64,000 nt of DNA from an uncultured Bacteroidia bacterium (GTDB lineage Bacteria; Bacteroidota; Bacteroidia; Bacteroidales; F082), in contig CADCML010000012.1 in NCBI GenBank assembly GCA_902802535.1, positions 47,523 to 111,522 of the forward strand, given 5' to 3'. Under the pieces are notes generated by a model that saw nothing but the letters and a program-made list of their open reading frames with translations, ran no database searches and was not told the DNA's origin. This document shows, piece by piece, positions 1 to 64,000 of this stretch. Position 1 is the first letter of the stretch, and every line of letters starts with the position of its first letter. The translations under genes and the position numbers were made by a program.

Positions 1-103
1 GTTGCCATCCAGAGAAGAGGATGACCATGATGAAAATGAGTCTTGTTTTCATGACTTTGTGGTTTTGATGATGCAAAAATAGATGTTTTGTCGGAATAAT
101 GCT

Positions 104-111
104 TACTTTTG
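104..111 (+). promoter_or_regulatory. -7 promoter element of rlmB
   Basis: TACTTTTG matches the Bacteroidetes -7 consensus TAnnTTTG and ends 16 bases before the ATG at 128. It rules out the longer reading frame start at 83. Confidence 0.6.
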
Positions 112-127
112 CAGAAAATTTGACGCT

Positions 128-874
128 ATGGAAGACAACTACAAGAACAATATGGTTTTCGGGATTCATCCCGTGTTGGAACTGATTCGCTCGCAAAAGG
201 AGATTGAGAAGGTCTACATCCAAGGCGGTACGCGCTCGCCTGAGATTTCGGAGATTGCCAACCAGTGCCGCCGTATGGGTGTGCCCGTGCAGTTTGTTCC
301 CATCGAGAAGATGAACCGCCTGACGCGCAAGAACCACCAAGGCGTGGTGGCTTTCATCTGCCCGATTGAATACCAACCTTTGGAGAACGTGGTCTCCGCC
401 ATCTTCGAGGAGGGCCGCGACCCCTTCATCCTCATGCTCGACCGAGTGACCGATGTGCGCAATTTCGGCGCCATCGCCCGAACAGCCTACGCCGCAGGCG
501 TGGATGCCATCGTCATCCCCAATCACGGCTCGGCCCTCATCAACGGCGACGCAATGAAGACCTCGGCGGGTGCACTTTCATTAATTAATGTGTGCCGCGT
601 CGAAAACATGAAAGACGCCATCGATTTTTTGAAAGGCAGCGGTCTGCGTGTGGTGGGCTTCACCGAGAAAGCCAAGGAAAGCCTTTGGAAAGCCGACCTC
701 ACAGGCCCGCTCTGCGTGATGATGGGTTCCGAAGAGGACGGCATCAGTCCCGCTTACATCCCCCGCCTCGACGGACTGTTGATGATTCCCATGCCCGGCG
801 ACATCGATTCGTTGAATGTTTCTGTGGCCACTGGGGTGGTTTGTTTCGAGGTGGTGAGGCAGAGGATGGGATGA
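128..874 (+). CDS. rlmB: TrmH/SpoU-family 23S rRNA (guanosine-2'-O)-methyltransferase, RlmB-like
   Basis: Predicted to transfer a methyl group from S-adenosylmethionine to a ribose 2'-OH in 23S rRNA. The 248-residue protein has an N-terminal substrate-binding domain (GIHPVLELI near residue 12) and a SPOUT domain with its three motifs: NFGAIARTA near 112, GSEEDGIS near 200 and SLNVSVATG near 230. An in-frame ATG at 83 lies upstream of the -7 promoter element at 104-111, so the start at 128 (MEDNYKNN) is chosen. Length and motifs are normal for RlmB. It stands alone; the next gene has its own promoter at 905. RlmB versus another TrmH paralogue cannot be settled by sequence reading alone. Confidence 0.9.
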   Translation: MEDNYKNNMVFGIHPVLELIRSQKEIEKVYIQGGTRSPEISEIANQCRRMGVPVQFVPIEKMNRLTRKNHQGVVAFICPIEYQPLENVVSAIFEEGRDPFILMLDRVTDVRNFGAIARTAYAAGVDAIVIPNHGSALINGDAMKTSAGALSLINVCRVENMKDAIDFLKGSGLRVVGFTEKAKESLWKADLTGPLCVMMGSEEDGISPAYIPRLDGLLMIPMPGDIDSLNVSVATGVVCFEVVRQRMG

Positions 875-880
875 AATTCG

Positions 881-912
881 TTTGTGTAGTATGAAAAATG
901 TTGTTATTTTTG
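881..912 (+). promoter_or_regulatory. Promoter of the toxin-antitoxin pair
   Basis: TTTG at 881-884 and TATTTTTG at 905-912 are separated by 20 bases, which fits the Bacteroidetes primary sigma factor consensus. The antitoxin ATG follows at 939. Confidence 0.65.
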
Positions 913-938
913 CAGCGTAAAATCAAAAGGAACTCGCA

Positions 939-1169
939 ATGGAGACAGTAACACTTACATTCAATCCGGACATTCCGTTTGCGGCAAACATTGATGCCTT
1001 CCTAAAGACCGTTCCTTCAGAAGTGAAGGTTAGCAAAAGCATAAAGCCGAAACGCAAACGTAGGAGCAATTACCAGATTACCCTTGATACAATCAAAGAG
1101 GCAAGAGAGGGTAAGAACGTGACACATTATGCTTCGGTGGAAGAACTTTTTGAAAAACTTGGAATATGA
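939..1169 (+). CDS. Antitoxin-like small protein of a RelB/YafQ-type pair
   Basis: A 76-residue protein directly upstream of a YafQ-like toxin, overlapping it by 4 bases (ATGA), the usual arrangement of antitoxin then toxin. A basic stretch (KPKRKRRSNYQ near residues 33-43) sits in the middle, followed by a helical acidic C-terminus ending VEELFEKLGI that could wrap the toxin. No classical RelB ribbon-helix-helix motif is obvious to me, so the antitoxin call rests mainly on position and size. It would be expected to neutralise the partner and repress the shared promoter at 881-912. Confidence 0.65.
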   Translation: METVTLTFNPDIPFAANIDAFLKTVPSEVKVSKSIKPKRKRRSNYQITLDTIKEAREGKNVTHYASVEELFEKLGI

Positions 1170-1447
1170 TTTACGATGTCATCACGACGAAACGGTTTGA
1201 CAAAGAGGTTAAACTTTGTGTGAAACGAGGGTATGACATGAAGAATCTTCGTACTATTATTAAGTTATTGACCGAAACAGGTGTTTTGCCAAAGGAATAT
1301 AAACCACACAAATTGAAAGGTGATTTTAAGGGGACTATTGAATGTCATGTAGAACCTGATTGGCTTCTCATCTACGAGAAGACTGATAAGATAAGGTTGA
1401 TACGACTTCTTCGTACTGGCACGCACGCAGACCTTTATGGGAAGTGA
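1166..1447 (+). CDS. YafQ-family mRNA interferase toxin
   Basis: A 93-residue RelE/ParE-superfamily protein, a ribosome-dependent mRNA endonuclease in the YafQ branch. The family fold signature (FDKEVKLC near 11, LPKEYKPHKLKG near 41) and the YafQ-type catalytic residues can be seen as His48, His61, Asp65 and His87 (RTGTHADLY). Translation is probably coupled to the antitoxin through the 4-base overlap. Full length with all key residues, so likely active. The gene is followed by a bidirectional terminator at 1456-1485. Confidence 0.85.
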   Translation: MIYDVITTKRFDKEVKLCVKRGYDMKNLRTIIKLLTETGVLPKEYKPHKLKGDFKGTIECHVEPDWLLIYEKTDKIRLIRLLRTGTHADLYGK

Positions 1448-1455
1448 ATAATAAC

Positions 1456-1485
1456 AAAGGCGAGGCTCACAAGAACCTCGCCTTT
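1456..1485. terminator. Bidirectional terminator between converging genes
   Basis: Perfect 10-bp inverted repeat (AAAGGCGAGG and CCTCGCCTTT) with a 10-base loop between the toxin gene and the S9 peptidase gene converging on it. Confidence 0.75.
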
Positions 1486-1502
1486 AGTTTTACAACAGCG
1501 AA

Positions 1503-3548
1503 TCACTTCAAATATTTATCCAACCAATTATAGAACCTCCGTTGCCACAAAACGCCGTTCTGCGGTTTCAAAACCCAGTGGTTCTCGTCGGGGAAATAGA
1601 GGAACTCGGCAGGGATACCGCGAAGGATGGCGGCGTTGTAGGCCTGCATTCCTTGTGTGAAGCAGATGCGGTAGTCCAAGCCGCCGTGGATGACGAGGAT
1701 GGGTGCGGTCCATTTGTCCACAAAGAGGTGGGGCGAGTTGGCCACGAACCACATCTCCTCTGTTTCAAGGTATTGCGCTTCGAGGTTGAACATACCGTCG
1801 TGGGCGATGAGGGCCTTGAAACGGTTGTCGTGATGACCAGCCAACCAATACACACTGTAGCCGCCGAAGCTGGCACCTACGGCACCGAGGCGGTTCTCGT
1901 CGATATAAGGTTCTTTCTTCAGTTCGTCGATGGCACTCAAGTAGTCCTTCATGCACTGTCCGCCGTAGTCGCCGCTGATTTCCTCAAGCCATTCCTGACC
2001 GAAGCCTGGCAAGCCGCGACGGTTGGGCGCGACCACGATATAGTCGTTGGCGGCCATCATCTGGAAGTTCCAACGGTAGCTCCAGAATTGGCTCACCGTG
2101 CTTTGCGGTCCGCCTTCGCAATAGAGCAGGGCAGGGTATTTCTTGTTGGCATCGAAATGGGGCGGGTAGATGACCCACACGAGCATATCCTTGCCGTCGG
2201 TGGTTTTCACCCAGCGTTCCTTCACGTCGCCCATCGTCAGTTGCGAGAAAATCTTGTCGTTGACGGTGGTGATTTGCTTGGCCTCACCTGTGGCGGGGTC
2301 AACGCTGAAGAGTTCCGTCGGGTGGCTCATCGATTGGCGACCGGCAATCAGTTTGTCGCCGTTGCAATGTACTGAAACATAGTTGTGTTTGCCTTCCGTC
2401 AGTTTCTTGATTTCGCCGTTCTCGATGTTGAGGGCATAGAGTTGGTCGGTGGCGTAGGCATCGCTGATGAAGTACAAGGTCTTGCTGTCGTCGGCCCAGC
2501 TGAAGCCTGTGCAGCATTGGTCAAACTTGGCCGAGTAGTCGGTCTTTTCGCCGGTTTCGAGGTTCATCACGAAGATGCGTTGCTTGTCGCTCTCGTAGCC
2601 GTCGCGTTCCATGCTTTCCCAAGCCATTAGTTTGCCGTCGGGCGAGATGACGGGGTTGAGGTCGTAGCCCATCATGCCTTCGGTGAGGTTCTTGCACTCG
2701 CCGCTCAAGATGGTGTATTGGTAGATGTCGGTGTTGGTGGAGAGGGCGTAATCCTTGCCGACTTTCTTGCGGCAGCAATAGACGAAACTCTTGCCGTCGG
2801 GCAGCCACTGCACTTGCTCCATTCCGCCGAAGGGACGCACGGGGGATTCCCATTGCTCACCTTTCATGGCATCAAAAGCGTTTTCAATTTTTCCGCTGCT
2901 GAAATTGCCCACGAAGATGTGGCCGTAGGTGTCCACCCAATGGTCCCAGTGGCGGTACATCAGATCGTTGTTGATGCGGCCCGATGATTTGTCGAGGTCG
3001 GGATAGATGTCGGCCACGGTCTCTTTCAGCTTCACTTCTTTGGTGAAGATGACCTGCTGGCAGTCAGGCGAATAGAGGAAACCGTTGATGTCGTCCTTTT
3101 CGTTGGAGACGCATTGCACTCCCGTTCCATCGGGGTTCACTTCCCAAAGTTGCATAATGTCGTCTTTAGGCGCGAGGAAGCCGATTTTCTTGCCGTCGGG
3201 GCGCCATTGCGGGCTGTATTGGCTGTCCTTGCTATTGACCAACACCTTGTTTCCGCTGCCGTCGGCGTTCATAATATACAAGGTGGAACCGCTGCGGTTT
3301 TCGGGCACGCTGTAGTAGGTCACGGCATAGACGATTTGCGAATGGTCGGGTGAGATGGTGTAATCCCCGATGCGGCCCATGCTCCAAAGCACTTCGGGTG
3401 TCATGATGTCCGAAGTCAAAGTAAGTTCCTTTGGGCCGATTTTGTCCTTGCCTTTCGGTTCGGTTTCAGTTTTTTGCGTTTGTTGTGTGTTGCACGATAC
3501 GATTGAACAGGTGATCATGGCTAACAGGAAAAGTTTGTTTTTCTTCAT
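1503..3548 (-). CDS. S9-family prolyl oligopeptidase / dipeptidyl-peptidase, lipoprotein (DPP5-like)
   Basis: A 681-residue exported serine peptidase expected to release dipeptides from oligopeptides, as in asaccharolytic Bacteroidales. The N-terminus (MKKNKLFLLAMITCSIVSC) is a lipoprotein signal with a lipobox Cys at 19. Residues about 60-420 carry WD40-like PD40 beta-propeller repeats (YSPQWRPDGKKIGFL type), followed by an alpha/beta-hydrolase domain with nucleophile Ser560 in GASFGGYS, and probable Asp625 (HGGLDYR) and His657 (PDENHW). Length and order fit the S9C/DPP5 group. Upstream only a weak -7 match (TATCTTTA) is seen. Substrate preference is not readable from sequence. Confidence 0.88.
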   Translation of the reverse strand: MKKNKLFLLAMITCSIVSCNTQQTQKTETEPKGKDKIGPKELTLTSDIMTPEVLWSMGRIGDYTISPDHSQIVYAVTYYSVPENRSGSTLYIMNADGSGNKVLVNSKDSQYSPQWRPDGKKIGFLAPKDDIMQLWEVNPDGTGVQCVSNEKDDINGFLYSPDCQQVIFTKEVKLKETVADIYPDLDKSSGRINNDLMYRHWDHWVDTYGHIFVGNFSSGKIENAFDAMKGEQWESPVRPFGGMEQVQWLPDGKSFVYCCRKKVGKDYALSTNTDIYQYTILSGECKNLTEGMMGYDLNPVISPDGKLMAWESMERDGYESDKQRIFVMNLETGEKTDYSAKFDQCCTGFSWADDSKTLYFISDAYATDQLYALNIENGEIKKLTEGKHNYVSVHCNGDKLIAGRQSMSHPTELFSVDPATGEAKQITTVNDKIFSQLTMGDVKERWVKTTDGKDMLVWVIYPPHFDANKKYPALLYCEGGPQSTVSQFWSYRWNFQMMAANDYIVVAPNRRGLPGFGQEWLEEISGDYGGQCMKDYLSAIDELKKEPYIDENRLGAVGASFGGYSVYWLAGHHDNRFKALIAHDGMFNLEAQYLETEEMWFVANSPHLFVDKWTAPILVIHGGLDYRICFTQGMQAYNAAILRGIPAEFLYFPDENHWVLKPQNGVLWQRRFYNWLDKYLK

Positions 3549-3640
3549 ATTGATTAGGTTTAGAAATTTGCGGTAAAGATAGTGAATAATGTGGCTGTCG
3601 CTCGAAAAAAAATCAAAAAGTTCGGATTTTATATTTGGTT

Positions 3641-3721
3641 AAGCTCAAAAACGTGTGTTTTTGCGGCAAATTAAAGCTCAAAAACGTGAGTATTCAGATG
3701 CTTATAAAGCTCAAAAACGTG
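3641..3721 (+). repeat. Three 15-bp repeats at exact 33-bp spacing before an ATPase remnant
   Basis: AAGCTCAAAAACGTG occurs at 3641-3655, 3674-3688 and 3707-3721. Copy 1 lies inside the promoter spacer between TTTG (3634-3637) and the -7 region (TTTTTG near 3657); copies 2 and 3 are downstream of it. A 33-bp period is about three helical turns, as expected for protein bound on one face of DNA. A comparable 32-bp array precedes the ATPase gene at 15365-16498. Confidence 0.8.
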
Positions 3722-3732
3722 AAATTGAATAT

Positions 3733-3849
3733 ATGAAACGAAAGATTTATAATAAGTTGCGTGAATGGAAAGAAATGAGCAATGGAACGAGTGCCATGAT
3801 GGTGGAAGGTGCCCGACGTATCGGAAAGAATCTAGAAGTGAATGACTGA
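3733..3849 (+). pseudogene. Truncated AAA_14/DUF4143-type ATPase (N-terminal remnant)
   Basis: Only about 38 residues remain. MKRKIYNKLREWKEMSNGTS followed by the Walker A-like GARRIGKN is the typical start of Bacteroidetes ATP-binding proteins of about 400 residues; the frame stops five residues after the P-loop. The usual GKS/GKT is changed to GKN. The regulatory repeat array upstream is intact while the gene body is gone. The ATG at 3733 is chosen because family members begin here; an upstream in-frame ATG at 3655 would translate the repeats. Confidence 0.6.
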
Positions 3850-3904
3850 TCGATCAAACACAAAGTATTTCTGACGCTTTGTTTCCAAGTTTGGATAGAT
3901 GTGT

Positions 3905-3912
3905 TATTTTTG
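3905..3912 (+). promoter_or_regulatory. -7 element of the Fib_succ_major-type lipoprotein gene
   Basis: TATTTTTG followed by CAGC, 38 bases before the ATG at 3951, in good agreement with TAnnTTTG. Confidence 0.6.
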
Positions 3913-3950
3913 CAGCATAATCAAAATGATAATCACAAAATCTAATCAAT

Positions 3951-4721
3951 ATGAAAAAAGTAATGAAGGCAGTAGCAGCCTTAATGCTAATGATGGCGGT
4001 TGTTTTTGCCGTAGGATGTACGGAACCAGATGAGCCGATCAATGGTGGCGATGGAGGGGGCGGTAACGGTGGAGGAAACAATGGTGACTATTACGACGGA
4101 ATTGATAATTGTGGGCACTACGATGGCAATTATGAATATGTTGACCTTGGTTTACCAAGTGGAACATTGTGGGCTACATTCAATGTGGGTGCGGATAGAC
4201 CAGAGGGGTACGGCGATTACTTCGCATGGGGCGAGACGCAGCCGAAGGATAATTACGATTTGATTAGTTACAGATGGTGCAACGACAACCTTGAACAACT
4301 AACAAAATACTGTCAAATCAGTAGTTACGGCTATAACGGCTATACTGACTCCCTATCCGTTTTGTTGCCCGAGGACGATGCAGCTACGGTCAATTGGGGC
4401 GACGAATGGCGCATGCCGACCCGAGTCGAGTGGCAAGAACTTTACGACAATACTACCAGCACATGGACGACCCGGAACGGCCTGAACGGCAGACTTTTCG
4501 TCGCTTCAAACGGGAAGAGCCTCTTCATGCCTGCTACTGGTGGAAGGTTGGGAATAGCGTTCAGTTCCCCCAATTGTTATGGCAACTATTGGTCGAGTTC
4601 GCTCACTATTGAAGAGCCAGCTGGCGCATGGTACTCTGGCTTTGGATTGGACAATTATGTCGTGTATTACGACGGGCGCACTATGGGTCGCTCTGTTCGT
4701 CCAGTCCATTCCGCAAAATAA
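3951..4721 (+). CDS. Lipoprotein with a Fibrobacter-succinogenes-major-paralogue-type domain
   Basis: A 256-residue exported protein of unknown function. The N-terminus is a lipoprotein signal with the lipobox AVGC and acylated Cys near residue 23, followed by a low-complexity Gly/Asn/Asp linker (residues 31-48). The rest is one domain of the type abundant in Fibrobacter and Bacteroidales: YVDLGLPSGTLWAT near 63, GDYFAWGETQP, WGDEWRMPT, LFMPATGGR and the closing GRSVRPV. These proteins are thought to be surface exposed. The gene is monocistronic, with its own promoter and a probable terminator at 4757-4804. Confidence 0.82.
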   Translation: MKKVMKAVAALMLMMAVVFAVGCTEPDEPINGGDGGGGNGGGNNGDYYDGIDNCGHYDGNYEYVDLGLPSGTLWATFNVGADRPEGYGDYFAWGETQPKDNYDLISYRWCNDNLEQLTKYCQISSYGYNGYTDSLSVLLPEDDAATVNWGDEWRMPTRVEWQELYDNTTSTWTTRNGLNGRLFVASNGKSLFMPATGGRLGIAFSSPNCYGNYWSSSLTIEEPAGAWYSGFGLDNYVVYYDGRTMGRSVRPVHSAK

Positions 4722-4756
4722 TCCCCATTGAGGCCATAAGAGCAAAAAACTCAAAT

Positions 4757-4804
4757 CCACTCTCGAAAGCTCCAAAGGAAAACGGAGTGGGAGGGTGGCT
4801 TTTT
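4757..4804 (+). terminator. Probable rho-independent terminator
   Basis: CCACTCTC pairs with GAGGGTGG (one wobble), with an inner CTCC/GGAG stem, followed by six T residues. It lies after the lipoprotein gene. Confidence 0.5.
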
Positions 4805-4837
4805 TGCAATTAATATGTGTGGAATCAAAAGAAATCG

Positions 4838-4845
4838 TATTTTTG
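4838..4845 (+). promoter_or_regulatory. -7 element of the AAA_14 ATPase gene
   Basis: TATTTTTG in the context TGTGGAAT...CAAAA...TCGTATTTTTG, which is shared with the promoter of the other full-length ATPase gene (minus strand near 16527-16550). The shared extended sequence suggests a common regulator. Confidence 0.6.
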
Positions 4846-4846
4846 C

Positions 4847-4879
4847 ATGAAAATTTGGAGTTGGATTCCAAATTTTCAT
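4847..4879 (+). promoter_or_regulatory. Perfect 13-bp inverted repeat at the transcription start of the ATPase gene
   Basis: ATGAAAATTTGGA and its exact complement TCCAAATTTTCAT are separated by 7 bases and begin 2 bases after the -7 element. The position suits an operator or a 5'-UTR hairpin controlling the ATPase gene at 4897. Confidence 0.65.
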
Positions 4880-4896
4880 AAAACAATGGTAATGCT

Positions 4897-6051
4897 ATGA
4901 TAAATAGGGATTTAAGTTCTGAATTTTTGCGCCTTTCCGGGCTTTTTCCTGTGGTTACACTGGTAGGGCCTCGGCAATCAGGCAAAACGACTTTGTGCAA
5001 AATGCTATTTCCGGATTTCCTCTATTTTAACATGGAAGATGTCCGCAATCGCGAAATGATTGCCTCAGATGCATTCGACTTTTTCTTGAGGCAGAATCAA
5101 AACATCATATTGGACGAGGTTCACAATATGCCGGAAGTTTTTTCAGCCATTCAAGTGCTTGTGGATGAGCATCCAGAGCGGCGTTTCATACTTACGGGAA
5201 GCAGTAATTTCGCCTTAATGGAAAAGATAACGCAGTCGTTGGCTGGAAGAACTGCTGCTTTGACTTTGCTTCCGCTTTCCTTGAACGAGTTGAATGGTTT
5301 TTCGGCGGATACGGATGCGCTAATGTTCAACGGGGGCTATCCCGCTGTTTGGAGCACAGCCCGAACATCCACAGATGTATGTCGTCACTATTATAACACC
5401 TATATTGAACGAGATGTTAGGAAAATCGTCAATATCAACGAAATGACGCAGTTTCAGCATTTTATGCGCTTGTGTGCAACGAGGGTAGGTTGCGAGTTCA
5501 ATGCTTCTGAACTGTCCAATGAAATCGGAATTTCGGTGAAAACCGCCCAAAATTGGCTTGCGGTTTTGAATGTGTCTTATATTGTTGCCATGCTTCCACC
5601 TTATTTCCGGAATATTGGGAAACGCATAGTTAAGCGTCACAAACTCTATTTCTTTGACACGGGTTTGGTCTGCTTTCTTTTGGGTATTGAAAGCAAAGAA
5701 CAACTGCAAAACCATCCGCTTAGAGGCAACATCTTTGAGAATTTGGTCGTGACTGAATTCCTGAAAAGTCGGTATAATGCGGGCAAAGAGTCTAACGTTT
5801 ATTTTTATCGCGACAGCCAACAAAAAGAAGTTGACATCATACAGGAGCGTGACTTTGATTGCTTGTATGCTTTCGAAGTGAAATCGGCAAGAAGTTATCA
5901 TTCTGATTTTGAGAAGAATCTGAATTATTTTCGGACACTTTTTAAAGAATCGGTGAAGTCAACACAGACCTTGTATGACGGCTCTTTCGAATTGGATTCG
6001 CCAAACAATGGCTATCTCAACTTCAGGAATAACAAGGCATATTTTGGGTGA
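4897..6051 (+). CDS. ATP-binding protein, AAA_14 plus DUF4143
   Basis: A 384-residue P-loop ATPase of the large Bacteroidetes family with AAA_14 and DUF4143 domains. Walker A is GPRQSGKT (residues 24-31), Walker B is IILDEVH near 70, and a sensor-like LTGSSNF follows near 101. The C-terminal half has a winged-helix-like region (SNEIGISVKTAQNWL) and a PD-(D/E)XK-like end (KEVDIIQERDFDCLYAFEVK), a typical DUF4143 feature. Biological role is unknown for the family; genes are often multi-copy and prone to decay, as this window shows. The start follows the hairpin leader at 4847-4879. Monocistronic. Confidence 0.85.
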   Translation: MINRDLSSEFLRLSGLFPVVTLVGPRQSGKTTLCKMLFPDFLYFNMEDVRNREMIASDAFDFFLRQNQNIILDEVHNMPEVFSAIQVLVDEHPERRFILTGSSNFALMEKITQSLAGRTAALTLLPLSLNELNGFSADTDALMFNGGYPAVWSTARTSTDVCRHYYNTYIERDVRKIVNINEMTQFQHFMRLCATRVGCEFNASELSNEIGISVKTAQNWLAVLNVSYIVAMLPPYFRNIGKRIVKRHKLYFFDTGLVCFLLGIESKEQLQNHPLRGNIFENLVVTEFLKSRYNAGKESNVYFYRDSQQKEVDIIQERDFDCLYAFEVKSARSYHSDFEKNLNYFRTLFKESVKSTQTLYDGSFELDSPNNGYLNFRNNKAYFG

Positions 6052-6087
6052 ATTTCAAAGACAAGTTTCACTTTTTTTCATAAAATC

Positions 6088-6118
6088 TTTGCCATTTCCC
6101 TGAAATCCACTACCTTTG
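6088..6118 (+). promoter_or_regulatory. Promoter of efp
   Basis: TTTG at 6088-6091 and TACCTTTG at 6111-6118, 19 bases apart, matching the Bacteroidetes consensus. It gives an unusually long leader of about 95 bases before the ATG at 6221, in which I see no clear structure. Confidence 0.7.
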
Positions 6119-6220
6119 CAGCTTCATTTTGTTATATTGGAATTGAATTTTGAATTTTAAATCTTTGAAATGCAAAGCATTCGATGAAATCAATCTTAAA
6201 TCATTAAATCTGAAAATACT

Positions 6221-6784
6221 ATGTTAAGTCAAGATGTAAAGATTGGAAGTGCTGTCCGTCTGGATGGAAAGATTTATTTCTGCATTGACTTCCAACACGT
6301 TAAGCCTGGCAAAGGCAACACCATTATGCGTATCAAACTGAAGGATGTGCTGAGCGGCAATGTGCTTGAAAAGCGTTTCGACATTGGCGTGAAACTTGAG
6401 GATGTCCGCGTTGAGCACCGTCCCTACCAGTACCTCTACAAGGAAGGTGAGGACTACATCTTCATGCACACCGAGACCTACGAACAAATTCCGATTGCCG
6501 AAGATAACATCACTGGCGTGAAGTTCATGAAGGAAAACGATGTGGTTGACGTTGTCGTCGATGCTTCCACTGAGACCATCCTTTTCGCCGAAATGCCTGT
6601 GAAGACCGTGCTGAAGGTGACTTACACCGAACCTGGCGAGAAGGGCAATACCGCCACCAACGCCTTGAAGGAAGCCACCGTCGAGACTGGCGCCATGGTG
6701 CGTGTGCCGTTGTTCATCAACACGGACGACATGATTCGCGTTGATACCCGTACGGGCGAATACTGCGAACGCGTGAAGGCCTGA
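6221..6784 (+). CDS. efp: Elongation factor P
   Basis: EF-P enters the ribosome E site and relieves stalling at consecutive prolines. The 187-residue protein has the three beta-barrel domains in order: a KOW-like N-terminal domain with the tip loop HVKPGKGNT (probable functional Lys31), a central OB domain (YLYKEGEDYIFMHTETYEQ near 69) and a C-terminal OB domain closing with GEYCERVKA. Full length. No lysyl-modification genes are adjacent. It is followed by a strong terminator and then the lpxD-like gene, a pairing also known from other Bacteroidetes. Confidence 0.96.
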   Translation: MLSQDVKIGSAVRLDGKIYFCIDFQHVKPGKGNTIMRIKLKDVLSGNVLEKRFDIGVKLEDVRVEHRPYQYLYKEGEDYIFMHTETYEQIPIAEDNITGVKFMKENDVVDVVVDASTETILFAEMPVKTVLKVTYTEPGEKGNTATNALKEATVETGAMVRVPLFINTDDMIRVDTRTGEYCERVKA

Positions 6785-6800
6785 TAAAAGAGCTGAACAT

Positions 6801-6837
6801 AAAAAAGCGCAAAGTCGATTGACTTTGCGCTTTTTTT
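6801..6837. terminator. Strong bidirectional terminator after efp
   Basis: GCGCAAAGTC and GACTTTGCGC form a perfect 10-bp stem with a GATT loop, extended by an A-run and a seven-T run on either side. Confidence 0.9.
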
Positions 6838-6871
6838 GTATTTTTGCGCTTTATTCTAAAATTACTTTTCA

Positions 6872-7813
6872 ATGAAAATAAAAAAAACTACCCTGAAATC
6901 TATAGCGGAACTCGTTGACGCAAAATACATTGGCCCTGCCAATTTCCCTATAACGGGCCTGAACGAAATCCACAAGGTGGAGACGGGCGACGTCACTTTC
7001 GTCGACCATCCGAAATACTATGCCAAGGCACTCAACTCGGCGGCATCTGTGGTCCTTATTAATAAAGAGGTGGTCTGTCCAGAAGGCAAGGCCCTGCTTT
7101 TGCACCCCGATCCATTTGATGCCTTTATTCGCATTATGCGCCATTTCCGTCCCTTCGAACCACAGAATCAACCTGTTAGCGAGAGCGCGACAATAGGTGA
7201 GGGGACGCTCGTCATGCCAGGCGTGTTCGTCGGGCATCACACCGTCATCGGGAAGAACTGCCTCATCCATCCCAACGTGACCATCTACGACCACTGCGTG
7301 ATTGGCGACAACGTCATCATCCACTCGGGCAGCGTCATAGGGGCGGACGGATATTATTTCCAGCGCCGCAACGAAGGCTTCAAGAAGTTTGAGTCCTTTG
7401 GTCGCGTGGTTATCGCCGACGATGTGGAGATTGGTGCCCTGTGCAGCATCGACCGTGGCGTCACTTCCGACACCATCATCGAGAGCGGCACAAAGTTGGA
7501 CAACCACTGCCAGATTGGCCACGACAGCTACATTGGCCATAACTGCCTCATCGGTGCCCATGCCGCCATCGCAGGCGTGACGCGCATCGAGGACGACGTC
7601 ATCCTCTGGGGCCGTGTCTGCATCAACAAGGACTTGGTCATCGGCACGGGTGCGGTGGTGCTGGCCACTTCCGCCGTCGACAAGAACATCGAGCCAGGGA
7701 AGGCTGTTTTCGGCGTGCCGGCCCAAGAAGTAAGGAAACAATGGCGCGAGCAGGCAGCTTTGCGCCAACTTCCTGAGTTCCTGAAAGAATACTACAAAAC
7801 ACATCAATCATAA
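6872..7813 (+). CDS. lpxD: UDP-3-O-acylglucosamine N-acyltransferase, LpxD-like
   Basis: Expected to transfer a 3-hydroxyacyl chain from acyl-ACP to the 2-amino group of UDP-3-O-acylglucosamine in lipid A synthesis (cytoplasm). The 313-residue protein has an N-terminal uridine-binding domain (TGLNEIHKVETGDVTFVDHP near 25) and a left-handed beta-helix of hexapeptide repeats (about residues 105-275) with the His-rich coil QIGHDSYIGHNCLIG. It is some 30 residues shorter than enterobacterial LpxD, and Bacteroidetes often carry two LpxD-type proteins, so this may be the paralogue found beside efp rather than the main enzyme. A TACTTTTC-like stretch precedes it but no clean promoter is seen. Confidence 0.85.
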   Translation: MKIKKTTLKSIAELVDAKYIGPANFPITGLNEIHKVETGDVTFVDHPKYYAKALNSAASVVLINKEVVCPEGKALLLHPDPFDAFIRIMRHFRPFEPQNQPVSESATIGEGTLVMPGVFVGHHTVIGKNCLIHPNVTIYDHCVIGDNVIIHSGSVIGADGYYFQRRNEGFKKFESFGRVVIADDVEIGALCSIDRGVTSDTIIESGTKLDNHCQIGHDSYIGHNCLIGAHAAIAGVTRIEDDVILWGRVCINKDLVIGTGAVVLATSAVDKNIEPGKAVFGVPAQEVRKQWREQAALRQLPEFLKEYYKTHQS

Positions 7814-7815
7814 CG

Positions 7816-7884
7816 ATGGTCAATGGCCTATGGCTGATGGCTCGCAATACGGGTGAAGCAAGCCATAGTCATTGGCCATCCATA
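7816..7884. repeat. Imperfect inverted repeat between lpxD and the esterase gene
   Basis: ATGGTCAATGGCCTATGGCT at the left is imperfectly complementary to AGCCATAGTCATTGGCCAT at the right. It can form a long hairpin in the transcript. Low-complexity GGCCAATGG-type repeats of this sort are scattered in some Bacteroidales genomes; here the effect may be to lower read-through. Confidence 0.45.
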
Positions 7885-7902
7885 GTCAAAAAAACAGACG
7901 TC

Positions 7903-8820
7903 ATGAAAAAACTAATTCTAATCTTAGCACTTTTCCTCGTGGGCACGGCGGCTTTTGCGCAAAACATGAAGACCTTCCAATATGCCGAGCGCGACACGTT
8001 GAATCTTTATCTTGATTTCTATACGCCTGAAACCGTGCATGATAGCACAATTTGCTTGGTTTATGTCTTCGGTGGTGGCTTTATCGGTGGGCACCGCGAC
8101 GGCAAGTTTGAGAAAGCTTATTTCAAGCAACTGGTGGACGAGGGTTTCCAAGTGGCCGCCATCGATTACCGTTTGGGTTTGAAAGGTGTCAAGAGTTTTG
8201 GCGTCACCAATACCAAGCCTTTAGAGAATGCCGTCAACATGGCCGTGGAAGATGCCATTTCAGCCATTGCCTATCTTCTTGAACATGACAAAGAATTGAA
8301 AATCAACAAGAATTGGATAATGATGGTGGGCTCGAGTGCAGGTGCCATTACCTCGTTGCAAACCGATTATGTCCTTTGCAACGGCAAACTAAATTCCAAT
8401 ATTCTGCCTAAAGATTTCCATTTGGCGGGTGTGGTAAGCTATGCTGGTGCCATTTTCTCAAAAGAGGGCAGGTTGAAATACCTTAACCACAATCCCGCTC
8501 CGACGATGCTCTTTCACGGCATGGCCGACCGTTTGGTAGCTTATGACAGAATAGAGTTTTTCAACATCGGTTTTTATGGTACGAGCAGCCTTGTGGAGCG
8601 TTTCGAGACTTTCGGCTATCCTTATTTTGCGCGTCGTTTTGCGGATTATGGCCATAGCATCGCCCTCGCGGGGCCAGTCACCGTCGATGACCTGCTCTGG
8701 TTCTGCAAGCATTACGTTTATGGCAAAGAACAAATTCAAGTGGATGGCACATATCGTCAAATTGACAAGTCAAAACTACCGAAGAACGACATTTATTCGA
8801 TAGGCGACCTCTATAAGTGA
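7903..8820 (+). CDS. Secreted alpha/beta-hydrolase, carboxylesterase-like
   Basis: A 305-residue exported hydrolase. The signal peptide MKKLILILALFLVGTAAFAQ fixes the start at 7903; a longer frame from 7816 would read through the inverted repeat. The fold shows an oxyanion region VFGGGFIGGHR near 47, nucleophile elbow GSSAGA near 143, a probable acid in HGMADRLVAYD near 208 and a C-terminal histidine in DYGHSIA. Close to esterase/lipase (Abhydrolase_3, BD-FAE-like) proteins. Substrate is unknown. It may be co-transcribed with the downstream M49 peptidase (40-base gap). Confidence 0.78.
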   Translation: MKKLILILALFLVGTAAFAQNMKTFQYAERDTLNLYLDFYTPETVHDSTICLVYVFGGGFIGGHRDGKFEKAYFKQLVDEGFQVAAIDYRLGLKGVKSFGVTNTKPLENAVNMAVEDAISAIAYLLEHDKELKINKNWIMMVGSSAGAITSLQTDYVLCNGKLNSNILPKDFHLAGVVSYAGAIFSKEGRLKYLNHNPAPTMLFHGMADRLVAYDRIEFFNIGFYGTSSLVERFETFGYPYFARRFADYGHSIALAGPVTVDDLLWFCKHYVYGKEQIQVDGTYRQIDKSKLPKNDIYSIGDLYK

Positions 8821-8860
8821 TATTTTGAATTAAGCAACTAATTGATTAACAACAGATAAA

Positions 8861-10915
8861 ATGAAAAAACTAATGATTTGCATTGGAATGGCTGCCGCTC
8901 TGGTGGGCTGCGCTCCGAAACAGGAGGAAGTCACTGAACAGCCTCAGCCAAAAGAAGAATTCAAGTATTTGGTGGACGAGTTCGCCGACTTGAGGATCAT
9001 GCGTTATCAAATTCCGGACTGGGACCAACTGACGCTGCAACAGAAGAGTTACATCTACTATTTGGGTGAGGCGGCCAAATGTGGTCGCGACATCCTCGCC
9101 GACCAGAATTTCAAGTACAACCTGACGGTTCGCAAGACCATCGAGGCCGTGCTGAATTCCTACAAGGGCGACCGTGAGAATGCTGATTTCCAAAACTTTG
9201 TGGTCTATGCCAAACGTGTGTTCTTCAGCAATGGCATCCATCACCATTATGCCGAGGACAAGTTCTTCCCTGAGATTAGTGAGGCCTATTTCGCCGACTT
9301 GGTGAAGGGTAGCGACGTAAATCTGCTTCCCCTCAATGAGGGCGAGACCGTGGATGAATTCATCGCCTTCCTAACCCCCGTCATCTTCGACCGCGACCTG
9401 TACAAGATGCGCCGCAGCAGCGAGGACGACATCATCGTCAACTCGGCGGTGAACTTCTACGAAGGCGGAATCAAAAAGCCCGAAGTGGAAGATTTCTATG
9501 CTAAGATGCGCAAGCCTAACGATGCTACTCCGATTTCCTACGGCTTGAACTCCAAGTTGGTGAAGGAAAACGGTCGCATCTACGAGGATGTTTATAAGGC
9601 CGACGGCTTGTACGGTGAGGCCATCACGGCCATCATCGGCTGGCTTCAGAAGGCCAACGAGGTGGCGGAGAACGACATCCAGCGCAACTACACCCAGAAA
9701 CTCATCGACTATTACACCACGGGCGACCTGAAGACTTGGGACGAATATAACATCGCTTGGGTGCAGGATTCCGTTTCCCATATCGATTTCGTGAACGGTT
9801 TCATCGAGGACTATAACGACCCGATGGGCTTGAAAGCCACTTGGGAAGCCATCGTCGATTATAAGGACCTTGAAGCCACCAAACGCTCCAACACGATTAG
9901 CGAGAACGCCCAATGGTTTGAGGACCATTCGCCCGTCGACCCGCGTTTCAAGAAAGAGGAGTGTAAGGGTGTTTCGGCGAAGAGCATCATCGTCACCACC
10001 TTGGGCGGCGACTGCTTCCCTTCGCCCCCGATTGGCATCAACCTGCCCAATGCCGACTGGATTCGCAAGGACTACGGTTCCAAGTCGGTGACCATCACCA
10101 ATTTGATGGAAGCTTACGACAAGGCCGCCGACGAATGTCCGAGAAGTGTTTTGGCCGAGTTCGCCTACTCGCAGGAGGAAATCGACCTCTGCAAGAAATA
10201 CGGTTCCGATGCAGATGTGGTGCATACCAACCTTCACGAGTGCTTGGGTCATGGTTCGGGCAAGCTGCTGCCTGGCACACAGCCTGGTGCCTTGAAGGAG
10301 TTCAGTTCAACTTTGGAAGAAGCCCGCGCCGACCTCTTTGGCCTGTATTATTTGGCTGAACCAAGGATGGTGGAATTGGGCGTAATGCCTGACGCAGAGG
10401 CTTATAAGGCCGAGTATTGCTCCTACATCCGCAACGGCATGATGTCGCAGCTGGCTCGCGTGGAGCTGGGCAAGGATGTCACCGAGTCGCACATGCAGAA
10501 CCGCAAACTCGTCTCGGAGTGGTGCTACGAGCACGGCAAGGATGCCAACGTCATCGAGAAAAAGGTGGAAAATGGCAAGACTTACTACATCATCAACGAC
10601 TTCGAGGCTTTACGCGGCCTGTTCGGTGAGTTGTTGGCCGAAATCCAGCGCATCAAGAGCGAAGGCGACTATGCCGCAGGCAAGGCCATCGTGGAGAAAT
10701 ATGCCGTGAAGGTCGACCCCGAACTGCACAAGGAAGTAAAGGACCGTTACAACGCTTTGGGTCTGAAGCCTTACGGTGGCTTCATCAATCCTGAAATCGT
10801 TCCCGTCGTGGAAAACGGCCAAGTGGTTGACTATAAGGTCGATTATCCTTCCGATTTCGTGGCGCAACATTTGAAATACGGTAAGGAATACAGCTTCTTG
10901 AAGGCTACGCATTAA
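8861..10915 (+). CDS. Dipeptidyl-peptidase III family (M49) metallopeptidase, lipoprotein
   Basis: A 684-residue zinc peptidase expected to cleave dipeptides from N-termini of oligopeptides. The zinc-binding motif HECLGH lies at residues 459-464 (HExxGH variant of M49) and the second motif EEARAD at 486-491. A lipoprotein signal (MKKLMICIGMAAALVGC, Cys17) places it in the periplasm or on the outer membrane, unlike cytosolic eukaryotic DPP III. Full length. It probably shares the transcript of the upstream esterase and ends at a terminator at 10932-10979. With the S9 peptidase at 1503 it points to peptide-based nutrition. Confidence 0.9.
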   Translation: MKKLMICIGMAAALVGCAPKQEEVTEQPQPKEEFKYLVDEFADLRIMRYQIPDWDQLTLQQKSYIYYLGEAAKCGRDILADQNFKYNLTVRKTIEAVLNSYKGDRENADFQNFVVYAKRVFFSNGIHHHYAEDKFFPEISEAYFADLVKGSDVNLLPLNEGETVDEFIAFLTPVIFDRDLYKMRRSSEDDIIVNSAVNFYEGGIKKPEVEDFYAKMRKPNDATPISYGLNSKLVKENGRIYEDVYKADGLYGEAITAIIGWLQKANEVAENDIQRNYTQKLIDYYTTGDLKTWDEYNIAWVQDSVSHIDFVNGFIEDYNDPMGLKATWEAIVDYKDLEATKRSNTISENAQWFEDHSPVDPRFKKEECKGVSAKSIIVTTLGGDCFPSPPIGINLPNADWIRKDYGSKSVTITNLMEAYDKAADECPRSVLAEFAYSQEEIDLCKKYGSDADVVHTNLHECLGHGSGKLLPGTQPGALKEFSSTLEEARADLFGLYYLAEPRMVELGVMPDAEAYKAEYCSYIRNGMMSQLARVELGKDVTESHMQNRKLVSEWCYEHGKDANVIEKKVENGKTYYIINDFEALRGLFGELLAEIQRIKSEGDYAAGKAIVEKYAVKVDPELHKEVKDRYNALGLKPYGGFINPEIVPVVENGQVVDYKVDYPSDFVAQHLKYGKEYSFLKATH

Positions 10916-10931
10916 GCCCAATGCGAGTGAA

Positions 10932-10979
10932 AGCAGGGAATCCTCGGTGTCATCGATGCCAAGGATTCCCTGCTTTTTT
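10932..10979 (+). terminator. Terminator after the M49 peptidase
   Basis: AGCAGGGAATCCT (10932-10944) pairs perfectly with AGGATTCCCTGCT (10962-10974) and a T-run follows. The same T-run supplies the TTTG -33 box of the next promoter. Confidence 0.9.
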
Positions 10980-11007
10980 GTGGCGTAAAGAAATTATGCT
11001 ATCTTTG
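10977..11007 (+). promoter_or_regulatory. Promoter overlapping the preceding terminator
   Basis: TTTG (10977-10980) and TATCTTTG (11000-11007) with a 19-base spacer. The -33 box is part of the terminator T-tract. Confidence 0.65.
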
Positions 11008-11032
11008 CAGTTTCAACGGCAAATCCAATCCT

Positions 11033-11281
11033 ATGCAAGAGAAGAGAATCAAAGGGAGCTTGTGCGAAATCGTCGACAAGATGAACAAGACCTATAATGG
11101 CCTGATTGGCGACGGTTTCAGTCCTGGAGTGGGCAGGCGCATCGTGCCCGTGATGGCTGACGGCAAGGTGTCGGGCTGGAAAATGCAGTGCTGCGAAAAC
11201 GGCACATGGGTGGACCTGGATGAAACGCCCTTCAAGACCATGGGTGAGCTGATTGAGCATTACAAGAAAGATAACCCCTGA
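11033..11281 (+). CDS. Small hypothetical protein, possibly with a displaced C-terminus
   Basis: An 82-residue protein with a good promoter (10977-11007) but no family I recognise. Composition is mixed, with a central GVGRRIVPVMADGKVSGWKM and no signal or membrane segment. Its last codons run into a fragment matching the 3' end of an AAA_14 ATPase gene (11271-11315), so the natural end of the gene may have been replaced when that fragment was joined here. Confidence 0.55.
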   Translation: MQEKRIKGSLCEIVDKMNKTYNGLIGDGFSPGVGRRIVPVMADGKVSGWKMQCCENGTWVDLDETPFKTMGELIEHYKKDNP

Positions 11282-11315
11282 TAACTTCGAGGAATTCGTG
11301 TTAGGGAGCTTTTGA
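11271..11315 (+). pseudogene. 3'-end remnant of an AAA_14/DUF4143 ATPase gene
   Basis: In the frame starting at 11271 the sequence reads ITPDNFEEFVLGSF followed by a stop, nearly identical to the last residues (ITPDNFEEFVLGSFF) of the ATPase encoded at 15365-16498. DNA identity begins at ACCCCTGATAACTTCGAGGA. No other part of the gene remains, so this is a scar of deletion or recombination. Confidence 0.7.
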
Positions 11316-11316
11316 G

Positions 11317-11475
11317 TTTTCGGCAAACCACTATTTCTACTATAAGTTTACTACAATCTCCGCCAGCATGGGCAGCTTGCCTATCTTTGCCTCCAAAACT
11401 TGAAGGAAAGATGAAACCGAAGAAAATTCACCGACAAACCGAGCGTTGGTCTGAAAAAAGACTATTTTTGCAACC
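11317..11475 (+). repeat. Dispersed repeat R3, copy 1, carrying a promoter
   Basis: About 155 bases here match 14707-14862 at roughly 90 percent by eye, beginning in the AAACCACTATTTC region and ending at the -7 element TATTTTTG (11463-11470) of the 425-residue gene. A second promoter-like TATCTTTG lies in the middle. The sub-block TATAAGTTTACTACAATCTC recurs more weakly near 13150-13195 and 13835-13870. Confidence 0.75.
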
Positions 11476-12753
11476 ATGAGTTGTGATGATGAGATTATCA
11501 AACGGAAATTGTATTATGACGGTCTGAAACAGGTCATCGAGCATCCTATTCCTAAAAACTATGTCAAGGAAATAGATGATTTGCTTCAGGAAGACGATGC
11601 TGATACGGAAGAGACAAAAACCTTGCGGATGTGGAAAGAGGTGGTTGCCCCAGTGTGCAATGCCATTGTGTTCGTTCACAACAACCGTTTCCTGTTGGAC
11701 GAAAAAGAAACCATCCTCAATGAGGATGCCGACACGCCTTTCATGTCCTCCGATGAAATCTTCAAGACGCTGAAAACCTTGCTCAAAGCGACGGTCATGG
11801 AGTTTCTTTCCGTGCTGCAAATCAGTTCGGGCGAAAAGGAGGAACTGCTTGACAAGGTTGAGCATGACGACAAGGATGGTTTCAGGTCGCTGTTGGAGCG
11901 GAGCCGATGCGACACCACGGCATTGGCCCAACTTTGCACCTGCTGTTGGGACGACTCTTTCACAGCTGAAAACATCGAGGATTCTGACCTTTCATATCTG
12001 CTTGATTACATGGCAAGCAAGTTGAAAAACAGTGGTGAAGCCGATGACAAAACGATGCTTGAAGCCGTGGAGCAATGGCAGCCTTCCTCCGAGTTGATTG
12101 ATTCCGACGACAGTGACGAAACCCTTGACCAATACATGTCCGACTATCGTCGTTTCATGGAGACCGAACTGGGCGTTACCCTCCATTACTATTGGGATTG
12201 GTATGACGATTTCCTGTTGAAGGAACGCAACCTCATCGAGCCTCTCCTTGACCATCCTTTGGCTGTGGACTTGGTGAACCGGATTTGGAAAGATTATGAG
12301 GCTAATCTTTTAGGCGGTTCCTTCTCCCTTCCCGACGACTTCTTCCACTCGAAATGCGCCGCCGATGACACGGAGCACCTGCACATCAAACTGTCCGTTG
12401 AGGACAAGGGCACGGAGCTTTTCACCGAGTTCATCAACTATGTGGCCGAGAAGGGCTATATCGAAGACAGCCCCGCCGTGAAAAACCTTTTCGCCTACCG
12501 ACTGACGGGGTATTACAGACCCGAAGGCGACCTGCCGCCCATCGTCTGGAACGGAAGAAACGGCAAGTCTTACGAGCTTATCTACCTTATCCGTTACCTC
12601 TGCGACCGTGGCGACTACAAGAAAATGCGCCGTTTCTTCGAAGGCCCTGAATGGTTGAAGGAGAAAGACAGCAGCTATGCCCACTCAGCAGATACCGAGT
12701 TCAGAAGAAAAATGGCGGAGATTTATCCTGGGATTTGTGAGTTCAAGAAGTGA
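11476..12753 (+). CDS. Hypothetical protein, 425 residues, acidic and helical
   Basis: No family recognised. The protein is soluble, rich in Asp and Glu, and predicted mostly helical, with no signal peptide. A distinctive C-terminal block (GYYRPEGDLPPIVWNGRNGK near residue 350, then YELIYLIRYLCDRGDYKKMR) is shared with a decayed fragment on the minus strand at 16651-16745, so the gene belongs to a family with at least two past copies in this window. Its promoter (11463-11470) lies at the end of dispersed repeat R3. Gene, repeat and ATPase remnant together look like a recombination-prone accessory cluster. Confidence 0.75.
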   Translation: MSCDDEIIKRKLYYDGLKQVIEHPIPKNYVKEIDDLLQEDDADTEETKTLRMWKEVVAPVCNAIVFVHNNRFLLDEKETILNEDADTPFMSSDEIFKTLKTLLKATVMEFLSVLQISSGEKEELLDKVEHDDKDGFRSLLERSRCDTTALAQLCTCCWDDSFTAENIEDSDLSYLLDYMASKLKNSGEADDKTMLEAVEQWQPSSELIDSDDSDETLDQYMSDYRRFMETELGVTLHYYWDWYDDFLLKERNLIEPLLDHPLAVDLVNRIWKDYEANLLGGSFSLPDDFFHSKCAADDTEHLHIKLSVEDKGTELFTEFINYVAEKGYIEDSPAVKNLFAYRLTGYYRPEGDLPPIVWNGRNGKSYELIYLIRYLCDRGDYKKMRRFFEGPEWLKEKDSSYAHSADTEFRRKMAEIYPGICEFKK

Positions 12754-12761
12754 AAATTTAG

Positions 12762-12818
12762 AAAAACCAGCAAAATAGTTGCAAGGAATGGAAAAAGTTG
12801 TTTATCTTTGCAGCGTCA
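12762..12818 (+). repeat. Dispersed repeat R1, copy 1, carrying a promoter
   Basis: About 57 bases nearly identical to 13231-13287, ending in TTTATCTTTGCAGCGTCA, which contains the -7 element TATCTTTG (12803-12810). The sequence diverges completely right after the promoter. Confidence 0.8.
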
Positions 12819-12919
12819 GAAATGACTAATCCGGTAATTTCCGCGTGGGAGTAAGACTACACCGCCCCTGCTCCAAAATTAAAGGATGGAGACTTGCAAC
12901 GGCCTCCATCTTTTATTTT
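12817..12919 (+). ncRNA. Candidate small RNA between the R1 promoter and a terminator
   Basis: A promoter at 12803-12810 is followed about 75 bases later by a hairpin (GATGGAG at 12885-12891, CTCCATC at 12904-12910) and a T-rich tract. No open reading frame fits between them. An additional GGAG/CTCC pairing is possible near 12849-12873. Predicted transcript of about 100 nt; not assigned to a known RNA family. Confidence 0.4.
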
Positions 12920-12975
12920 CCGAATTCCTTGCGGAACTTCCTGACGAAACATGTCCAATACAGCCTTGAGCACAT

Positions 12976-13082
12976 AAAAAAAGCGTGTAGTTAATCCATG
13001 CCGAAGCCGATCTACACGTTTTTAAACGAAAAACGCAGTTAATCCATGCCGAAGCCGATCTGCGTTTCACGCTGCAAAATTA
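12976..13082 (-). ncRNA. Candidate minus-strand small RNA with two near-identical hairpins
   Basis: On the minus strand a -7 element TAATTTTG (13075-13082) is followed at once by two hairpins with different stems but the same loop. Hairpin 1 spans 13067-13031 (stem AAACGCAG), hairpin 2 spans 13018-12984 (stem CGTGTAG); both loops read ATCGGCTTCGGCATGGAT. Each is followed by a T-run on the minus strand (5 and 7 T). This looks like a short structured RNA presenting a repeated loop. A related unit is at 14575-14643. Confidence 0.45.
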
Positions 13083-13175
13083 CAACAAAATCCAAAACGC
13101 CGCCATAAACATTGAAAAATAATTCCCGAAATTAGGGAAGTTGCTTGGCAAAACCTTATTTCCACTACTATAATC
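13079..13175. repeat. Dispersed repeat R2, copy 1
   Basis: Almost identical to 14640-14736 over its first 65 bases (ATTACAACAAAATCCAAAAC onward), then diverging. The left edge holds the minus-strand -7 element of the hairpin RNA, so R2 acts as a promoter cassette for minus-strand transcripts. Confidence 0.8.
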
Positions 13176-13230
13176 TCTGCTGACATATACGGGTTGGCTA
13201 TTCACTACTATCATCACGAGATTTTTTTGA

Positions 13231-13287
13231 GAAAACCAGCAAAATAGTTGCAGGGAATGGAAAAATTTGTTTATCTTTGCAGCGTCA
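13231..13287 (+). repeat. Dispersed repeat R1, copy 2, carrying a promoter
   Basis: Matches 12762-12818 with only a few differences and includes TATCTTTG (13272-13279) followed by CAGCGTCA. Confidence 0.8.
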
Positions 13288-13394
13288 TTCAGAGGAATTC
13301 GCAGAAAGGACGACAACCTTTATGACCTTTGCGGTCGTTTCGAGCCTCAACATAAACGAGCCATCACATCTTTGTGGTGGCTATGTTTTTTGTG
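13286..13394 (+). ncRNA. Candidate small RNA partly antisense to the gene at 13364-13792
   Basis: After the R1 promoter copy 2, the plus strand runs about 100 bases to a perfect 10-bp hairpin (AGCCATCACA/TGTGGTGGCT, loop TCTT, one G-T pair) and six T residues near 13385-13391. The end overlaps the 3' end of the minus-strand gene, so it could act antisense. There is no convincing reading frame. Confidence 0.35.
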
Positions 13395-13792
13395 TCAGGT
13401 TTTTGCGGGACGGTGATGCAATACTGAACCATTTCCTGAGTGGAACGCTGAAGTCCAACCGTGAGTTTCACCTCGCCATGTTTCAATATGATCAGCTTAT
13501 CAAATTGTTTTTGGTTACGTGTCATTCTATTGGTCGCTTTTTCGCCTATTATGACAGCTTTTTCAAGTATCTCAGTTAGCCGGAAGACCGCAAGCGTTGA
13601 CTCATAGTTTCGTGCCGCCTTTTCGTATGTTTCGTTGATGGAGAGAAACTTCACATGAATGAACGCGCCTAAATTGTTGTTCCAAATCTTCTTTTCGGGA
13701 TTTTCTGAAATCCACTGGGAATAAAAATCCTTGATTAGCTTTTCACGAGCCTTGATTTCGTCTTTTGTTCGTCCTTTTGGAATGTCGCCCAT
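13364..13792 (-). CDS. Hypothetical protein, paralogue of the protein at 14036-14506
   Basis: A 142-residue basic protein. Its core (KKIWNNNLGAFIHVKF, AARNYESTLAVFRLTEILEKA, then QKQFDKLIILKHGEVKLTV) aligns by eye with the 156-residue protein encoded divergently at 14036. The pattern of a conserved N.Y.ST...L..ileKAv, then a K.f..l....g....ltv stretch, resembles LPD3-like nuclease-associated domains found in polyvalent phage proteins, but I cannot confirm this. A minus-strand promoter (TACTTTTG at 13810-13817) precedes the ATG at 13792. Confidence 0.65.
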   Translation of the reverse strand: MGDIPKGRTKDEIKAREKLIKDFYSQWISENPEKKIWNNNLGAFIHVKFLSINETYEKAARNYESTLAVFRLTEILEKAVIIGEKATNRMTRNQKQFDKLIILKHGEVKLTVGLQRSTQEMVQYCITVPQKPDTKNIATTKM

Positions 13793-13809
13793 CGCTTGGT
13801 TCTTTGGCG

Positions 13810-13817
13810 CAAAAGTA
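13810..13817 (-). promoter_or_regulatory. -7 element of the 142-residue gene
   Basis: TACTTTTG followed by CGCC on the minus strand, 18 bases before the start codon. Confidence 0.6.
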
Positions 13818-14035
13818 CGAATAATTCCGACAAAACTTTATTTCCGCTTCAAGTTTACTACAATCACCAAATTTTTGATCAGATTATCTTTCTTTTTACC
13901 AAACAACAAATTTACCTGTAAACCAAACACATATCCGACAGCAAACGACTACTGTCGACAACAAACGTTTAATCAACGGCTTAGTCTTGACAGATGGTTT
14001 TTCTTTGCGGTAGAAAAACTAAAAGTATTATCGTT

Positions 14036-14506
14036 ATGGAAACACCTGAATTTGTTTCTGGCATCCCAACAGACAAGCATGCCTCTGCACAGAGAAGAAT
14101 GATTATCAAGGCTGAGTACATCAAATTGATGGAGAAACTACAAAACAAGTACGGGAAGAAAGCCGTTTTTAACGAGTTTCTTCAGACCGATGTTTACATC
14201 ATAATGAGAGAAAGTGAGAAAAAAGCCAGTAATAGTGCGGCTTTCAACTGGCAATCGACATACGCAGTAAAGCACTTGGAGACTATCATCAAAGAGGCAG
14301 TCCCCATGGAAGGCAAACCTATTTATACACTTCCAAAACCCACAGGAAAACAAATGGAATTCAAGTATGTCAATATGGCGACATTGTATTACACCTTTCA
14401 TTCCACTGAGTATGAACATCTCAATTTCACCATAAAATTGGTGATGGGCATTAAGAGCGACGGCAGGCATGTCCAATACAGTGTCAATAAGATTGAATTA
14501 ATCTGA
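14036..14506 (+). CDS. Hypothetical protein, paralogue of the protein at 13364-13792
   Basis: A 156-residue protein without signal or membrane segments. The shared core reads KKAVFNEFLQTDVYII, FNWQSTYAVKHLETIIKEAV and MEFKYVNMATLYYTFHS followed by LNFTIKLVMG and VQYSVNKIEL, matching the neighbour in order and spacing. The start at 14036 is preferred to 13994, because the upstream part overlaps the promoter-like TTTCTTTG. Function unknown; a nuclease or its inhibitor is possible by loose analogy with LPD3-type domains. Ends at a 14-bp-stem terminator. Confidence 0.65.
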   Translation: METPEFVSGIPTDKHASAQRRMIIKAEYIKLMEKLQNKYGKKAVFNEFLQTDVYIIMRESEKKASNSAAFNWQSTYAVKHLETIIKEAVPMEGKPIYTLPKPTGKQMEFKYVNMATLYYTFHSTEYEHLNFTIKLVMGIKSDGRHVQYSVNKIELI

Positions 14507-14509
14507 AAA

Positions 14510-14568
14510 AAAAGCATCCTGTAATAAAGTCGTCATTGCTTTCGCAATCGCTTGTACAGGATGCTTTT
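14510..14568 (+). terminator. Terminator with a 14-bp stem
   Basis: AAAAGCATCCTGTA (14510-14523) and TACAGGATGCTTTT (14555-14568) are exact complements enclosing a smaller GCTTTCGCAATCGC-type inner hairpin. Confidence 0.8.
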
Positions 14569-14574
14569 GTATGT

Positions 14575-14643
14575 ACCGAAAAGCAGTTAATCCGACTTAT
14601 TTGTTTGCAGATCTGCCCTCAGCTTTTTCTGCCTGCAAAATTA
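14575..14643 (-). ncRNA. Candidate minus-strand small RNA, second member of the R2 promoter family
   Basis: The same TAATTTTG promoter (14636-14643) as at 13075-13082 drives a different short sequence that ends in GGATTAACTGCTTTT, the same tail as the hairpin RNA at 12976-13082 (GGATTAACTGCGTTTTTT). A GCAG/CTGC stem precedes the T-run. Confidence 0.35.
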
Positions 14644-14736
14644 CAACAAAATCCAAAACGCCGCCATAAACATTGAAAAATAATTCTCGAAATTAGGGAA
14701 AGCCGTTTGGCCAACCCCCTATTTCCACTATAAGTT
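14640..14736. repeat. Dispersed repeat R2, copy 2
   Basis: Counterpart of 13079-13175. It runs directly into R3 copy 2. Confidence 0.8.
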
Positions 14737-14862
14737 TACTATAATCCCCGCCAGCATGGGCGGCTTGCCTATCTTTGCCTCCAAAACTTGAATGAAAGAT
14801 GAAACCGAAGAAAAAACACCGACAAACTGAGCATTGGTCTGAAAAATGACTATATTTGCAGG
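14707..14862 (+). repeat. Dispersed repeat R3, copy 2
   Basis: Counterpart of 11317-11475, including both promoter-like elements (TATCTTTG, and TATATTTG at the right edge). Here no intact gene follows. Confidence 0.75.
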
Positions 14863-15364
14863 CGAGTTGGGGGAGAAATCCCGACTCGGCAAGGAAGGCA
14901 TTCAAAGTTCCAAGCAGTGAAATCGCCAACAAACTCACGGGAACGAAGACCGATGCTCACCTTTTGCATTGATGTCAATAGGTGCTGGAAGCACCGACTT
15001 GATAACAAGCAAGCGTGGGATGTTTGTTCTTCGGTTCATTCGTGAAGGGTGTTTGGCGATACCTACTGCTTGATGGACTGATTGGATTGAGTCTCACGCT
15101 TTTCTTGCAACAAATTGATAATCAATAAAACAGCAAAACCTAAACTTGCTACACATGGATATCAACGGTTTTTTGATTATGAGAGCCGTAAATACATCCC
15201 AGAAACTCTGAATCAATTAATCGAATGAATTAGTATCGCAAATAGATGAGAATTAGGCGGAATAAACATAAATAGATGCAAAAAAGGGAGCCTCGAAGAC
15301 TATATCAGGAACGAAGCGTATAAGCTTTGCAGCGATGAGGAAATCAAACAAATAACAAATGCTT
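14863..15364 (+). other. Decayed sequence without an intact gene
   Basis: Five hundred bases after the R3 promoter. Short coding-like scraps are visible in different frames: KAFKVPSSEIANKLTGTK near 14894-14970, YQRFFDYESRKYIPETLNQL near 15155-15220, and GSLEDYIRNEAYKLCSDEEI near 15290-15345 running into the converging ATPase gene. None has a start and a reasonable length, so this looks like the rubble of one or more genes. A possible hairpin (CGAGTTGGGG...CCCGACTCG) sits just after the promoter. Confidence 0.45.
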
Positions 15365-16498
15365 TTAGAAAAAACTCCCTAACACAAACTCCTCGAAGTT
15401 ATCAGGGGTAATCACCTTAAACTTCGCATCGGGATAGGCTTCGGCAAAATGTTTCGGGACTATGACTTTTTTCTTGGGGTTGTATTTGAACTCGAAAGCG
15501 GAAAGGATGCCGTCACTATCCTCCACATAGTCAATCTCTTTTTGTTCGTGGGTACGCCAGAAATAACGATTGCACCACAACCGATTGTATGCTGTGAATT
15601 TAATCCTCTCGCTGATAGCAAAATTCTCCCACAAAGCACCGCTGTCGGTACGCAATTCCATTTGTGAGAAGTTGGAGATGAGAGCGTTGCGGATGCCGTT
15701 GTCGTAAAAGTAGATTTTGCGGTTGTTCTTCAACTCGTGGCGCAGATTACGGTTGAGCGACGGCAAACGGAAGATGATGTAGCACTTTTCCAACACATCA
15801 ATGTAAGATTCTACAGTCTTCACATCGATGCCTACGGTGGAAGCCAATTCCGAATAGCTGACTTGGTCGCCCACCTGAAAGGCAATGGCTTGAAGCAAGG
15901 TCAGCAGTTTGTCGCTCTTCTTGATATTCCCCATGGCAAGTACATCTTTATACATGTAGCTGTCGGCAAGCATTTTCAGCACATTGCGCTCGTTGCCTGC
16001 CGAGGTCACCACTTCGGGATAGTACCCATAAACCAACCTGTGTGTCAGAAGGCGTTTCTCGGTGAGCAATCCGTGGTGAGCCACCATTTCGCCAAACGAG
16101 AGTGGATAAAGCTGGTATTCCCATTTGCGCCCAGTCAACGGCTCGTTCAGTCGGTTGGCAAGCTCGAAGGCCGAACTGCCTGTAGCCACCAATTGGACGT
16201 CTTTCATCTGGTCGGTGACGACTTTCATGCGAAGCCCGATATCTTTGATGCGCTGTGCTTCATCAATAACTATTACCTTTCTGTCGCCCAATAACATTCT
16301 CATCCTTTGTGCAGTCATGTTTTCCATCATGCCTTGCACATCTACATCGTCGCCCGAAAGCCAAAGCGCATCTTGTTCTGAAGGGAAGATTTCTGCCAAC
16401 AAACTGGTCTTTCCGGTCTGGCGGCTACCCATCAGGACAATGGCTTTCCCTTTGAACATTTGGTTCTTAATCTGTTCCTTCAATATACGTTGTATCAT
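15365..16498 (-). CDS. ATP-binding protein, AAA_14 plus DUF4143
   Basis: A P-loop ATPase of 377 residues if started at MIQRILKEQ (16498); an in-frame ATG at 16522 lies almost on the -7 element (16520-16527) and is rejected. Walker A GSRQTGKTS near residue 24, Walker B VIVIDEAQR near 76, sensor-like VATGSSAFEL, then a winged-helix segment (SELASTVGIDVKTVESYI) and the DUF4143 C-terminal nuclease-like end (EQKEIDYVEDSDGILSAFEFK). Same family as 4897-6051 but clearly divergent. Role unknown. Its 3' end is duplicated as a remnant at 11271-11315, and its promoter carries a repeat array. Confidence 0.85.
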   Translation of the reverse strand: MIQRILKEQIKNQMFKGKAIVLMGSRQTGKTSLLAEIFPSEQDALWLSGDDVDVQGMMENMTAQRMRMLLGDRKVIVIDEAQRIKDIGLRMKVVTDQMKDVQLVATGSSAFELANRLNEPLTGRKWEYQLYPLSFGEMVAHHGLLTEKRLLTHRLVYGYYPEVVTSAGNERNVLKMLADSYMYKDVLAMGNIKKSDKLLTLLQAIAFQVGDQVSYSELASTVGIDVKTVESYIDVLEKCYIIFRLPSLNRNLRHELKNNRKIYFYDNGIRNALISNFSQMELRTDSGALWENFAISERIKFTAYNRLWCNRYFWRTHEQKEIDYVEDSDGILSAFEFKYNPKKKVIVPKHFAEAYPDAKFKVITPDNFEEFVLGSFF

Positions 16499-16519
16499 AG
16501 CTTGGTGGATTAATCGCGA

Positions 16520-16527
16520 CAAAAATA
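16520..16527 (-). promoter_or_regulatory. -7 element of the second ATPase gene
   Basis: TATTTTTG on the minus strand in the context TTGTGGAAT...CAAAA...TCGTATTTTTG, shared with the ATPase promoter at 4817-4845. Confidence 0.65.
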
Positions 16528-16543
16528 CGAAACTATTTTGACA

Positions 16544-16622
16544 TATTCCACAAATTTTGCAAAATTCATGGATTGTATTCCACGATTTTGGAAAAATTCA
16601 TGGATTGTATTCCACGATTTTG
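16544..16622 (-). repeat. Three direct repeats of 32-bp period upstream of the ATPase promoter
   Basis: AAAATTCATGGATTGTATTC plus CACGATTTTG is present at 16561-16590 and again at 16593-16622; a third, partial copy (TATTCCACAAATTTT at 16544-16558) is in phase at exactly 32 bp and abuts the promoter. Three-turn spacing suggests cooperative binding of a regulator. Confidence 0.85.
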
Positions 16623-16650
16623 AAAAACTATAATGGATAATTTTCATTTT

Positions 16651-16745
16651 TTAAAAGAGGTAACGAAAGATATAGAGCCCGAAGGATTTGCTGTTTCTTC
16701 TGTTCCAGCCGATGGGCGACAAGTCGCCTTCAATCCTGTAGTATT
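16651..16745 (-). pseudogene. Remnant of a paralogue of the 425-residue protein
   Basis: The minus strand reads EYYRIEGDLSPIGWNRRNSK followed by an LYIFRYLF tail, recognisably the C-terminal block GYYRPEGDLPPIVWNGRNGK and LIYLIRYLC of the protein at 11476-12753. Nothing else of the gene survives. Confidence 0.6.
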
Positions 16746-16754
16746 CACTCTTTT

Positions 16755-16762
16755 TTGTACTT
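16755..16762 (+). promoter_or_regulatory. -7 element before the EamA pseudogene
   Basis: TACTTTTG followed by CAGC near this position fits the consensus and points toward the transporter remnant. Confidence 0.45.
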
Positions 16763-16839
16763 TTGCAGCATATTCTTTGAAAATTCACAAGAACGCCTTC
16801 ATCCCTAAAAATCACAAAACCATCAACTTGAACAAACAA

Positions 16840-17239
16840 CATATTACGAGCGACGCAAAAACAAAGTACACGCTGTTAGGGCTGATAGTCATCCTGATTT
16901 GGGCCACCTCGGCCTCCATAGTCAAGCAGATGGTCGTCCTTGGTCATGCTAATCTTCGCGACCTCATGCGGCAAGTTCAACTTGGGTGACATTGCAAACG
17001 TCCCAGCCATGACATGCATTGTCATCTATGCCGTCATCGGCATGAGCCTTTCCTACGTGTTGTGGGCTTTTGTGATGACCAAGCATCCCGCTTTGGAGAA
17101 CTTCAGCGTGTTCTCGTATCTGACCCCAATTTTGGCTCTGCTGACTACCACGCTCTATTTCAGAGGCACCTTCAACATCCAGATTCTCATCGCAGGTATT
17201 TTAATCGTCATTGCCATTTACATATCGAAGATGAGGTGA
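16840..17239 (+). pseudogene. EamA/DMT-family transporter, internally deleted and frameshifted
   Basis: Only the first membrane helix (KYTLLGLIVILIWATSASIV) and the last third of a drug/metabolite transporter remain. After about residue 30 the frame shifts and continues as KFNLGDIANVPAMTCIVIYA, then VIGMSLSYVLWAF, ALENFSVFSYLTPILALL and a final helix ending YISKMR, typical of the C-terminal EamA repeat. About 170 residues of the normal roughly 300 are missing, and no good start codon is left. Not expected to work. Confidence 0.75.
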
Positions 17240-17519
17240 AAAAAGAGGCCTGATAAGTGAACGGCCTTCGCCATGTCAAGAGCAAAATCCGTAATCAATA
17301 AGCGTTTCGTTTTGGCAGGGATAGCGGTTTTTTGTAACTTTGCAGCCATTCTGAAAGAGACGTGTGGCCAAGTAGGCTGACGGTTCACCTTGACAAATTA
17401 GAAGTGCTAACACCTGTTCTTGAATTGCTTGAGGTCAAGGGGCTTTCTTTCGGCGAATCGAATTTTGGCCTTATAGCTGAATTGCTGTAATACAACTTGG
17501 TTTTTATCTATTCTAAAAG
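17240..17519 (+). other. Host intergenic region with a promoter-like element
   Basis: No gene is seen. TAACTTTG (about 17324-17331) followed by CAGCC is a plausible -7 element, and CCTTGAC...GTCAAGG further down could pair around a long loop. A small RNA is possible but weakly supported. Confidence 0.3.
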
Positions 17520-17553
17520 TAAAATAAGTGTTTGATTCTCAAACACTTATTTT
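17520..17553. terminator. Terminator-like hairpin, original 3' terminator of tRNA-Ser(CGA)
   Basis: A perfect inverted repeat (AAAATAAGTGTTT and AAACACTTATTTT) lies just outside the left attachment site. Without the element it would sit directly downstream of the minus-strand tRNA-Ser gene now at 63763-63848. Confidence 0.65.
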
Positions 17554-17557
17554 ACTC

Positions 17558-17574
17558 GCGGAGAGAAAGGGATT
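17558..17574. other. Left attachment site (17-bp copy of the tRNA-Ser 3' end)
   Basis: GCGGAGAGAAAGGGATT is identical to 63762-63778, the 3' end of the tRNA-Ser(CGA) gene read on the plus strand. Here it is followed by unrelated sequence rather than the rest of the tRNA. Confidence 0.85.
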
Positions 17575-17728
17575 GAAACTTTCATTTCATTTTGTTTCAT
17601 TTTTCCTGATTTTCATTCCGTTATTTGTTCTTTGTTTCGCTTTTTAAATAGTTGATAAACCAGATGCTCCAAAGCAATAAAATGGTAGATTTATTGGTAG
17701 TTTTTTATTGTCAGTACAAAAGAAATGT

Positions 17729-17736
17729 GTATTTTT
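17729..17736 (+). promoter_or_regulatory. -7 element of the integrase gene
   Basis: TATTTTTG followed by CGC lies about 20 bases upstream of the ATG at 17757 and excludes the upstream in-frame ATG at 17652. Confidence 0.6.
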
Positions 17737-17756
17737 GCGCATTCAAGATTAAAGCG

Positions 17757-19028
17757 ATGAGATTTATTAAACACGGTGTGGCAGTTTCTTTGAGTCGTCC
17801 TCGGAAAAATGGTGACTCATCTGTTGTGTTGAGGGTAACATGCGGAGGTAAGCGTGACGATCTTCATTCAGGAATTTGTCTCAACCCAAAGCAATGGAAT
17901 GAGAAAAAGGGTAGGGTGAGACATGGCGTTAATGTTAATGGAGCACCGTATAATGTATTGAATGATGCCATTGATGAACAAGTGAGTTTTATCCATGCCT
18001 ATTTCAATGGTTGCGCAATGCGCGATGAAGAAGCTTCGTTGTCTGATTTAAAGGCAAGATTTAATATGAAGTTTAAAACATCGGCGTCCAAGTCGTCCGA
18101 TGAATTCTTCTATTTGTTCGATAAGTTTATTTCGGTTACTTCGGAGACAAAAAGATGGGGTGAACCGATGAAAGAAGCTTTTACTCGTCTGAGAGAAAGA
18201 TTATATCGTTTTAAGCCGGATCTGAAGTTCTCTGATCTGTCAGAAGAGTTAATGAACAAGTTCTTGAGGGAACTGTCTACTACGATGTTTAATGATGCGA
18301 TTGAAAAGAGATTGTCGTATTTAAGACAGTTTGTAAAGTGGGCTGAGTCTCGAAACTATGGGATCAACAAGGAGTTCTTTGGCTTTTCGCCAAAATTGCC
18401 AAAGGCGAAGAAAGAGGTTCGGTATCTGACGCTCGAAGAACTTGAACGGATAAAAAACTGCGATATTAAGGATGGTACAGCACTTTCGCGAGTGCGTGAT
18501 TTCTTCTTGTTCCAATGTCATACAGCTCTGAGGTATTCAGATTTGAAACAGTTGAAAAAGAGCAACATTATTGCAAGGCAAGATGGCGGCTATAATATTC
18601 GTGTTTTGACCGAGAAAGATGATGATTATGTTACATTTAAGTTGAGCAAGTTGGCTACTGCTATATACTTAAAATACAGAGATACTGCACCTGATGAAGG
18701 GGCATTGTTTCCGGTTATTTCTAATCAGAAATACAATGAGGACTTGAAGGAGTTGGGCAAAAAGGCCAAGTTGCAAGGTGAGTGGATTGACTATGAATAT
18801 AAGCTAAGCACCAAGATTGAGGTCAAGTCACCTAAATCTGATATCGCCTCACATACTGCTCGACGAACTTTTATTGTGACCGCCATGAACGAAGGAGTTA
18901 GTTTGGAGTTGATAGCGGCAATCTCTTCCCACTCAGATTTTAATGCGATGAAGCCGTATATCAAGGCTAATACGCGAGGTACGGATCAGGTTATCGATGT
19001 GTTGGACAAGGCGACAGGGGAGGTGTGA
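17757..19028 (+). CDS. int: Tyrosine recombinase / integrase of the element
   Basis: A 423-residue site-specific recombinase expected to integrate and excise the element at tRNA-Ser. It has an arm-binding-type N-terminus (VSLSRPRKNGDSSVVLRV), a SAM-like core-binding domain (about 110-215) and the catalytic domain with Arg259 (HTALRYSDLK), His366-x-x-Arg369 (HTARRTF), a later His in SSHSDF and a probable nucleophile Tyr in MKPYIKA. All key residues are present. Its place next to the left attachment site supports its role. A likely terminator is at 19155-19181. The promoter at 17729 would be active in the integrated state. Confidence 0.93.
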   Translation: MRFIKHGVAVSLSRPRKNGDSSVVLRVTCGGKRDDLHSGICLNPKQWNEKKGRVRHGVNVNGAPYNVLNDAIDEQVSFIHAYFNGCAMRDEEASLSDLKARFNMKFKTSASKSSDEFFYLFDKFISVTSETKRWGEPMKEAFTRLRERLYRFKPDLKFSDLSEELMNKFLRELSTTMFNDAIEKRLSYLRQFVKWAESRNYGINKEFFGFSPKLPKAKKEVRYLTLEELERIKNCDIKDGTALSRVRDFFLFQCHTALRYSDLKQLKKSNIIARQDGGYNIRVLTEKDDDYVTFKLSKLATAIYLKYRDTAPDEGALFPVISNQKYNEDLKELGKKAKLQGEWIDYEYKLSTKIEVKSPKSDIASHTARRTFIVTAMNEGVSLELIAAISSHSDFNAMKPYIKANTRGTDQVIDVLDKATGEV

Positions 19029-19154
19029 ACTTGTTGTCATAGGTCTCTGTTTGTTTGTCGCCTTTTGATTTTTTTCTGACATTATTCAGTATTTGATGTG
19101 ACAAAAGAAGGCCCTTTGGTTTCCTCCTTTTTCCCTCTTTCAAGAAAAACCAAC

Positions 19155-19181
19155 TTACAATCAAAAGGTTGTAATTTTTTT
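19155..19181 (+). terminator. Probable terminator after the integrase
   Basis: TTACAA and TTGTAA enclose an 8-base loop and are followed by seven T residues. Confidence 0.5.
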
Positions 19182-19265
19182 AATTATTTATTGTTTCCTT
19201 TTATTTACGTGTATCTTATTGTTTTTCAATATGTTGTAATTTTGCAGCCTTAATATTCATATTAT

Positions 19266-19469
19266 ATGATGCAAAAACATATTGAAAATGAAATGCCCTG
19301 CATAGTGAGCATGACCGAAAGTCAGGGGATCATTCCTGGTACATCTACCTACAGCGGCTCCATTCAGCCAGCTGAGAACTACACTTTAGCAACAAAGTCT
19401 GACAGTTTTTGTCAACAATTTGCACGCAACTCAGAGGGTTGTTTAAATTATTCATTAGTAAATTTTTAA
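19266..19469 (+). CDS. Small hypothetical protein
   Basis: A 67-residue protein 6 bases before the next gene and after a good -7 element (TAATTTTG near 19233-19240, followed by CAGCC). No recognisable domain. It is rich in Ser, Thr and Asn with two Cys and no clear helix-turn-helix. A role as a leader gene or regulator of the downstream ATPase is possible from position only. The frame starts with two ATG codons (19266 and 19269). Confidence 0.5.
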   Translation: MMQKHIENEMPCIVSMTESQGIIPGTSTYSGSIQPAENYTLATKSDSFCQQFARNSEGCLNYSLVNF

Positions 19470-19475
19470 ATTCAA

Positions 19476-21323
19476 ATGTTCAAACTATTAAAAAAGGAAG
19501 ATTTAAAAAAATTAGGAAACTGGTTTAAACTAGGTTCTGGCTCCAAAGGAAAATCGGATCTTAAATCAGTAATTGGCGCTTACGCTGTTAAATTGGTACT
19601 TGACTTTATTCAAGAATTAGTCCAAGAGGCTCCAAACAAGGCAAAGTTAAAAGGTTCTGGAATAGGCTTTTTAGCTTTAGCGGGGACATTACTTGGCCTT
19701 GATACATTAGAAGGTAAATGCACTGAGGCTAACAACAACGAGAAAATCAGAGTGAAGACCGAGGCTGATAAGTCCGAGGCTAATAAGTATGAGTCTAAGT
19801 GTCAAGCTGAAGCGGATGCTTATGCAAAAAAACGCCAGGCCGATGCTGAGAAGTATAGAGCCGAGGCGGAGACAGACGTATGGAAGGCCGAGGCAATGAA
19901 GAGGATACGCAACAATGACCAAGAGAATCCAACGACCGAAGCAGCGGTCGAATCACCATCCAGCAACCAAACGAAGGAAGAGACCTTCATGCAGAGTTTC
20001 AACAGAAATCATAAGATGCCAGTTATGCCGCTTATCATCGAGGATGTCTTGGCGGGTTGTTCTAAGAATACCAAAATGCCTTTGCTGCTCGCTACGTTGT
20101 CCGAGTTCGCAGCATCATGCTTCCCGAGGGTTATCACTAAAGGATGGCGCGATGGCGAGACCCACAGCCCCAATATCCAAGTTGTAATTGAAGGTCCAGC
20201 AGGTGTCGGTAAGGGTGAGATATTCAAGAGGTACAAGACTTTGTTCCAGCGTGTCATTGCCAATGATGAGGCCAAGGGCAGAGACGATTCAAAGAAGAAG
20301 AACCAACACATCATTCAGTGTGTGGGCGCGAACACTACCAACGCAAGGCTGATGCGGCTGTTTCGTGAGAACAGCGGAGTGCCAATCTTTGTTTTTAATG
20401 AAGAGATTAAAGACATCACGAGGTCGCTTAATAAGCAGAACGGAATCACCTATGATATGCTGCGAAAGGCTTTTGACAACGGCGCAACTGACGGCAGCAG
20501 TAGCCGTGGCAACACCAATCCAACCCCAGTGAGTGTACGTATGAACTACGTCTTTACGGGAACAAATGGCGACGTCGCCGATTTCATCAATGGTGAGGTT
20601 GAAGGGGGTACGGCCTCGCGTATTCTGTGGGGTGTCCTCGAAGCTGATAATAAGAATGAAAAACCCGACGAGGCAAGTGGTTCGTCACTGGAGTCTTACC
20701 TTGACGACATTGATCGCTGGAGGGCACAGTATTGCTACACTACCGACAGCGACGGTAATGATCATCCTTGTGATGAAACCTGTATTGACCTCGAATATGT
20801 CAAGGTGGAGCTTGAGAAGTGGCGCCAGAAACAAGAATCAAATCCGCGGTTGTCCTATAGTAGTGTGCGCAAGAAGGTTGCCAAACGAATGACTTCTCTT
20901 GGACTTCACTGTGCCATTGTGCTGCACATGCTCTATCTATGCCAGATGGGTGAGGTTGATGATTTCTGCAAGAGAAGTGTCGTTGATGCTGTCCTCTACA
21001 TTACCGAGTACAGCATGGAACGTTACATCTTCAAGTTCGGCGAAGAGGAACGAGCCATCATCAAGCGTGACATCGACGCGGAAAGGATTCATTCCTCTGG
21101 CGGATCATCAACCGGAAGCGTCTCTGGCAAAAGCATGGATGATGAACTTACGCCCGAAATCCAGGAAAAAATCAAATCCTTGTATATCCCCCGACAGTTT
21201 GGGCATAAAGCGGTTGCCAAAAAGATTAATTTGTTGTTCAAGACGAACTTCAAGCCTGATAAAGTTAGACGCTACCTTATAAGTGAAGGGCTATATCAAC
21301 CAACCAATCCCAATAAGCCATAA
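19476..21323 (+). CDS. Coiled-coil P-loop ATPase, DUF3987/primase-helicase-like
   Basis: A 615-residue protein with an unusual layout. Residues 1-85 hold a basic start and a moderately hydrophobic patch (GIGFLALAGTLLGLDTL); residues about 90-150 form an Ala/Glu/Lys-rich coiled coil with repeated EADK-, EANK- and EAD-type units. From about 175 follows an ATPase domain with Walker A GPAGVGKGE near 239, Walker B-like IFVFNEEI near 306, sensor-like FTGTNGD near 358 and an arginine-finger-like GGTASRILWG near 374. The ATPase part resembles DUF3987-type proteins of mobile elements. Probably a replication helicase or initiator. A C-terminal helical DNA-binding tail (YIPRQFGHKAVAKKINLLF) is plausible. 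The terminator at 21345-21373 ends the unit. Confidence 0.65.
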   Translation: MFKLLKKEDLKKLGNWFKLGSGSKGKSDLKSVIGAYAVKLVLDFIQELVQEAPNKAKLKGSGIGFLALAGTLLGLDTLEGKCTEANNNEKIRVKTEADKSEANKYESKCQAEADAYAKKRQADAEKYRAEAETDVWKAEAMKRIRNNDQENPTTEAAVESPSSNQTKEETFMQSFNRNHKMPVMPLIIEDVLAGCSKNTKMPLLLATLSEFAASCFPRVITKGWRDGETHSPNIQVVIEGPAGVGKGEIFKRYKTLFQRVIANDEAKGRDDSKKKNQHIIQCVGANTTNARLMRLFRENSGVPIFVFNEEIKDITRSLNKQNGITYDMLRKAFDNGATDGSSSRGNTNPTPVSVRMNYVFTGTNGDVADFINGEVEGGTASRILWGVLEADNKNEKPDEASGSSLESYLDDIDRWRAQYCYTTDSDGNDHPCDETCIDLEYVKVELEKWRQKQESNPRLSYSSVRKKVAKRMTSLGLHCAIVLHMLYLCQMGEVDDFCKRSVVDAVLYITEYSMERYIFKFGEEERAIIKRDIDAERIHSSGGSSTGSVSGKSMDDELTPEIQEKIKSLYIPRQFGHKAVAKKINLLFKTNFKPDKVRRYLISEGLYQPTNPNKP

Positions 21324-21344
21324 ACCTGTCTCACCTCTTGTTGA

Positions 21345-21373
21345 AGAGCGACCGCAAGGCCGCTCTTTTTTTG
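21345..21373 (+). terminator. Terminator after the P-loop ATPase gene
   Basis: AGAGCG and CGCTCT form the base of a hairpin with a GCAA tip (one internal mismatch), followed by seven T residues. Confidence 0.8.
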
Positions 21374-21415
21374 TCCTTGCGGTGATGCAAACAGGGTGTG
21401 AAAGCGTGATTCAAA

Positions 21416-21595
21416 GGTGCAATTAAGGGTACAATATGGGGTGCAGATGGGGTGCGTTGGGTGCAAAACATTTTGAATGGCACACCTTTATGCACCTTTT
21501 GTTAGTTTTTTCTTTTATTTGAAAATCAATGTTTTATAATATCTCTTGGTTTGTTTTATTATGGGTGCGTTTTGATTCCGCACCCCTGTCGCACC
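21416..21595. repeat. GGTGC iteron-like cluster, candidate replication origin
   Basis: In 180 bases between the ATPase and the Y-family polymerase genes, GGTGC occurs in direct orientation at 21416, 21440, 21451, 21460 and 21564, and inverted (GCACC) at 21492, 21580 and 21591, with a variant GGGTAC at 21428. Several copies are spaced 9-11 bp apart. An AT-rich stretch (21500-21560) lies between the two groups. The iterons plus AT-rich DNA next to a helicase-like gene fit an origin or a regulator-binding array. No gene is seen in this gap. Confidence 0.6.
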
Positions 21596-21666
21596 CTCCA
21601 TCCATCCGACTCAGCAAATTGCAGTAAGGAAGTTCTCTGTCGATAAATATGCCTATCTTTGCGGAC

Positions 21667-23175
21667 ATGAAGCAGCGTACCTACATAGCCATCGACCTAA
21701 AGTCCTTCTACGCATCGGTTGAGTGCGTGGAACGGGGTCTTGATCCTCTGACTACAAACCTGGTCGTTGCTGATGAAAGCCGTACTGAGAAAACCATTTG
21801 TCTCGCCGTATCACCATCCCTGAAATCATACGGTATTCCTGGTCGCCCTCGCCTGTTTGAGGTGGTGCAGAAGGTCGTAGAGGTTAATCGTGAGAGAAGA
21901 AAGAACATCGGGTATCGGGCGTTTTCAGGTAAATCGTATTATGACCAAGAATTAAAGGCTTGTCCGGAACTGGAGTTGGATTATGTTGTTGCGCCGCCGA
22001 GGATGGCCTACTACATTGAATACAGCACCCGAATCTATCAAGTCTATCTGAAGTACATTGCGCCAGAGGACATCTACCCTTATTCCATCGACGAGGTTTT
22101 CATTGATGCTACCGACTATCTTGACAGCTATAAGATGACCGCTCATGAGTTAGCCTTGAAGATGGTAAGGGATGTGTTGAAAGAAACTGGCATCACAGCT
22201 ACGGCAGGCATCGGAACCAACATGTATCTCTGCAAGGTCGCCATGGATATTGTGGCCAAGCATATTCCACCTGATAAAGACGGTGTAAGGATAGCTGAAC
22301 TCGATGAAATGAGCTATAGGCAAAAGCTCTGGAACCACAAGCCTCTGACAAGTTTCTGGCGCATCGGAAAGGGTATCGCACAGAAGTTGGAACAGCATGG
22401 ACTCGACACTATGGGTAAGGTGGCACGGTGCAGTATTGAGAACGAGGAACTTCTATACAGCCTTTTCGGTGTGAACGCAGAACTTCTCATAGATCACGCT
22501 TGGGGATGGGAACCTGTCGGGATGAAAGAGGTCAAAGCATACAAGCCCGAAACCAATTCTATCAGCAACGGGCAAGTGTTGTCAGTGGGCTATGACTACA
22601 AAAAGGCTAAAGTGGTGGTACTCGAAATGGCCGATGATGTTGCGCTGAATCTCGTAAAGCATCATCTTGTAGCAGACCAAATTATTCTTACCATCAACTA
22701 TGATGCGGAGAACCTGACCAACCCGGCATTGAGGTCGAAATTCTTTGGCGAGATTACAACTGACTATTACGGCAGACAGGTTCCGAAGCATTCCCACGGC
22801 ACAGCTAACCTTAACACGCCCACTTCATCAGGAAAAGTCATCACACAGACGGTAAAGGACTTGTATGCGAAGATAGTCAATCCCAATCTTCTTGTGCGCA
22901 GAATAAACCTTACCGTGAACCATGTAATCAGTGAAGAAGAAGCTGCATCACTAACCCCGCCATCCGAACAGCTTGACCTTTTTACTGATTATGAAGTTAA
23001 AGCGCGGGATGAAGAAGAAAAAGCTCTTGATTTGGCCAAGGAACGCAAGGTGCAGGAGGCATTGCTAGATATAAAGGAGAAATTCGGGAAGAACGCCATC
23101 CTGAAAGGCTTGAATTTTGAGGAAGGTGCGACTGCCAAAGAGAGGAACCAACAGATAGGAGGACATAAGGCATGA
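21667..23175 (+). CDS. Y-family DNA polymerase (UmuC/DinB type)
   Basis: A 502-residue translesion polymerase. Palm and finger motifs are intact: YIAIDLKSFYASVEC at the N-terminus (metal-binding Asp), SIDEVFID near 140 (catalytic Asp-Glu), and the helix-hairpin-helix part FWRIGKGIAQKLEQHGL near 233. The little-finger domain and a charged C-terminal helix follow. The upstream in-frame ATG at 21649 is rejected, because the -7 element TATCTTTG (about 21651-21658) lies downstream of it. Overlaps the YolD-like gene by 4 bases. Such pairs on mobile DNA are thought to give damage-induced mutagenesis; no LexA-type box is apparent. Confidence 0.92.
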   Translation: MKQRTYIAIDLKSFYASVECVERGLDPLTTNLVVADESRTEKTICLAVSPSLKSYGIPGRPRLFEVVQKVVEVNRERRKNIGYRAFSGKSYYDQELKACPELELDYVVAPPRMAYYIEYSTRIYQVYLKYIAPEDIYPYSIDEVFIDATDYLDSYKMTAHELALKMVRDVLKETGITATAGIGTNMYLCKVAMDIVAKHIPPDKDGVRIAELDEMSYRQKLWNHKPLTSFWRIGKGIAQKLEQHGLDTMGKVARCSIENEELLYSLFGVNAELLIDHAWGWEPVGMKEVKAYKPETNSISNGQVLSVGYDYKKAKVVVLEMADDVALNLVKHHLVADQIILTINYDAENLTNPALRSKFFGEITTDYYGRQVPKHSHGTANLNTPTSSGKVITQTVKDLYAKIVNPNLLVRRINLTVNHVISEEEAASLTPPSEQLDLFTDYEVKARDEEEKALDLAKERKVQEALLDIKEKFGKNAILKGLNFEEGATAKERNQQIGGHKA

Positions 23176-23576
23176 ACGAATACGACGACATTATCAATCT
23201 TCCGCATCATGTCTCAAAGGTGCATCCCCAAATGAGCATGATGAACAGAGCCGCCCAATTTGCTCCATTTGCCGCCCTTACTGGTCATTCCGCTGCCATA
23301 GAGGAGACTGCCCGCCTGACTGATGAGCAACAAGAACTCGCCGAAGAGGACAGCGATGCCCTGAATCAGAAAATGGCCTATCTACGGGAGACCATCAACG
23401 AACACCCCACCATAACCATTACCTATTTCGAGCCTGACAAGAAGAAGGCTGGGGGTAAGTATAAGTCCACCGAAGGCCAACTGAAAAATATCGATGACTA
23501 TAATCAATCCATTGTTCTGAAGAGTGGAGAAGTTATCTTTTTGCAGTCTATTTTGGATATACAACTCCACTTTTGA
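23172..23576 (+). CDS. YolD-like protein
   Basis: A 134-residue member of the YolD-like family, which accompanies Y-family polymerases (YqjW/UvrX type) mainly in Firmicutes and their phages and may take the place of UmuD. Family features seen: HHVSKVHPQMSMMNRAAQFA near residue 12, PFAALTGHSAAI, and a C-terminal beta segment with ITYFEPDKKKAGGKY. The start overlaps the polymerase stop (ATGA), so the two are translationally coupled. Confidence 0.85.
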   Translation: MNEYDDIINLPHHVSKVHPQMSMMNRAAQFAPFAALTGHSAAIEETARLTDEQQELAEEDSDALNQKMAYLRETINEHPTITITYFEPDKKKAGGKYKSTEGQLKNIDDYNQSIVLKSGEVIFLQSILDIQLHF

Positions 23577-23746
23577 CATGTAAATTGGCTGTAAAAAGAC
23601 TGTAAAAACACTATGGAGGTTGTACATGACACCTTATGAGCCATATTGCTATTTTATTTTCTGAGTATCAGCTACTTAAACATTTTTGTAAATGTAAAAT
23701 GACTTTTTGGGAGAGAGGTATTAGGACATATTTTCTGGAGTCTCCT
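23577..23746. other. Intergenic region between convergent units
   Basis: AT-rich DNA with two close copies of CTGTAAAAA-type sequence near 23590-23610. No gene or clear terminator is seen. Confidence 0.3.
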
Positions 23747-24010
23747 TCAACATTTCAAATCCAGTTTTTTTGTACAATTTGATAACATTTCACAGATTGG
23801 ATCTTCCCTAACGATTTTCGGAGCGGCCTTTCCAGCCAACACCAGCACTTTCTTGCCATTGCGATAGACGTGCAGTTGTCGTGACCTAACCACAGCAGTC
23901 AGTTCCGGGTCATCCTGCATAGCCATCCAAAGACGATGATACACACCATCCTCCTCGAATAGCTTTTTCTGCAAATGGGAGCACATGTTGGCTTTGTCAG
24001 CGGTCATCAT
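23747..24010 (-). CDS. Small hypothetical protein of a minus-strand cargo operon
   Basis: An 87-residue protein starting 3 bases after the end of the C-GCAxxG-C-C gene, hence the last gene of a three-gene unit read from 24879. It has a central beta-rich basic part (RSRQLHVYRNGKKVLVLAGK) and four cysteines, two near the C-terminus (CEMLSNCTKKLDLKC), which may bind metal or be redox active like its neighbour. Family not recognised. Confidence 0.55.
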   Translation of the reverse strand: MMTADKANMCSHLQKKLFEEDGVYHRLWMAMQDDPELTAVVRSRQLHVYRNGKKVLVLAGKAAPKIVREDPICEMLSNCTKKLDLKC

Positions 24011-24013
24011 AAA

Positions 24014-24394
24014 TCATCCAATTTGTTCTTCCAAAAACTCAGCTGCATCAGCAACGCAATCGTCACATTCACGAAGTACTTTCCCTGTGCCGACACCCTT
24101 CAGCATTTTGCATTGGGTGGCTCCGTTGCGTTCCTGAAATTTGTTCATAATCTGGCGCATCTGCTTAGTCGAAGGGGATTTGCCCTTGTTGGCCAGCCCT
24201 AACACGAGTCCAGCGCCGACGATGGCTCCACAGGTTCCCTCCATAGTTCCCATACCACCGCCGAAAGGACCTGCAAGGCGTATGGCAGTCTCTTCGTCTA
24301 TTCCGGCGATGTCAGCATAAGTGCATAATACAGCTTGTGCGCAGTTCAGGCCGCAACGCTTCTTTTCCACTGCAAATTGTTTTCTTGTTTCCAT
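24014..24394 (-). CDS. C-GCAxxG-C-C family redox-type protein
   Basis: A 126-residue member of the family named for its spaced cysteines. CGLNCAQAVL near residue 15 fits the C..(N/G)CAq pattern, GGGMGTMEGTCGAIVGAGLV near 48 follows, and two later pairs lie at CKML and CDDCV. Members are often near redox or metal-related genes and some act in thiol or selenium chemistry; function here is unknown. Second gene of the minus-strand cargo operon, 5 bases after the VOC gene. Confidence 0.85.
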   Translation of the reverse strand: METRKQFAVEKKRCGLNCAQAVLCTYADIAGIDEETAIRLAGPFGGGMGTMEGTCGAIVGAGLVLGLANKGKSPSTKQMRQIMNKFQERNGATQCKMLKGVGTGKVLRECDDCVADAAEFLEEQIG

Positions 24395-24399
24395 CTATC

Positions 24400-24879
24400 T
24401 TATTTTACTGGTTCCCAAAGCTCAACTCGGCGGCCTTCATTGTCCTCTATGTGTACGAACTTGCCCAAACCTTCGTAACCCGTAACCTCATCAACGAACT
24501 TCACGCCTTCTTTGCGCAATCGTTCAACAATGGCATCCATATCGTCGACGATGTAGTTGATCATCATGTCATTGTCGCCGAAATAGTCAGTGTCGGATTC
24601 AAAGGGTGTCCATACGGTTTGGCCTTCAACTTCACCATCCTTGTTGTGATACCAAGTGAACACGTGTCCGTAAGGGCCGTTCTCTATGCCCAGATGGTCT
24701 TCATACCACTGCTTTGCCTTTTCAGGGTCTTGGCTCTTGAAGAATACACCTCCAATGCCAATTACTTTGCCTCTTTTTGTTTCCATATTCTCGTTTGGCT
24801 TTTGACAGTTTGCGCAGCTTGCCAGCGAAAGCCCTGTCAGCACCAAGACGGTTGCCATTGCCATAGTGTGTGCTTTCAT
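24400..24879 (-). CDS. VOC-family (glyoxalase-like) lipoprotein
   Basis: A 159-residue protein with a lipoprotein-type signal (MKAHTMAMATVLVLTGLSLA, then SC) followed by one vicinal-oxygen-chelate domain: IGIGGVFFKSQDPEKAKQWY near 40, FTWYHNKDG, NYIVDDMDAIVERLRKEGV and the closing HIEDNEGRRVELWEP with a metal-ligand-type Glu. VOC proteins are usually cytosolic, so the export signal is notable; alternatively translation could start at METKRGKV (residue 32), giving a cytosolic form. First gene of the operon, with a promoter at 24906-24913. Confidence 0.82.
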   Translation of the reverse strand: MKAHTMAMATVLVLTGLSLASCANCQKPNENMETKRGKVIGIGGVFFKSQDPEKAKQWYEDHLGIENGPYGHVFTWYHNKDGEVEGQTVWTPFESDTDYFGDNDMMINYIVDDMDAIVERLRKEGVKFVDEVTGYEGLGKFVHIEDNEGRRVELWEPVK

Positions 24880-24905
24880 TTTTGTTGCTTAAAAAACATG
24901 GCTGC

Positions 24906-24913
24906 AAATGTAC
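24906..24913 (-). promoter_or_regulatory. -7 element of the VOC/C-GCAxxG-C-C operon
   Basis: TACATTTG followed by CAGCC on the minus strand, about 27 bases before the ATG at 24879. Confidence 0.6.
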
Positions 24914-25100
24914 GCTTTTTCACACATTCTCAGGCACGATAGTTGGAAAAAGCTCTATGCAAATTAAACCAAAATTACAGATAGCGTTTTTCCCTATTAC
25001 ACTCACCATTGGACCTTTACGGCTTTGTTGAAACGATAAAAACGCAGCCCAAAAGGCTCCAAACCGTTATATGAGAATGAAAAAATTAAAAATCAACACA

Positions 25101-25304
25101 ATGGAAGAACAGATTTTAGAGAAGTACAAAGACCCATCGACCGGGCGCAATTATGTCATCATCGAGGGAAAGAAATTTTTTGTTGATATAGCTGTCGCAA
25201 GCACTTTCCTTCCCAATCCAGACCCTACTAAATATACCCGCGTGGAGCATATTGATGGAGACTTGGGAAACGACGATGTGAGAAACTTGCGCTGGGTTGA
25301 ATAA
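25101..25304 (+). CDS. Small HNH/NUMOD4-like protein
   Basis: A 67-residue protein whose C-terminus has the layout of phage HNH-type DNA-binding or nuclease modules: NPDPTKYTRVEHIDGDLGND followed by VRNLRWV, the usual (V.H.dGd..N....NLRW) signature. The first His of HNH and the Asn are visible, but the fold is short and probably only half of a nuclease, so it may bind DNA rather than cut it. An upstream in-frame ATG at 25071 is possible. It opens the plus-strand replication block. Confidence 0.6.
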   Translation: MEEQILEKYKDPSTGRNYVIIEGKKFFVDIAVASTFLPNPDPTKYTRVEHIDGDLGNDDVRNLRWVE

Positions 25305-25443
25305 TACAAGACCCAATCAGTACACGTTGATATAACACAATAGTATATCCACGACCATAACCATTTTTGCATTATACTTCGGCTGCCGTGAACTATGCTT
25401 CACGGTAAATGAGGTAGTATTATCAAACCAATACATTTTCGAC

Positions 25444-25599
25444 ATGAATACAAAAATCAAGTTTTTAACCACGGGAGAAATATTTCAGAACCGTAAAGAG
25501 GCCAAACTAATTATGGGCCACAGTAATTACAACAGGGCATGGAAGAATGGGGATATATACATTATCTCCACACCATCACCCACAGACATTGTTTATTAA
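25444..25599 (+). CDS. Small conserved-type protein, 51 residues
   Basis: A short frame (MNTKIKFLTTGEIFQNRKEA... ending PTDIVY) 23 bases before the primase-like gene. The text TGEIFQNRKEAKLIMGHSNY resembles small helix-turn-helix-like proteins (NUMOD1-type: tGevF.s.keAa..lg.s) that recognise DNA beside nucleases, and together with the HNH-like gene just upstream it may form a split NUMOD/HNH pair. Coding quality looks good despite the length. Confidence 0.6.
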   Translation: MNTKIKFLTTGEIFQNRKEAKLIMGHSNYNRAWKNGDIYIISTPSPTDIVY

Positions 25600-25622
25600 C
25601 CAACTAATTCATTTGCAGAGCT

Positions 25623-27416
25623 ATGAATATTATAGAAGATTTTAGATTTTATACGAATGTCAGTATAGACACGTATCAAAGTAAACAAGAAGCAACGGCG
25701 TGTTTAAGTAGGGCTGGTGCCAAAGCCGTTGGAAAGGAAAAGATGGCTTTCAGGGAACAAAACGTAACAGTGGCAGACTTCCTCAATCTTGCCACAAACG
25801 GACATACTTTTTGCAACTTGTATGATTTCGATCCAAACGAGAAATACTGGATTGAAACATCAACAGGTCAGCATTATCAGAGCTTTCCAGTCTATAAGAA
25901 AGGGGCTAATAAAGGAGCAATGAAAATAACAATCAAGTCAGACCAATTCTTCAAAGGCTCGCAGACGGTGTTTGTTGATGTTGACTTTACCAAATACCAA
26001 ACCATTCCAGAGTACATTTCAACCTTGACTATCCAACCCACTTGCGTTTATATGAGCTTTTCGGACAACAAGGACAAACACGGGGTAATATCAAGGCGTT
26101 TCAGGCTGGTATATGTGCTTGATGAAATTGTCGGAAAGGATGAGTTTGAAAAGATATCACGCACCATCAGCGACAGGATTGTACTTGACACGGGCGAGCC
26201 TATGGATGACGATTGCGGAACAAGGATAAGCCAATACATGAACGGCGTTTTCGGGAACAATGAGATCTACCAAAGCAACTGCATCTATTCCGTATCAGAC
26301 TTCATCGGCGAGGGAGTTGACTACATCGACAGCCCGCAACCTCGAAATGAAGTTGAACAAAGAACGCCGCAAATTGTCTTTAACGAGCAGATGTTGAATG
26401 ATATGGCCACTCTAAGTTATGGAGAGTTTATGCATTACTACTCAAAACAGTACACTTACATCTACCGTACCGAAAGAGAGGATTGGATATGCGGATTATA
26501 TCAACTGACTGATGAAAACTACCTTCAACTTTGGTATTTCCGTGAGAGACAGGTTGACGGACAGATGAGACGGCGCAAGCTGTTCAAGAATGCCTGCCTG
26601 AGAAGATTGATGTTCCCTGACATTGACCCCGACACGCTCTTGTTTAACCTCTATGTGGATTTCGTCAGGTTTTTCGATAACAGCGACAAGGTTATCACAT
26701 TGGACACGCTGAAAAGGAAAGTCGTAAATGCCATGAAGATGACACAGGAGCAACTTGAAGCCTACTGTCATTGGGAAATACAATACTGGCATAAAAACAG
26801 ACCCAAGTTCATCTGTATACCTGGAATAATCACGACACGCGGCCAAATCAATTATATCGGCAAAACTATACGCTGGGCCGAGATTGAGAAGACGTATGAC
26901 AGAACAAAATCTATCGGTGAAAATGCGGAGCTACTGGATGTGCCTCTTCGAACGCTATATAGGTTTTGCGAAGAGAAGTGGATAGACACCAACCCTAACA
27001 AAGGAATGACCAAGGAAGAGCGGAGAAATGCCAAACGCGAGGACAAAATCAGACAGATAAAGTTGTTCAAGACCTTGTATGACTCCGACCTGTCTTTGCG
27101 TGAGAATATGGAAATCATGCGCGAGAACGGCTTGGAGTTGGGAAAAAGCACCATTGCAAGGTGGATAGATGAATATTTCTCCGACGACCCCATGCCAGTC
27201 AGTATGCCGAAGATAGAACTTCCCGAATTGAACTGGTCTTTCCCAAAAGTAGAAAACCATTCTTGCACGGCTTCAGGAGAAGAGGAACTTGGGTATAAGG
27301 TTAGCGACTGGGATTTGGCTAATGTCCCCCAAAGTCAGGATGCGTTCTTTGGAGGTGGTGGCATCGACTGGGGATGGGGATTACCTGAAATCACTTTTGA
27401 TAGTTTTCTACATTGA
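25623..27416 (+). CDS. Primase-like (archaeo-eukaryotic primase superfamily) replication protein with C-terminal helix-turn-helix region
   Basis: A 597-residue protein. Residues 116-122 read VFVDVDF, the hhhDhD metal-binding signature of AEP primases; the following SFSDN (145-149), His153 and RRFRLVYVLD (159-168) fit the second catalytic strand pair. The C-terminal third holds two helix-turn-helix-like segments (SIGENAELLDVPLRTLYRF and LSLRENMEIMRENGLELGKS), suggesting origin binding. This combination fits a replication initiator/primase of a mobile element. Assigned by motif reading; the family itself is not named. A 13-bp hairpin follows at 27427-27464. Confidence 0.6.
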   Translation: MNIIEDFRFYTNVSIDTYQSKQEATACLSRAGAKAVGKEKMAFREQNVTVADFLNLATNGHTFCNLYDFDPNEKYWIETSTGQHYQSFPVYKKGANKGAMKITIKSDQFFKGSQTVFVDVDFTKYQTIPEYISTLTIQPTCVYMSFSDNKDKHGVISRRFRLVYVLDEIVGKDEFEKISRTISDRIVLDTGEPMDDDCGTRISQYMNGVFGNNEIYQSNCIYSVSDFIGEGVDYIDSPQPRNEVEQRTPQIVFNEQMLNDMATLSYGEFMHYYSKQYTYIYRTEREDWICGLYQLTDENYLQLWYFRERQVDGQMRRRKLFKNACLRRLMFPDIDPDTLLFNLYVDFVRFFDNSDKVITLDTLKRKVVNAMKMTQEQLEAYCHWEIQYWHKNRPKFICIPGIITTRGQINYIGKTIRWAEIEKTYDRTKSIGENAELLDVPLRTLYRFCEEKWIDTNPNKGMTKEERRNAKREDKIRQIKLFKTLYDSDLSLRENMEIMRENGLELGKSTIARWIDEYFSDDPMPVSMPKIELPELNWSFPKVENHSCTASGEEELGYKVSDWDLANVPQSQDAFFGGGGIDWGWGLPEITFDSFLH

Positions 27417-27426
27417 TTACACTCAA

Positions 27427-27464
27427 CAGAGAGAACATCGGCACACAAAAAGATGTTCTCTCTG
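27427..27464 (+). terminator. 13-bp stem-loop after the primase-like gene
   Basis: CAGAGAGAACATC and GATGTTCTCTCTG are perfect complements around a 12-base loop. There is no T-run, so it may stabilise the 3' end or reduce read-through rather than terminate fully. Confidence 0.55.
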
Positions 27465-27638
27465 AATGTTGTTGTCAATCATCATTATCATTATATGTAG
27501 TATTAGAGATACTACTACTTATTATATCCGTTTGGCAAAAACGGGCAAAAATGGGACAGTTATTTTAAACTAGCTATCTGAAATGTCAAAAACGCGCTTT
27601 CCCCCTGTCATTCGCCTTATAAGAAAAAGACAAACATC

Positions 27639-27986
27639 ATGTGGTGGAATTTTATGCAATCACTATTCGGGGAGCGAAGCAGAGTAACCCCCGAATGTCG
27701 CGTCAATAAAAATACCGCACCTGAAGCAACAGACAATGACGGTATGAAAAAGATAGACAATGACGAGAAACCATTAAGCGATATAGAACGGCTCGAACAA
27801 TACTACGGCGAACTACATGAAGGAAAAATCATAGAAACGACCCTTCAAGAGATACTAACCGCCGTTCCCAGACATCGAGCCAGGACTGACGCTTATGATT
27901 CACTCGTCAAGAAATTAGAGCGTGACTATGGGGTAAAGCTCATAATCACCTCAAGAAAGAAAAATAAATCGTTAAAATACAAGTAA
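27639..27986 (+). CDS. Hypothetical protein, 115 residues
   Basis: Two parts: a variable N-terminus (about 1-45) and a conserved-looking helical C-terminus (LEQYYGELHEGKIIETTLQE, then TAVPRHRARTDAYDSLVKKL and YGVKLIITSRKK), which could be a small DNA-binding domain. It starts 2 bases before the next gene, indicating one operon. Family not recognised. Confidence 0.6.
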   Translation: MWWNFMQSLFGERSRVTPECRVNKNTAPEATDNDGMKKIDNDEKPLSDIERLEQYYGELHEGKIIETTLQEILTAVPRHRARTDAYDSLVKKLERDYGVKLIITSRKKNKSLKYK

Positions 27987-27988
27987 TT

Positions 27989-28450
27989 ATGAAATACTTT
28001 TTAATTAAAACTGTATTGGACTCTAAAAAGCTCTCGCCAATCGGAATGCAAACACTATTACAGCAGAGGTTAGATGATTGGTTGGGAAAAGACAAGGCCC
28101 AAATCAAGGTGGACGCTTTGAATAACAATACGATGAAATTCACATTGTATCGGAAATATGGAAACTGGTTTGAGGATCCGCAACGATTCCAGCCCCAAAC
28201 AAGCGTATTCAGTTGGGACGAGCATATCTTATTGGGCGACGACTATCAAACAGGAACAACAGCTGATTTTGAAACGCTTACAGGGAGATATGTCATCAGC
28301 TACAACGAGAACGACTTTTTCGCCGACTACAAGGAAAAGGCCAAGGAAAACCATTGCACAAGAATTAAGCAGCTTTCACAACAGTCTTTTCTCGACAGGA
28401 TTGAGTTTACGGTTGAGTTGTTGCAGCAGAAAAAGAAGCAGCAACCATAA
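27989..28450 (+). CDS. Hypothetical protein, 153 residues
   Basis: Directly follows the 115-residue gene (2-base gap). Soluble, mixed alpha/beta, with Trp- and Tyr-rich middle (YRKYGNWFEDPQRFQPQTSV) and a basic helical end (QLLQQKKKQQP-like). No family recognised. A hairpin (AAGGACAACA pairing with TGTTGCCCTT) follows near 28453-28490 and separates it from the converging hydrolase gene. Confidence 0.6.
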   Translation: MKYFLIKTVLDSKKLSPIGMQTLLQQRLDDWLGKDKAQIKVDALNNNTMKFTLYRKYGNWFEDPQRFQPQTSVFSWDEHILLGDDYQTGTTADFETLTGRYVISYNENDFFADYKEKAKENHCTRIKQLSQQSFLDRIEFTVELLQQKKKQQP

Positions 28451-28541
28451 AAACAAGGACAACAGACTATAGCGTTTGTTGCCCTTTCTTTTTTCCATTC
28501 CAGCCTATCTTTCTGTGGCTAAAGCTCAATCTGACTCATGC

Positions 28542-29147
28542 TTACTTCTCTGACAAAGGATATTCCATCAGCATCTGTTTGGCCAAGGGAACATACCAGT
28601 CGCGGACTTCATCGGCGGTCGGTGTGTGATTGCCGGGAAAATGGAACGACCTGTTATAATGCTCCAAAAATAGCGGTTCAAAATGGGCCAATGTGTCGCC
28701 TTCGCCAAACAAGCCCCAGATACGGTCTTTGTAGTCGGGATTGCAGTTGTTGAACTGTATAGCCTCCAACTCGGCGAACTCATCAATCAGGGCTTCATCA
28801 ATGACGAACTCCTGGATGCCATCCTTACGGGGAGATTTATACTCGTGCTTGCCAATGCGTTTTTTCAAGAATTCCGTCATCTGAAAGTGGGGATTTCCAA
28901 GCAAAGCAGGAATGCCTACTGAGGGAGCAATCATCTGGGCATAGAACGAACCACAGCTGTTGCCAATCAATAGGTCTGGCTTCTCACGGTCAATAAACTC
29001 TCTTATGAACTCAATGGCTGCTTTCGGGTGCCTCGGAAGGTCGGGAGTCAGCACCTCTGCAAGACCATCAAACGCCTCTCGTAAAGCTATCGCTGGTATG
29101 CACTGGCCGCTGGCAAAGAAACCGTGAAGGAACAAAATCTTCTTCAT
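28542..29147 (-). CDS. YqiA/UPF0227-like alpha/beta-hydrolase
   Basis: A small single-domain esterase-like protein of 201 residues from MKKILFLHG (29147); a longer start at 29183 overlaps the upstream gene by 20 bases. The oxyanion strand KKILFLHGFFASG, nucleophile elbow GNSCGS near 84 (Ser in G-N-S-C-G), acid in FGEGDTLAHF and His in PGNHTP are all visible. The YqiA family hydrolyses short acyl esters in vitro; the physiological substrate is unknown. Second gene of a minus-strand cargo pair with the membrane protein. Confidence 0.75.
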   Translation of the reverse strand: MKKILFLHGFFASGQCIPAIALREAFDGLAEVLTPDLPRHPKAAIEFIREFIDREKPDLLIGNSCGSFYAQMIAPSVGIPALLGNPHFQMTEFLKKRIGKHEYKSPRKDGIQEFVIDEALIDEFAELEAIQFNNCNPDYKDRIWGLFGEGDTLAHFEPLFLEHYNRSFHFPGNHTPTADEVRDWYVPLAKQMLMEYPLSEK

Positions 29148-29163
29148 CCTCTTGTCCATTTTT

Positions 29164-29559
29164 TTATTCAGAACCACTTTCATTCAATTTGCGCTCTATC
29201 TTGTTTAGTGTGTCGAAGAACCGATAAGTGGCGACGGTAGGGCCGAAAAGCAACACGCCAAAGGTGTTCCACCCGAACATGTGCCACCACGAGGTGTGAG
29301 GGGCTTCTATCCCTAACTCTATGGCTTTGGTTTTCAACTCCTCTGCAATCCGTGCCATCCAAACGAGTGTGTAGATAAATGCTGTAGGAATACCCCAAAG
29401 ATAAGCTACCCAATAGGGCTGCAACTTATGTCCTAGAATCTCTTCCAACTCATCCTGCAACCCACCCAAAGGCATGTAAAACAGGAAGAACAGCCCAAAG
29501 GTGCAAAAGTCGATGCATCCGAGCAAAAATCCTGGCCTATTGGTGTGTTGGTATCTCAT
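29164..29559 (-). CDS. DUF4234-like small membrane protein
   Basis: A 131-residue protein with three or four predicted membrane helices: GFLLGCIDFCTFGLFFLFYM, YWVAYLWGIPTAFIYTLVWM and FGVLLFGPTVATYRFFDTL, and charged ends. The pattern (short inner N-terminus, W-rich second helix, long acidic loop) resembles DUF4234/DUF805-like proteins of unknown function. Probably co-transcribed with the hydrolase downstream. Confidence 0.65.
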   Translation of the reverse strand: MRYQHTNRPGFLLGCIDFCTFGLFFLFYMPLGGLQDELEEILGHKLQPYWVAYLWGIPTAFIYTLVWMARIAEELKTKAIELGIEAPHTSWWHMFGWNTFGVLLFGPTVATYRFFDTLNKIERKLNESGSE

Positions 29560-29581
29560 TTGGTATGCTTTTGTTTATCCT

Positions 29582-29671
29582 TCAATTACCTTGGATTTCT
29601 TTTCCGTCAAACCATAAAGCATCAAGGCTTTCGATGTATTTGTTGAGTATGTTGCGTTGGAAGATTTGCAT
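29582..29671 (-). pseudogene. Short remnant resembling the start of a type IIG/Eco57I-like restriction-modification protein
   Basis: A frame of 29 residues (MQIFQRNILNKYIESLDALW...) with a good promoter (TATTTTTG at 29696-29703 on the minus strand). The start resembles the first residues of Bacteroidetes class I SAM-dependent methyltransferases in the Eco57I group (xxFQxxVLxKYLxxLD). It stops after 29 residues. Either the 5' scrap of a lost gene or a leader peptide for the membrane protein gene 23 bases downstream. Confidence 0.35.
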
Positions 29672-29825
29672 GACAACGAGCATTATTTGAGACTTCAAAA
29701 ATACGAAAAAGTTGTTTTCCAAGAGAAGTGTTTGTTTCAAAGAGGCAAAACCAGCCACCGTTTCAGAATCCTTCAAACCCTTATATATGAACTATTAAAG
29801 AGAATAAAACAGACAGCCATTATTG

Positions 29826-30085
29826 ATGCTTGATATACGAAGAGTTTATCAGCGACAATCAAGAAGGTGGGCATCACTTGGAATTAGGCCTTATGAATAT
29901 GCCTAATTTGCATCTGATATAGCCAGTCTGTAAGAAACAAGGAACTACGACCCTGGAATAAAACGGGCGTGGTTCCTCTTTTTGGGCATTTTTTTATTCC
30001 TTGTAATACTCCTTAAAAGCCTTATATATAGAGAATTACAATTAACCTGTTACTAACAAATAAACTACAGAAAGGAAAAAGAAAA
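29826..30085 (+). other. Gap with a terminator and a possible 26-residue frame
   Basis: A short frame (29826-29906, LDIRRVYQRQSRRWASLGIR) is open but unsupported. A clear terminator follows: AGGAAC (29940-29945) pairs with GTTCCT (29972-29977) within a longer imperfect stem containing ACG/CGT, followed by five T. No other gene is seen before 30086. Confidence 0.4.
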
Positions 30086-30235
30086 ATGACAAAAATCGTA
30101 AAAGTATTACAGATCAGCACTGAAGTAATGGTGCTGGTTTTATGCGGTCTTGAATTAAGAGACGCAATCAAGAGAATCAAAGAAGAAAGAAAAATTCGTC
30201 CCAACCCTTCACAAAATCAAAATGACAAAGTATGA
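30086..30235 (+). CDS. Microprotein, 49 residues
   Basis: MTKIVKVLQISTEVMVLVLC then a charged tail (LELRDAIKRIKEERKIRP). One hydrophobic or amphipathic helix followed by a basic helix. Preceded by AAAGGAAAAAG at suitable distance. It overlaps the next microprotein gene by 14 bases, which supports both being real. Function unknown. Confidence 0.5.
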   Translation: MTKIVKVLQISTEVMVLVLCGLELRDAIKRIKEERKIRPNPSQNQNDKV

Positions 30236-30350
30236 GAAAGGAGAGGACATCATTATTTTGGTACTGGACACAATCGTAACCATTCTCAAAAACAGCAAGA
30301 AACTGAGAAAGTTATTCAAGAAGAAGACAGCACCATTGAACAAACCATAA
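30222..30350 (+). CDS. Microprotein, 42 residues
   Basis: MTKYEKGEDIIILVLDTIVT followed by a Lys-rich tail (KKLRKLFKKKTAP). Same design as the neighbour: short hydrophobic helix plus basic tail, as in membrane-active peptides or small membrane-bound regulators. It ends 25 bases before the DUF3871 gene and is probably co-transcribed with it. Confidence 0.5.
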   Translation: MTKYEKGEDIIILVLDTIVTILKNSKKLRKLFKKKTAPLNKP

Positions 30351-30375
30351 CGAGAACAACTAAAGACAAACAATT

Positions 30376-31338
30376 ATGGACAACAACAACGAGACAAACA
30401 CCTTGGAATTGGTGAACAAACATCCCAACTTCATCGAGAGCAACACCCAGGAAATCACCCTTGGGGAAATTGCAGACAAATGTATCGTACCAACTTTCAG
30501 CGACAACACATTGACAATTAGCCATCAAGACTTTTGTATGTCAGTATATAATGCCGCAGAAGAAGTGTTTGGAAAACTAACACCTATTGAGTGTCGAGTA
30601 AGCCACCAGATTAATGGCAGAATCCCGACCGCTCTTTACAAAAAAACAAACGAGTTAGCCGACAACGAAAAAACCATCTATTACCAAAGATTGGCATGGA
30701 TAGCTAAAGTCGGCAACCTCGTCAGAAACATCGATGGGCAAGAAATTCACCTCACAATCGGAGGTGTAAGAGCCTATTCAGATGATAAACTCTACAATCG
30801 TCCATCCGCTTTGAAGTTTAAAATCTTTGTCGGATGGCAAGTACGTGTTTGCAGCAACCTCATGTTGCAAACAAACGGATATTCAGGAACTATCGAATGT
30901 ATGACACAAGCGGACATTCGTCAGAAAGCTCTGGAATTATTCAGCAGCTTCGATCCTGAAAAAGACAACAATCTGAACGCCTTGGCCGAATTGCAGGACA
31001 CAAGGATGACAGAAGAACAGTTTTGCCACATCATCGGGAGAATGAGACTATTGCAGGCTCTACCAGTGGCACAGCAGAAGGCTATTCCCCAGTTCATTCT
31101 GGGCGACCAAGCCATTAATGAAGCAGTACGACAATACGTCACCAACCCTAATTTCGGAAGAAAAAACGGGGATGACGGTATCAATACTTGGGACTTTATG
31201 CAACTATTGACAGAAGCGGCAAAAGGCAGCTACATTGACCGCTGGCTCGACCGCAACGCCAACAGCATTGAGTTTTCACAGGGCATCAGAAAAGCCCTGA
31301 GATATGAGGAAACGGATTATGACTGGTTCCTCAACTGA
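30376..31338 (+). CDS. DUF3871 family protein
   Basis: A 320-residue protein of a Bacteroidetes family found on mobile elements. Recognisable features: a charged N-terminus, CRVSHQINGRIPTALYKKTN near 77, LTIGGVRAYSDDKLYNRPSA near 125, FKIFVGWQVRVCSNL near 150, and the C-terminal NTWDFMQLLTEAAKGSYIDR. These fit DUF3871, whose function is unknown; the composition recalls phage DUF945/DUF932-type proteins often found with annealing proteins. The next genes (annealing protein and exonuclease) suggest a part in element recombination. Confidence 0.8.
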   Translation: MDNNNETNTLELVNKHPNFIESNTQEITLGEIADKCIVPTFSDNTLTISHQDFCMSVYNAAEEVFGKLTPIECRVSHQINGRIPTALYKKTNELADNEKTIYYQRLAWIAKVGNLVRNIDGQEIHLTIGGVRAYSDDKLYNRPSALKFKIFVGWQVRVCSNLMLQTNGYSGTIECMTQADIRQKALELFSSFDPEKDNNLNALAELQDTRMTEEQFCHIIGRMRLLQALPVAQQKAIPQFILGDQAINEAVRQYVTNPNFGRKNGDDGINTWDFMQLLTEAAKGSYIDRWLDRNANSIEFSQGIRKALRYEETDYDWFLN

Positions 31339-31385
31339 CCTGAAGAGAGCATCTATCAGGAGGGGGCTTTTTTGCTCCTTTTTCA

Positions 31386-31445
31386 GAGAGACACACATTT
31401 ATCAAAGTATTCAATTACAGCGAATTTGTGTGCCTCTCTTTTTTC
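31386..31445 (+). terminator. Terminator after the DUF3871 gene
   Basis: GAGAGACACACA and TGTGTGCCTCTC pair with one mismatch and a T-run follows. A second small GGAG/CTCC hairpin with T-run is just upstream near 31359-31382. Confidence 0.65.
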
Positions 31446-31478
31446 ATGCAATCAACAAACAACTAAAAAACAGACACA

Positions 31479-32210
31479 ATGGAAAACAACAAAAATCAAG
31501 AAGAAATGCGTAGAGAAGGCTTCAATAACCTTTATGCTCTAAACGTGAATGACCGTACCGAAAAGAAAAACGGTCTGACTTATTTGACCTGGGCTGTGGC
31601 TTGGGCGGAATTTAAGAAGCAATATCCTTCGGCGACCTATCGGATTGTGAAAGACAGCAACACCAATTTGCCCTATTTCCTCGACGAGAGACTGGGCATC
31701 ATCGTCTATACCGAAGTGACGGTTGATGGATTGACTTACGAAATGTGGCTTCCTGTGATGGATGGAGCCAACAAAGCGATGAGACTTGAACCCTATACGT
31801 ATCAAGTCTTTGACAAGTACAAGAACACCTACATCGAAAAGAAGGTTGATGCAGCCACTATGTTCGACATCAACAAAACGATTATGCGATGCTTGGTAAA
31901 GAACCTTGCAATGTTCGGCCTTGGTCTTTACATCTACGCCGGAGAAGATCTGCCTGAGGAAACAATCGAGAATACAAGAGAAGCAAGCGAACCTGAACCC
32001 GCTAAACCTAAGCGTACCTACACACGAAGAACCGCTACCACTCCCATCGACAAGTATGCAGGAATCAAGGCGGCTCTGGAATCCATGAAGGACATCAACA
32101 GCCTTCTTAACCTCTACAACCAACACAAGAACGAGGTGGAGGGTAATCCTGAAATCAAGGCTCTCTTCACCCAACGTCGAGAGCAATTACAAACCAAAAA
32201 AGCAGCTTAA
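31479..32210 (+). CDS. DUF1071 (Sak-type) single-strand annealing protein
   Basis: A 243-residue recombinase expected to anneal complementary single strands. The DUF1071 core is clear: LYALNVNDRTEKKNGLTYLT near 20, WAVAWAEFKKQYPSATYRIV, VYTEVTVDGLTYEMWLPVMD, and the helix IMRCLVKNLAMFGLGLYIYA near 142. Then comes an acidic linker and a C-terminal helical region (about 190-243) that may bind a partner. The exonuclease gene follows after 3 bases, giving the usual two-gene recombination pair (compare Red beta and exonuclease). Confidence 0.9.
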   Translation: MENNKNQEEMRREGFNNLYALNVNDRTEKKNGLTYLTWAVAWAEFKKQYPSATYRIVKDSNTNLPYFLDERLGIIVYTEVTVDGLTYEMWLPVMDGANKAMRLEPYTYQVFDKYKNTYIEKKVDAATMFDINKTIMRCLVKNLAMFGLGLYIYAGEDLPEETIENTREASEPEPAKPKRTYTRRTATTPIDKYAGIKAALESMKDINSLLNLYNQHKNEVEGNPEIKALFTQRREQLQTKKAA

Positions 32211-32213
32211 ACC

Positions 32214-33149
32214 ATGGCAACAAAACGAATTGAACTGGTTGATTCGGGAGTCAATTTCAATCCCGAAAACCATACTTACGAATTGAACGGAACTTATCTT
32301 TCAGGTATCACAGAACTTCTTCAAAGACAACTATTCCCGAACGAATATGCTAACATCCCCAAGGCCATACTGGATCAAGCAGCGGCCTACGGCACTAGTG
32401 TTCACGAATCCTGCGAACTGTTTGATAAAATTTGGTCCAACGACCAAAGTGTTGAGGTTTTGGACTATATCCAATTGTGCCAAGAACATTCACTAACACA
32501 CGAGGCAAGTGAATACACGGTAACGGACTTCACCAATTATGCCTCAAACATCGACAAAGTGTTCAGAATCTCGGACAGCACTTTTGACTTGGCCGACCTG
32601 AAAACCTATGGAAAGATGACACCAGAGAAGTTAGAAAAAGCAAGATGGCAACTATCCATCTACGCCTATCTATTCGAGCTTCAGAACAAGAAAGCGAAGG
32701 CAAGGGAACTCTACATTCTCCACATACGCAACAAACAAAAGAAAGACGGGAGTTTTGACCATATATCACAACTCATCCCGGTCAAGCGAATCCCGTCCGA
32801 AATCTGCAAAGAACTACTCGACACAGACCTCAGAGGCGAGCAATTCCAAAGCCCATACGCTATCCCACAGGAAATCAGCTCCCAAGAACAACACATTCGA
32901 GAGCTGATTCTGACAAAAGAAGCCGTAGAGGAAGAACTTAGCGGCATCAAATCACAAATCCTCACTGAAATGGAATCCAGAAACGTGAAGACCTGGATCA
33001 CCGATGGAGGAATACGACTCACGAGAAAACTACCGACAACCAGGACTAGCCTCAACCTCACATTACTTAAGGAAGAGCATCCTGAGATTGACTATGACAA
33101 TTACATGAGAGAGTCAACGGTATCAAGCAGCCTTACAATTACTGTTTGA
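32214..33149 (+). CDS. PD-(D/E)XK (RecB/Cas4-like) exonuclease, recombination partner
   Basis: A 311-residue nuclease. The motifs of the PDDEXK_1/Cas4-like group can be read in order: GTSVHESCE near residue 62 (His and Glu), the catalytic DLADLKTY near 125 with Asp and Lys of the D..(D/E)xK signature, and the QLSIYAYLFELQ helix near 145. The C-terminal part is a long charged coiled-coil helix (about 225-265) followed by a small beta domain. It would resect DNA ends for the annealing protein upstream. A terminator follows at 33190-33225. Confidence 0.82.
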   Translation: MATKRIELVDSGVNFNPENHTYELNGTYLSGITELLQRQLFPNEYANIPKAILDQAAAYGTSVHESCELFDKIWSNDQSVEVLDYIQLCQEHSLTHEASEYTVTDFTNYASNIDKVFRISDSTFDLADLKTYGKMTPEKLEKARWQLSIYAYLFELQNKKAKARELYILHIRNKQKKDGSFDHISQLIPVKRIPSEICKELLDTDLRGEQFQSPYAIPQEISSQEQHIRELILTKEAVEEELSGIKSQILTEMESRNVKTWITDGGIRLTRKLPTTRTSLNLTLLKEEHPEIDYDNYMRESTVSSSLTITV

Positions 33150-33189
33150 ACCACCATTCGGGCTTTTAACGCTCTGAATACCATCGAAG

Positions 33190-33225
33190 AGAGGGGTATC
33201 AACAAAACGATACTCCTCTTTTTTT
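33190..33225 (+). terminator. Terminator after the exonuclease gene
   Basis: AGAGGGGTATC and GATACTCCTCT form an 11-bp stem (one G-T) with an 8-base loop and seven T residues. Confidence 0.85.
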
Positions 33226-33267
33226 ATGCCTAAACGAAAACAACAACAAATTCAAAATCAACAAACT

Positions 33268-34848
33268 ATGTTATATTACAATTTCAATGACTATGCCGGA
33301 TTCAAGGAACGCTTCGGCATGGTGGAACACGGTGATGGTGAGAAAAGCCGCAAAAACAAGATTCTTCTCGCCTACATCAAACAACCATCCCTTTTTTGGG
33401 AAGCCTCTAGAACGGGCGATTACTCGCTTATCAATATCGCCTCAATGTCCGAGCTTAAACAAACCATGCTTGAAAGGGTACAACAATCGGGTTGCAATGA
33501 TGAGAGCCTTCCCCACAAAGTACAACTCATCAACTACACCTTCTACTCCAGCAAATATGAAACTGACGAGTTCAACGGAGTTTGTCAAGACGGTGATGTC
33601 AAATGTTGCAGATATAAGAATTGCAACAACGGCAGAGCATACAAAATGAAAGCAGGGAAATTCCTTCAAACCTTAATAATGGAAACGGAATTTGGAAAGA
33701 CCTTGCCTGAACAAGTGCTGGTATATCTCATGGAGGAATTTGCTACTGATTTCCAAAGCTATTCCTCATCGACTCTTGCCGATAACAAGCTTTTCGTGAA
33801 CAAGGAGTTTGCACGGATTTACTCCTCTTACCATTGCTCTGGTGACTTTGGATCATGCATGGTTGACAGAGGACATCACTATTTCTATGAAAACGCCATT
33901 GATGCTTCAGCGGCTTATTTGGAAAACCGAGAAGGTGTTGTGGTGGCAAGATGCATCGTTTACAACAAGGTTTACGATGAGAACGGAAAGATTTGGAGAC
34001 TGGCCGAGAGACAGTATTCAAGCGGCTCTGATGCCAAGCTCAAGAGAGCATTGATTGACGCTCTAATTCGTGAGAAACACATTGATGGTTTTAAGACTAT
34101 CGGTGCAGGCTGTGGGGATGCTACCAGCTTTGAGGACTGCAATGGGAACTCTCTTTCGGGAAAGAAGTTCCGTCTAGACTGTGATTTGGGTTGTGATGAC
34201 ACCCTTTCATATCAGGATTCCTTCAAATGGTATGACATGAACAAGAGAATTGCATATAACTATCCCGAGCAGGGTGCGGAATACAACCTCGACACCACAG
34301 ATTTGAACTTGTATGGAGATTGCGATGATGATGACGATGATGACCCGCAAGAATACGACAGCTATCACGACACGGATGCTTACGAGGTGACAACAGTCTA
34401 TGTACACGGACACGAAGAAACCTGCGACACAGAAAGATTGGATGATTTCGTCTATATCAACGGCGAGTATTACCACGAGGACGATGTTTCGACTTGTGAC
34501 TGCTGTGGTGAATCGTATCTTTCCGACCATAACAAACACTCCGATATCACAGGCGAAGATTACTGCTGTGATAAGTGCAAAGCGAAAGCAGAAAAAGGGT
34601 TCATGGAAGAAAACTGGCATTACAGCGATTTCGATAAAGCCTATTACGAGGACAAGAGAGACCTTACGACTTACTTACATTGGGATTGGAACGTGGTCAA
34701 CTATGTGGAAAAGACCATCAGCAAACAATCACTTGACAGACATTCATCCCAATTCATACTTTATGATGGGGTTTACTACGACAGAGTGAATCCCATGACT
34801 GGACTTCCGTACTACATCGAGGAAACGGAGGAAGTATTGGCAGCTTAA
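33268..34848 (+). CDS. Hypothetical protein with acidic stretch and zinc-ribbon-like region
   Basis: A 526-residue protein (start MLYYNFNDYAGF preferred; an in-frame ATG at 33226 lies right behind the terminator T-run). It has a cysteine-rich region near residues 100-115 (CQDGDVKCCRYKNC), a run of Asp near 355 (CDDDDDDDPQEYD), and a C-terminal zinc-ribbon-like stretch (CDCCGE...CCDKCKAKA near 410-450) with LIM- or RING-like spacing. Family unknown. The zinc clusters and acidic tract suggest interaction with proteins or nucleic acids. Own unit between two terminators. Confidence 0.65.
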   Translation: MLYYNFNDYAGFKERFGMVEHGDGEKSRKNKILLAYIKQPSLFWEASRTGDYSLINIASMSELKQTMLERVQQSGCNDESLPHKVQLINYTFYSSKYETDEFNGVCQDGDVKCCRYKNCNNGRAYKMKAGKFLQTLIMETEFGKTLPEQVLVYLMEEFATDFQSYSSSTLADNKLFVNKEFARIYSSYHCSGDFGSCMVDRGHHYFYENAIDASAAYLENREGVVVARCIVYNKVYDENGKIWRLAERQYSSGSDAKLKRALIDALIREKHIDGFKTIGAGCGDATSFEDCNGNSLSGKKFRLDCDLGCDDTLSYQDSFKWYDMNKRIAYNYPEQGAEYNLDTTDLNLYGDCDDDDDDDPQEYDSYHDTDAYEVTTVYVHGHEETCDTERLDDFVYINGEYYHEDDVSTCDCCGESYLSDHNKHSDITGEDYCCDKCKAKAEKGFMEENWHYSDFDKAYYEDKRDLTTYLHWDWNVVNYVEKTISKQSLDRHSSQFILYDGVYYDRVNPMTGLPYYIEETEEVLAA

Positions 34849-34866
34849 GCAACAAATCATTAACCC

Positions 34867-34907
34867 AAGGGGAACCTACTGGATGAAAAATCTGGTTTGT
34901 TCCCCTT
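34867..34907 (+). terminator. Hairpin between the zinc-ribbon gene and the peptidase gene
   Basis: AAGGGGAAC and GTTCCCCTT form a perfect 9-bp stem with a large loop and a short T-tract. Confidence 0.6.
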
Positions 34908-34923
34908 TAACACATTGCACATT

Positions 34924-35967
34924 ATGAAATTATTAAAGGAATTATTCAAGATTTACTCACCTTCTGGAAACGAGAAGAAGATGAGGAAATTCATCAAATG
35001 GTGGATCAAAAACAATGTACCTGAAGCATCCATCAAGACAGACCAAATAGGAAACATCTACGTGGTCAAAGGGGAATCCGAAACATACCCCTGTATGAGT
35101 GCCCACATAGACCAAGTTCAACGAACCCATAGCAAGGACTTCGAAGCAATCGAAACGAAGGATTACATCTTTGGCTTTTCCCGAAAGAACAAGCGGCAAG
35201 AGGGACTTGGAGCTGATGATAAGGTAGGAGTTTGGGTAAACCTCAAGTGCCTCCAGAAGTTTGAACACCTCAAGGCCGTGTTTTTTGTCGGCGAGGAAGT
35301 GGGATGTGTAGGCTCAGGGAAATGTGACATGAGCTTTTTCGATGATTGCAGGTTCGTCATCCAATGTGACAGACGGAATGGAAGCGACCTGATTACTACC
35401 ATCGGTGGGTGGACAAATCTATGCTCACCCGAATTTGTGAAAGCCATACAACCGGAACTTTTTGGCTACAAGGAAGAGTGTGGCCTTATTACGGATGTTG
35501 GAGAGCTTAAAGAACGTGGGCTTAAAGTATCGGCCATCAATCTCAGTTGTGGGTATTACGAGCCGCATACTGACAGAGAGTTCGTTATCAAGGAAGAAGT
35601 GCTGAATTGCTTGAAATTTGTCGAGCATATCATCAGCACCTGCACCGATGTCTATCCCCACGAAGATGACGACTGTTTTTTTGGAAGAAACGGATGGGAC
35701 GACTCATGGGAAGAAGAACATGAGGAAGCCTATCAAAGTATCGAATGTGACTTGCTTAACCATCCCTGGCTGACCACAGAACAAATACTGAACGCTTACA
35801 AGGGCTACTTTTTCTCACTGAAAGAAGGGGACCTGAGACAAATTATCGAGGAAGTCAAGAACATCAACTTTATTGATGACGACAATGACACTGGAATGCG
35901 ATTGCTCCCAAATCACGAAAGTGGAATGGGAAAAGAAAATGAAGGGATCGAAGCCGCTATCCTATAA
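34924..35967 (+). CDS. M20/M28-superfamily zinc aminopeptidase-like protein
   Basis: A 347-residue protein of the zinc peptidase clan MH. The fold motifs can be read as YSPSGNEKKMRKFIKWWI at the N-terminus, MSAHIDQVQ near 55 (metal-binding His and Asp), GLGADDKVGVW near 94 (bridging Asp), and FVGEEVGCVGS near 115 (general base and metal Glu). A later ligand in SCGYYEPHTDREF fits the last His. All ligands seem present. The C-terminal 100 residues are an acidic extension not typical of the family. A peptidase in a replication block is odd; it might act on element proteins or serve as cargo. Confidence 0.72.
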   Translation: MKLLKELFKIYSPSGNEKKMRKFIKWWIKNNVPEASIKTDQIGNIYVVKGESETYPCMSAHIDQVQRTHSKDFEAIETKDYIFGFSRKNKRQEGLGADDKVGVWVNLKCLQKFEHLKAVFFVGEEVGCVGSGKCDMSFFDDCRFVIQCDRRNGSDLITTIGGWTNLCSPEFVKAIQPELFGYKEECGLITDVGELKERGLKVSAINLSCGYYEPHTDREFVIKEEVLNCLKFVEHIISTCTDVYPHEDDDCFFGRNGWDDSWEEEHEEAYQSIECDLLNHPWLTTEQILNAYKGYFFSLKEGDLRQIIEEVKNINFIDDDNDTGMRLLPNHESGMGKENEGIEAAIL

Positions 35968-36118
35968 GTGGCTTGTCGACAGAATCAAGAAGCACCTGCC
36001 CGAACTCTATTACGGTTTGGGGCTGGAATACTACAACCCATACGAAAAGCAGTGCCGGGTGAACAAAAGATATTACATACTGGTTCACTCGGCCATAGAG
36101 TACTTCATCTTAAAATAG
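35939..36118 (+). CDS. Small hypothetical protein, 59 residues
   Basis: Overlaps the end of the peptidase gene by 29 bases in another frame. MKGSKPLSYKWLVDRIKKHL then PELYYGLGLEYYNPYEKQCR, ending SAIEYFILK. Tyr-rich and basic. Typical of the compact small genes in this block; family not recognised. Confidence 0.5.
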   Translation: MKGSKPLSYKWLVDRIKKHLPELYYGLGLEYYNPYEKQCRVNKRYYILVHSAIEYFILK

Positions 36119-36125
36119 TAAAGTT

Positions 36126-36359
36126 ATGACAACCAAGAAAATGACAATCAAATACTGGAACTCGCTTGAAAGAAGCTCCAGAGAAAGAGCATTATGCCAT
36201 GTATTCCCAATCAACAGATGCATTGTAGATATGCTATTAGACGAAGAACCCAATCCTAAGCAATCTCCTTTTTGGGGATTGGTATGGAAAAAAGTGAGGA
36301 TTCCAAATAACGAATCCTATTACAAGACAGTGATAAACAAAACGACCTTTATACCTTAA
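36126..36359 (+). CDS. Small hypothetical protein, 77 residues
   Basis: Begins 7 bases after the previous gene and ends 4 bases before the next. MTIKYWNSLERSSRERALCH is followed by a basic middle and a Trp-containing KQSPFWGLVWKKVRIPN. This layout (YW..L....R..AL..vFP) is common in small Bacteroidetes mobile-element genes of unknown function. Confidence 0.6.
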   Translation: MTTKKMTIKYWNSLERSSRERALCHVFPINRCIVDMLLDEEPNPKQSPFWGLVWKKVRIPNNESYYKTVINKTTFIP

Positions 36360-36363
36360 TACA

Positions 36364-36849
36364 ATGAAAACGAACATCAACCTGGAGCTATTCAAAAGAT
36401 ACGCTCCTAAACGCAAATTGGAGATAATCGAATCTCTGACAAAAGAAGAACTTTTGGCCATCACTCCAAAAACTGTGGCAAGGATGGTCAAAGAAGCTGG
36501 CGAAGGGAAAAAAGGCTCGCCCAACAAATACCTTCGAATCAGACTGGGTTTGAGGAAAGGGAACAACTGGAACTCGACGCTTGAAGGTGTTGGGGTACAC
36601 AGCAAGAAGCTTTATGTTAGCCTGTATATTCAAATGGACTCGACTGACACCGAGAACACCGAATACTACAGCACATTCTTTAGTGGAGAGAGGTACAGAG
36701 GGACGTGCCAGGAATCGGATAGATACGGCAATCCCAACTATCACTATTTCTTCTATGATGACGAGGACAGAGCAAATTGTATAAAAAGTATCCTCCTCGA
36801 ATATGTTTATACCAAGTACGCCGACAAGCTTAACCCTAAAAACGATTGA
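36364..36849 (+). CDS. Hypothetical protein, 161 residues
   Basis: Part of the tightly packed run 35939-37555. The N-terminal third is helical and basic (RYAPKRKLEIIESLTKEELL); the rest is predicted beta-rich with many Tyr (STFFSGERYRGTCQESDRYG). No recognised family and no signal peptide. Spacing to its neighbours is 4 bases on each side, so translation is probably coupled. Confidence 0.6.
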   Translation: MKTNINLELFKRYAPKRKLEIIESLTKEELLAITPKTVARMVKEAGEGKKGSPNKYLRIRLGLRKGNNWNSTLEGVGVHSKKLYVSLYIQMDSTDTENTEYYSTFFSGERYRGTCQESDRYGNPNYHYFFYDDEDRANCIKSILLEYVYTKYADKLNPKND

Positions 36850-36853
36850 AACT

Positions 36854-37195
36854 ATGGGACTGAGATTATATGTAGCGAAAACCTATAAAGTTGAATTTGA
36901 CTATGGTATAGCATTCAACTACAAAGTGAGCGAATTTCACAACCTGCTTGATTCACTGAATGTTTCTTATTCGGGAGAAACATGGGATGAACGATTCGAT
37001 GTGGAAAAAGAGGAATGGCTGAAAGGAATTGAGGCATTGAAGAACCTCGACAACCTTGAAGCATCAGAACGAGAAGAAATCCAGGACGCATTGGAGGCTT
37101 GTGAATGTACCCTTGATGAAGCAATCGAGTTTTTTGAAGGGTATTACAACTCAGCAGACCCGGATCACGATTATTTGGAATTTCAATTTTTGTAA
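36854..37195 (+). CDS. Hypothetical protein, 113 residues
   Basis: The start MGLRLYVAKTYKVEFDYG at 36854 follows the preceding stop by 4 bases; a longer frame from 36803 would overlap it. An acidic, helical middle (LDNLEASEREEIQDALEACE) is followed by an aromatic-rich end. No family recognised. Confidence 0.6.
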   Translation: MGLRLYVAKTYKVEFDYGIAFNYKVSEFHNLLDSLNVSYSGETWDERFDVEKEEWLKGIEALKNLDNLEASEREEIQDALEACECTLDEAIEFFEGYYNSADPDHDYLEFQFL

Positions 37196-37198
37196 CCT

Positions 37199-37555
37199 AT
37201 GGAACAACTGGAAGAATTTGACTATGGAATCGCCGAGTACATTTGGAAGATTCTGAAGACACAGCAACCTATTGTGTGGAGTTGGGGCGTGGATCCTGAC
37301 ACTGTAAAGACCATCAAGAACGGCACCCAATTTCATGTTCAAGGTTTTCTACTGACCGGGACTGTGAAGATAACCTACGACGAAGGCATGGATCTATTCG
37401 ACATAGAGTTTCTGCCAGACGACGACAAGCCGAGGAAAGCAATCTTAGGCTTATATCTTGACCAGCTCGTTTTTGTGATAGACGAGCATGTCGAGTATTG
37501 CGATAATTATGAGGAACGGATTTCTGATGAATACAGGCTTATCGTGGTTCCATAA
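37199..37555 (+). CDS. Hypothetical protein, 118 residues
   Basis: Last gene of the packed run, 3 bases after the previous one. Predicted beta-rich with a central GFLLTGTVKITYDEGMDLFD followed by DKPRKAILGLYLDQLV; it recalls the many small single-domain proteins of Bacteroidetes conjugative elements with one antiparallel sheet. Function unknown. A weak hairpin (GAAGGGAG/CTCCCTTC) lies downstream near 37590-37626. Confidence 0.6.
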   Translation: MEQLEEFDYGIAEYIWKILKTQQPIVWSWGVDPDTVKTIKNGTQFHVQGFLLTGTVKITYDEGMDLFDIEFLPDDDKPRKAILGLYLDQLVFVIDEHVEYCDNYEERISDEYRLIVVP

Positions 37556-37640
37556 TTATCACACATTTTAAGTTACACCAAAAAAGAAGGGAGTGATTGG
37601 TTTTTTGCCGGTTGCTCCCTTCAATCGTTCAAAAATAATG

Positions 37641-37680
37641 GGTGTTCAAAAATAAATCTGATTACGCCATTTTGAACACC
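37641..37680. promoter_or_regulatory. Perfect 11-bp inverted repeat before the serine recombinase gene
   Basis: GGTGTTCAAAA (37641-37651) and TTTTGAACACC (37670-37680) are exact complements with an 18-base centre, 36 bases before the recombinase ATG. An extra GTTCAAAAA copy lies at 37627. The arrangement resembles a resolvase binding site (28-40 bp with inverted half-sites) or an autoregulatory operator. Confidence 0.65.
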
Positions 37681-37716
37681 ATTACAACCATTCAACAACA
37701 AATCTTTGATTTAATT

Positions 37717-38367
37717 ATGAACACAAACAACACCAAGGCCGTCATCTATGCCCGTGTCTCCTCCCAAACCGATAGACAGGACACGGCAAGACAGGTGGCC
37801 GATTTGAAACGATTCGCCTTATCACAGAATATGGAAATCGTGAGAACCTTTGAGGAACACATATCCGGGGCGAAAAAGCTTGAGGAACGGGAGATTCTTA
37901 CACAATGCCTGGACTACTGCAAGAACAATTCCGTCAATTATCTACTTATATCAGAACTGTCACGACTTGGACGATCCACACTCCAGGTTTTGCGAAGCCT
38001 TGAGATTCTGCATGAGGCCAAAGTATGCGTCTATATCCAGAACATCGGCCTTTATTCGCTGCAATCCGATGGTGCGGTCAACCCTATCGCATCCATTATC
38101 ATCACCATACTCGCCGAAATGTCAAACATTGAGAGAAGTAACATTCAGTATCGTCTCAATAGTGGGCGCCAACAATACATCAATCGAGGAGGTAAACTTG
38201 GGCGGCGTAAAGGTAGCGTAAAGACTATCGAGCAAAAGAAGGAAGAATATAAGGAGGTTATATCGCTACTTAAACGTGGGTATAGCATCAGAAACGTGGC
38301 TAGGCTGACGGGCTACAGCATACAGACCGTCCAGACAATTAAAAACCAATTCGTAAACAACAACTGA
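37717..38367 (+). CDS. Serine recombinase (resolvase/invertase family)
   Basis: A 216-residue site-specific recombinase. The catalytic N-terminal domain reads KAVIYARVSSQTDRQDTARQ (Arg13, nucleophile Ser15), followed by SELSRLGRSTLQVLRSLEIL with the conserved Arg pair and the long E helix (IIITILAEMSNIERSNIQYR). The C-terminal helix-turn-helix is SIRNVARLTGYSIQTVQTIK. Size fits small resolvases or invertases. The in-frame ATG at 37642 is rejected, because it lies in the inverted repeat. It may resolve element multimers or invert a nearby segment; no obvious invertible segment is seen. Confidence 0.9.
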   Translation: MNTNNTKAVIYARVSSQTDRQDTARQVADLKRFALSQNMEIVRTFEEHISGAKKLEEREILTQCLDYCKNNSVNYLLISELSRLGRSTLQVLRSLEILHEAKVCVYIQNIGLYSLQSDGAVNPIASIIITILAEMSNIERSNIQYRLNSGRQQYINRGGKLGRRKGSVKTIEQKKEEYKEVISLLKRGYSIRNVARLTGYSIQTVQTIKNQFVNNN

Positions 38368-38381
38368 AAGGAGGAACAACC

Positions 38382-38450
38382 ATGATTAGCATTTTGGAAC
38401 ACATCAAGACTGCATTTCTGAAAATAATCAAAGACATTATCATCTACTAA
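38382..38450 (+). CDS. Microprotein, 22 residues, with a strong ribosome binding site
   Basis: MISILEHIKTAFLKIIKDII then a final Tyr. AAGGAGG stands 8 bases before the ATG, far stronger than is usual in this phylum, and the peptide is a perfect amphipathic helix. Genes on both sides have similar AAAGGAGA sites. It could be a membrane-acting peptide, a leader, or chance; the ribosome binding site argues for translation. Confidence 0.45.
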   Translation: MISILEHIKTAFLKIIKDIIIY

Positions 38451-38469
38451 CAAGAAAGGAGAAAACACA

Positions 38470-38679
38470 ATGGAACCGAACTACCTAATCATGCTCGACT
38501 ATTGTACCGGGCAAATCATCAAAATCAGGCTCACGGAAGAAGAAAAATCCAAGAGCGAAACATACGAGGATTTCGAAGATTTCATGCGGACCGAATTGCA
38601 GGATAAATACCTGTTCAGGACAAAGGATGTCTGCTGGATGACCGCCGAAAACCTCGAAGAAAGAACGTATAACATCTAA
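38470..38679 (+). CDS. Small hypothetical protein, 69 residues
   Basis: Preceded by AAGAAAGGAGAA. MEPNYLIMLDYCTGQIIKIR plus an acidic helical middle (LTEEEKSKSETYEDFEDFMR) and a C-terminal WMTAENLEERTYNI. Looks like a single small alpha/beta domain. Family not recognised. Part of the operon with the YubB-like gene. Confidence 0.6.
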   Translation: MEPNYLIMLDYCTGQIIKIRLTEEEKSKSETYEDFEDFMRTELQDKYLFRTKDVCWMTAENLEERTYNI

Positions 38680-38699
38680 TCAAGAAAGGAGAATAAACT

Positions 38700-39278
38700 A
38701 TGCCAAACTGGGCTTCAACAGAGTATTGCTTTAAGGGAACAACCGAGCAAGCACAAGACCTTTATGAGAAAATCGACAGCCTCTCAAAAATGGCCGAACC
38801 ACTTGTTGAAAATGGATTCGGAAAACTATGGATGGGCTGCTTAGTTAACTTACTCGGCGGTGACTGGAATAAAGTCTATTGCCGTGGAGAAATCATCGAC
38901 TACAACCTTACCGACGACCATGTGAGTATATCATGTGAAACAGCTTGGGGAGAAATGCCTGAGTTTAGACACTTCATCGAACAGCAATACCCAGGATCCA
39001 AAATCTACTATTGTGTGGAAGAATGCGGCAATTGCGTATATGCCACAAACGATGCCGACAGAGAGTATTTCCCTGACCGATATTGCCTCGACTCTTATGA
39101 TGGCCTGGAATATTTCGAGACCATTGAGGAAGCGGCAAAGCACATCGGGGAAAAGATTGGTAGAGAACTAAAACCTGACTTTACTGAAATTGACAAGGCC
39201 ATCGACGACTATTTGGAGGAACATGACGACGATGAGGATTGGATGTCATTTCACCAATTTGAGGTGCTTGATGATTAA
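38700..39278 (+). CDS. YubB/DUF1281-like protein with ferredoxin-like domain
   Basis: A 192-residue protein opening with MPNWASTEYCFKGTTEQAQD, the typical start of plasmid and phage YubB/Api92-like proteins (MPNWc.n.l...G), and containing LVNLLGGDWNKVYCRGEIID and a Trp-rich CETAWGEMPEFRHFIEQQYP core. The acidic C-terminus (EEHDDDEDWMS) is variable. Function is unknown; it is a frequent hitchhiker on plasmids and integrative elements. Ends at a strong terminator. Confidence 0.72.
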   Translation: MPNWASTEYCFKGTTEQAQDLYEKIDSLSKMAEPLVENGFGKLWMGCLVNLLGGDWNKVYCRGEIIDYNLTDDHVSISCETAWGEMPEFRHFIEQQYPGSKIYYCVEECGNCVYATNDADREYFPDRYCLDSYDGLEYFETIEEAAKHIGEKIGRELKPDFTEIDKAIDDYLEEHDDDEDWMSFHQFEVLDD

Positions 39279-39284
39279 AGCGAA

Positions 39285-39320
39285 GAAGGACCACGATAAC
39301 TTGGTCCTTCATTTTTTTTT
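39285..39320. terminator. Terminator closing the plus-strand replication block
   Basis: GAAGGACCA and TGGTCCTTC form a perfect 9-bp stem with a T9 tract. It lies between converging transcripts. Confidence 0.9.
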
Positions 39321-39337
39321 GGCACCATTCTCCACAA

Positions 39338-39931
39338 CTAATAATCACTTTCTTTTTCAGCGATAGCTTTAGCCACAGCTTCTTCATCCGTATATGTCAA
39401 CCCCAAATTCTTCCAAGCAGATCCGTATTTCGAAATACAAAGTGAAATACTCCATTTTTCTGATTTCCAACACACATTCCTCGGAAATTCATCGTTTTGC
39501 CATTCATACGGAATTACTGAGGGGTATTTTTTGCATAGCGACGCTTTAATGTCGTCAAATTTTCCATTTTGCGTATTTTCCGAAACCCCCGTCCCGTAAA
39601 TCGACCAAGCATATCCATTAAATTGCACCGCTACAGAATACACAATATGGCTTTTGGGGCTTACAAAAACTGAAACTCCCACGACCTCTCCCGCAAACCT
39701 TCCATCAAACAAGAAAGTGTCGTAGTACTCTGTATTATCAGAGCGTTCAGAGTCATAGGTAAACCCTTTTGCTAATAATTGTTGTTTAAAGGAATCCAAT
39801 GGGATCCCCAAAGGAATGCCCATAAAACTTATATTTTGTCCAATACTTGTATTAACACAAAGCAAGACAAAAATGAGGCATATAATATGCTTAATAGTGA
39901 AGAATTGGCGTGTTGATCGTGTATTAAACAT
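39338..39931 (-). CDS. Exported hypothetical protein, 197 residues
   Basis: The N-terminal signal peptide (IKHIICLIFVLLCVNTSIGQ) is followed by a globular domain with SFMGIPLGIPLDSFKQQLLA near residue 35, a pattern common in periplasmic Bacteroidetes proteins (i.F.GipmG......f...L..KGF). Function unknown. It has a minus-strand promoter (TATTTTTG near 39951-39958). Monocistronic cargo. Confidence 0.7.
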   Translation of the reverse strand: MFNTRSTRQFFTIKHIICLIFVLLCVNTSIGQNISFMGIPLGIPLDSFKQQLLAKGFTYDSERSDNTEYYDTFLFDGRFAGEVVGVSVFVSPKSHIVYSVAVQFNGYAWSIYGTGVSENTQNGKFDDIKASLCKKYPSVIPYEWQNDEFPRNVCWKSEKWSISLCISKYGSAWKNLGLTYTDEEAVAKAIAEKESDY

Positions 39932-40091
39932 GACTTAATATTTTGTTGGTGCAAAAATATGCAAAAAAAGCATGTCTGCAAGTTTTTGGTTTTAACCATT
40001 TAACAATCTGCTACACCATAGTCTTTAAGGACGGCGGGGAATTTTCTCAATAAAACAATATCGAAGGAACAGTTTGTTAGTGTAAGGGTTG

Positions 40092-40766
40092 CTATTCAAT
40101 AGCTTTTGATATTTTTTTTATGTCAAGCAAACAATATATGCTGTTGCAATTTGTTTTTGCTTGATTTAAAATCTTATTGCAAAAATCATCGCATAAAGCA
40201 TCTATTTTTTTGTTCTTTACAAATGGAAAAAATAACGAAATAGCTTTAATTCTGTATGGTTCCAAATCGACATCTTTTTCAATCAATCCCCAACTTAACA
40301 TAAGTTGATAATTTTTTCTGAGATCGTCCAAGTCAATTTCCATTCCGTCTATTTCAGATTTAACTTTTCTCTTGAATAGATGCAGCAAAGCTTTATCAGG
40401 ATTGAATATGGCTTGTAATTTTTCAATTAGATTAAAGCCTTTTTTTCTGCAATTGCTGTTATTATATATAAGTTTCATTTGTTGGAAAATCCCACCTCCT
40501 ATACAAATTATAGTAAAAGCATCCTTTTGACTTGGAAAACTCCATTGGTATGAATTGTAAATTGTATTGAAGTTTTCAAAAAGACAACCAGAATAATTCT
40601 TTGCAAATTGAATTCCGACAATTCTTCCGTCCTTTGGGAAAAAGTGTAAGGTTGCCAAAACATGTCCCATTTCATGATAACAACCTTCAAGCAAATCGGC
40701 TTTTGTGCAATAATACGGTTGACCCATAGAATCCCTTCCGGTGTTTATTGTATTCATAACAATCAT
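40092..40766 (-). CDS. Zincin-like metalloprotease domain protein (FtsH/M41-like)
   Basis: A 224-residue protein with the zinc motif HEMGH at residues 31-35 in the helix LEGCYHEMGHVLATLHFFP. The surrounding text (AxHExGHxxxA, then FSGCLFEN-like and IICIGGGIFQQMKLIYN) resembles the stand-alone C-terminal peptidase domain of FtsH-type (M41) proteins found on mobile elements. No AAA domain, signal or membrane helix. The C-terminal half is helical. Its role is unknown; free-standing proteases of this kind are sometimes tied to phage defence. Confidence 0.6.
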   Translation of the reverse strand: MIVMNTINTGRDSMGQPYYCTKADLLEGCYHEMGHVLATLHFFPKDGRIVGIQFAKNYSGCLFENFNTIYNSYQWSFPSQKDAFTIICIGGGIFQQMKLIYNNSNCRKKGFNLIEKLQAIFNPDKALLHLFKRKVKSEIDGMEIDLDDLRKNYQLMLSWGLIEKDVDLEPYRIKAISLFFPFVKNKKIDALCDDFCNKILNQAKTNCNSIYCLLDIKKISKAIE

Positions 40767-40908
40767 TTAATTACAATTCCTATTGCTCTCTTGCTCGTTG
40801 ACTAATAGGACAAGCATATTTTGGAATTTCATATTATCACGGATTAGTCAATTAAGACAAAAACGGCCGTAAAAGTCCGTTTAGTTTTCCTTTTCATATT
40901 GATTATGG

Positions 40909-42126
40909 TCAAAGATTCATTTCCTTTGTGGCTTCTCTAACACGTTCTATTTCGCTGACAATGAAATTAACAAACTTATTATGGTGGACTTCAATTTCTT
41001 CCCAAAACTCATCATTTAAATTGTATTCATGCCATTGCCAGCCAGCCCAATTCCTGTTTTGCTTTGGAAATATTTGGTCGCCAATTATCTTTTTGAGGTG
41101 TCTATCAGCTATGGTTTTACCTTCGAGAATATGTATTCCTGAATAAAGCCGCCCATTTTCTGATTGTATAACCCACATGCATTTTTTCCATTCGGGAAAA
41201 GCGATTTGAAGGGAAAAAGCACCATAGCTATAGTCGGAGTACTGTATTGAATATCCTCTTTTTTCTAGTGCCTTGTTGATCTTGGTTTCGCATAATACCT
41301 GAATCCTGTGGTTAGCTTCTTCATTTATTAAATTATTGAGTTTATCCACTTCATCCCATGTTTGAAGTAGTTCTGTGAGGTTGTTTAGTTTAAGCTTATC
41401 CATCATTATTGTTGTTAGTTGATTATCAATCTTTTTATCTTCGTCACGTAATCCGAATTGCTCTTCAAGATAGTCTGTATATTGAATTACAGCCGAGGAT
41501 AGGAGGGGTTCATTTACGACAGCATCTAATCTACTTATCTCTTTTAACCAAGGAATGATGTCATCCTTGAAATTCATGCATATAAAACGGCCGTCAGATT
41601 TGTTTGTCATCTTTAGTTTTTTTCTTACTTCTTCCGTCAGGCTGTAATCCATTATTTTCTTGCTACCATCGCCGGTAAGATAGATGACATATATCTTGCT
41701 TTTGGGAATCTTGCAATCTATCACATAATCGACATACCGCTTGATTTGCTCGTCAGCGTCTGGTGCATTCCAAATCTTGTTTTCGATGATTATTGCATAC
41801 TTGTTCTTCTCTTTTATCAGTATGTCGATTAGGTTCTCTTGACCTTTTAAGTCAGGTTTCTCGATTTCAATATTGATTGGTTCACAACATTTTTCCTGCA
41901 TTTTATCAATGAATAATTGCAGTAATGGATATTGATTGTTTTTTGAGTACCGAAGGAGACAGAGTAAGATTCTGGAGTTTGCGTTTTCGTTAGCTCGTAG
42001 TTCCGATATGATGTTGATTCCATAAGGTAAGCTATTCATCTTCTTTTCGTACAAAGCATATAGTTCATTTGCAATCTCCAATAGCTTTTCGGCGTTGTTC
42101 ACAGTTGTTAATGGTATTGTAATCAT
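40909..42126 (-). CDS. PD-(D/E)XK nuclease superfamily protein
   Basis: A 405-residue protein of the PDDEXK_4-like group. Core: an N-terminal helix with RANENANSRILLCLLRY (Glu near 47), catalytic Asp101 in NLIDILI, then IIIENKIW with Glu115 and Lys117, and a following Gln/Lys helix (DEQIKRYVDYV). All active-site residues are present. The C-terminal 200 residues form a separate helical and beta domain ending in WAGWQWHEYNLNDEFWEEIE. Such nucleases occur widely among defence genes, but this one has no obvious partner. Promoter TATCTTTG on the minus strand near 42214-42221. Confidence 0.75.
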   Translation of the reverse strand: MITIPLTTVNNAEKLLEIANELYALYEKKMNSLPYGINIISELRANENANSRILLCLLRYSKNNQYPLLQLFIDKMQEKCCEPINIEIEKPDLKGQENLIDILIKEKNKYAIIIENKIWNAPDADEQIKRYVDYVIDCKIPKSKIYVIYLTGDGSKKIMDYSLTEEVRKKLKMTNKSDGRFICMNFKDDIIPWLKEISRLDAVVNEPLLSSAVIQYTDYLEEQFGLRDEDKKIDNQLTTIMMDKLKLNNLTELLQTWDEVDKLNNLINEEANHRIQVLCETKINKALEKRGYSIQYSDYSYGAFSLQIAFPEWKKCMWVIQSENGRLYSGIHILEGKTIADRHLKKIIGDQIFPKQNRNWAGWQWHEYNLNDEFWEEIEVHHNKFVNFIVSEIERVREATKEMNL

Positions 42127-42264
42127 ATCAGTTTTCGTTTGTTTTTATTATCCTCTTGTTATTTGAACCACTGATAAATGAAACCAAGATAGTATTAAGT
42201 GTGGTTTAGCATTGCAAAGATAGGCTTTTTAACCAACACATAGGCCATTGTTTCAAAACCAACT

Positions 42265-42543
42265 CTAATATTTCAGAACGGCGAACACAACGGCGATAAT
42301 CCAAATAATCATCCACAACGGCACGACAATCCTGAACTTGGTGTGCTTGGTCTTGTGTCTGAACAGCTTTATCCCCAGCCATGATCCGACAGCACCTCCA
42401 AGACGAGCTATCCATAACAATACACTTTCCCTAATCCTATATTCATTCCGTATTGCTCTTTTCTTGTCAATCCCATATAAGACAAATGCTATGAGATTGA
42501 TAACCACAAGATAGGATATGATTATGATAGGTATTTGGACCAT
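42265..42543 (-). CDS. DUF1294 family small membrane protein
   Basis: A 92-residue protein starting MVQIPIIIISYLVVINLIAF with two or three membrane helices; the DUF1294 hallmark YGIDKKRAIRNEYRIRES followed by LLWIARLGGAVGSWLGIKLF is clear. Function unknown. A longer in-frame start at 42582 is rejected, because the minus-strand -7 element TATCTTTG (42570-42577) lies downstream of it, giving a leader of about 20 bases. Confidence 0.85.
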   Translation of the reverse strand: MVQIPIIIISYLVVINLIAFVLYGIDKKRAIRNEYRIRESVLLWIARLGGAVGSWLGIKLFRHKTKHTKFRIVVPLWMIIWIIAVVFAVLKY

Positions 42544-42691
42544 TACACTGACGATTACATTAGGGTTTGCAAAGATAACCAAATTGAACCAAAAATTTCT
42601 GTCTCCCTATATATAGATAATAGAAATAGAGATAAAAATGGTTGTAACTATAATTGTCCGGGGGAAATTGGAGAAGTTTGTGGCAGATTGA

Positions 42692-42699
42692 GTATCTTT
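42692..42699 (+). promoter_or_regulatory. -7 element of the BspA-like gene
   Basis: TATCTTTG followed by CAG in this position rules out the in-frame start at 42698. Confidence 0.6.
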
Positions 42700-42727
42700 G
42701 CAGAATAAATCAGAAAACACAAAAGAT

Positions 42728-45532
42728 ATGGCCAAAAAGGTGTTCTTATTTGTTTTATTGTTTGTCGCCCTAATCAGATCTGCTTGGGCATTTGATTTTT
42801 ATGCGGTATGTAGCACAGGACAAACCATCTACTACAATATCACAGATGCATCTAACCATTACGTCGAAACAACGTATCCAGGTTCAAACTATTTGCCTTG
42901 GGTAGGATACACGAAACCGACAGGAAGCATGACGATTCCTTCTTCGGTTTCCCACGACGGAGTATCCTATTCAGTAAAATCTATTGGCTCAAACTGTTTC
43001 GTCGAGTGTATAGGCATTACTTCCATTACGATTCCTTCAAGTGTTACAGCTATACATGACAATGCCTTTTCTGGTTGCTCTTCAATATCATCCATCAATA
43101 TACCAAATTCCGTGACCTCCTTGGGAAACGATGTCTTTTATAACTGTTCCGGCGCAACATCACTTTCCATAGGAAATTCCGTTCAAGCAATTCCAGAAGA
43201 AGCATTTTGGGGTTGTAGTGGTTTGTCGTCTGTCACAATTCCAAATTCAGTTGTGGCCATTGGAGATTATGCTTTCCGCGCTTGCTCTGGGATAACAACC
43301 TTGCAATTCGGCAATGCTGTCGCTTCTATAGGATCAGGGGCTTTTATGCAGTGCTCATCTTTGTCATCATTGTCAATAGGTAGTGCAGTGTCATCAATAG
43401 GAGAAAGTGCATTTTGGTATTGTACAGGACTGACCACGGTAACAATCCCCGCTTCGGTAACGAATATGGCTACGGATGCCTTTTCGGGATGCTCTTCAAT
43501 TGCAACGGTAAACTACAATGCGGTAAATTGCACAAATACGGAAGTCACACCGTTTTTTTCCGGCAATTCAATTACATCATTCATAATCGGCGACGGTGTG
43601 TTATCTATTCCTCGTGCTTTGGTCATGAATTGTCCAAATCTGACCGATCAACTTGTTATTCCTAATACAGTTACGTCAATTGGAGGCCTCTCTTTCAGTT
43701 ATTGTGGCATTTCCAACAAGCTAACAATACCCAGTTCGGTTAGTTCTATTGCCAATACTGCTTTCGCTTACTGTACTGGTTTGACAGAAATTGAGGTTCT
43801 GTCACAAACTCCTCCTTCTTGCGGCGCTACCACATTTGCTGGCTGTTATGACAAACCTCTCATCGTCCCTTGCGGTTTCGTGTCAGCTTATCAGAATTCA
43901 CCAGGATGGTCGAATTTCACCAACATCCAACAAACCTCTGGTTGCAGTTATCAAATCAATGCATCTGCCAATCCTTCCAATGGTGGAACAGTACAAGGGG
44001 CAGGGATTTACAATCAAGGCCAATCGTGTACTCTTGTCGCTTCATCCAACACGGGATTTAGTTTTGTTAATTGGACTGAAAACGGAACTCAAGTTTCAAC
44101 AAACCCGACATATAGTTTTATTGTTAACGATGACAGGACTTTGACAGCCAATTTCCAATACCAACAACCATCCACCTATACAATCAACGCATCATCCGAC
44201 CCCGCTAATGGTGGTACAATATCTGGTGCTGGAACATACACCCAAGGCCAGACCTGCACACTCATTGCATCTGCCAATAGTGGTTTTGCCTTCTCAAATT
44301 GGACAGAAAACGGCAATGTGGTCTCGACAAATGCAACCTATTCCTTCACGGTAACTGGCAATCGAACCCTAGTTGCTCATTTTGTGGTTAACCCGACCAA
44401 CTATACAATCACCGTGTCTGCCAATCCTACAAACGGAGGTACAGTAAGTGGTGGAGGCACTTATCAACAAGGACAGCAATGTACAGTGAGTGCCACGGCT
44501 AACAGCAATTACACCTTCATCAAGTGGACTGAAAACGGCACTCAGGTTTCAACAAATCCGACTTATAGCTTTACGGTCAATTCCAATAGAACATTAGTGG
44601 CCCATTTCCAAAACCAACCTAGTCAATACACCATAACTTTATCAGCAAATCCAACAAATGGAGGTACGGTAAGTGGAGGAGGAACATATAGCCAAGGACA
44701 AACCTGCACCGTAACCGCAAATTCCAATCCCAGTTATAGCTTTGTGAATTGGACAGAGAACAGCACACAAGTATCTGCGAATCCCACGTACAGTTTCACG
44801 GTTACAGGCAACAGAACGCTTGTGGCTAATTTCTCCTATTCTCCTATTGGCTATGTAATAAATGCGACAGCCGAACCTTCTTATGGAGGCTTGGTTAGTG
44901 GTGGAGGAACTTATAATCAGGGTCAGACATGTACTTTGATAGCCACTCCAAATCCGAACTATGTTTTTGTGAACTGGACGGAAGGTGGTAATGTGGTATC
45001 GACATCCCCGACATATAGTTTCACGGTCAATGGGAATAGAACCTTGGTGGCACATTTCGAATCACAAGTCTATACGATAAGTGTATCTGCCAATCCCACT
45101 GATGGAGGAACCGTATATGGAGATGGCGATTATTCTGCTGGTATTACTTGCCATCTGATTGCTGTCCCGAACAACAATTATTCGTTTCTGAATTGGACCG
45201 AGAATGGTGTGGCTGTTTCGAGCGAATCTGACTATAGTTTTGTGGTTACGGGGAATCGTACATTGGTTGCCAATTTCGTTTTTTATGATGGCATAAATGA
45301 ATTAGAAGATGCTGTTTCCGTCTATCCCAACCCAACTAGCAACAAAGTATATATTGAAGGGAATCGTCTGAGAAAGATAGAGGTGTTTAATGCTTTGGGT
45401 GTGTTGGCCGTGTCTGAAAAATTTTCGGATAGCCACATCGAAATAGATCTGCAACATCTTCCGGCTGGCATATATTGTTTGAGGATTTATTCGGAGGATG
45501 GTGCTTTCAGTCAAAGCGTAGTCAAGAAATAG
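42728..45532 (+). CDS. BspA-like leucine-rich repeat surface protein with six InlB_B-type repeats and a type IX sorting domain
   Basis: A 934-residue secreted protein. Signal peptide (MAKKVFLFVLLFVALIRSAW), then LRR_5/BspA-type repeats over about residues 60-390 (ITSITIPSSVTAIHDNAFSG unit), then six tandem repeats of about 75 residues (residues about 407-855; each with SANPTNGGTVSGGGTY and FVNWTENG signatures) of the divergent InlB_B/Flg_new family. The last 75 residues are a type IX secretion sorting domain (VYPNPTSNKVYIEG, LPAGIYCLRI, SVVKK). It should be exported through the outer membrane and attached to the surface, perhaps for adhesion. Promoter at 42692, terminator at 45577. Its presence on a mobile element gives the host a new surface protein. 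Confidence 0.9.
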   Translation: MAKKVFLFVLLFVALIRSAWAFDFYAVCSTGQTIYYNITDASNHYVETTYPGSNYLPWVGYTKPTGSMTIPSSVSHDGVSYSVKSIGSNCFVECIGITSITIPSSVTAIHDNAFSGCSSISSINIPNSVTSLGNDVFYNCSGATSLSIGNSVQAIPEEAFWGCSGLSSVTIPNSVVAIGDYAFRACSGITTLQFGNAVASIGSGAFMQCSSLSSLSIGSAVSSIGESAFWYCTGLTTVTIPASVTNMATDAFSGCSSIATVNYNAVNCTNTEVTPFFSGNSITSFIIGDGVLSIPRALVMNCPNLTDQLVIPNTVTSIGGLSFSYCGISNKLTIPSSVSSIANTAFAYCTGLTEIEVLSQTPPSCGATTFAGCYDKPLIVPCGFVSAYQNSPGWSNFTNIQQTSGCSYQINASANPSNGGTVQGAGIYNQGQSCTLVASSNTGFSFVNWTENGTQVSTNPTYSFIVNDDRTLTANFQYQQPSTYTINASSDPANGGTISGAGTYTQGQTCTLIASANSGFAFSNWTENGNVVSTNATYSFTVTGNRTLVAHFVVNPTNYTITVSANPTNGGTVSGGGTYQQGQQCTVSATANSNYTFIKWTENGTQVSTNPTYSFTVNSNRTLVAHFQNQPSQYTITLSANPTNGGTVSGGGTYSQGQTCTVTANSNPSYSFVNWTENSTQVSANPTYSFTVTGNRTLVANFSYSPIGYVINATAEPSYGGLVSGGGTYNQGQTCTLIATPNPNYVFVNWTEGGNVVSTSPTYSFTVNGNRTLVAHFESQVYTISVSANPTDGGTVYGDGDYSAGITCHLIAVPNNNYSFLNWTENGVAVSSESDYSFVVTGNRTLVANFVFYDGINELEDAVSVYPNPTSNKVYIEGNRLRKIEVFNALGVLAVSEKFSDSHIEIDLQHLPAGIYCLRIYSEDGAFSQSVVKK
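43947..45285 (+). repeat. Six tandem 225-bp protein-coding repeats
   Basis: The InlB_B-type repeats begin near 43947, 44178, 44401, 44626, 44851 and 45070. Conserved words such as CAACAAATCCGAC and AATTGGACTGAAAACGG recur at DNA level, so unequal recombination could change the copy number. Confidence 0.75.
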
Positions 45533-45576
45533 TCTTTCCACAAATTTGAAGTGGTTGATGATTGATGGTTCGAAAG

Positions 45577-45610
45577 GAAACGGACTGTAAAATGTCCGTT
45601 TCTCTTTTTT
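45577..45610 (+). terminator. Terminator after the BspA-like gene
   Basis: GAAACGGAC and GTCCGTTTC form a 9-bp stem with an 8-base loop and seven T residues. Confidence 0.85.
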
Positions 45611-45667
45611 TCGACGCAATGGATCTGTTGGGACGGTGGGCGGAACACCTTGGCGGGGATGGGAGAA

Positions 45668-46150
45668 TCAATCTATGCAGACGTTATTAATGATTTCACT
45701 GATGTATAATTCATCTAATAGGATGCCATTTTCAAATGCGCCCTCCTTGTCTTTTAACAATAGTTCTACAGCATCATAATCAGAACATTTTTCTTCGCAT
45801 TTATAGCCAATTCTGACTGTTGCCCAAATATATCTTGTGTTGATTGGTTTTTTGATTTTTTCTGACGAAGGCATTGCCTTGGCTTCAATGTATGTTTTTA
45901 ATAATTCTTTAGTTGGTTTAATGCGCCAAAGTGCAACACCGTATTGCCATTTTTTTAAACATTGCCTTGTATTAAACTCCTCGTCAGCAAGATCTATTGC
46001 AAATTCGTCATTCGTGACAACGATTTTATCGAATGTGTTCCATTCATTGTTGAAATACATCAACTCGTATTCGTTATAAGTGAAATCTTCGTTTTTCATG
46101 TTTTTCAAATTTATTCTGCAATAATAGTGATAATTGTTTTTCGTGCTCAT
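45668..46150 (-). CDS. Hypothetical protein, 160 residues
   Basis: The start MSTKNNYHYYCRINLKNMKN (46150) is preferred to an upstream in-frame ATG at 46216. An acidic soluble protein with LWRIKPTKELLKTYIEAKAM in the middle and a C-terminus ending LYISEIINNVCID. No family recognised. Minus-strand cargo of low GC content. Confidence 0.6.
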   Translation of the reverse strand: MSTKNNYHYYCRINLKNMKNEDFTYNEYELMYFNNEWNTFDKIVVTNDEFAIDLADEEFNTRQCLKKWQYGVALWRIKPTKELLKTYIEAKAMPSSEKIKKPINTRYIWATVRIGYKCEEKCSDYDAVELLLKDKEGAFENGILLDELYISEIINNVCID

Positions 46151-46216
46151 TTTGAGTAGATTTTTTTGAATTAGCCAGGGTGACGCACCAATGCGGAGTA
46201 TAGACTGCTTTATCAA

Positions 46217-46400
46217 TTAAGCTTTAGAGCGGGGAACGCGCAGGGGATTGGAGGGGCTTGGTGGTTTGCGTATTGTAGCGGGGAACACCGTGAGGGACGA
46301 ACAGTGTTCCATCGCGGAATGGAGCAAAGCACGGGAGCGATAGCGTACCCCCGGAAAGCCCGACCCCCGACGGCCAGCCTATACTCTCTTATCGATGGAG
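46217..46400. other. GC-rich non-coding block of unknown role
   Basis: About 180 bases of clearly higher GC content than both neighbours, with no gene. AGCGGGGAAC is repeated (about 46231 and 46277), and GGAACAC (46282-46288) pairs with GTGTTCC (46304-46310). Further C/G-rich words follow near 46350-46375. Candidates are a structured RNA or an origin of transfer, but nothing identifies it. Confidence 0.4.
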
Positions 46401-46403
46401 CTA

Positions 46404-47177
46404 TTAGAACGACAAAATAGAATTATATGAATCAAATAGAATCTTATCTATTTTTTTGGGAGTAAACATTGAACTAAATTTGGTTTTTGTTAGTTTTATC
46501 AACATAATTATCATAGCGGGAAACATGGCCATTAAAACAATTATTATTATCTTTGGATAATTGTATAATGGTGAAGAGTTGTCAGCTAAGATCATAATAA
46601 AGCAAACACTGTAAATGATTGCGGCTAAGGCGTTGGTAATACACAATATTATGCTGTTTTTTCTTGGGGAAGGTGGAATGAACAAAATATCACCTCCTTC
46701 TATTAAGGAGCCTTCAGCTTGCAAATCTTTAAAGCTCCCTGTATGAACGACATCTACAACGAAGCCCTCGTTATTTCTTAGCAGGTCGAAAGTAAAGTAA
46801 ATGACTTTTCCGTCATCTGATGGCCGTAGATATCTTATGTCATTTTTCTCTTCTGAATAGATTAATGAGCAATCAATAATTCTTGTATTCTCATCTTTAA
46901 CTTTAATGCAAAGTGGACTTTTTTTTATCAAATCAGAAGGGAGCAATGTCTTTCCGGAGTTCCAAATGGCAATTCTTGTAACTGCCGCATTCTGTTTTCG
47001 AGGACGTACTGTTCTTGAATACTTTGGATTTGATTTATTATGTGGCAAAAATATTCCAGCTATACTTATTATAGTAACCAATATACTGATTACACCGACA
47101 ATTACACCTACAATGGAGAGAAGATTTTCCCAAAAAATGGAACTATTGATAAAATTAGAGAAAGAAAGAAGCAACAT
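46404..47177 (-). CDS. Hypothetical membrane protein, 257 residues
   Basis: One N-terminal membrane helix (LLSIVGVIVGVISILVTIIS), a soluble beta-rich domain of about 130 residues (AVTRIAIWNSGKTLLPSDL to GDILFIPPSP), and two C-terminal membrane helices (CITNALAAIIYSVCFIMIL and IIIIVLMAMFPAMIIMLIKL). The domain between helices, with its WNSGK.LL.sDI text, resembles sensor domains of membrane proteins seen beside defence genes, but I cannot name the family. Promoter TACTTTTG on the minus strand at 47204-47211. Confidence 0.65.
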   Translation of the reverse strand: MLLLSFSNFINSSIFWENLLSIVGVIVGVISILVTIISIAGIFLPHNKSNPKYSRTVRPRKQNAAVTRIAIWNSGKTLLPSDLIKKSPLCIKVKDENTRIIDCSLIYSEEKNDIRYLRPSDDGKVIYFTFDLLRNNEGFVVDVVHTGSFKDLQAEGSLIEGGDILFIPPSPRKNSIILCITNALAAIIYSVCFIMILADNSSPLYNYPKIIIIVLMAMFPAMIIMLIKLTKTKFSSMFTPKKIDKILFDSYNSILSF

Positions 47178-47203
47178 TTATTTTTATTTTGATAATGATG
47201 ATG

Positions 47204-47211
47204 CAAAAGTA
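47204..47211 (-). promoter_or_regulatory. -7 element of the membrane protein gene
   Basis: TACTTTTG followed by CAT on the minus strand, 27 bases before the ATG at 47177. Confidence 0.55.
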
Positions 47212-47316
47212 TGTATAAAATATTGTTTCATCAAGCTTTTATTATTTAATTGGTGCTAATGATGTATCATAAGAAAACATTCATTATTTTTGCACGTATC
47301 AAAATTGGGGTTAGTT

Positions 47317-48339
47317 ATGCCAAAAACGAAGAATGCAGAACTGCGTATTAAGGTGATAGACAGGTGTCTAAGTGACCAAGGCCGAAAGTATTCCACTGAG
47401 AGGATTTTTGAGTTGTGCAATGAGGAGTTGGAAGCAAGGGGCTATGATAGAATAACGGCCATGAATTCGATTAGGGCGGACATGGAGCAGATAGAGCGAA
47501 TGTACCCCGATGGAGAGATAGAAATGTATAAGGAGGGGAGGAACCGCTTTTACAGGTACAAAGACCCTGAGTTTTCTATCTATAAGACACCCATGAAAGC
47601 GGACGAGATTATTCAGCTGACGCAGACGCTGAATCTGTTGAAACGATTCAAGGGGATGCCTCAATTCAATTGGGTGGACGAGATAGCGGAGCGTCTCGGC
47701 GCTTCGCTGAAGCTCGATGAGGCTACGGATGAAATCGTAGGTTTCGACGAGAACCTGGATTTGGAAGGCATGGATAATTTCACGCCGCTCTTCAATGCCA
47801 TCGTTGATAAACAACCCCTGAGGCTGACTTACCAAAGCTTTAAGCAAGATAACAAAGAAACTATAATCGTGCATCCATACTATCTGAAACAGTACAATAA
47901 GCGTTGGTTCCTGATAGCATGGAACGATGAAAAGGACTTCATGGCCAACTATGCGTTTGACCGCATCAAGGGCATAGAGGATGCGAATTTGGCATATAAA
48001 CCGACTGATGTAAACTGGTTTGACTACTTCGATGAAATGATAGGTGTGTCGAAGGACACGAGGACTGAGCCACAGAAGGTGTTGCTATGGGTGTCGAATG
48101 CCTCATGGCCATACGTGAAGACCAAGCCGCTGCATGGCGCGACTCAACGGCTGGTGAATATGGACGAGACTGGTGCCTATATCACCATCGAAGTGTATCT
48201 GAACTATGAACTGGAACAACAGATTTTGAGCTTTGGCGAAAACATGAAAGTGTTGGAGCCAGTGGAACTGAAGGAGCGGATTAAGCAACGCCTCGGCGGT
48301 GCGATTTTAAATTATGTGGAAAAGGTTCAGAATGGGTGA
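47317..48339 (+). CDS. WYL-domain transcriptional regulator
   Basis: A 340-residue regulator: N-terminal winged helix (ELRIKVIDRCLSDQGRKYST, then TAMNSIRADMEQIERMYPDG), central WYL domain (LFNAIVDKQPLRLTYQSFKQ, then HPYYLKQYNKRWFLIAW and NYAFDRIKGIE), and the C-terminal WCX extension (VLLWVSNASWPYVKTKPLHG). WYL regulators often control phage-defence operons (BrxR and CapW types) by sensing a nucleic acid or nucleotide ligand. It is the first gene of the restriction region and is followed at once by the methyltransferase-kinase fusion. The start at 47317 follows the -7 element TATTTTTG near 47286-47293. Confidence 0.9.
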   Translation: MPKTKNAELRIKVIDRCLSDQGRKYSTERIFELCNEELEARGYDRITAMNSIRADMEQIERMYPDGEIEMYKEGRNRFYRYKDPEFSIYKTPMKADEIIQLTQTLNLLKRFKGMPQFNWVDEIAERLGASLKLDEATDEIVGFDENLDLEGMDNFTPLFNAIVDKQPLRLTYQSFKQDNKETIIVHPYYLKQYNKRWFLIAWNDEKDFMANYAFDRIKGIEDANLAYKPTDVNWFDYFDEMIGVSKDTRTEPQKVLLWVSNASWPYVKTKPLHGATQRLVNMDETGAYITIEVYLNYELEQQILSFGENMKVLEPVELKERIKQRLGGAILNYVEKVQNG

Positions 48340-48350
48340 ACCAATGGGAT

Positions 48351-48358
48351 GTACTTTT
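48351..48358 (+). promoter_or_regulatory. Possible internal promoter before the fusion gene
   Basis: TACTTTTG followed by CAAG lies at the junction of the WYL and fusion genes; a promoter here would give a transcript starting between the GTG at 48336 and the ATG at 48396. Confidence 0.45.
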
Positions 48359-48395
48359 GCAAGAAAAAAAAGAGTTTAACAGAACACTTATCATT

Positions 48396-50720
48396 ATGGC
48401 AGCATACGAAACTACGATTCCAAACGATGTTCTTAATATTATCAATGTCTTCATTTCAAAGAGAAGGGAGGACAAAGCTGGGGTTTTTATCGAAGGATAT
48501 AAGGACCTCATTGCATCGTTGTATAGCTTATTGCCAAATAAAGAGGCAGAACTGACGTCAAGTGCTTGGATGTATGGGGTTGATCTGTATAAGTATCTTT
48601 CAAATGACGACATCGACTCTCTGATGCAAAATCTTCCATCTGTGATGCGGTATTGCTTTAGCAGAAGAAACGAAGACGTTTTCAAAACAACTAGAACTGG
48701 CGAGGCAGGCATGCCTGATGAACTTATTGAGCTCTTCCTAAAAGCAATAAAGCCAAAGGAAGGAGCAACAATTTTCTTACCCTATGCATGTGACGCTGAA
48801 ATTGTTCTAACCCGTCCTGATTGCCATTTTACTGGATTTGAAATAGATTGTGAGAGATGGGCTATATCCAAAATGGTTTTCAATGCCTGTGGAATTGAAG
48901 CTGACATCAGATGCTGTCCCGATGCGAAGGATTATATAGAATCGGGCAAACCATTCGATTATATTTTCACTTTTCCTCCAATGGGCGGAAAAGAAGAGCG
49001 AAATGTGGTTGCTGAACTGATTCAGATCTCAAATAGAAATCTTAAGTACAATGGTGTGATGTTCTGCTATTTGCCGGTGGTTTTTTGCAATGAACAGAGA
49101 TTTTGGTATGATTTCAGGGAGGAAATACTCGGTCAATTTGGGAAATATAGTGTAATCAATATTGCGCTTGGTTCTGTCCTTAAACCCGCTGCTACAATTG
49201 GAATCTGCGCATTGTGTTTTACAAGAGATATTGATCAGCGCGTTCTCCTTGTGGATGCCACAGGAGAAGAATTTCGGGCAAAAGTTGATGTAGCAGGTAG
49301 TAAGGTAGCAAGATTGAAAGTCGAACACATCGTGGAATGCATAGAAAAACAAGACAAAAGGTACGTTTGGTTAGGGACTGTTAAGGATCTCAAACATCCG
49401 ATCAACCTTTATCCTGGCAGATATCTTTTGGAAGGAAGATTGAGTACTTTGAATCCTGGAGAAAGAAGATGCTCAATAGGAGATTTGGTTGAATTGTGTG
49501 TGTTAAAGCGCATTTCATCAAGTGATAAAGAATCAGTAAGGAATAGCCTCCCTGCTGTTGGAATGAAAGAGCTTTCCTCCAACTACATTAGTTGTGATGT
49601 GCAGGCAAAAATCGAACATAATTCTTACTCCACGACATTACGCGTTTTGGAGAATAATGCTTTGTTGGTAGGTTATATTAATGGCAAGTTTAAGGTTGGA
49701 AAGGTTATTGGTATAAATAATAGTAATTGTGTGATACTTCAGCAGCCAATTGTAGCCGTCAATGTAACCAGTGCTATGGTTAGTGAGGAGTTCTTCTTAC
49801 GAAGCATCCTTTCAGATGAGGTTAGAATGCAAGCGGAGGCTTTAGCTACAGGCACTGTTGCAACAAAACTCTCGGAGAGAGACTTCCTAGACATTAAAAT
49901 TGTTGTTCCTTCGAAAGACGAGCAAGACAGATTGTGCCGAGAGGACGCCCATAAGAGTTTGTCTGCTGCCGAGAAGAAGATACAAATCAGTTTTGACAGA
50001 TTCCGTGATGACATTCACATGAAAAAACATGCGATAGGTCAAGCTGTTTTAAGCCTTAATAGTTGGTGGAAGGTTCTTGAAATAGCGCATGATGAGGGAT
50101 TGATAAAGTATGATTCAGATGCTGTTGTAGACGATGAGCAGGGTATAACTGTCGAAGATGTCTTCGATAATTTATATAATGGCATCACCCAAATACAAAC
50201 TCAGATTAACAGATTCGATAGAGGCCATCGTCTAATAAGTTCTGATTTTTCCATATCGAGTTTTATCAACAACTACATAGAAACCCACAGGAAACCAGAG
50301 TTTCAATATGAGTTTATTGATGGAGCTTCGAGTGTTACAGTTGTCTTTCCACAAGAGGCATTAACAATGATATTCGATGATATTGTCAGCAACGCCTGTT
50401 GTCATGGCTTTAGAAATGAAGTTAAGATTGGCAATATTGTGAGGATAGAGTCCTCGTTGGAGGGCACTGACTGTATTGTGTTGGTGTCGAACAATGGAGA
50501 ACCATTGACATCTGACATCTCGCAAGAGGATGTTTTTACATACAATAGGACTGGCTCTTCAGAAAAGAATCATTCTGGCATAGGCGGTTATGAGGTCAGG
50601 AATCTGATACAACAATTTGATGGTGAGGTTGAATTTCTTTCCAACCCAAGTGAAGAGTTCCCAGTTTGTTATAAACTTGTGTTCCATAATACAAAAAACA
50701 TTTCTTATGATGGAGAATAA
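48396..50720 (+). CDS. Fusion: degenerate N6-adenine methyltransferase + HsdS-like recognition region + histidine-kinase-type ATPase
   Basis: A 774-residue protein (a GTG start at 48336 would add 20 residues). Residues about 80-290 follow the HsdM fold: helix with TGEAGMPDELIELFLKAIKP, then LPYACDAEIV where motif I (DPaCGtG) should be, FTGFEIDCERWAISKMVFNA, and TFPPMGG (193-196 F-P-P-M) where NPP(Y/F) should be. Loss of the glycines and the Asn suggests it no longer methylates. Residues about 330-520 resemble an HsdS half, with LSERDFLDIKIVVPSKDEQD. Then a helix with MKKHAIGQAVLSLNSWW (candidate phosphoacceptor His545), and residues 640-760 are a GHKL ATPase: N-box IVSNACCHGF (Asn666), SNNGEPL, and SGIGGYEVRNLIQQFDG. 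The next gene encodes a receiver domain. I know of no described protein with this order. Confidence 0.78.
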   Translation: MAAYETTIPNDVLNIINVFISKRREDKAGVFIEGYKDLIASLYSLLPNKEAELTSSAWMYGVDLYKYLSNDDIDSLMQNLPSVMRYCFSRRNEDVFKTTRTGEAGMPDELIELFLKAIKPKEGATIFLPYACDAEIVLTRPDCHFTGFEIDCERWAISKMVFNACGIEADIRCCPDAKDYIESGKPFDYIFTFPPMGGKEERNVVAELIQISNRNLKYNGVMFCYLPVVFCNEQRFWYDFREEILGQFGKYSVINIALGSVLKPAATIGICALCFTRDIDQRVLLVDATGEEFRAKVDVAGSKVARLKVEHIVECIEKQDKRYVWLGTVKDLKHPINLYPGRYLLEGRLSTLNPGERRCSIGDLVELCVLKRISSSDKESVRNSLPAVGMKELSSNYISCDVQAKIEHNSYSTTLRVLENNALLVGYINGKFKVGKVIGINNSNCVILQQPIVAVNVTSAMVSEEFFLRSILSDEVRMQAEALATGTVATKLSERDFLDIKIVVPSKDEQDRLCREDAHKSLSAAEKKIQISFDRFRDDIHMKKHAIGQAVLSLNSWWKVLEIAHDEGLIKYDSDAVVDDEQGITVEDVFDNLYNGITQIQTQINRFDRGHRLISSDFSISSFINNYIETHRKPEFQYEFIDGASSVTVVFPQEALTMIFDDIVSNACCHGFRNEVKIGNIVRIESSLEGTDCIVLVSNNGEPLTSDISQEDVFTYNRTGSSEKNHSGIGGYEVRNLIQQFDGEVEFLSNPSEEFPVCYKLVFHNTKNISYDGE

Positions 50721-51951
50721 TTCAGGAGTAATGTATAAAGTCCTTTGGGTGGAGGATGAGGATAAGTTTGATTCTAGCTTGAAAATCATTGCTAGAAAAA
50801 ACTATCGTATTCAACTTGATCGGTATGACAATTGGGATGATGCAGAAAAGGCGTTAAGGAATGATTTTCATTCGTATTCTGCAATTATACTTGATGCTTA
50901 TTGCAGAATTAAAAATGCAGCAATACTTAAAGACACTTTCTTGTCTTATGCCAAAGGTCGAATAGATGTTATCTGTGGAGAAAACAGGAGTGAGAAGCCT
51001 TGGTATGTCTTTTCGGAAGGGACGATGAGCGATTTCAACCGCACTACCACAAATATCAGCGAAGGAAGAAATAGTGAATGGGGAGAAATGTTGTATATCA
51101 AATCGGATACGGGCTCGTATGAGCGTATGTTTCAGACTATTCTTGAAGTTGCTAGCAAACAGCCCAACAATGTGGTCCTTTTCCGGCATAGGGATGTATT
51201 TGTCTATTTGGGGGACGAGAGATTGATTGATGACCGTGCGAGAAAAATAATGCTCAAGGTACTTGGTGCATTGTATTATCCAGAGGAAAATATTGGTTTT
51301 GAGTATCAAGGCAATCCTTTGCGCAAAGTGCTAGAGTATATATTTCGTTCCGCAAGAAAACAAGGGCTTCTTTCACCATACTGTTTCGACAAAGAAGACC
51401 ATGTGAATCTTACATATTCGAGTCTTTATTTGAAAGGCGGTACCGTCAATTTGAATGGCAAGGAGCATGATGTGGAAGGGACTATTCGTTGGGGAAATGA
51501 AAACGATTGTGTGTTTCCCGACAATGTGGCGAACATAGTAAGAGGCATTCTTGTATATGCAAATGTCGATTCCCACACTTATGAAATTGATGACGGACCA
51601 TTCAAGGTTGATGAGAGTAGCAAGGATTTGTTTTTCGGGTATGTTTTGCAACTTTGCTATGTGATAAAATGGTATGGAGAGTTTGTGAAAGAACATCCCA
51701 ATGTAAAGAAAAACCAATGTATGCAGGTTGAGAATGTTTCAGCACGAATACTTAGAAAGTCAAAAGAAAAATATGAAGGTGCACGAATGATAGTAGAGTT
51801 GGATAGCAGAGGCCATTACCATTGTGGAGATTGTTCTATATATAAGGGAGTTGCGGAGAGATTTCTTGGTTCTTTGGTGGAACTATATGGTGTTAAAGAA
51901 GAAGAGTATTATGGGTATCCTTATAGTGCTAAAATAAGAGCTGTAGAATAA
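50707..51951 (+). CDS. Receiver-domain protein with unknown C-terminal domain
   Basis: A 414-residue protein overlapping the fusion gene by 14 bases (starts at 50710 and 50731 are also possible). The N-terminus YKVLWVEDEDKFDSSL and YSAIILDAYCRIK give the acidic pair (Glu16-Asp17) and phosphoacceptor Asp63 at the spacing of a CheY-type receiver; the later conserved Thr and Lys are not clear (VICGEN stands at the Thr position), so phosphorylation chemistry may be altered. Residues about 130-414 are not a known output domain to me; there is a beta-rich middle (YLKGGTVNLNGKEHDVEGTI) and a helical end. Expected partner: the kinase-like domain next door. Confidence 0.72.
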   Translation: MMENNSGVMYKVLWVEDEDKFDSSLKIIARKNYRIQLDRYDNWDDAEKALRNDFHSYSAIILDAYCRIKNAAILKDTFLSYAKGRIDVICGENRSEKPWYVFSEGTMSDFNRTTTNISEGRNSEWGEMLYIKSDTGSYERMFQTILEVASKQPNNVVLFRHRDVFVYLGDERLIDDRARKIMLKVLGALYYPEENIGFEYQGNPLRKVLEYIFRSARKQGLLSPYCFDKEDHVNLTYSSLYLKGGTVNLNGKEHDVEGTIRWGNENDCVFPDNVANIVRGILVYANVDSHTYEIDDGPFKVDESSKDLFFGYVLQLCYVIKWYGEFVKEHPNVKKNQCMQVENVSARILRKSKEKYEGARMIVELDSRGHYHCGDCSIYKGVAERFLGSLVELYGVKEEEYYGYPYSAKIRAVE

Positions 51952-51985
51952 TCTAACACCTTCAACAAGACTGAACCTATAAACT

Positions 51986-51993
51986 GTAATTTT
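51986..51993 (+). promoter_or_regulatory. -7 element of the hsd operon
   Basis: TAATTTTG followed by CAAACG in the gap before hsdM, with an AAGGAAGG ribosome site at 52012-52019 before the ATG at 52023. hsdM can thus be transcribed apart from the upstream module. Confidence 0.6.
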
Positions 51994-52022
51994 GCAAACG
52001 AAAACAATAAAAGGAAGGATAT

Positions 52023-53909
52023 ATGACAGACACTCAAAACCTACACCCCCAACCTCGTGACATCATGCACTACGAGAGCGATATTTGGGCAATCGCCGAT
52101 TTGCTGCTGGCAGCCAGCGTGAAACAGAGCGACTTCCCGGCTTATATGATGCCGTTTTTCGCACTGATGATGCTCGAAGGACGTATGCTGAACGCCATGA
52201 AACGTGTGGAGGAAGAAGAGGGACTGACCGTAAAGGATGACCCCGAGGATTTCAAGGAGGCTTTCATCGACATGGATTGCGGCTACAATGAGTATATCGT
52301 GATGGAAGGCAAAACGCTGAGCAGCATCTGTGGCAACGACACCACCTTTGAACAGGACTTCGACAACTACCTGAAAGCCTTTGACGATGTGCTGAAGAAG
52401 CTGTTGGGCATTGAGCGTGGAAAGGACGAGAAGAAATACCTGAACATGGACTACTATGTGGCCGAACTGCGCAGTAAGAAGATCTTGTTGTCTGTCATCA
52501 CGGCATGGTCGAAGATTGACCTTTCGCCCTACGACAACTCCGCCATCACCACTTTGGAGGAACACATCAAGCGCAAGTGGGCCGACATCAGCGCATCTAC
52601 GGCTGGAGAACAATATACTCCTGACGATATTATCTCGCTGATTGCTGATATCGTGGCTTCGAAGGTGACGAAGCCCAAGAATCAGAACATCCATGTGTAT
52701 GACCCGACCTGTGGCGGTGCGAACCTGCTGTTTGGAGTGGCCGACCGACTTCAGACGCAAGCGGGCTACAAGAACATCCACACTTGGGGAAGCGAATACA
52801 ACGATGCGCTCTATGCTTTGGCCGCCATCGAAAGCCGCTTCCGCAGCCATTCCCAAATCAGCTATGGCAACACGCTCACGACGGCCCCGTTTGCTGGCAG
52901 AAGCTTCGATGTGATTGTCGCCAATCCTCCCTACGGCACCAAATGGAGCGGTTATGAAAGGGACATCAAGAACGACCAGAAAGGGCAGTTCCCTGGTGGT
53001 TTGCCCGCTGTGAGCGACGGACAGCTGTTGTTCATGCAGCATATCCTTTGGCAGCTTGATGAAAAAGGTATTGCCGTAGAGGTACACAATGGTTCCACGC
53101 TGTTCAGCGGTGATGCGGGAAGCGGAGAGAGCAACATCCGCAAATACATCTTCGACCACGATTGGGTTGAAGCAATTATCCAGATGCCTCAGAGTGAGTT
53201 TTTTAACACGGGGATATACACCTATTTGTGGATCATGAATAAGCAGAAACCTTTTGAGCGTAAGGATAAGGTTGCGCTCATTGACGGAAGCAAGCTTTGG
53301 ACACCATTGAAGAAGTCAAAGGGTGATAAGCGTCGTGAAATGAATAAAACCCAGCGCGCAACTATCGTAGAGGCTTTGACAGACTTCGCTCCCAGCGACA
53401 TCTGCAAGATATTCGACCGCGAGCATTTCTACTATAACAAACAGTCGCTCACGCTGACCGACCTCGATGATGACGGACGCAGTGTGGCTGATACCATCTG
53501 CAAGGAAGGCAAGGTGAAGGTCAAAGAGGATGAATACCGCTTTGATGAGGAGCGCAACACCATGATTCGCGTCGCCGACGGTGAAGCTGTAGGCTGTGGC
53601 CACTTTGTTACCAAGACCAAGAAAGACCGCAAGACGGGAGCGCCCATTGTGGAAACCTACATTGAACCGACCTACATCAACGACTACGAAATTATCCCTC
53701 ACCATTTCGACGGGCATGAGAATGAGCGCGAGATAAATGTGTTCATGCAGAAGTACGTTTTCAAGCCTTATACATTGGGTAAGAATGTAATTGGTGTTGA
53801 GCTGAATTTCAACAAAGAGTTCTACGTGCCAGAAAAGCTGGAAAGTGTGGAGGATATTCTGAAGGAACTGGCAGATCTGGACAAAGATATGAAGGAGATT
53901 CTTGTATGA
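52023..53909 (+). CDS. hsdM: Type I restriction enzyme modification subunit HsdM
   Basis: A 628-residue N6-adenine methyltransferase subunit. An N-terminal helical HsdM_N domain (residues about 20-190) is followed by the SAM-binding motif DPTCGGANLLFG near 228, STAGEQYTPDDIISLI before it (motif X), and catalytic NPPYGT at 301-306. Intact in contrast to the degenerate copy upstream. The C-terminal 150 residues form the extended helical tail that contacts HsdS. It overlaps hsdS by 4 bases. It transfers the methyl group from SAM to adenine in the site chosen by HsdS and is required for restriction by the HsdR complex. Confidence 0.95.
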   Translation: MTDTQNLHPQPRDIMHYESDIWAIADLLLAASVKQSDFPAYMMPFFALMMLEGRMLNAMKRVEEEEGLTVKDDPEDFKEAFIDMDCGYNEYIVMEGKTLSSICGNDTTFEQDFDNYLKAFDDVLKKLLGIERGKDEKKYLNMDYYVAELRSKKILLSVITAWSKIDLSPYDNSAITTLEEHIKRKWADISASTAGEQYTPDDIISLIADIVASKVTKPKNQNIHVYDPTCGGANLLFGVADRLQTQAGYKNIHTWGSEYNDALYALAAIESRFRSHSQISYGNTLTTAPFAGRSFDVIVANPPYGTKWSGYERDIKNDQKGQFPGGLPAVSDGQLLFMQHILWQLDEKGIAVEVHNGSTLFSGDAGSGESNIRKYIFDHDWVEAIIQMPQSEFFNTGIYTYLWIMNKQKPFERKDKVALIDGSKLWTPLKKSKGDKRREMNKTQRATIVEALTDFAPSDICKIFDREHFYYNKQSLTLTDLDDDGRSVADTICKEGKVKVKEDEYRFDEERNTMIRVADGEAVGCGHFVTKTKKDRKTGAPIVETYIEPTYINDYEIIPHHFDGHENEREINVFMQKYVFKPYTLGKNVIGVELNFNKEFYVPEKLESVEDILKELADLDKDMKEILV

Positions 53910-55111
53910 GACTACGAGTAAAAGATTTCACTACAAAAGTGGGCAGTGGCGTAACTCCCCGTGGAGGAGCCGAGACCTATCTTGAACAGGGAATTCCCTT
54001 GTTTAGGAGTCAGAATGTCTATGACAATGGTTTCCTCATGGATGACATAGCGTATATTTCAGAAGAGGTGGATGAGAGTATGTCAAGTACCCGAGTTAAG
54101 CCTGGCGATGTGCTTTTGAATATCACAGGGGCATCTATTGGCAGATGTTTCTATACATCAGATAGTTTTGAACGTGGTAATGTGAATCAGCATGTATGTA
54201 TTATTCGCCCCAAGAAGAATATTACGAGTCCATCGTTTCTGCATTATTGTATTATCTCAAATGAAGGGCAAGAACAAATCAACCTTTCTCAGACTGGAGC
54301 AAATCGGGAAGGCTTGTCGGTTGAGGACATTAAAGGCTTTTCTTTTGACATACCGACTCTTTCCGTCCAACAAAAAATAGTCGATTATTTGGATGAAAAG
54401 ACTTCCGCTATTGACACACAAGTTAAGCTGTTGGAAAAGAAGAAGGATGCCTATACTCGCCTGAAGAAAGCGATGATCAACCGTGCCGTCACACGTGGAC
54501 TTGATGAACACGTGAAGTTGAAAGACTCAGGTGTGGAATGGATTGGGATGATTCCTGAACATTGGAAAATCTATAGATTCAAGGATGTTTATAACAAATC
54601 TAATGTTGGTGAATCTATAGACAAAGAGTATTGTACGGATAATGAGGCAAATTATTTATTCTATACTGCTGGTATTATTCCTATACATACTGATTTTGAA
54701 GAGTTTCCACAATGGAAGTATACTAATAAAAACGATCTGTTATTAGCTAGAAATGGAACACCGTATGTTTATTTGCCAATACTCAATTCTGTGTATTCTG
54801 ACCATATCATTAGAGTAGATATTAAAAAGGGTTTCTGTAGAGAATATGTTCGTTTTTGTTTGCAACAGGCAATCTCGACTGAGGTTATAGATTCGGTGAG
54901 TATTCCTACATGGTCTATTTCTGTTTGGAATAAGCAATTGATGTCATTCCCTCCTCTCTCCGAGCAACAATCAATCGCCGCATACCTCGACGAGAAATGT
55001 GCGAAGATAGATGCCGCCATTGCCAACATAGACAAACAGACGGACGCATTGAAGCGTTTGAAACGGTCACTGATAAACGAAGTAATTAGCGGCAAAAGAA
55101 TGATAGAGTAA
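53906..55111 (+). CDS. hsdS: Type I restriction enzyme specificity subunit HsdS
   Basis: A 401-residue specificity subunit with two target-recognition domains. TRD1 begins VKDFTTKVGSGVTPRGG, with the conserved helix DIPTLSVQQKIVDYLDEKTS (near 150); TRD2 starts at GVEWIGMIPEHWKIYRFKDV near 211 and ends in FPPLSEQQSIAAYLDEKCAK followed by the closing helix RLKRSLINEVISGKR. Full length. It reads a bipartite DNA site; the sequence recognised cannot be deduced. Translationally coupled to hsdM. A single hsdS with no nearby recombinase-swapped copies, so no sign of phase-variable specificity at this locus. Confidence 0.94.
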   Translation: MRLRVKDFTTKVGSGVTPRGGAETYLEQGIPLFRSQNVYDNGFLMDDIAYISEEVDESMSSTRVKPGDVLLNITGASIGRCFYTSDSFERGNVNQHVCIIRPKKNITSPSFLHYCIISNEGQEQINLSQTGANREGLSVEDIKGFSFDIPTLSVQQKIVDYLDEKTSAIDTQVKLLEKKKDAYTRLKKAMINRAVTRGLDEHVKLKDSGVEWIGMIPEHWKIYRFKDVYNKSNVGESIDKEYCTDNEANYLFYTAGIIPIHTDFEEFPQWKYTNKNDLLLARNGTPYVYLPILNSVYSDHIIRVDIKKGFCREYVRFCLQQAISTEVIDSVSIPTWSISVWNKQLMSFPPLSEQQSIAAYLDEKCAKIDAAIANIDKQTDALKRLKRSLINEVISGKRMIE

Positions 55112-55137
55112 GATTCATCGTCGCCATAAAAACCATA

Positions 55138-56832
55138 ATGAATATGACTGAACAAGAATATATCGATCTTTTCTATCTGCTATGGAACCATGCAGAGAAC
55201 GAAGTGGTTGAGTTCAAACGTGCCGAAAGCAACTACGACATCGACGACCTTGGCAAGTATTTCTCTGCCCTAAGCAACGAGGCAAACCTCCGTGAGCACG
55301 AGTTCGCTTGGCTCGTAATGGGTTGCTGGGACAAGAAACACATCATCGAAGGCACCAGTTTCAAGGACAGTGAGGAATCGCTGAACCGCCTGAAGCAGGA
55401 CATGTCGCAGCACACCACCGACAAACTGATATTCCGCGAGATAGTGCCCATTCATGTGGAGGGCAAACGCGTGCTTATGTTCAAGATTCCCGCATCGCCC
55501 AGGAATATCGTGATGCACTGGAAAGGCATAGCCTACGGCAGAGATGGAGAGAGTCTAGTGCCACTGAACCAAGCCAAGCGTGACGAAATCAGGAACCAGC
55601 CGCCAATACCGGATTGGACTGCCCAGTTAGTTTCCAATGCCACGATAGACGACCTCGACGAATTGGCACTTGCCAAGGCCAGAATCATGTATAAGAAGGT
55701 GCATGCCTCCAATATCCCGCCAGAAGAGGTAAACGGATGGTCAACAGAGGAATTCCTAAGCAACAGCAACATGATGCGCGACGGACAGGTCACCAGGGCA
55801 GCCATTTTGTTGCTTGGGAAGCCTTCTTCGTTGGACAAAATACATCCTGCCGTGGCTCAGATTACCTGGACGTTGGAGGATGAAGAAGAGATTGTGCAGG
55901 ACTATGAACACTTCGGCATACCTTTCCTGCTGACCGTTGACAAGGTGCTCGCAAAAATCCGCAATATGACAATGCGTGAACTTCCAGGCGGCACGTTGTT
56001 TCCCGACACCATGAAGCAGTATGACGATTATACTATCCGTGAGGCACTGCATAATGCCATTGCCCACCAAGACTATACTCTACAACAGCGTATAGTTTTT
56101 GTGGAAAGCCCCGGCAAGCTTTATTATGGAAACGGAGGCGACTTTATTCCCGGCACCATCGAAAAAGCACTTGAGCATAAAGGGCCGCAGAAGCACTACC
56201 GTAACGATTGCCTTTGCAAGGGCATGGTTCACTTTAATATGATAGATACCGTGGGACGAGGCATCAAGAAAATCTTCACCTTGCAACGAGAAAGGTTCTT
56301 CCCCATGCCTGACTATGACATAGACAAGGAGGAAAAGAGTGTGGGCGTCACCATCTATGGCAAAATGATAGACGAACGCTATACTGAACTGCTGAAAAGT
56401 GGCAGTAATCTGACATTGAAAGAGTGCTTATGGTTGGATGCCGTGCAAAAACATCGTCCGATAACTAAGGTGGCTCTCGAACATCTCAAGCAAAGGAAAC
56501 TGGTTGAAGGTCGAGGCAAAGAGATAATCATCTCATTAGGTGTTGCTCGTTTGACCCATCAAGTCCCTCAATACACCAAAAATAAAGGATTGGCATACGA
56601 AACACTCATCAAACTTATCTTGCAGTTAGCTTATAATGCAGGCGAGGCCGGATTTAAGAGAAATGACGCTTACGAGACTGTGGAAAATGCTTTGCCTGGA
56701 ACCAAGAGTCCAAAAGAAAAACTCGCATATTTGGGAAGAATACTTCTGAAAATGGGAGATGATGGGTTAATAAAGGCCATAGGGAGATCATGGTATATAA
56801 CCGAAAAAGGAGAATCTGAAATTCGAGTATAA
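55138..56832 (+). CDS. AlbA_2 (Schlafen-type) plus GHKL-like ATP-binding protein of the RM locus
   Basis: A 564-residue protein. Residues 15-140 form an AlbA_2 domain (AENEVVEFKRAESNYDIDD, FSALSNEANLREHEFAWLVM, IPASPRNIVMHWKGIAYGRD); residues about 260-400 form a divergent GHKL/HATPase_c_4 domain (TIREALHNAIAHQDYTLQQR with N-box Asn, then VESPGKLYYGNGGDFIPG and DTVGRGIKKIF). The last 150 residues hold winged helices. Such RecG-related ATP-binding proteins are commonly encoded between hsdS and hsdR, with unproven regulatory roles. It is the second GHKL-type ATPase of this locus. Its stop codon lies in a tandem repeat array (56820-56863). Confidence 0.88.
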   Translation: MNMTEQEYIDLFYLLWNHAENEVVEFKRAESNYDIDDLGKYFSALSNEANLREHEFAWLVMGCWDKKHIIEGTSFKDSEESLNRLKQDMSQHTTDKLIFREIVPIHVEGKRVLMFKIPASPRNIVMHWKGIAYGRDGESLVPLNQAKRDEIRNQPPIPDWTAQLVSNATIDDLDELALAKARIMYKKVHASNIPPEEVNGWSTEEFLSNSNMMRDGQVTRAAILLLGKPSSLDKIHPAVAQITWTLEDEEEIVQDYEHFGIPFLLTVDKVLAKIRNMTMRELPGGTLFPDTMKQYDDYTIREALHNAIAHQDYTLQQRIVFVESPGKLYYGNGGDFIPGTIEKALEHKGPQKHYRNDCLCKGMVHFNMIDTVGRGIKKIFTLQRERFFPMPDYDIDKEEKSVGVTIYGKMIDERYTELLKSGSNLTLKECLWLDAVQKHRPITKVALEHLKQRKLVEGRGKEIIISLGVARLTHQVPQYTKNKGLAYETLIKLILQLAYNAGEAGFKRNDAYETVENALPGTKSPKEKLAYLGRILLKMGDDGLIKAIGRSWYITEKGESEIRV

Positions 56833-56863
56833 TTCGAGTATAATTCGAGTATAATTCGAGTAT
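56820..56863 (+). repeat. Four perfect 11-bp tandem repeats between the AlbA_2 gene and hsdR
   Basis: AATTCGAGTAT is repeated at 56820-56830, 56831-56841, 56842-56852 and 56853-56863. The first unit encodes the last residues (EIRV) and stop of the AlbA_2 gene; hsdR begins 34 bases after the array. The unit is prone to slipped-strand gain or loss; the number of units does not change the protein but changes the distance to hsdR. Confidence 0.9.
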
Positions 56864-56896
56864 AATTTAGCGAAATAGACATACCACAATAAAGAT

Positions 56897-59800
56897 ATGG
56901 ACGAGAAGAAGATACAGCATGAATATGTGATGGAGTTCCTTTGCCGCCTTGAAGAGCAAGGGGGCTTGGGCTATCGCAGCGTGAGCAACATTGTCGTCAG
57001 CAACGATTTGTTCATCCCATCCATTATGGGCGAGTTCGTTGAGAATAGTCAGCCTGAAACCTGGGCTCGTCTGCTAAAGAAGTTTGGTAATGACGAACAG
57101 GCCTTGCAAAACGCGTTGAAGGACAAGGTGAAGGAGACCCTTTTGGATGCTCAGAATGTGGCTATCTACATCAATGGCCACAAGTCCATCACCTTCGAGG
57201 GTGAAAAGGTTTGGCTGTTCTACGTCTCTGGAACAGAGCTGAAAGGAGACGAAGAGTTCAAGCAGAACATCTTCTGTGCTGTGGAGGAGTCGAGTCATAC
57301 GCTCAAAGTAGGCGAAACAAAGCTTTATACGATTCGCCCGGATATCATGTTTTTTGTCAATGGCATCTACATTGGCTACATGGAACTGAAATCGTCCACA
57401 AAAGGACAAACGGCACGTGTCAATGGACGTCAGAAGGTGGCGAAAGACTATCTGGCTACGGTGAAGGCATTGACGGAGCAGGAGAAGCGTGACGCAAAGG
57501 CCATGAAACAACGCAAAGAAGTGATGGCCATCTATGAGAAAGCCATACACCTGACGGCCAGCGACTGCAACGAAACCTACGTGATGCGTGGCATCAGCCA
57601 GTTCTTCGACCTTGCTCATCAGGGATTCGCCAGTGAACCGGCTAAGACTGTGGAAGAATTGACCCCCGCTGTATTGGATCCGTTCAAGGTATATCCTGTT
57701 ACGGCTTCGGCACAGACGGAGAAGCAACGGTTTGAGGATGTGATGCATGCTTTGTACGACAAGAAAATGATAGAGAAAGAGATCCTCTATTACAACTTTA
57801 TTGAGTACAAATACGTAAAGAAGGGAGGCGTGAAAGAACGCACCTCCAACACGGGCCGCCTGATAGCACCGCGTCCCAAGCAAAAGTTCGGTTGCGACAA
57901 GATTATGGGTCGCATTACGGAGATGCTGGACCATGAGAAGGAGCCTGGCTATTATATCAACAAACTCCGCAATTATTTGCAAACGCAGGGGATCACGCCT
58001 CAAAAGATAGAGGAAATTATCCTGTTGCGCGAACGCTATTTCAACAACAAGTTTGTCTATTCGCTTTTGTTGCAGTATGCCGCAGGGTTCGGAAAGAGTA
58101 ATATCATTGGATGGACGGCCTTGCAGCTGAAGGATTTCCGCTACGAGGGTAAGTACGCCTACGACAAGGTGATGATTGTGGTGGACCGTTTGCAGTTGCG
58201 CGACCAATTGGACACCATGATGATGAACATGAACATTGACAAGTCGATGTTTGTGGAGGCGACCGACCGAGACACATTTATCGAAGCTTTGGACGGAAAA
58301 CTGCGTATCATCGTCGTGAACATCCAAAAGTTCCTGGATTTGCAAGATGCCTTGTCAGTTGCTGGTAAAAAGTTAAAGAAGATGCGTGTGGCATTCCTTA
58401 TCGACGAGATTCACCGTAGCAATTCCGGAGAGAACAATCAGGAAATGATTGACCTTTTCGCCCGTCTGCAAGAAACGTTCAATGTGGGAAGTCAGACGGT
58501 GGTGAAGAAGAATCTGTTGATAGGTTTCACCGCCACGCCAAGTGAGGAAACGCTGGCAAAGTTCGGCGAGTTCCGCAGTGCGTTAACGAAACCGATGTGG
58601 ATTCCGTTCGATTGCTACACCATGCGCGAAGCCATTGAGGATGGTTACATTCTTGACCCCACAAAGGCCATTATTCCTTACGCTGTACCTGTTGATTTCC
58701 AACTGCCAGAAGAACTGGAAGACAGCGATGAAGATGACATCGACATTGTTCTCCGCAAGGATAGAGTCTATTCCTTCGAGCCGCGTATGCGCAAGATTGC
58801 CGAATTCATTGTGCATCGACTTGTGAGTCTGGTTTACAAGAAGATTCGCGGAGAAGGAAAGGCTATGTTGGCCGTGAGAAGTATTCCCAATGCCATCAAG
58901 TATTTCAACATCATTCGGTCGTTGTATGCCGAGAAATGCCAAGAAGCGGCCTACGAGAAATACAAGGATGCGCCCATCGTCATCATCTATAGCGATGACC
59001 AAAAGCACGAATCATGTTCCACGCTGAATGGAGGCTTGAGCGAAGAGAAAGTGCTCCAGAACTTCCGCCAAGCCAAGAATGGTTTGATTATCGTGGTGGA
59101 TAAGTTGCAGACGGGATTCGACGAGCCTAAACTTCATACGCTTTTCCTCGACAAGGAAATCAGCGATATCAATGCCATTCAGACCATCAGTCGAGTGAAT
59201 CGAAAGTATAATAATCACAAAAAAGATTGTCATGTTGTGGACTGTTCATGGCATAACGTGAATGTGGAAAACATCAGGCAGGCTTTCGAAAAGTTCTGCG
59301 ATATGGCCATTTCTGATTTCAATCCGGAATTTGAAGCCAAGAGCGTGGCTCGCACATACAAACTGCTTCAGGGTAGTGAACCTTATCTGCAATGGTATTC
59401 ACGCTATCAGCATGAGCACGAAGACACACATTTCGTATTGGAAATGGAAGATGGAATCCGTCAATGGATACAACAATGCTTTTATCAAGAGGATCTTGCC
59501 AAGAAATATAATGAAGAGAATGGTTTGAAGCCATCGGATGCCGACTACCATGCGGTGATAAACCCTGCTCGCGACCTGCGGAATTTGGTGGGTCATTATT
59601 TCTCTGGCATTCGGTTGTTGGACGGCGTTTTCGTTATTGACAGAAAGTACTATGACGAAGTGTTTCTGATGTTCTGGCAGGTCTATTGCCATATCTATCG
59701 TGAAGTGACCTATCAAACGGAGGACGAGCCCTACGAGTACGAGGTGATTGATAGCAACGAGGAGCCAGGCATTATTTTGGTGGAAGGGGGAGGAGAAGGT

Positions 59801-61027
59801 GGAGGCAGAGGGCGCGGAGGCTCACGCGGCGGTTCTGGTCCACAGACTCCCAAAGGCAAAAGCATGGATGAGGTGCTGGCCATTTTGCAAAGGCTGCATG
59901 ATACCGAACAACTGACAGCCGAACAAGCGCAAATCTGGCTGAAAGAAATCGGCTTGATGTTCGATTTTATCAAGGAAGACGAACAGTTCTGTGCCTTTGC
60001 GAAGGATGACAACTACACAGAAGAGGAAAAGCTGGCAGAATACAAGAAAGTCCAAGGAAAATACCGTCGTAGCTTGAAAAACCGTACCGATTTTCCACAG
60101 GTTGAGCTGTTCAAGCAGATGATAGCCGAAAACATTGAGCAATTGTTTGCCATCTTCATGTCAGACCTGCGCAATGTTGAAAACGGTGATTCCGACTTTG
60201 ACTATGATACCACAAATCAAGAGCAACCCAGGGAAGGGTTCTCCATGGAAGATTTGATGGAGATGGTGCGTCGCAAGATTCGTCCGGATTATAATGAGAC
60301 CAACCTGAAAGAACGGATTGTTGCTTCCTACGCATCTCATTTCAATGGGGTGTCAAGATATATGCCAGCATTCGATGATACGGTGAACACCATGTTTAGA
60401 GTATTGAATACGCCATCGTTGCCAGGGCTGGATGGTATGGATAATGTGGTGAAAGATTCCCTTAATATTGTATGCATGGCAGAAGGCCTTTCGCTGTCAG
60501 ATAAGCGAATGTATTTGGATATGCTGCTGATGCGCTACGAGGTATATCTAAAGAAACTCTATTATCTCATTCATGGTGAGGAGCTGCCTTCGAGAGAAGA
60601 AGGACAAGGAGCTACACTATCAAACGCCATCTTTGCCTTCCCTGCGCTTAGGGGATTGAAAAACAATCCGAAGTCTGAATATCAGGAGTTTTCACAAAGA
60701 TTGTCATTGTTGCGTCAATTGCGGAACCAGGAATCACATGGAAGCATTGAGATTAATGAGCAAGAGGTTGATGCTGCAATTCGTATCGTCATAGACATGT
60801 ACCTGTTTGTGACGGGCATGAATGTGGACAATTTGAGTGAAGAAAATGAAACGACCGTTGGAGGCGACATGACTCCTTTGCATCTTGTCAGCTATGAAGC
60901 GCACGAAGAGAGCGATTGGCCAATGGCTGCTGAAGATGTCTTTGTTTACGGTAGCATACCTGTCGACTTGCCCAAAATCAACAAAAAACCCAAAGACGAG
61001 GTGAAATCAGATATCTACCATTCGTGA
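56897..61027 (+). CDS. hsdR: Type I restriction endonuclease HsdR with Gly-rich linker and C-terminal HEPN-like domain
   Basis: A 1376-residue motor/nuclease subunit, some 300 residues longer than usual. The N-terminal nuclease has Asp149 and Glu163-x-Lys165 (RPDIMFF...YMELKSS). The helicase follows with Walker A YAAGFGKSNIIGW near 395, DEIHRS at 503-508, LLIGFTATPSE near 540, and RVNRKYNNHKKDCHVVD near 770. A Gly/Arg linker (EGGGEGGGRGRGGSRGGSG, about 963-985) leads to a helical region and a C-terminal domain with LRQLRNQESHGSIEI (Arg1276 to His1281), the Rx4H pattern of HEPN RNases. It should translocate DNA and cut unmodified DNA; the C-terminal part may be an RNase or assembly domain. An ATG at 56897 fits the start. 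Confidence 0.93.
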   Translation: MDEKKIQHEYVMEFLCRLEEQGGLGYRSVSNIVVSNDLFIPSIMGEFVENSQPETWARLLKKFGNDEQALQNALKDKVKETLLDAQNVAIYINGHKSITFEGEKVWLFYVSGTELKGDEEFKQNIFCAVEESSHTLKVGETKLYTIRPDIMFFVNGIYIGYMELKSSTKGQTARVNGRQKVAKDYLATVKALTEQEKRDAKAMKQRKEVMAIYEKAIHLTASDCNETYVMRGISQFFDLAHQGFASEPAKTVEELTPAVLDPFKVYPVTASAQTEKQRFEDVMHALYDKKMIEKEILYYNFIEYKYVKKGGVKERTSNTGRLIAPRPKQKFGCDKIMGRITEMLDHEKEPGYYINKLRNYLQTQGITPQKIEEIILLRERYFNNKFVYSLLLQYAAGFGKSNIIGWTALQLKDFRYEGKYAYDKVMIVVDRLQLRDQLDTMMMNMNIDKSMFVEATDRDTFIEALDGKLRIIVVNIQKFLDLQDALSVAGKKLKKMRVAFLIDEIHRSNSGENNQEMIDLFARLQETFNVGSQTVVKKNLLIGFTATPSEETLAKFGEFRSALTKPMWIPFDCYTMREAIEDGYILDPTKAIIPYAVPVDFQLPEELEDSDEDDIDIVLRKDRVYSFEPRMRKIAEFIVHRLVSLVYKKIRGEGKAMLAVRSIPNAIKYFNIIRSLYAEKCQEAAYEKYKDAPIVIIYSDDQKHESCSTLNGGLSEEKVLQNFRQAKNGLIIVVDKLQTGFDEPKLHTLFLDKEISDINAIQTISRVNRKYNNHKKDCHVVDCSWHNVNVENIRQAFEKFCDMAISDFNPEFEAKSVARTYKLLQGSEPYLQWYSRYQHEHEDTHFVLEMEDGIRQWIQQCFYQEDLAKKYNEENGLKPSDADYHAVINPARDLRNLVGHYFSGIRLLDGVFVIDRKYYDEVFLMFWQVYCHIYREVTYQTEDEPYEYEVIDSNEEPGIILVEGGGEGGGRGRGGSRGGSGPQTPKGKSMDEVLAILQRLHDTEQLTAEQAQIWLKEIGLMFDFIKEDEQFCAFAKDDNYTEEEKLAEYKKVQGKYRRSLKNRTDFPQVELFKQMIAENIEQLFAIFMSDLRNVENGDSDFDYDTTNQEQPREGFSMEDLMEMVRRKIRPDYNETNLKERIVASYASHFNGVSRYMPAFDDTVNTMFRVLNTPSLPGLDGMDNVVKDSLNIVCMAEGLSLSDKRMYLDMLLMRYEVYLKKLYYLIHGEELPSREEGQGATLSNAIFAFPALRGLKNNPKSEYQEFSQRLSLLRQLRNQESHGSIEINEQEVDAAIRIVIDMYLFVTGMNVDNLSEENETTVGGDMTPLHLVSYEAHEESDWPMAAEDVFVYGSIPVDLPKINKKPKDEVKSDIYHS

Positions 61028-61042
61028 CGACGATAGAGAGTA

Positions 61043-61531
61043 TCACTGAAGAAAAAAAGCATTCAGGAACCTTTCTGCCAGACTGTTAGGGCGGATGTTT
61101 TTTCTGGCTTCATCCGGCGTGAACCACTGATAGGAGTCGATTTCTTGGTTGGGTGAGAGTTCGCTGTCGTCTTTCACAAAGGCCGTAAAATTGCACATCA
61201 GCGTGTTAGACGGCTCAAAGAAGCTTGTGCGGTTGAACTTGATGCGACTAACGGTCATTCCTGTCTCTTCCTTGATTTCACGACCGACGGCATGTTCCAC
61301 TTGCTCGCCACGGTTCACATAGCCAGCCACAAGGACAAACCACGGCCTTCCATATTGCTTAATCAGTAGGATTTTCCCGGTCTGCTCGTTGATCACAATC
61401 ATGCTCACTGCCACATTGTACATTGGGAATCGATATTGCTCACATTTGGGGCAATAGGGCACAATCCCTTCGCCTTCAAGTTCCTTTTCGATGAGTGATG
61501 TTCCGCACTCGAAGCAATGTTTCTGTATCAT
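61043..61531 (-). CDS. NUDIX hydrolase with N-terminal zinc ribbon
   Basis: A 162-residue NudC-like or NADH-pyrophosphatase-type NUDIX protein. Four cysteines (CFEC near 6 and CPKC near 25) form a zinc ribbon, followed by the NUDIX box: GYVNRGEQVEHAVGREIKEE then TGM (GX5EX7REUXEEXGU fit). Substrate is a nucleoside diphosphate derivative. The -7 element TACTTTTG lies at 61536-61543 on the minus strand, so with the start MIQKHCFECG at 61531 the mRNA would be almost leaderless. An ATG at 61570 is upstream of the promoter and rejected. It converges on hsdR. Confidence 0.85.
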   Translation of the reverse strand: MIQKHCFECGTSLIEKELEGEGIVPYCPKCEQYRFPMYNVAVSMIVINEQTGKILLIKQYGRPWFVLVAGYVNRGEQVEHAVGREIKEETGMTVSRIKFNRTSFFEPSNTLMCNFTAFVKDDSELSPNQEIDSYQWFTPDEARKNIRPNSLAERFLNAFFLQ

Positions 61532-61689
61532 GATGCAAAAGTACAAAAAAGCCATGTCGATACGAAGCATAGTTCGTTTGGATGGGAGCGTGGTGCAAGA
61601 ACTGTGACTGGAAGGGTGTTTGTATTGATAGGATTGGGTGAGGGTATTAGAAAAGTGCCGCTATCTTTGTCGTGTTTTCAAAATGTTCT

Positions 61690-61697
61690 ATATCTTT
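61690..61697 (+). promoter_or_regulatory. -7 element of the right-end gene pair
   Basis: TATCTTTG followed by CCATG about 20 bases before the ATG at 61717. Confidence 0.6.
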
Positions 61698-61716
61698 GCC
61701 ATGCAATAATACAAGT

Positions 61717-62631
61717 ATGCCAAAGAAGAATGAAAACAAAACGGATTCAATCCAAATGCTTCAGGAAGAGAGTGATAGGATACGCCAGTTAGTAATAAAA
61801 ACACAAACTGAATCCATGATTTTGGATTTAAAAAAGAGTGTTTTGTGTTTTGGATTATACTTGCCTCCAGAGGAACTTCTTTGCAGAAACTTTTCTGTGT
61901 TATCAATGGATGATGTCGTTGATTGTTTATCTCTGCTTCAGGATGTAAAGAGCCTTGTTGATAATCCTAATGTTTTGATTGACAGGGTGAAAATTGAATG
62001 TCATGTTGATGATTTGGATGTGACGTTTAAACAGCCGAAAGATGTATGGGATCACGTACCGCTGTTTAGCTCTCAGACTTTGGCGTTCTTGAAAATGAAA
62101 GACCTTCCTGACTATAGGGAGATTATGAGTTATTATAGGAGTTATTTGGAGAGGTTGGTTGTTCAACTTAAACCAATCGTCGAAAAAAGCCCAAGTGGGA
62201 GGAAGAATCTTGTGGTTATGGGCGATGGTTTTTCAGTTCGATCAAAGATTCCGATTACTATAGATTCTAGAGCTTTGCCTAGTGTTTATGAGTATCTTGT
62301 GAAAGAGGGATGTCTTGCGGATGGTCAAAAAACGGAGTTTCTTTCGATTTTTGATAATATTTTGTTCGCCAAAACTGATTGTCAAATTAGGTGGCTGAGT
62401 ATTAATGTCAAGAATAAATATCCAAATTGGGAACGTCTGAGGGCCCTTTTTCAAGAGTTGGGTGTTGATATGGATAAAGCCGCTAATTATGAATTTGTTG
62501 CGCGGTTTTTCATCGGAGTGAATGGTAAGGCACCTGATCTTAAACCAAGAAGTCACGAAATAGGGGATGATTTAAAAAGGTATATCGCCGGGTTGCAGAC
62601 TGTTCTTAAAAATCAGAGTTTTGAATTGTAG
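61717..62631 (+). CDS. Hypothetical protein, 304 residues, at the right end of the element
   Basis: First of two plus-strand genes next to the right attachment site. A helical N-terminus (SIQMLQEESDRIRQLVIKTQ), a beta-rich middle (VKIECHVDDLDVTFKQPKDV) and a C-terminal region with WLSINVKNKYPNWERLRALF, then FIGVNGKAPDLKPRSHEIGD. The WERLRALF.ELGVDMDKAANYE part resembles DUF6043/DUF3853-neighbour proteins of Bacteroidetes elements, but I cannot be sure. The gap to the next gene is 5 bases. Function unknown. Confidence 0.65.
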   Translation: MPKKNENKTDSIQMLQEESDRIRQLVIKTQTESMILDLKKSVLCFGLYLPPEELLCRNFSVLSMDDVVDCLSLLQDVKSLVDNPNVLIDRVKIECHVDDLDVTFKQPKDVWDHVPLFSSQTLAFLKMKDLPDYREIMSYYRSYLERLVVQLKPIVEKSPSGRKNLVVMGDGFSVRSKIPITIDSRALPSVYEYLVKEGCLADGQKTEFLSIFDNILFAKTDCQIRWLSINVKNKYPNWERLRALFQELGVDMDKAANYEFVARFFIGVNGKAPDLKPRSHEIGDDLKRYIAGLQTVLKNQSFEL

Positions 62632-62636
62632 TTGCT

Positions 62637-63689
62637 ATGAAAGAGGATGTTTTGTCGTATATTAACCAGTATTATGCTCGATTGAATACAATTGCGGCTG
62701 TAAGGTTTGATGTATATGGTGACGGCTACTATTATAATATGCTTTGCTCTGACTCTACCTTGGAAGATGAGATGAAAGCCTTCTATTTTAATCATGAGAT
62801 TCTAATGCCGTTGAAAGGGGTGCTGGATTGTGTTGTCATGGAAGGGCACATTTCTGTCGAAGGCTCGGTGTTGACAAATGAGTTTAGGCTATCGGTCGGG
62901 TCAATGGTGGATATTTTGAAATCGATCTCCCCGAAATGCAGAAGAATGATGTTGGAAAGAATAAAATGCCCATCAGGTGCATACTCTGATTTGGAAAGTG
63001 GATTTATGTTGGTTGATACAGATGCACTACAACGGGCAACTGATAAAGTGGATCTGACCGATGACCTTAAGCGCATTTCTTTTCTTTGGACTCTTGCATT
63101 TTCTGATATTCGAGACGAGAATTTGTCGGCTGCTTCTATAGATGAAAAGTTCTTTGATGTTTTGCTACTTGCGAATAATCGTAATTTTGATGAGAAGTTT
63201 CAGGATGTTTTATCAGCATCATTGCAAATCGAAGGTGATTCTGCCGATATTGTATTCGCTGTTGCAAAGCGTTTGATTAAAGATTGTTATTGGGACAACA
63301 TTGATTGCTTTACGAGCAAAGAACAATCTATAATAAATGATATACTGTCATCGCGTTTGTTCGCATCGTTTGTTAGAGAATGCCGAAAGGAATTTAAAAA
63401 GGATCATCCCAAGGCTGTTTTTTCCGAAGAGGTTCTTGTTGACAAATCCTCAAAGAAAAAATCGAATGATATGCCGGTGAACGTAGTTATGGGTGTGCGT
63501 GGCTTGGCGAAATTCGTGGGGGTAGGGGTGACTAAAGCACAGGAAATTGTCAATAGTAAGATACTTGAAGAAAACGGGATTTCATATTGGGTGGGCAGAA
63601 AGATTTGTTTTGACGGTGAAAAATTGGCGGCTTTTTTAACCTCTAATCCCGATGCGCTCAAGGGTAAGAAATTGAGTAAAAAACGGTAG
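62637..63689 (+). CDS. Hypothetical protein with C-terminal DUF3853/excisionase-like helix-turn-helix
   Basis: A 350-residue protein. Residues 1-240 are helical and of unknown family. The last 80 residues carry a winged-helix of the MerR/excisionase type: MGVRGLAKFVGVGVTKAQEI then NGISYWVGRKICFDGEKLAA, the same layout as DUF3853 proteins of Bacteroidetes mobile elements (GirGLAkflgvs..tAq.l...g.i.....gRkv.fd...l). It ends 26 bases before the terminator and 73 bases before the right att site, so a role as recombination directionality factor or element regulator is likely. N-terminal function not recognised. Confidence 0.62.
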   Translation: MKEDVLSYINQYYARLNTIAAVRFDVYGDGYYYNMLCSDSTLEDEMKAFYFNHEILMPLKGVLDCVVMEGHISVEGSVLTNEFRLSVGSMVDILKSISPKCRRMMLERIKCPSGAYSDLESGFMLVDTDALQRATDKVDLTDDLKRISFLWTLAFSDIRDENLSAASIDEKFFDVLLLANNRNFDEKFQDVLSASLQIEGDSADIVFAVAKRLIKDCYWDNIDCFTSKEQSIINDILSSRLFASFVRECRKEFKKDHPKAVFSEEVLVDKSSKKKSNDMPVNVVMGVRGLAKFVGVGVTKAQEIVNSKILEENGISYWVGRKICFDGEKLAAFLTSNPDALKGKKLSKKR

Positions 63690-63715
63690 ATTTTTTGGTA
63701 GATGGGTTAAAATAA

Positions 63716-63756
63716 AATCGGTATAACTTTGTGATAATCACTTGGTTATACCGATT
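63716..63756. terminator. Element-borne hairpin that can terminate tRNA-Ser(CGA) transcripts
   Basis: AATCGGTATAAC (63716-63727) and GTTATACCGATT (63745-63756) are exact 12-bp complements with a 17-base loop. On the minus strand the hairpin follows the tRNA directly and runs into TTATTTT, replacing the native hairpin now at 17520-17553. It may also end the plus-strand right-end operon. Confidence 0.7.
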
Positions 63757-63761
63757 GTTTT

Positions 63762-63778
63762 GCGGAGAGAAAGGGATT
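63762..63778. other. Right attachment site inside the tRNA-Ser 3' end
   Basis: The second copy of GCGGAGAGAAAGGGATT; it is the 3' end of the intact tRNA gene, so integration leaves the tRNA functional. Confidence 0.85.
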
Positions 63779-63848
63779 CGAACCCTTGGAACGCAAAGCG
63801 TTCAACGGTTTTCGAGACCGCCCCGATCGACCACTCCGGCATCTCTCC
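63763..63848 (-). tRNA. tRNA-Ser (anticodon CGA)
   Basis: On the minus strand an 86-nt type II tRNA: acceptor GGAGAGA pairs with TCTCTCC, anticodon loop CTCGAAA (anticodon CGA, decoding UCG), a long variable arm (TGAACGCTTTGCGTTCC) typical of serine, and the T-loop TTCGAAT. CCA is not encoded. It is the integration target of the element: its 3' 17 bases recur at 17558-17574. Confidence 0.95.
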
Positions 63849-63906
63849 TTACTACCTTAGACAGATAGGGTCTTTCATTATAAAAGCGACAAACTGTCGC
63901 CCCTTG

Positions 63907-63991
63907 CGGAGACAGAGGGATTCGAACCCCCGAAGCCTTTCGGCTTAACGGTTTTCAAGACCGCCGCTATCGACCACTCAGCCATATCTCC
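63907..63991 (-). tRNA. tRNA-Ser (anticodon UGA)
   Basis: An 85-nt type II tRNA on the minus strand with anticodon loop CTTGAAA (anticodon UGA), long variable arm and T-loop TTCGAAT. Acceptor GGAGATA pairs with TGTCTCC (one G-T). It lies 58 bases upstream of tRNA-Ser(CGA) and is probably in the same transcript. Its 3' end differs from the att core (GACAGAGG instead of GAGAAAGG), which explains why the element chose the neighbour. Confidence 0.95.
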
Positions 63992-64000
63992 GCTGCAAAA

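Follow-up and report, generated by a model that had tools for sequence, protein, structure and literature searches.

A gene in the window (the whole 64,000-nt stretch of DNA analyzed here) encodes a 774-residue protein in which an HsdM-like domain that has lost its methylation motif and an HsdS-type recognition domain are joined to a histidine-kinase core. Its relay residues are invariant among its relatives, it forms a conserved pair with the receiver gene that follows it, and the pair is found repeatedly before type I restriction operons. On balance, we favor the view that this is a two-component system whose input would be sequence-specific DNA binding and whose output would be control of neighboring restriction or other defense genes. 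If so, the sort of input would be new, and the two-component system itself would be of a known kind. We know of no histidine kinase that takes as its input either a particular DNA sequence or the methylation of such a sequence.

The genes of the window locus all lie on the plus strand in the order WYL, kinase, receiver, hsdM, hsdS, AlbA_2 and hsdR, ending at position 61027. A WYL/WCX-domain transcriptional regulator (47317..48339, open from 47290; Pfam WYL E 1.4e-15, WCX E 1.7e-10) precedes the sensor kinase gene (48396..50720). The kinase ORF is intact and open over 48336-50720; an ATG at 48396 yields the 774-aa form, from which residues are numbered here, and a GTG at 48336, which overlaps the WYL stop, yields 794 aa. 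The response-regulator-like protein of 414 aa (50707..51951), recognized by its match to receivers of its own genome, starts at about 50707, within the 3′ end of the kinase gene and overlapping its stop. It is followed by hsdM, encoding a type I methyltransferase with an intact NPPY (52023..53909; Pfam N6_Mtase E 1.6e-47), hsdS, encoding the specificity subunit (53906..55111; Pfam Methylase_S E 2e-21), a gene within the restriction operon whose AlbA_2/Schlafen-type product was found by domain search to carry SLFN_AlbA_2 and HATPase_c_4 (55138..56832), and hsdR, encoding the type I restriction subunit (56897..61027; Pfam SWI2_SNF2 E 1.7e-18, HSDR_N E 2e-7; TIGR00348 E 1.3e-41, under its curated cut-off). 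An Rfam scan of 46-62 kb of the window gave no match at the gathering score, and the repeats upstream of the WYL gene were short and imperfect only. The NCBIfam MADS models did not match the kinase; in the window they were matched by the ordinary hsdM and hsdS, at 23.7 of 720 bits (MAD2) and 43.1 of 400 bits (MAD5), short of the curated scores.

The sequence-only reading had proposed that three modules are joined in one product, and comparisons at the level of sequence homology confirmed that the 774-residue protein is a single, intact chain of HsdM-like domain, HsdS-type recognition domain and histidine-kinase core. Pfam recognized only HATPase_c in the single kinase (residues 654-751, 50355..50648; E 1.2e-4, 23.0 bits vs. 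a curated cut-off of 26.4). PADLOC's adenine-methyltransferase model mad2, which matches 18 of the 53 members, covered residues 98-315 (48687..49340; E 1.2e-8), and its HsdS models covered the target recognition domain and the helix after it (residues 353-532, 49452..49991; best E 2.6e-11, Specificity_I). A PDB search with single proteins of the window produced no useful match. When a profile of 53 relatives was compared with solved structures, it matched HsdM of EcoR124II (E 4.1e-23), HsdS (E 0.0025) and the kinase YycG (E 4e-4), in the order M, S, kinase along the chain, so that homology to the methyltransferase, HsdS and GHKL folds, for which an HHpred-type check of the regions had been suggested, was found by profile comparison. 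Searched member by member (Pfam, E ≤ 0.01), HATPase_c was detected in 53/53, N6_Mtase in 20/53 and Methylase_S in just 7/53, which indicates that most members have diverged too far to be annotated from one sequence alone. L138 and L143, both distant members, have N6_Mtase, Methylase_S and HATPase_c in one protein, each over its Pfam cut-off.

The HsdM-like domain of the window kinase is predicted not to methylate. Its motif I reads LPYACDAEI and its motif IV reads FPPM, as opposed to the [ND]PP[YFW] of catalytic HsdM; these letters, like the MKKHAIGQ that contains His545, agree with those given in the earlier reading, which had described the domain as degenerate. The [ND]PP[YFW] motif was absent at motif IV from all 49 Bacteroidales kinases that have an M domain, a set that includes one truncated at the end of its contig. 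One of the 49 reads SPPF, a variant that N4-cytosine enzymes are known to have, and many have no PP there. The adjacent hsdM ORFs keep [ND]PP[YF] in 16/16 cases, NPPY in the window. Among 14 more distant kinases with an M domain, one has NPPL (L142) and one NPPW (L143), and since L143 keeps the motif its loss is not universal. As a separate observation, an HNH-like N-terminus replaces the M domain in L028 (by Pfam) and L029 (by resemblance). The M domain is missing from four of the 53 kinases, the short forms L044-L047. By the sequences compared, the methyltransferase-like domain is dispensable, and the HsdS-type domain is the constant part of the sensor, a distinction that the earlier note does not draw.

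The recognition domains were compared with HsdS halves as one pooled profile for each of three kinase size classes, not protein by protein, and the HsdS-like half postulated earlier was detectable in every class. The main recognition region of the other 49 kinases matched at E 6.5e-11, the N-terminus of the four short kinases, which lack the M domain, at E 3.5e-6, and an extra N-terminal recognition-like region in six kinases of ~1000 aa at E 4e-5; control regions gave E 0.052 (ATPase) and E 0.49 (M). Most kinases thus have one, fused recognition domain, as compared with two in a separate HsdS subunit, and a second occurs only in the ~1000-aa forms (six tested). Nine kinase recognition domains were also compared with ten HsdS and showed no preference for the HsdS of their own operon. 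This speaks against the simplest version of the proposal, in which the signal for the kinase would be the very sites of the partner enzyme.

Alignment of the 53 kinases showed that His545 (codon 50028..50030), the proposed phosphorylation site, is invariant, together with Asn666, Ala667, Asn699, Gly701, Gly728 and Gly730. An equivalent of His545 is also present in 16/16 more distant kinases, in forms that include HEIGN and HELTP, which we take to resemble ordinary HisKA boxes. The H-box reads [KR]H[AS]xxQ in 52 of the 53 kinases and RHQLSN in the remaining one. His545 is followed by Ala in 49/53, not by the usual acid, and the Asp of the G1 box is replaced by Asn in all 53; a non-acidic residue at the first of these positions and Asn at the second are each known from some active kinases. 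The claim of a GHKL ATPase was borne out: the N, G1 and G2 boxes are present with their ATP-site residues invariant, and the region matched a profile of 29 ordinary HisKA kinases at E 9.7e-15. The DHp region alone gave no convincing alignment with HisKA (local E 0.065, global E 0.0067), and it is considered a candidate DHp on the grounds of the invariant His545, its 121-residue spacing to Asn666 and the cognate receiver gene.

The product of the next gene, earlier suggested as the signaling partner, was found to be a receiver protein in which Asp63 (codon 50893..50895), the proposed phospho-acceptor, and Lys132 are invariant in 53/53 members and also in 19/19 receivers found by profile. In the acidic pocket, all 53 have D or E at position 16, and at position 17 there are 43 with D and 10 with N. 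In one pairwise profile comparison, the N-terminal part matched ten receivers encoded in the same genome (probability 93.8, E 1.7e-7). Pfam Response_reg was detected in 0/53 receivers at E ≤ 0.01, and a receiver profile reached an ordinary response regulator in PDB at E 0.27 only. As a check on bias, the receivers were sorted by the two peptide patterns of the contig scan from which these loci come: of the 52, 22 carry only the pattern that includes Asp63, 18 only the other and 12 both. The 19 receivers found by profile were chosen without such a pattern, and kinase residues played no part in locus selection. The kinase-receiver anatomy deduced from these alignments is well supported.

The C-terminal domain of the receiver is conserved and has an invariant His290, but it matches no effector family, has no recognized DNA-binding part and corresponds to no known output domain in Pfam. 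Neither Pfam nor PADLOC returned a match for the window receiver, including to PNP or any other named Detocs effector, and the window partner protein had no STAS match. A DUF4145/HEPN-like identity for the C-terminus was considered and provided a hint only, with E 0.019 in local and 0.52 in global profile comparison against 0.4 and 0.043 for the controls; Pfam DUF4145 was found in one of 53 receivers (E 0.0051), and L049 reached E 0.078.

A single-sequence scan of genome contigs returned no relative, and the receiver alignment A4 was therefore used. It recovered 52 further loci, five of which overlap contigs from earlier searches of the same analysis, and in 52/52 the gene immediately preceding the receiver encodes a kinase and has the same orientation, the distance between the two being -46 to 65 bp. 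Fifty of the loci are titled Bacteroidales or Bacteroidia, a placement that presumably also holds for the two Candidatus names among them; the other two are metagenome assemblies titled Erysipelothrix and Lachnospiraceae. Few genomes were matched in the wider searches (5/100 related genomes, own included; by receiver profile, 12/393 order-wide and 11/395 phylum-wide), so the cassette is sparse, and its three genes are spread across Bacteroidota. With the own genome left out of each set, the kinase adjoins the receiver in 9/11 order-wide and 9/10 phylum-wide genomes found by profile, and the gene order thus recurs in the genome-neighborhood check that had been proposed. The exceptions were L030 (contig ends beside receiver), L031, L147 (receiver among CRISPR-like genes). 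Viral contigs scanned with A4 gave no locus; tblastn with the kinase gave none among plasmids at 1e-8 and one record among phages.

A WYL homolog lies within 4 kb upstream of the kinase on the same strand in 41/52 loci, and in five of the 11 loci without such a match the kinase is <800 bp from the contig start. The WYL regulator is therefore usually part of the cassette, a point absent from the earlier note. In L043, a WYL homolog lies upstream on the opposite strand.

Type I genes directly downstream of the pair, likewise absent from that note, recur with different hsdM groups. In 8/52 loci (L034, L036, L062, L067, L071, L072, L080, and L083), hsdM directly follows the receiver and is itself followed by hsdS. 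Placement of hsdM directly after the receiver was also observed in the window, in L084, which lies on a faecal scaffold whose label of 'phage' is unverified, and in 6/10 phylum-wide loci (L138, L139, L141, L142, L143, and L144), making 16 loci in total, all with short gaps. When linked at 35% identity, the hsdM sequences fall into six groups, which implies that the pairing came about, or was swapped, repeatedly. In the other 44/52 loci, hsdM does not directly follow the receiver. Neighbors were counted in 54 loci, within 6 kb on the upstream and 8 kb on the downstream side; a PIF1-like helicase family (by its tested representative) was found in 17, hsdS in 10, an AlbA_2 family neighbor in nine and, in seven, a protein resembling what we take to be DUF1016. 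Some loci have no evident defense gene, and L044-L047 lie among apparent housekeeping genes.

Histidine kinases work as dimers, and the core of a type I enzyme is M2S. A dimer of the kinase would bring together two HsdM-like and two HsdS-type domains, could mimic the M2S core on DNA and might bind a particular DNA sequence without methylating it; that DNA is the signal is suggested by the fold of the sensor. Because the HsdS match extends to residue 532, shortly before the His at 545, the helix of HsdS is probably continuous with the DHp helix and, by running into it, could relay a change on DNA binding. His545 would then be phosphorylated and the phosphate passed to Asp63 of the receiver which, perhaps together with the WYL regulator, would change the expression or activity of linked restriction or other defense genes. 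The binding of DNA, the direction of signaling, the effect on restriction and every step after phospho-transfer are what we infer. A more specific form, in which the kinase would read both DNA sequence and methylation through its dead type I methyltransferase and phosphorylation would license or unleash the neighboring restriction system, is offered tentatively and is considerably less likely than the general scheme. Overall, the sequence-only reading is supported in part, as far as its modules, motif loss, kinase core and next-gene receiver are concerned; binding of DNA and sensing of its methylation are the putative parts. If the proposal were true, it would explain how some type I systems could be restrained or freed according to the DNA that the cell contains, and it would bear on the old question of how type I enzymes spare unmodified host DNA.

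In logic, the nearest known system is CapK/CapS, as described in the available part of its report (PMC13373217). CapK, which comprises HTH, STAS and GHKL domains, is activated by ssDNA and phosphorylates a Ser on CapS, a STAS-wHTH repressor; the two adjoin immune operons, some beside restriction-modification genes, and control the adjacent operon (PMC13373217). The cassette described here is similar in pairing a GHKL kinase with a partner beside immune operons, in its presumptive DNA signal and in the proposed control of an adjacent operon, but differs in its HsdM/HsdS-like sensor, its invariant His and receiver Asp and its lack of a STAS partner. Detocs is likewise a two-component system of three genes in a defense setting, the best-described effector of which is an ATP-cleaving PNP domain; the available portion of that source mentions no restriction-derived sensor, and the set here is WYL-kinase-receiver (PMC11249213). 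With type I HsdM and HsdS themselves, the kinase shares the folds of its M-like and recognition domains, but it has lost the catalytic motif, has a single recognition domain in most members and is fused to a kinase. BrxR-type WYL regulators lie upstream of defense genes, type I systems included, and in the accessible text no kinase-receiver pair is described with them (PMC9122601). RptR, a small single-domain DNA-binding protein that represses a type I restriction island, is likewise a dedicated regulator whose gene accompanies a type I operon but, from what could be seen of its description, has no kinase (PMC12255303). A survey of BREX describes, in the part available, fusions of Schlafen proteins with a minimal histidine kinase, which recall the AlbA_2 gene of the window and not the kinase (PMC12839542). 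No description of an HsdM/HsdS-kinase fusion was found in the open-access journal literature, which is what the search covered.

Other explanations were weighed against control of linked genes by specific DNA. The cassette might be a self-contained defense system in which a DNA-activated receiver is itself the effector, causing for example growth arrest, with the restriction genes being mere neighbors in an island. The 44/52 loci without hsdM directly downstream, the loci among housekeeping genes and the conserved receiver C-terminus with its invariant His290 would all fit such a system, which we nevertheless regard as unlikely given the 16 loci in which hsdM, from six groups in all, comes directly and at a short distance after the receiver, and given that this C-terminal domain matches no effector family. 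Slightly less probable again is a CapK-like sensor of DNA damage or stress, in which generic DNA such as single strands would raise expression of any adjacent defense operon. Such a sensor would account for the varied neighbors (PIF1-like helicase, AlbA_2, hsdS) and for the frequent WYL regulator; a specific sequence is the better fit for an HsdS-type domain whose divergence outpaces that of the kinase half.

The resemblance of the M and S domains to the subunits of the adjacent enzyme could also mean that the protein is a decoy or regulatory subunit, which joins the resident HsdM/HsdS complex or competes for DNA and for which phosphorylation is secondary. This is improbable in view of the invariant kinase and receiver residues, the constant gene pair, the short kinases without an M domain and the many loci without adjacent type I genes. 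Finally, the genome of the window is fragmented (139 contigs, completeness 84.99, contamination 6.3), as might be expected if assembly or sequencing error had fused ordinary separate genes, but the M-S-kinase fusion recurs in 48/52 other loci, the remaining four being short S-kinase forms. An artefact is refuted by independent records, among them those titled Segatella copri iAQ1173, Bacteroides muris NM69_E16B, Prevotella sp. HJM029 and Parabacteroides sp. PM6-13, and we give it almost no weight; the homologs are whole genes, not the split, ordinary genes that the earlier reading had named as grounds for refutation.

Under the favored reading, in which specific DNA controls linked genes, the sensor would be modular, with a DNA-reading half that can be changed and a kinase that stays constant. 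Rank correlations of divergence with the receiver were 0.68 for the ATPase, 0.65 for the recognition domain and 0.39 for the M domain, and did not separate receiver-kinase from receiver-sensor co-evolution. Pairwise identity between kinases shifts near His545, and the sensor and kinase halves diverge unequally, in either direction. Such unevenness is the pattern expected from exchange of sensor modules, to which uneven rates could contribute. L061 and L068 are 16-36% identical across residues 51-500 and 68-84% identical beyond residue 550; L058 and L063 show the reverse pattern, with 66-94% before and 56-82% after.

Some relatives of the window's kinase differed from it in domain composition. 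At loci L028 and L029, the kinases (3381-5615 and 4762-6963, respectively, in each locus's own coordinates, as for all loci below) possessed an HNH-like N-terminus in the place occupied by a methyltransferase-like domain in other kinases. The kinases of L044-L047 were short (447-448 aa), consisting of only the recognition domain and the kinase core, and each adjoined a receiver. The neighborhood of these short kinases was conserved and its genes resembled housekeeping genes; the kinases themselves have possibly been domesticated.

Analysis of genes near the cassette (WYL regulator, kinase and receiver) showed that a protein with SLFN_AlbA_2 and HATPase_c_4 domains is encoded between hsdS and hsdR in the window (55138-56832), and relatives from the same cluster were found near the cassette at eight other loci. 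A PIF1-like helicase recurred 3′ of the receiver at 17 loci (e.g., L065, 5513-7576; L049, 11447-13528) and is a possible second class of cassette partner. In addition, a DUF7255 protein adjoined the cassette at L024 (12861-13508; assigned by Pfam) and at L026 (4028-4408; assigned by resemblance).

Receiver-family members also occurred beside ORFs judged by eye to be Cas6-like or otherwise CRISPR-like at L147 (9051-9974), L030 (3922-4770) and L031 (1481-2341). No adjoining kinase was found at these three receivers; the L030 locus is truncated by the end of its contig. A receiver-domain protein, Cam2, is reported from type III CRISPR loci that lack a kinase (PMC11229360).

The cassette was also present on MT835483.1 (L084), an unverified scaffold from human feces named Bacteriophage sp. 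This record encodes WYL, kinase, receiver, hsdM, hsdS and hsdR together with integrase-like ORFs, and bears a closer resemblance to a bacterial mobile element than to a phage. In the window, a tyrosine recombinase-like ORF (17652-19028) and a resolvase-like ORF (37642-38367), both identified by eye, together with two tRNA-Ser genes at its end (63762-63991), raise the possibility that some of this region is mobile.
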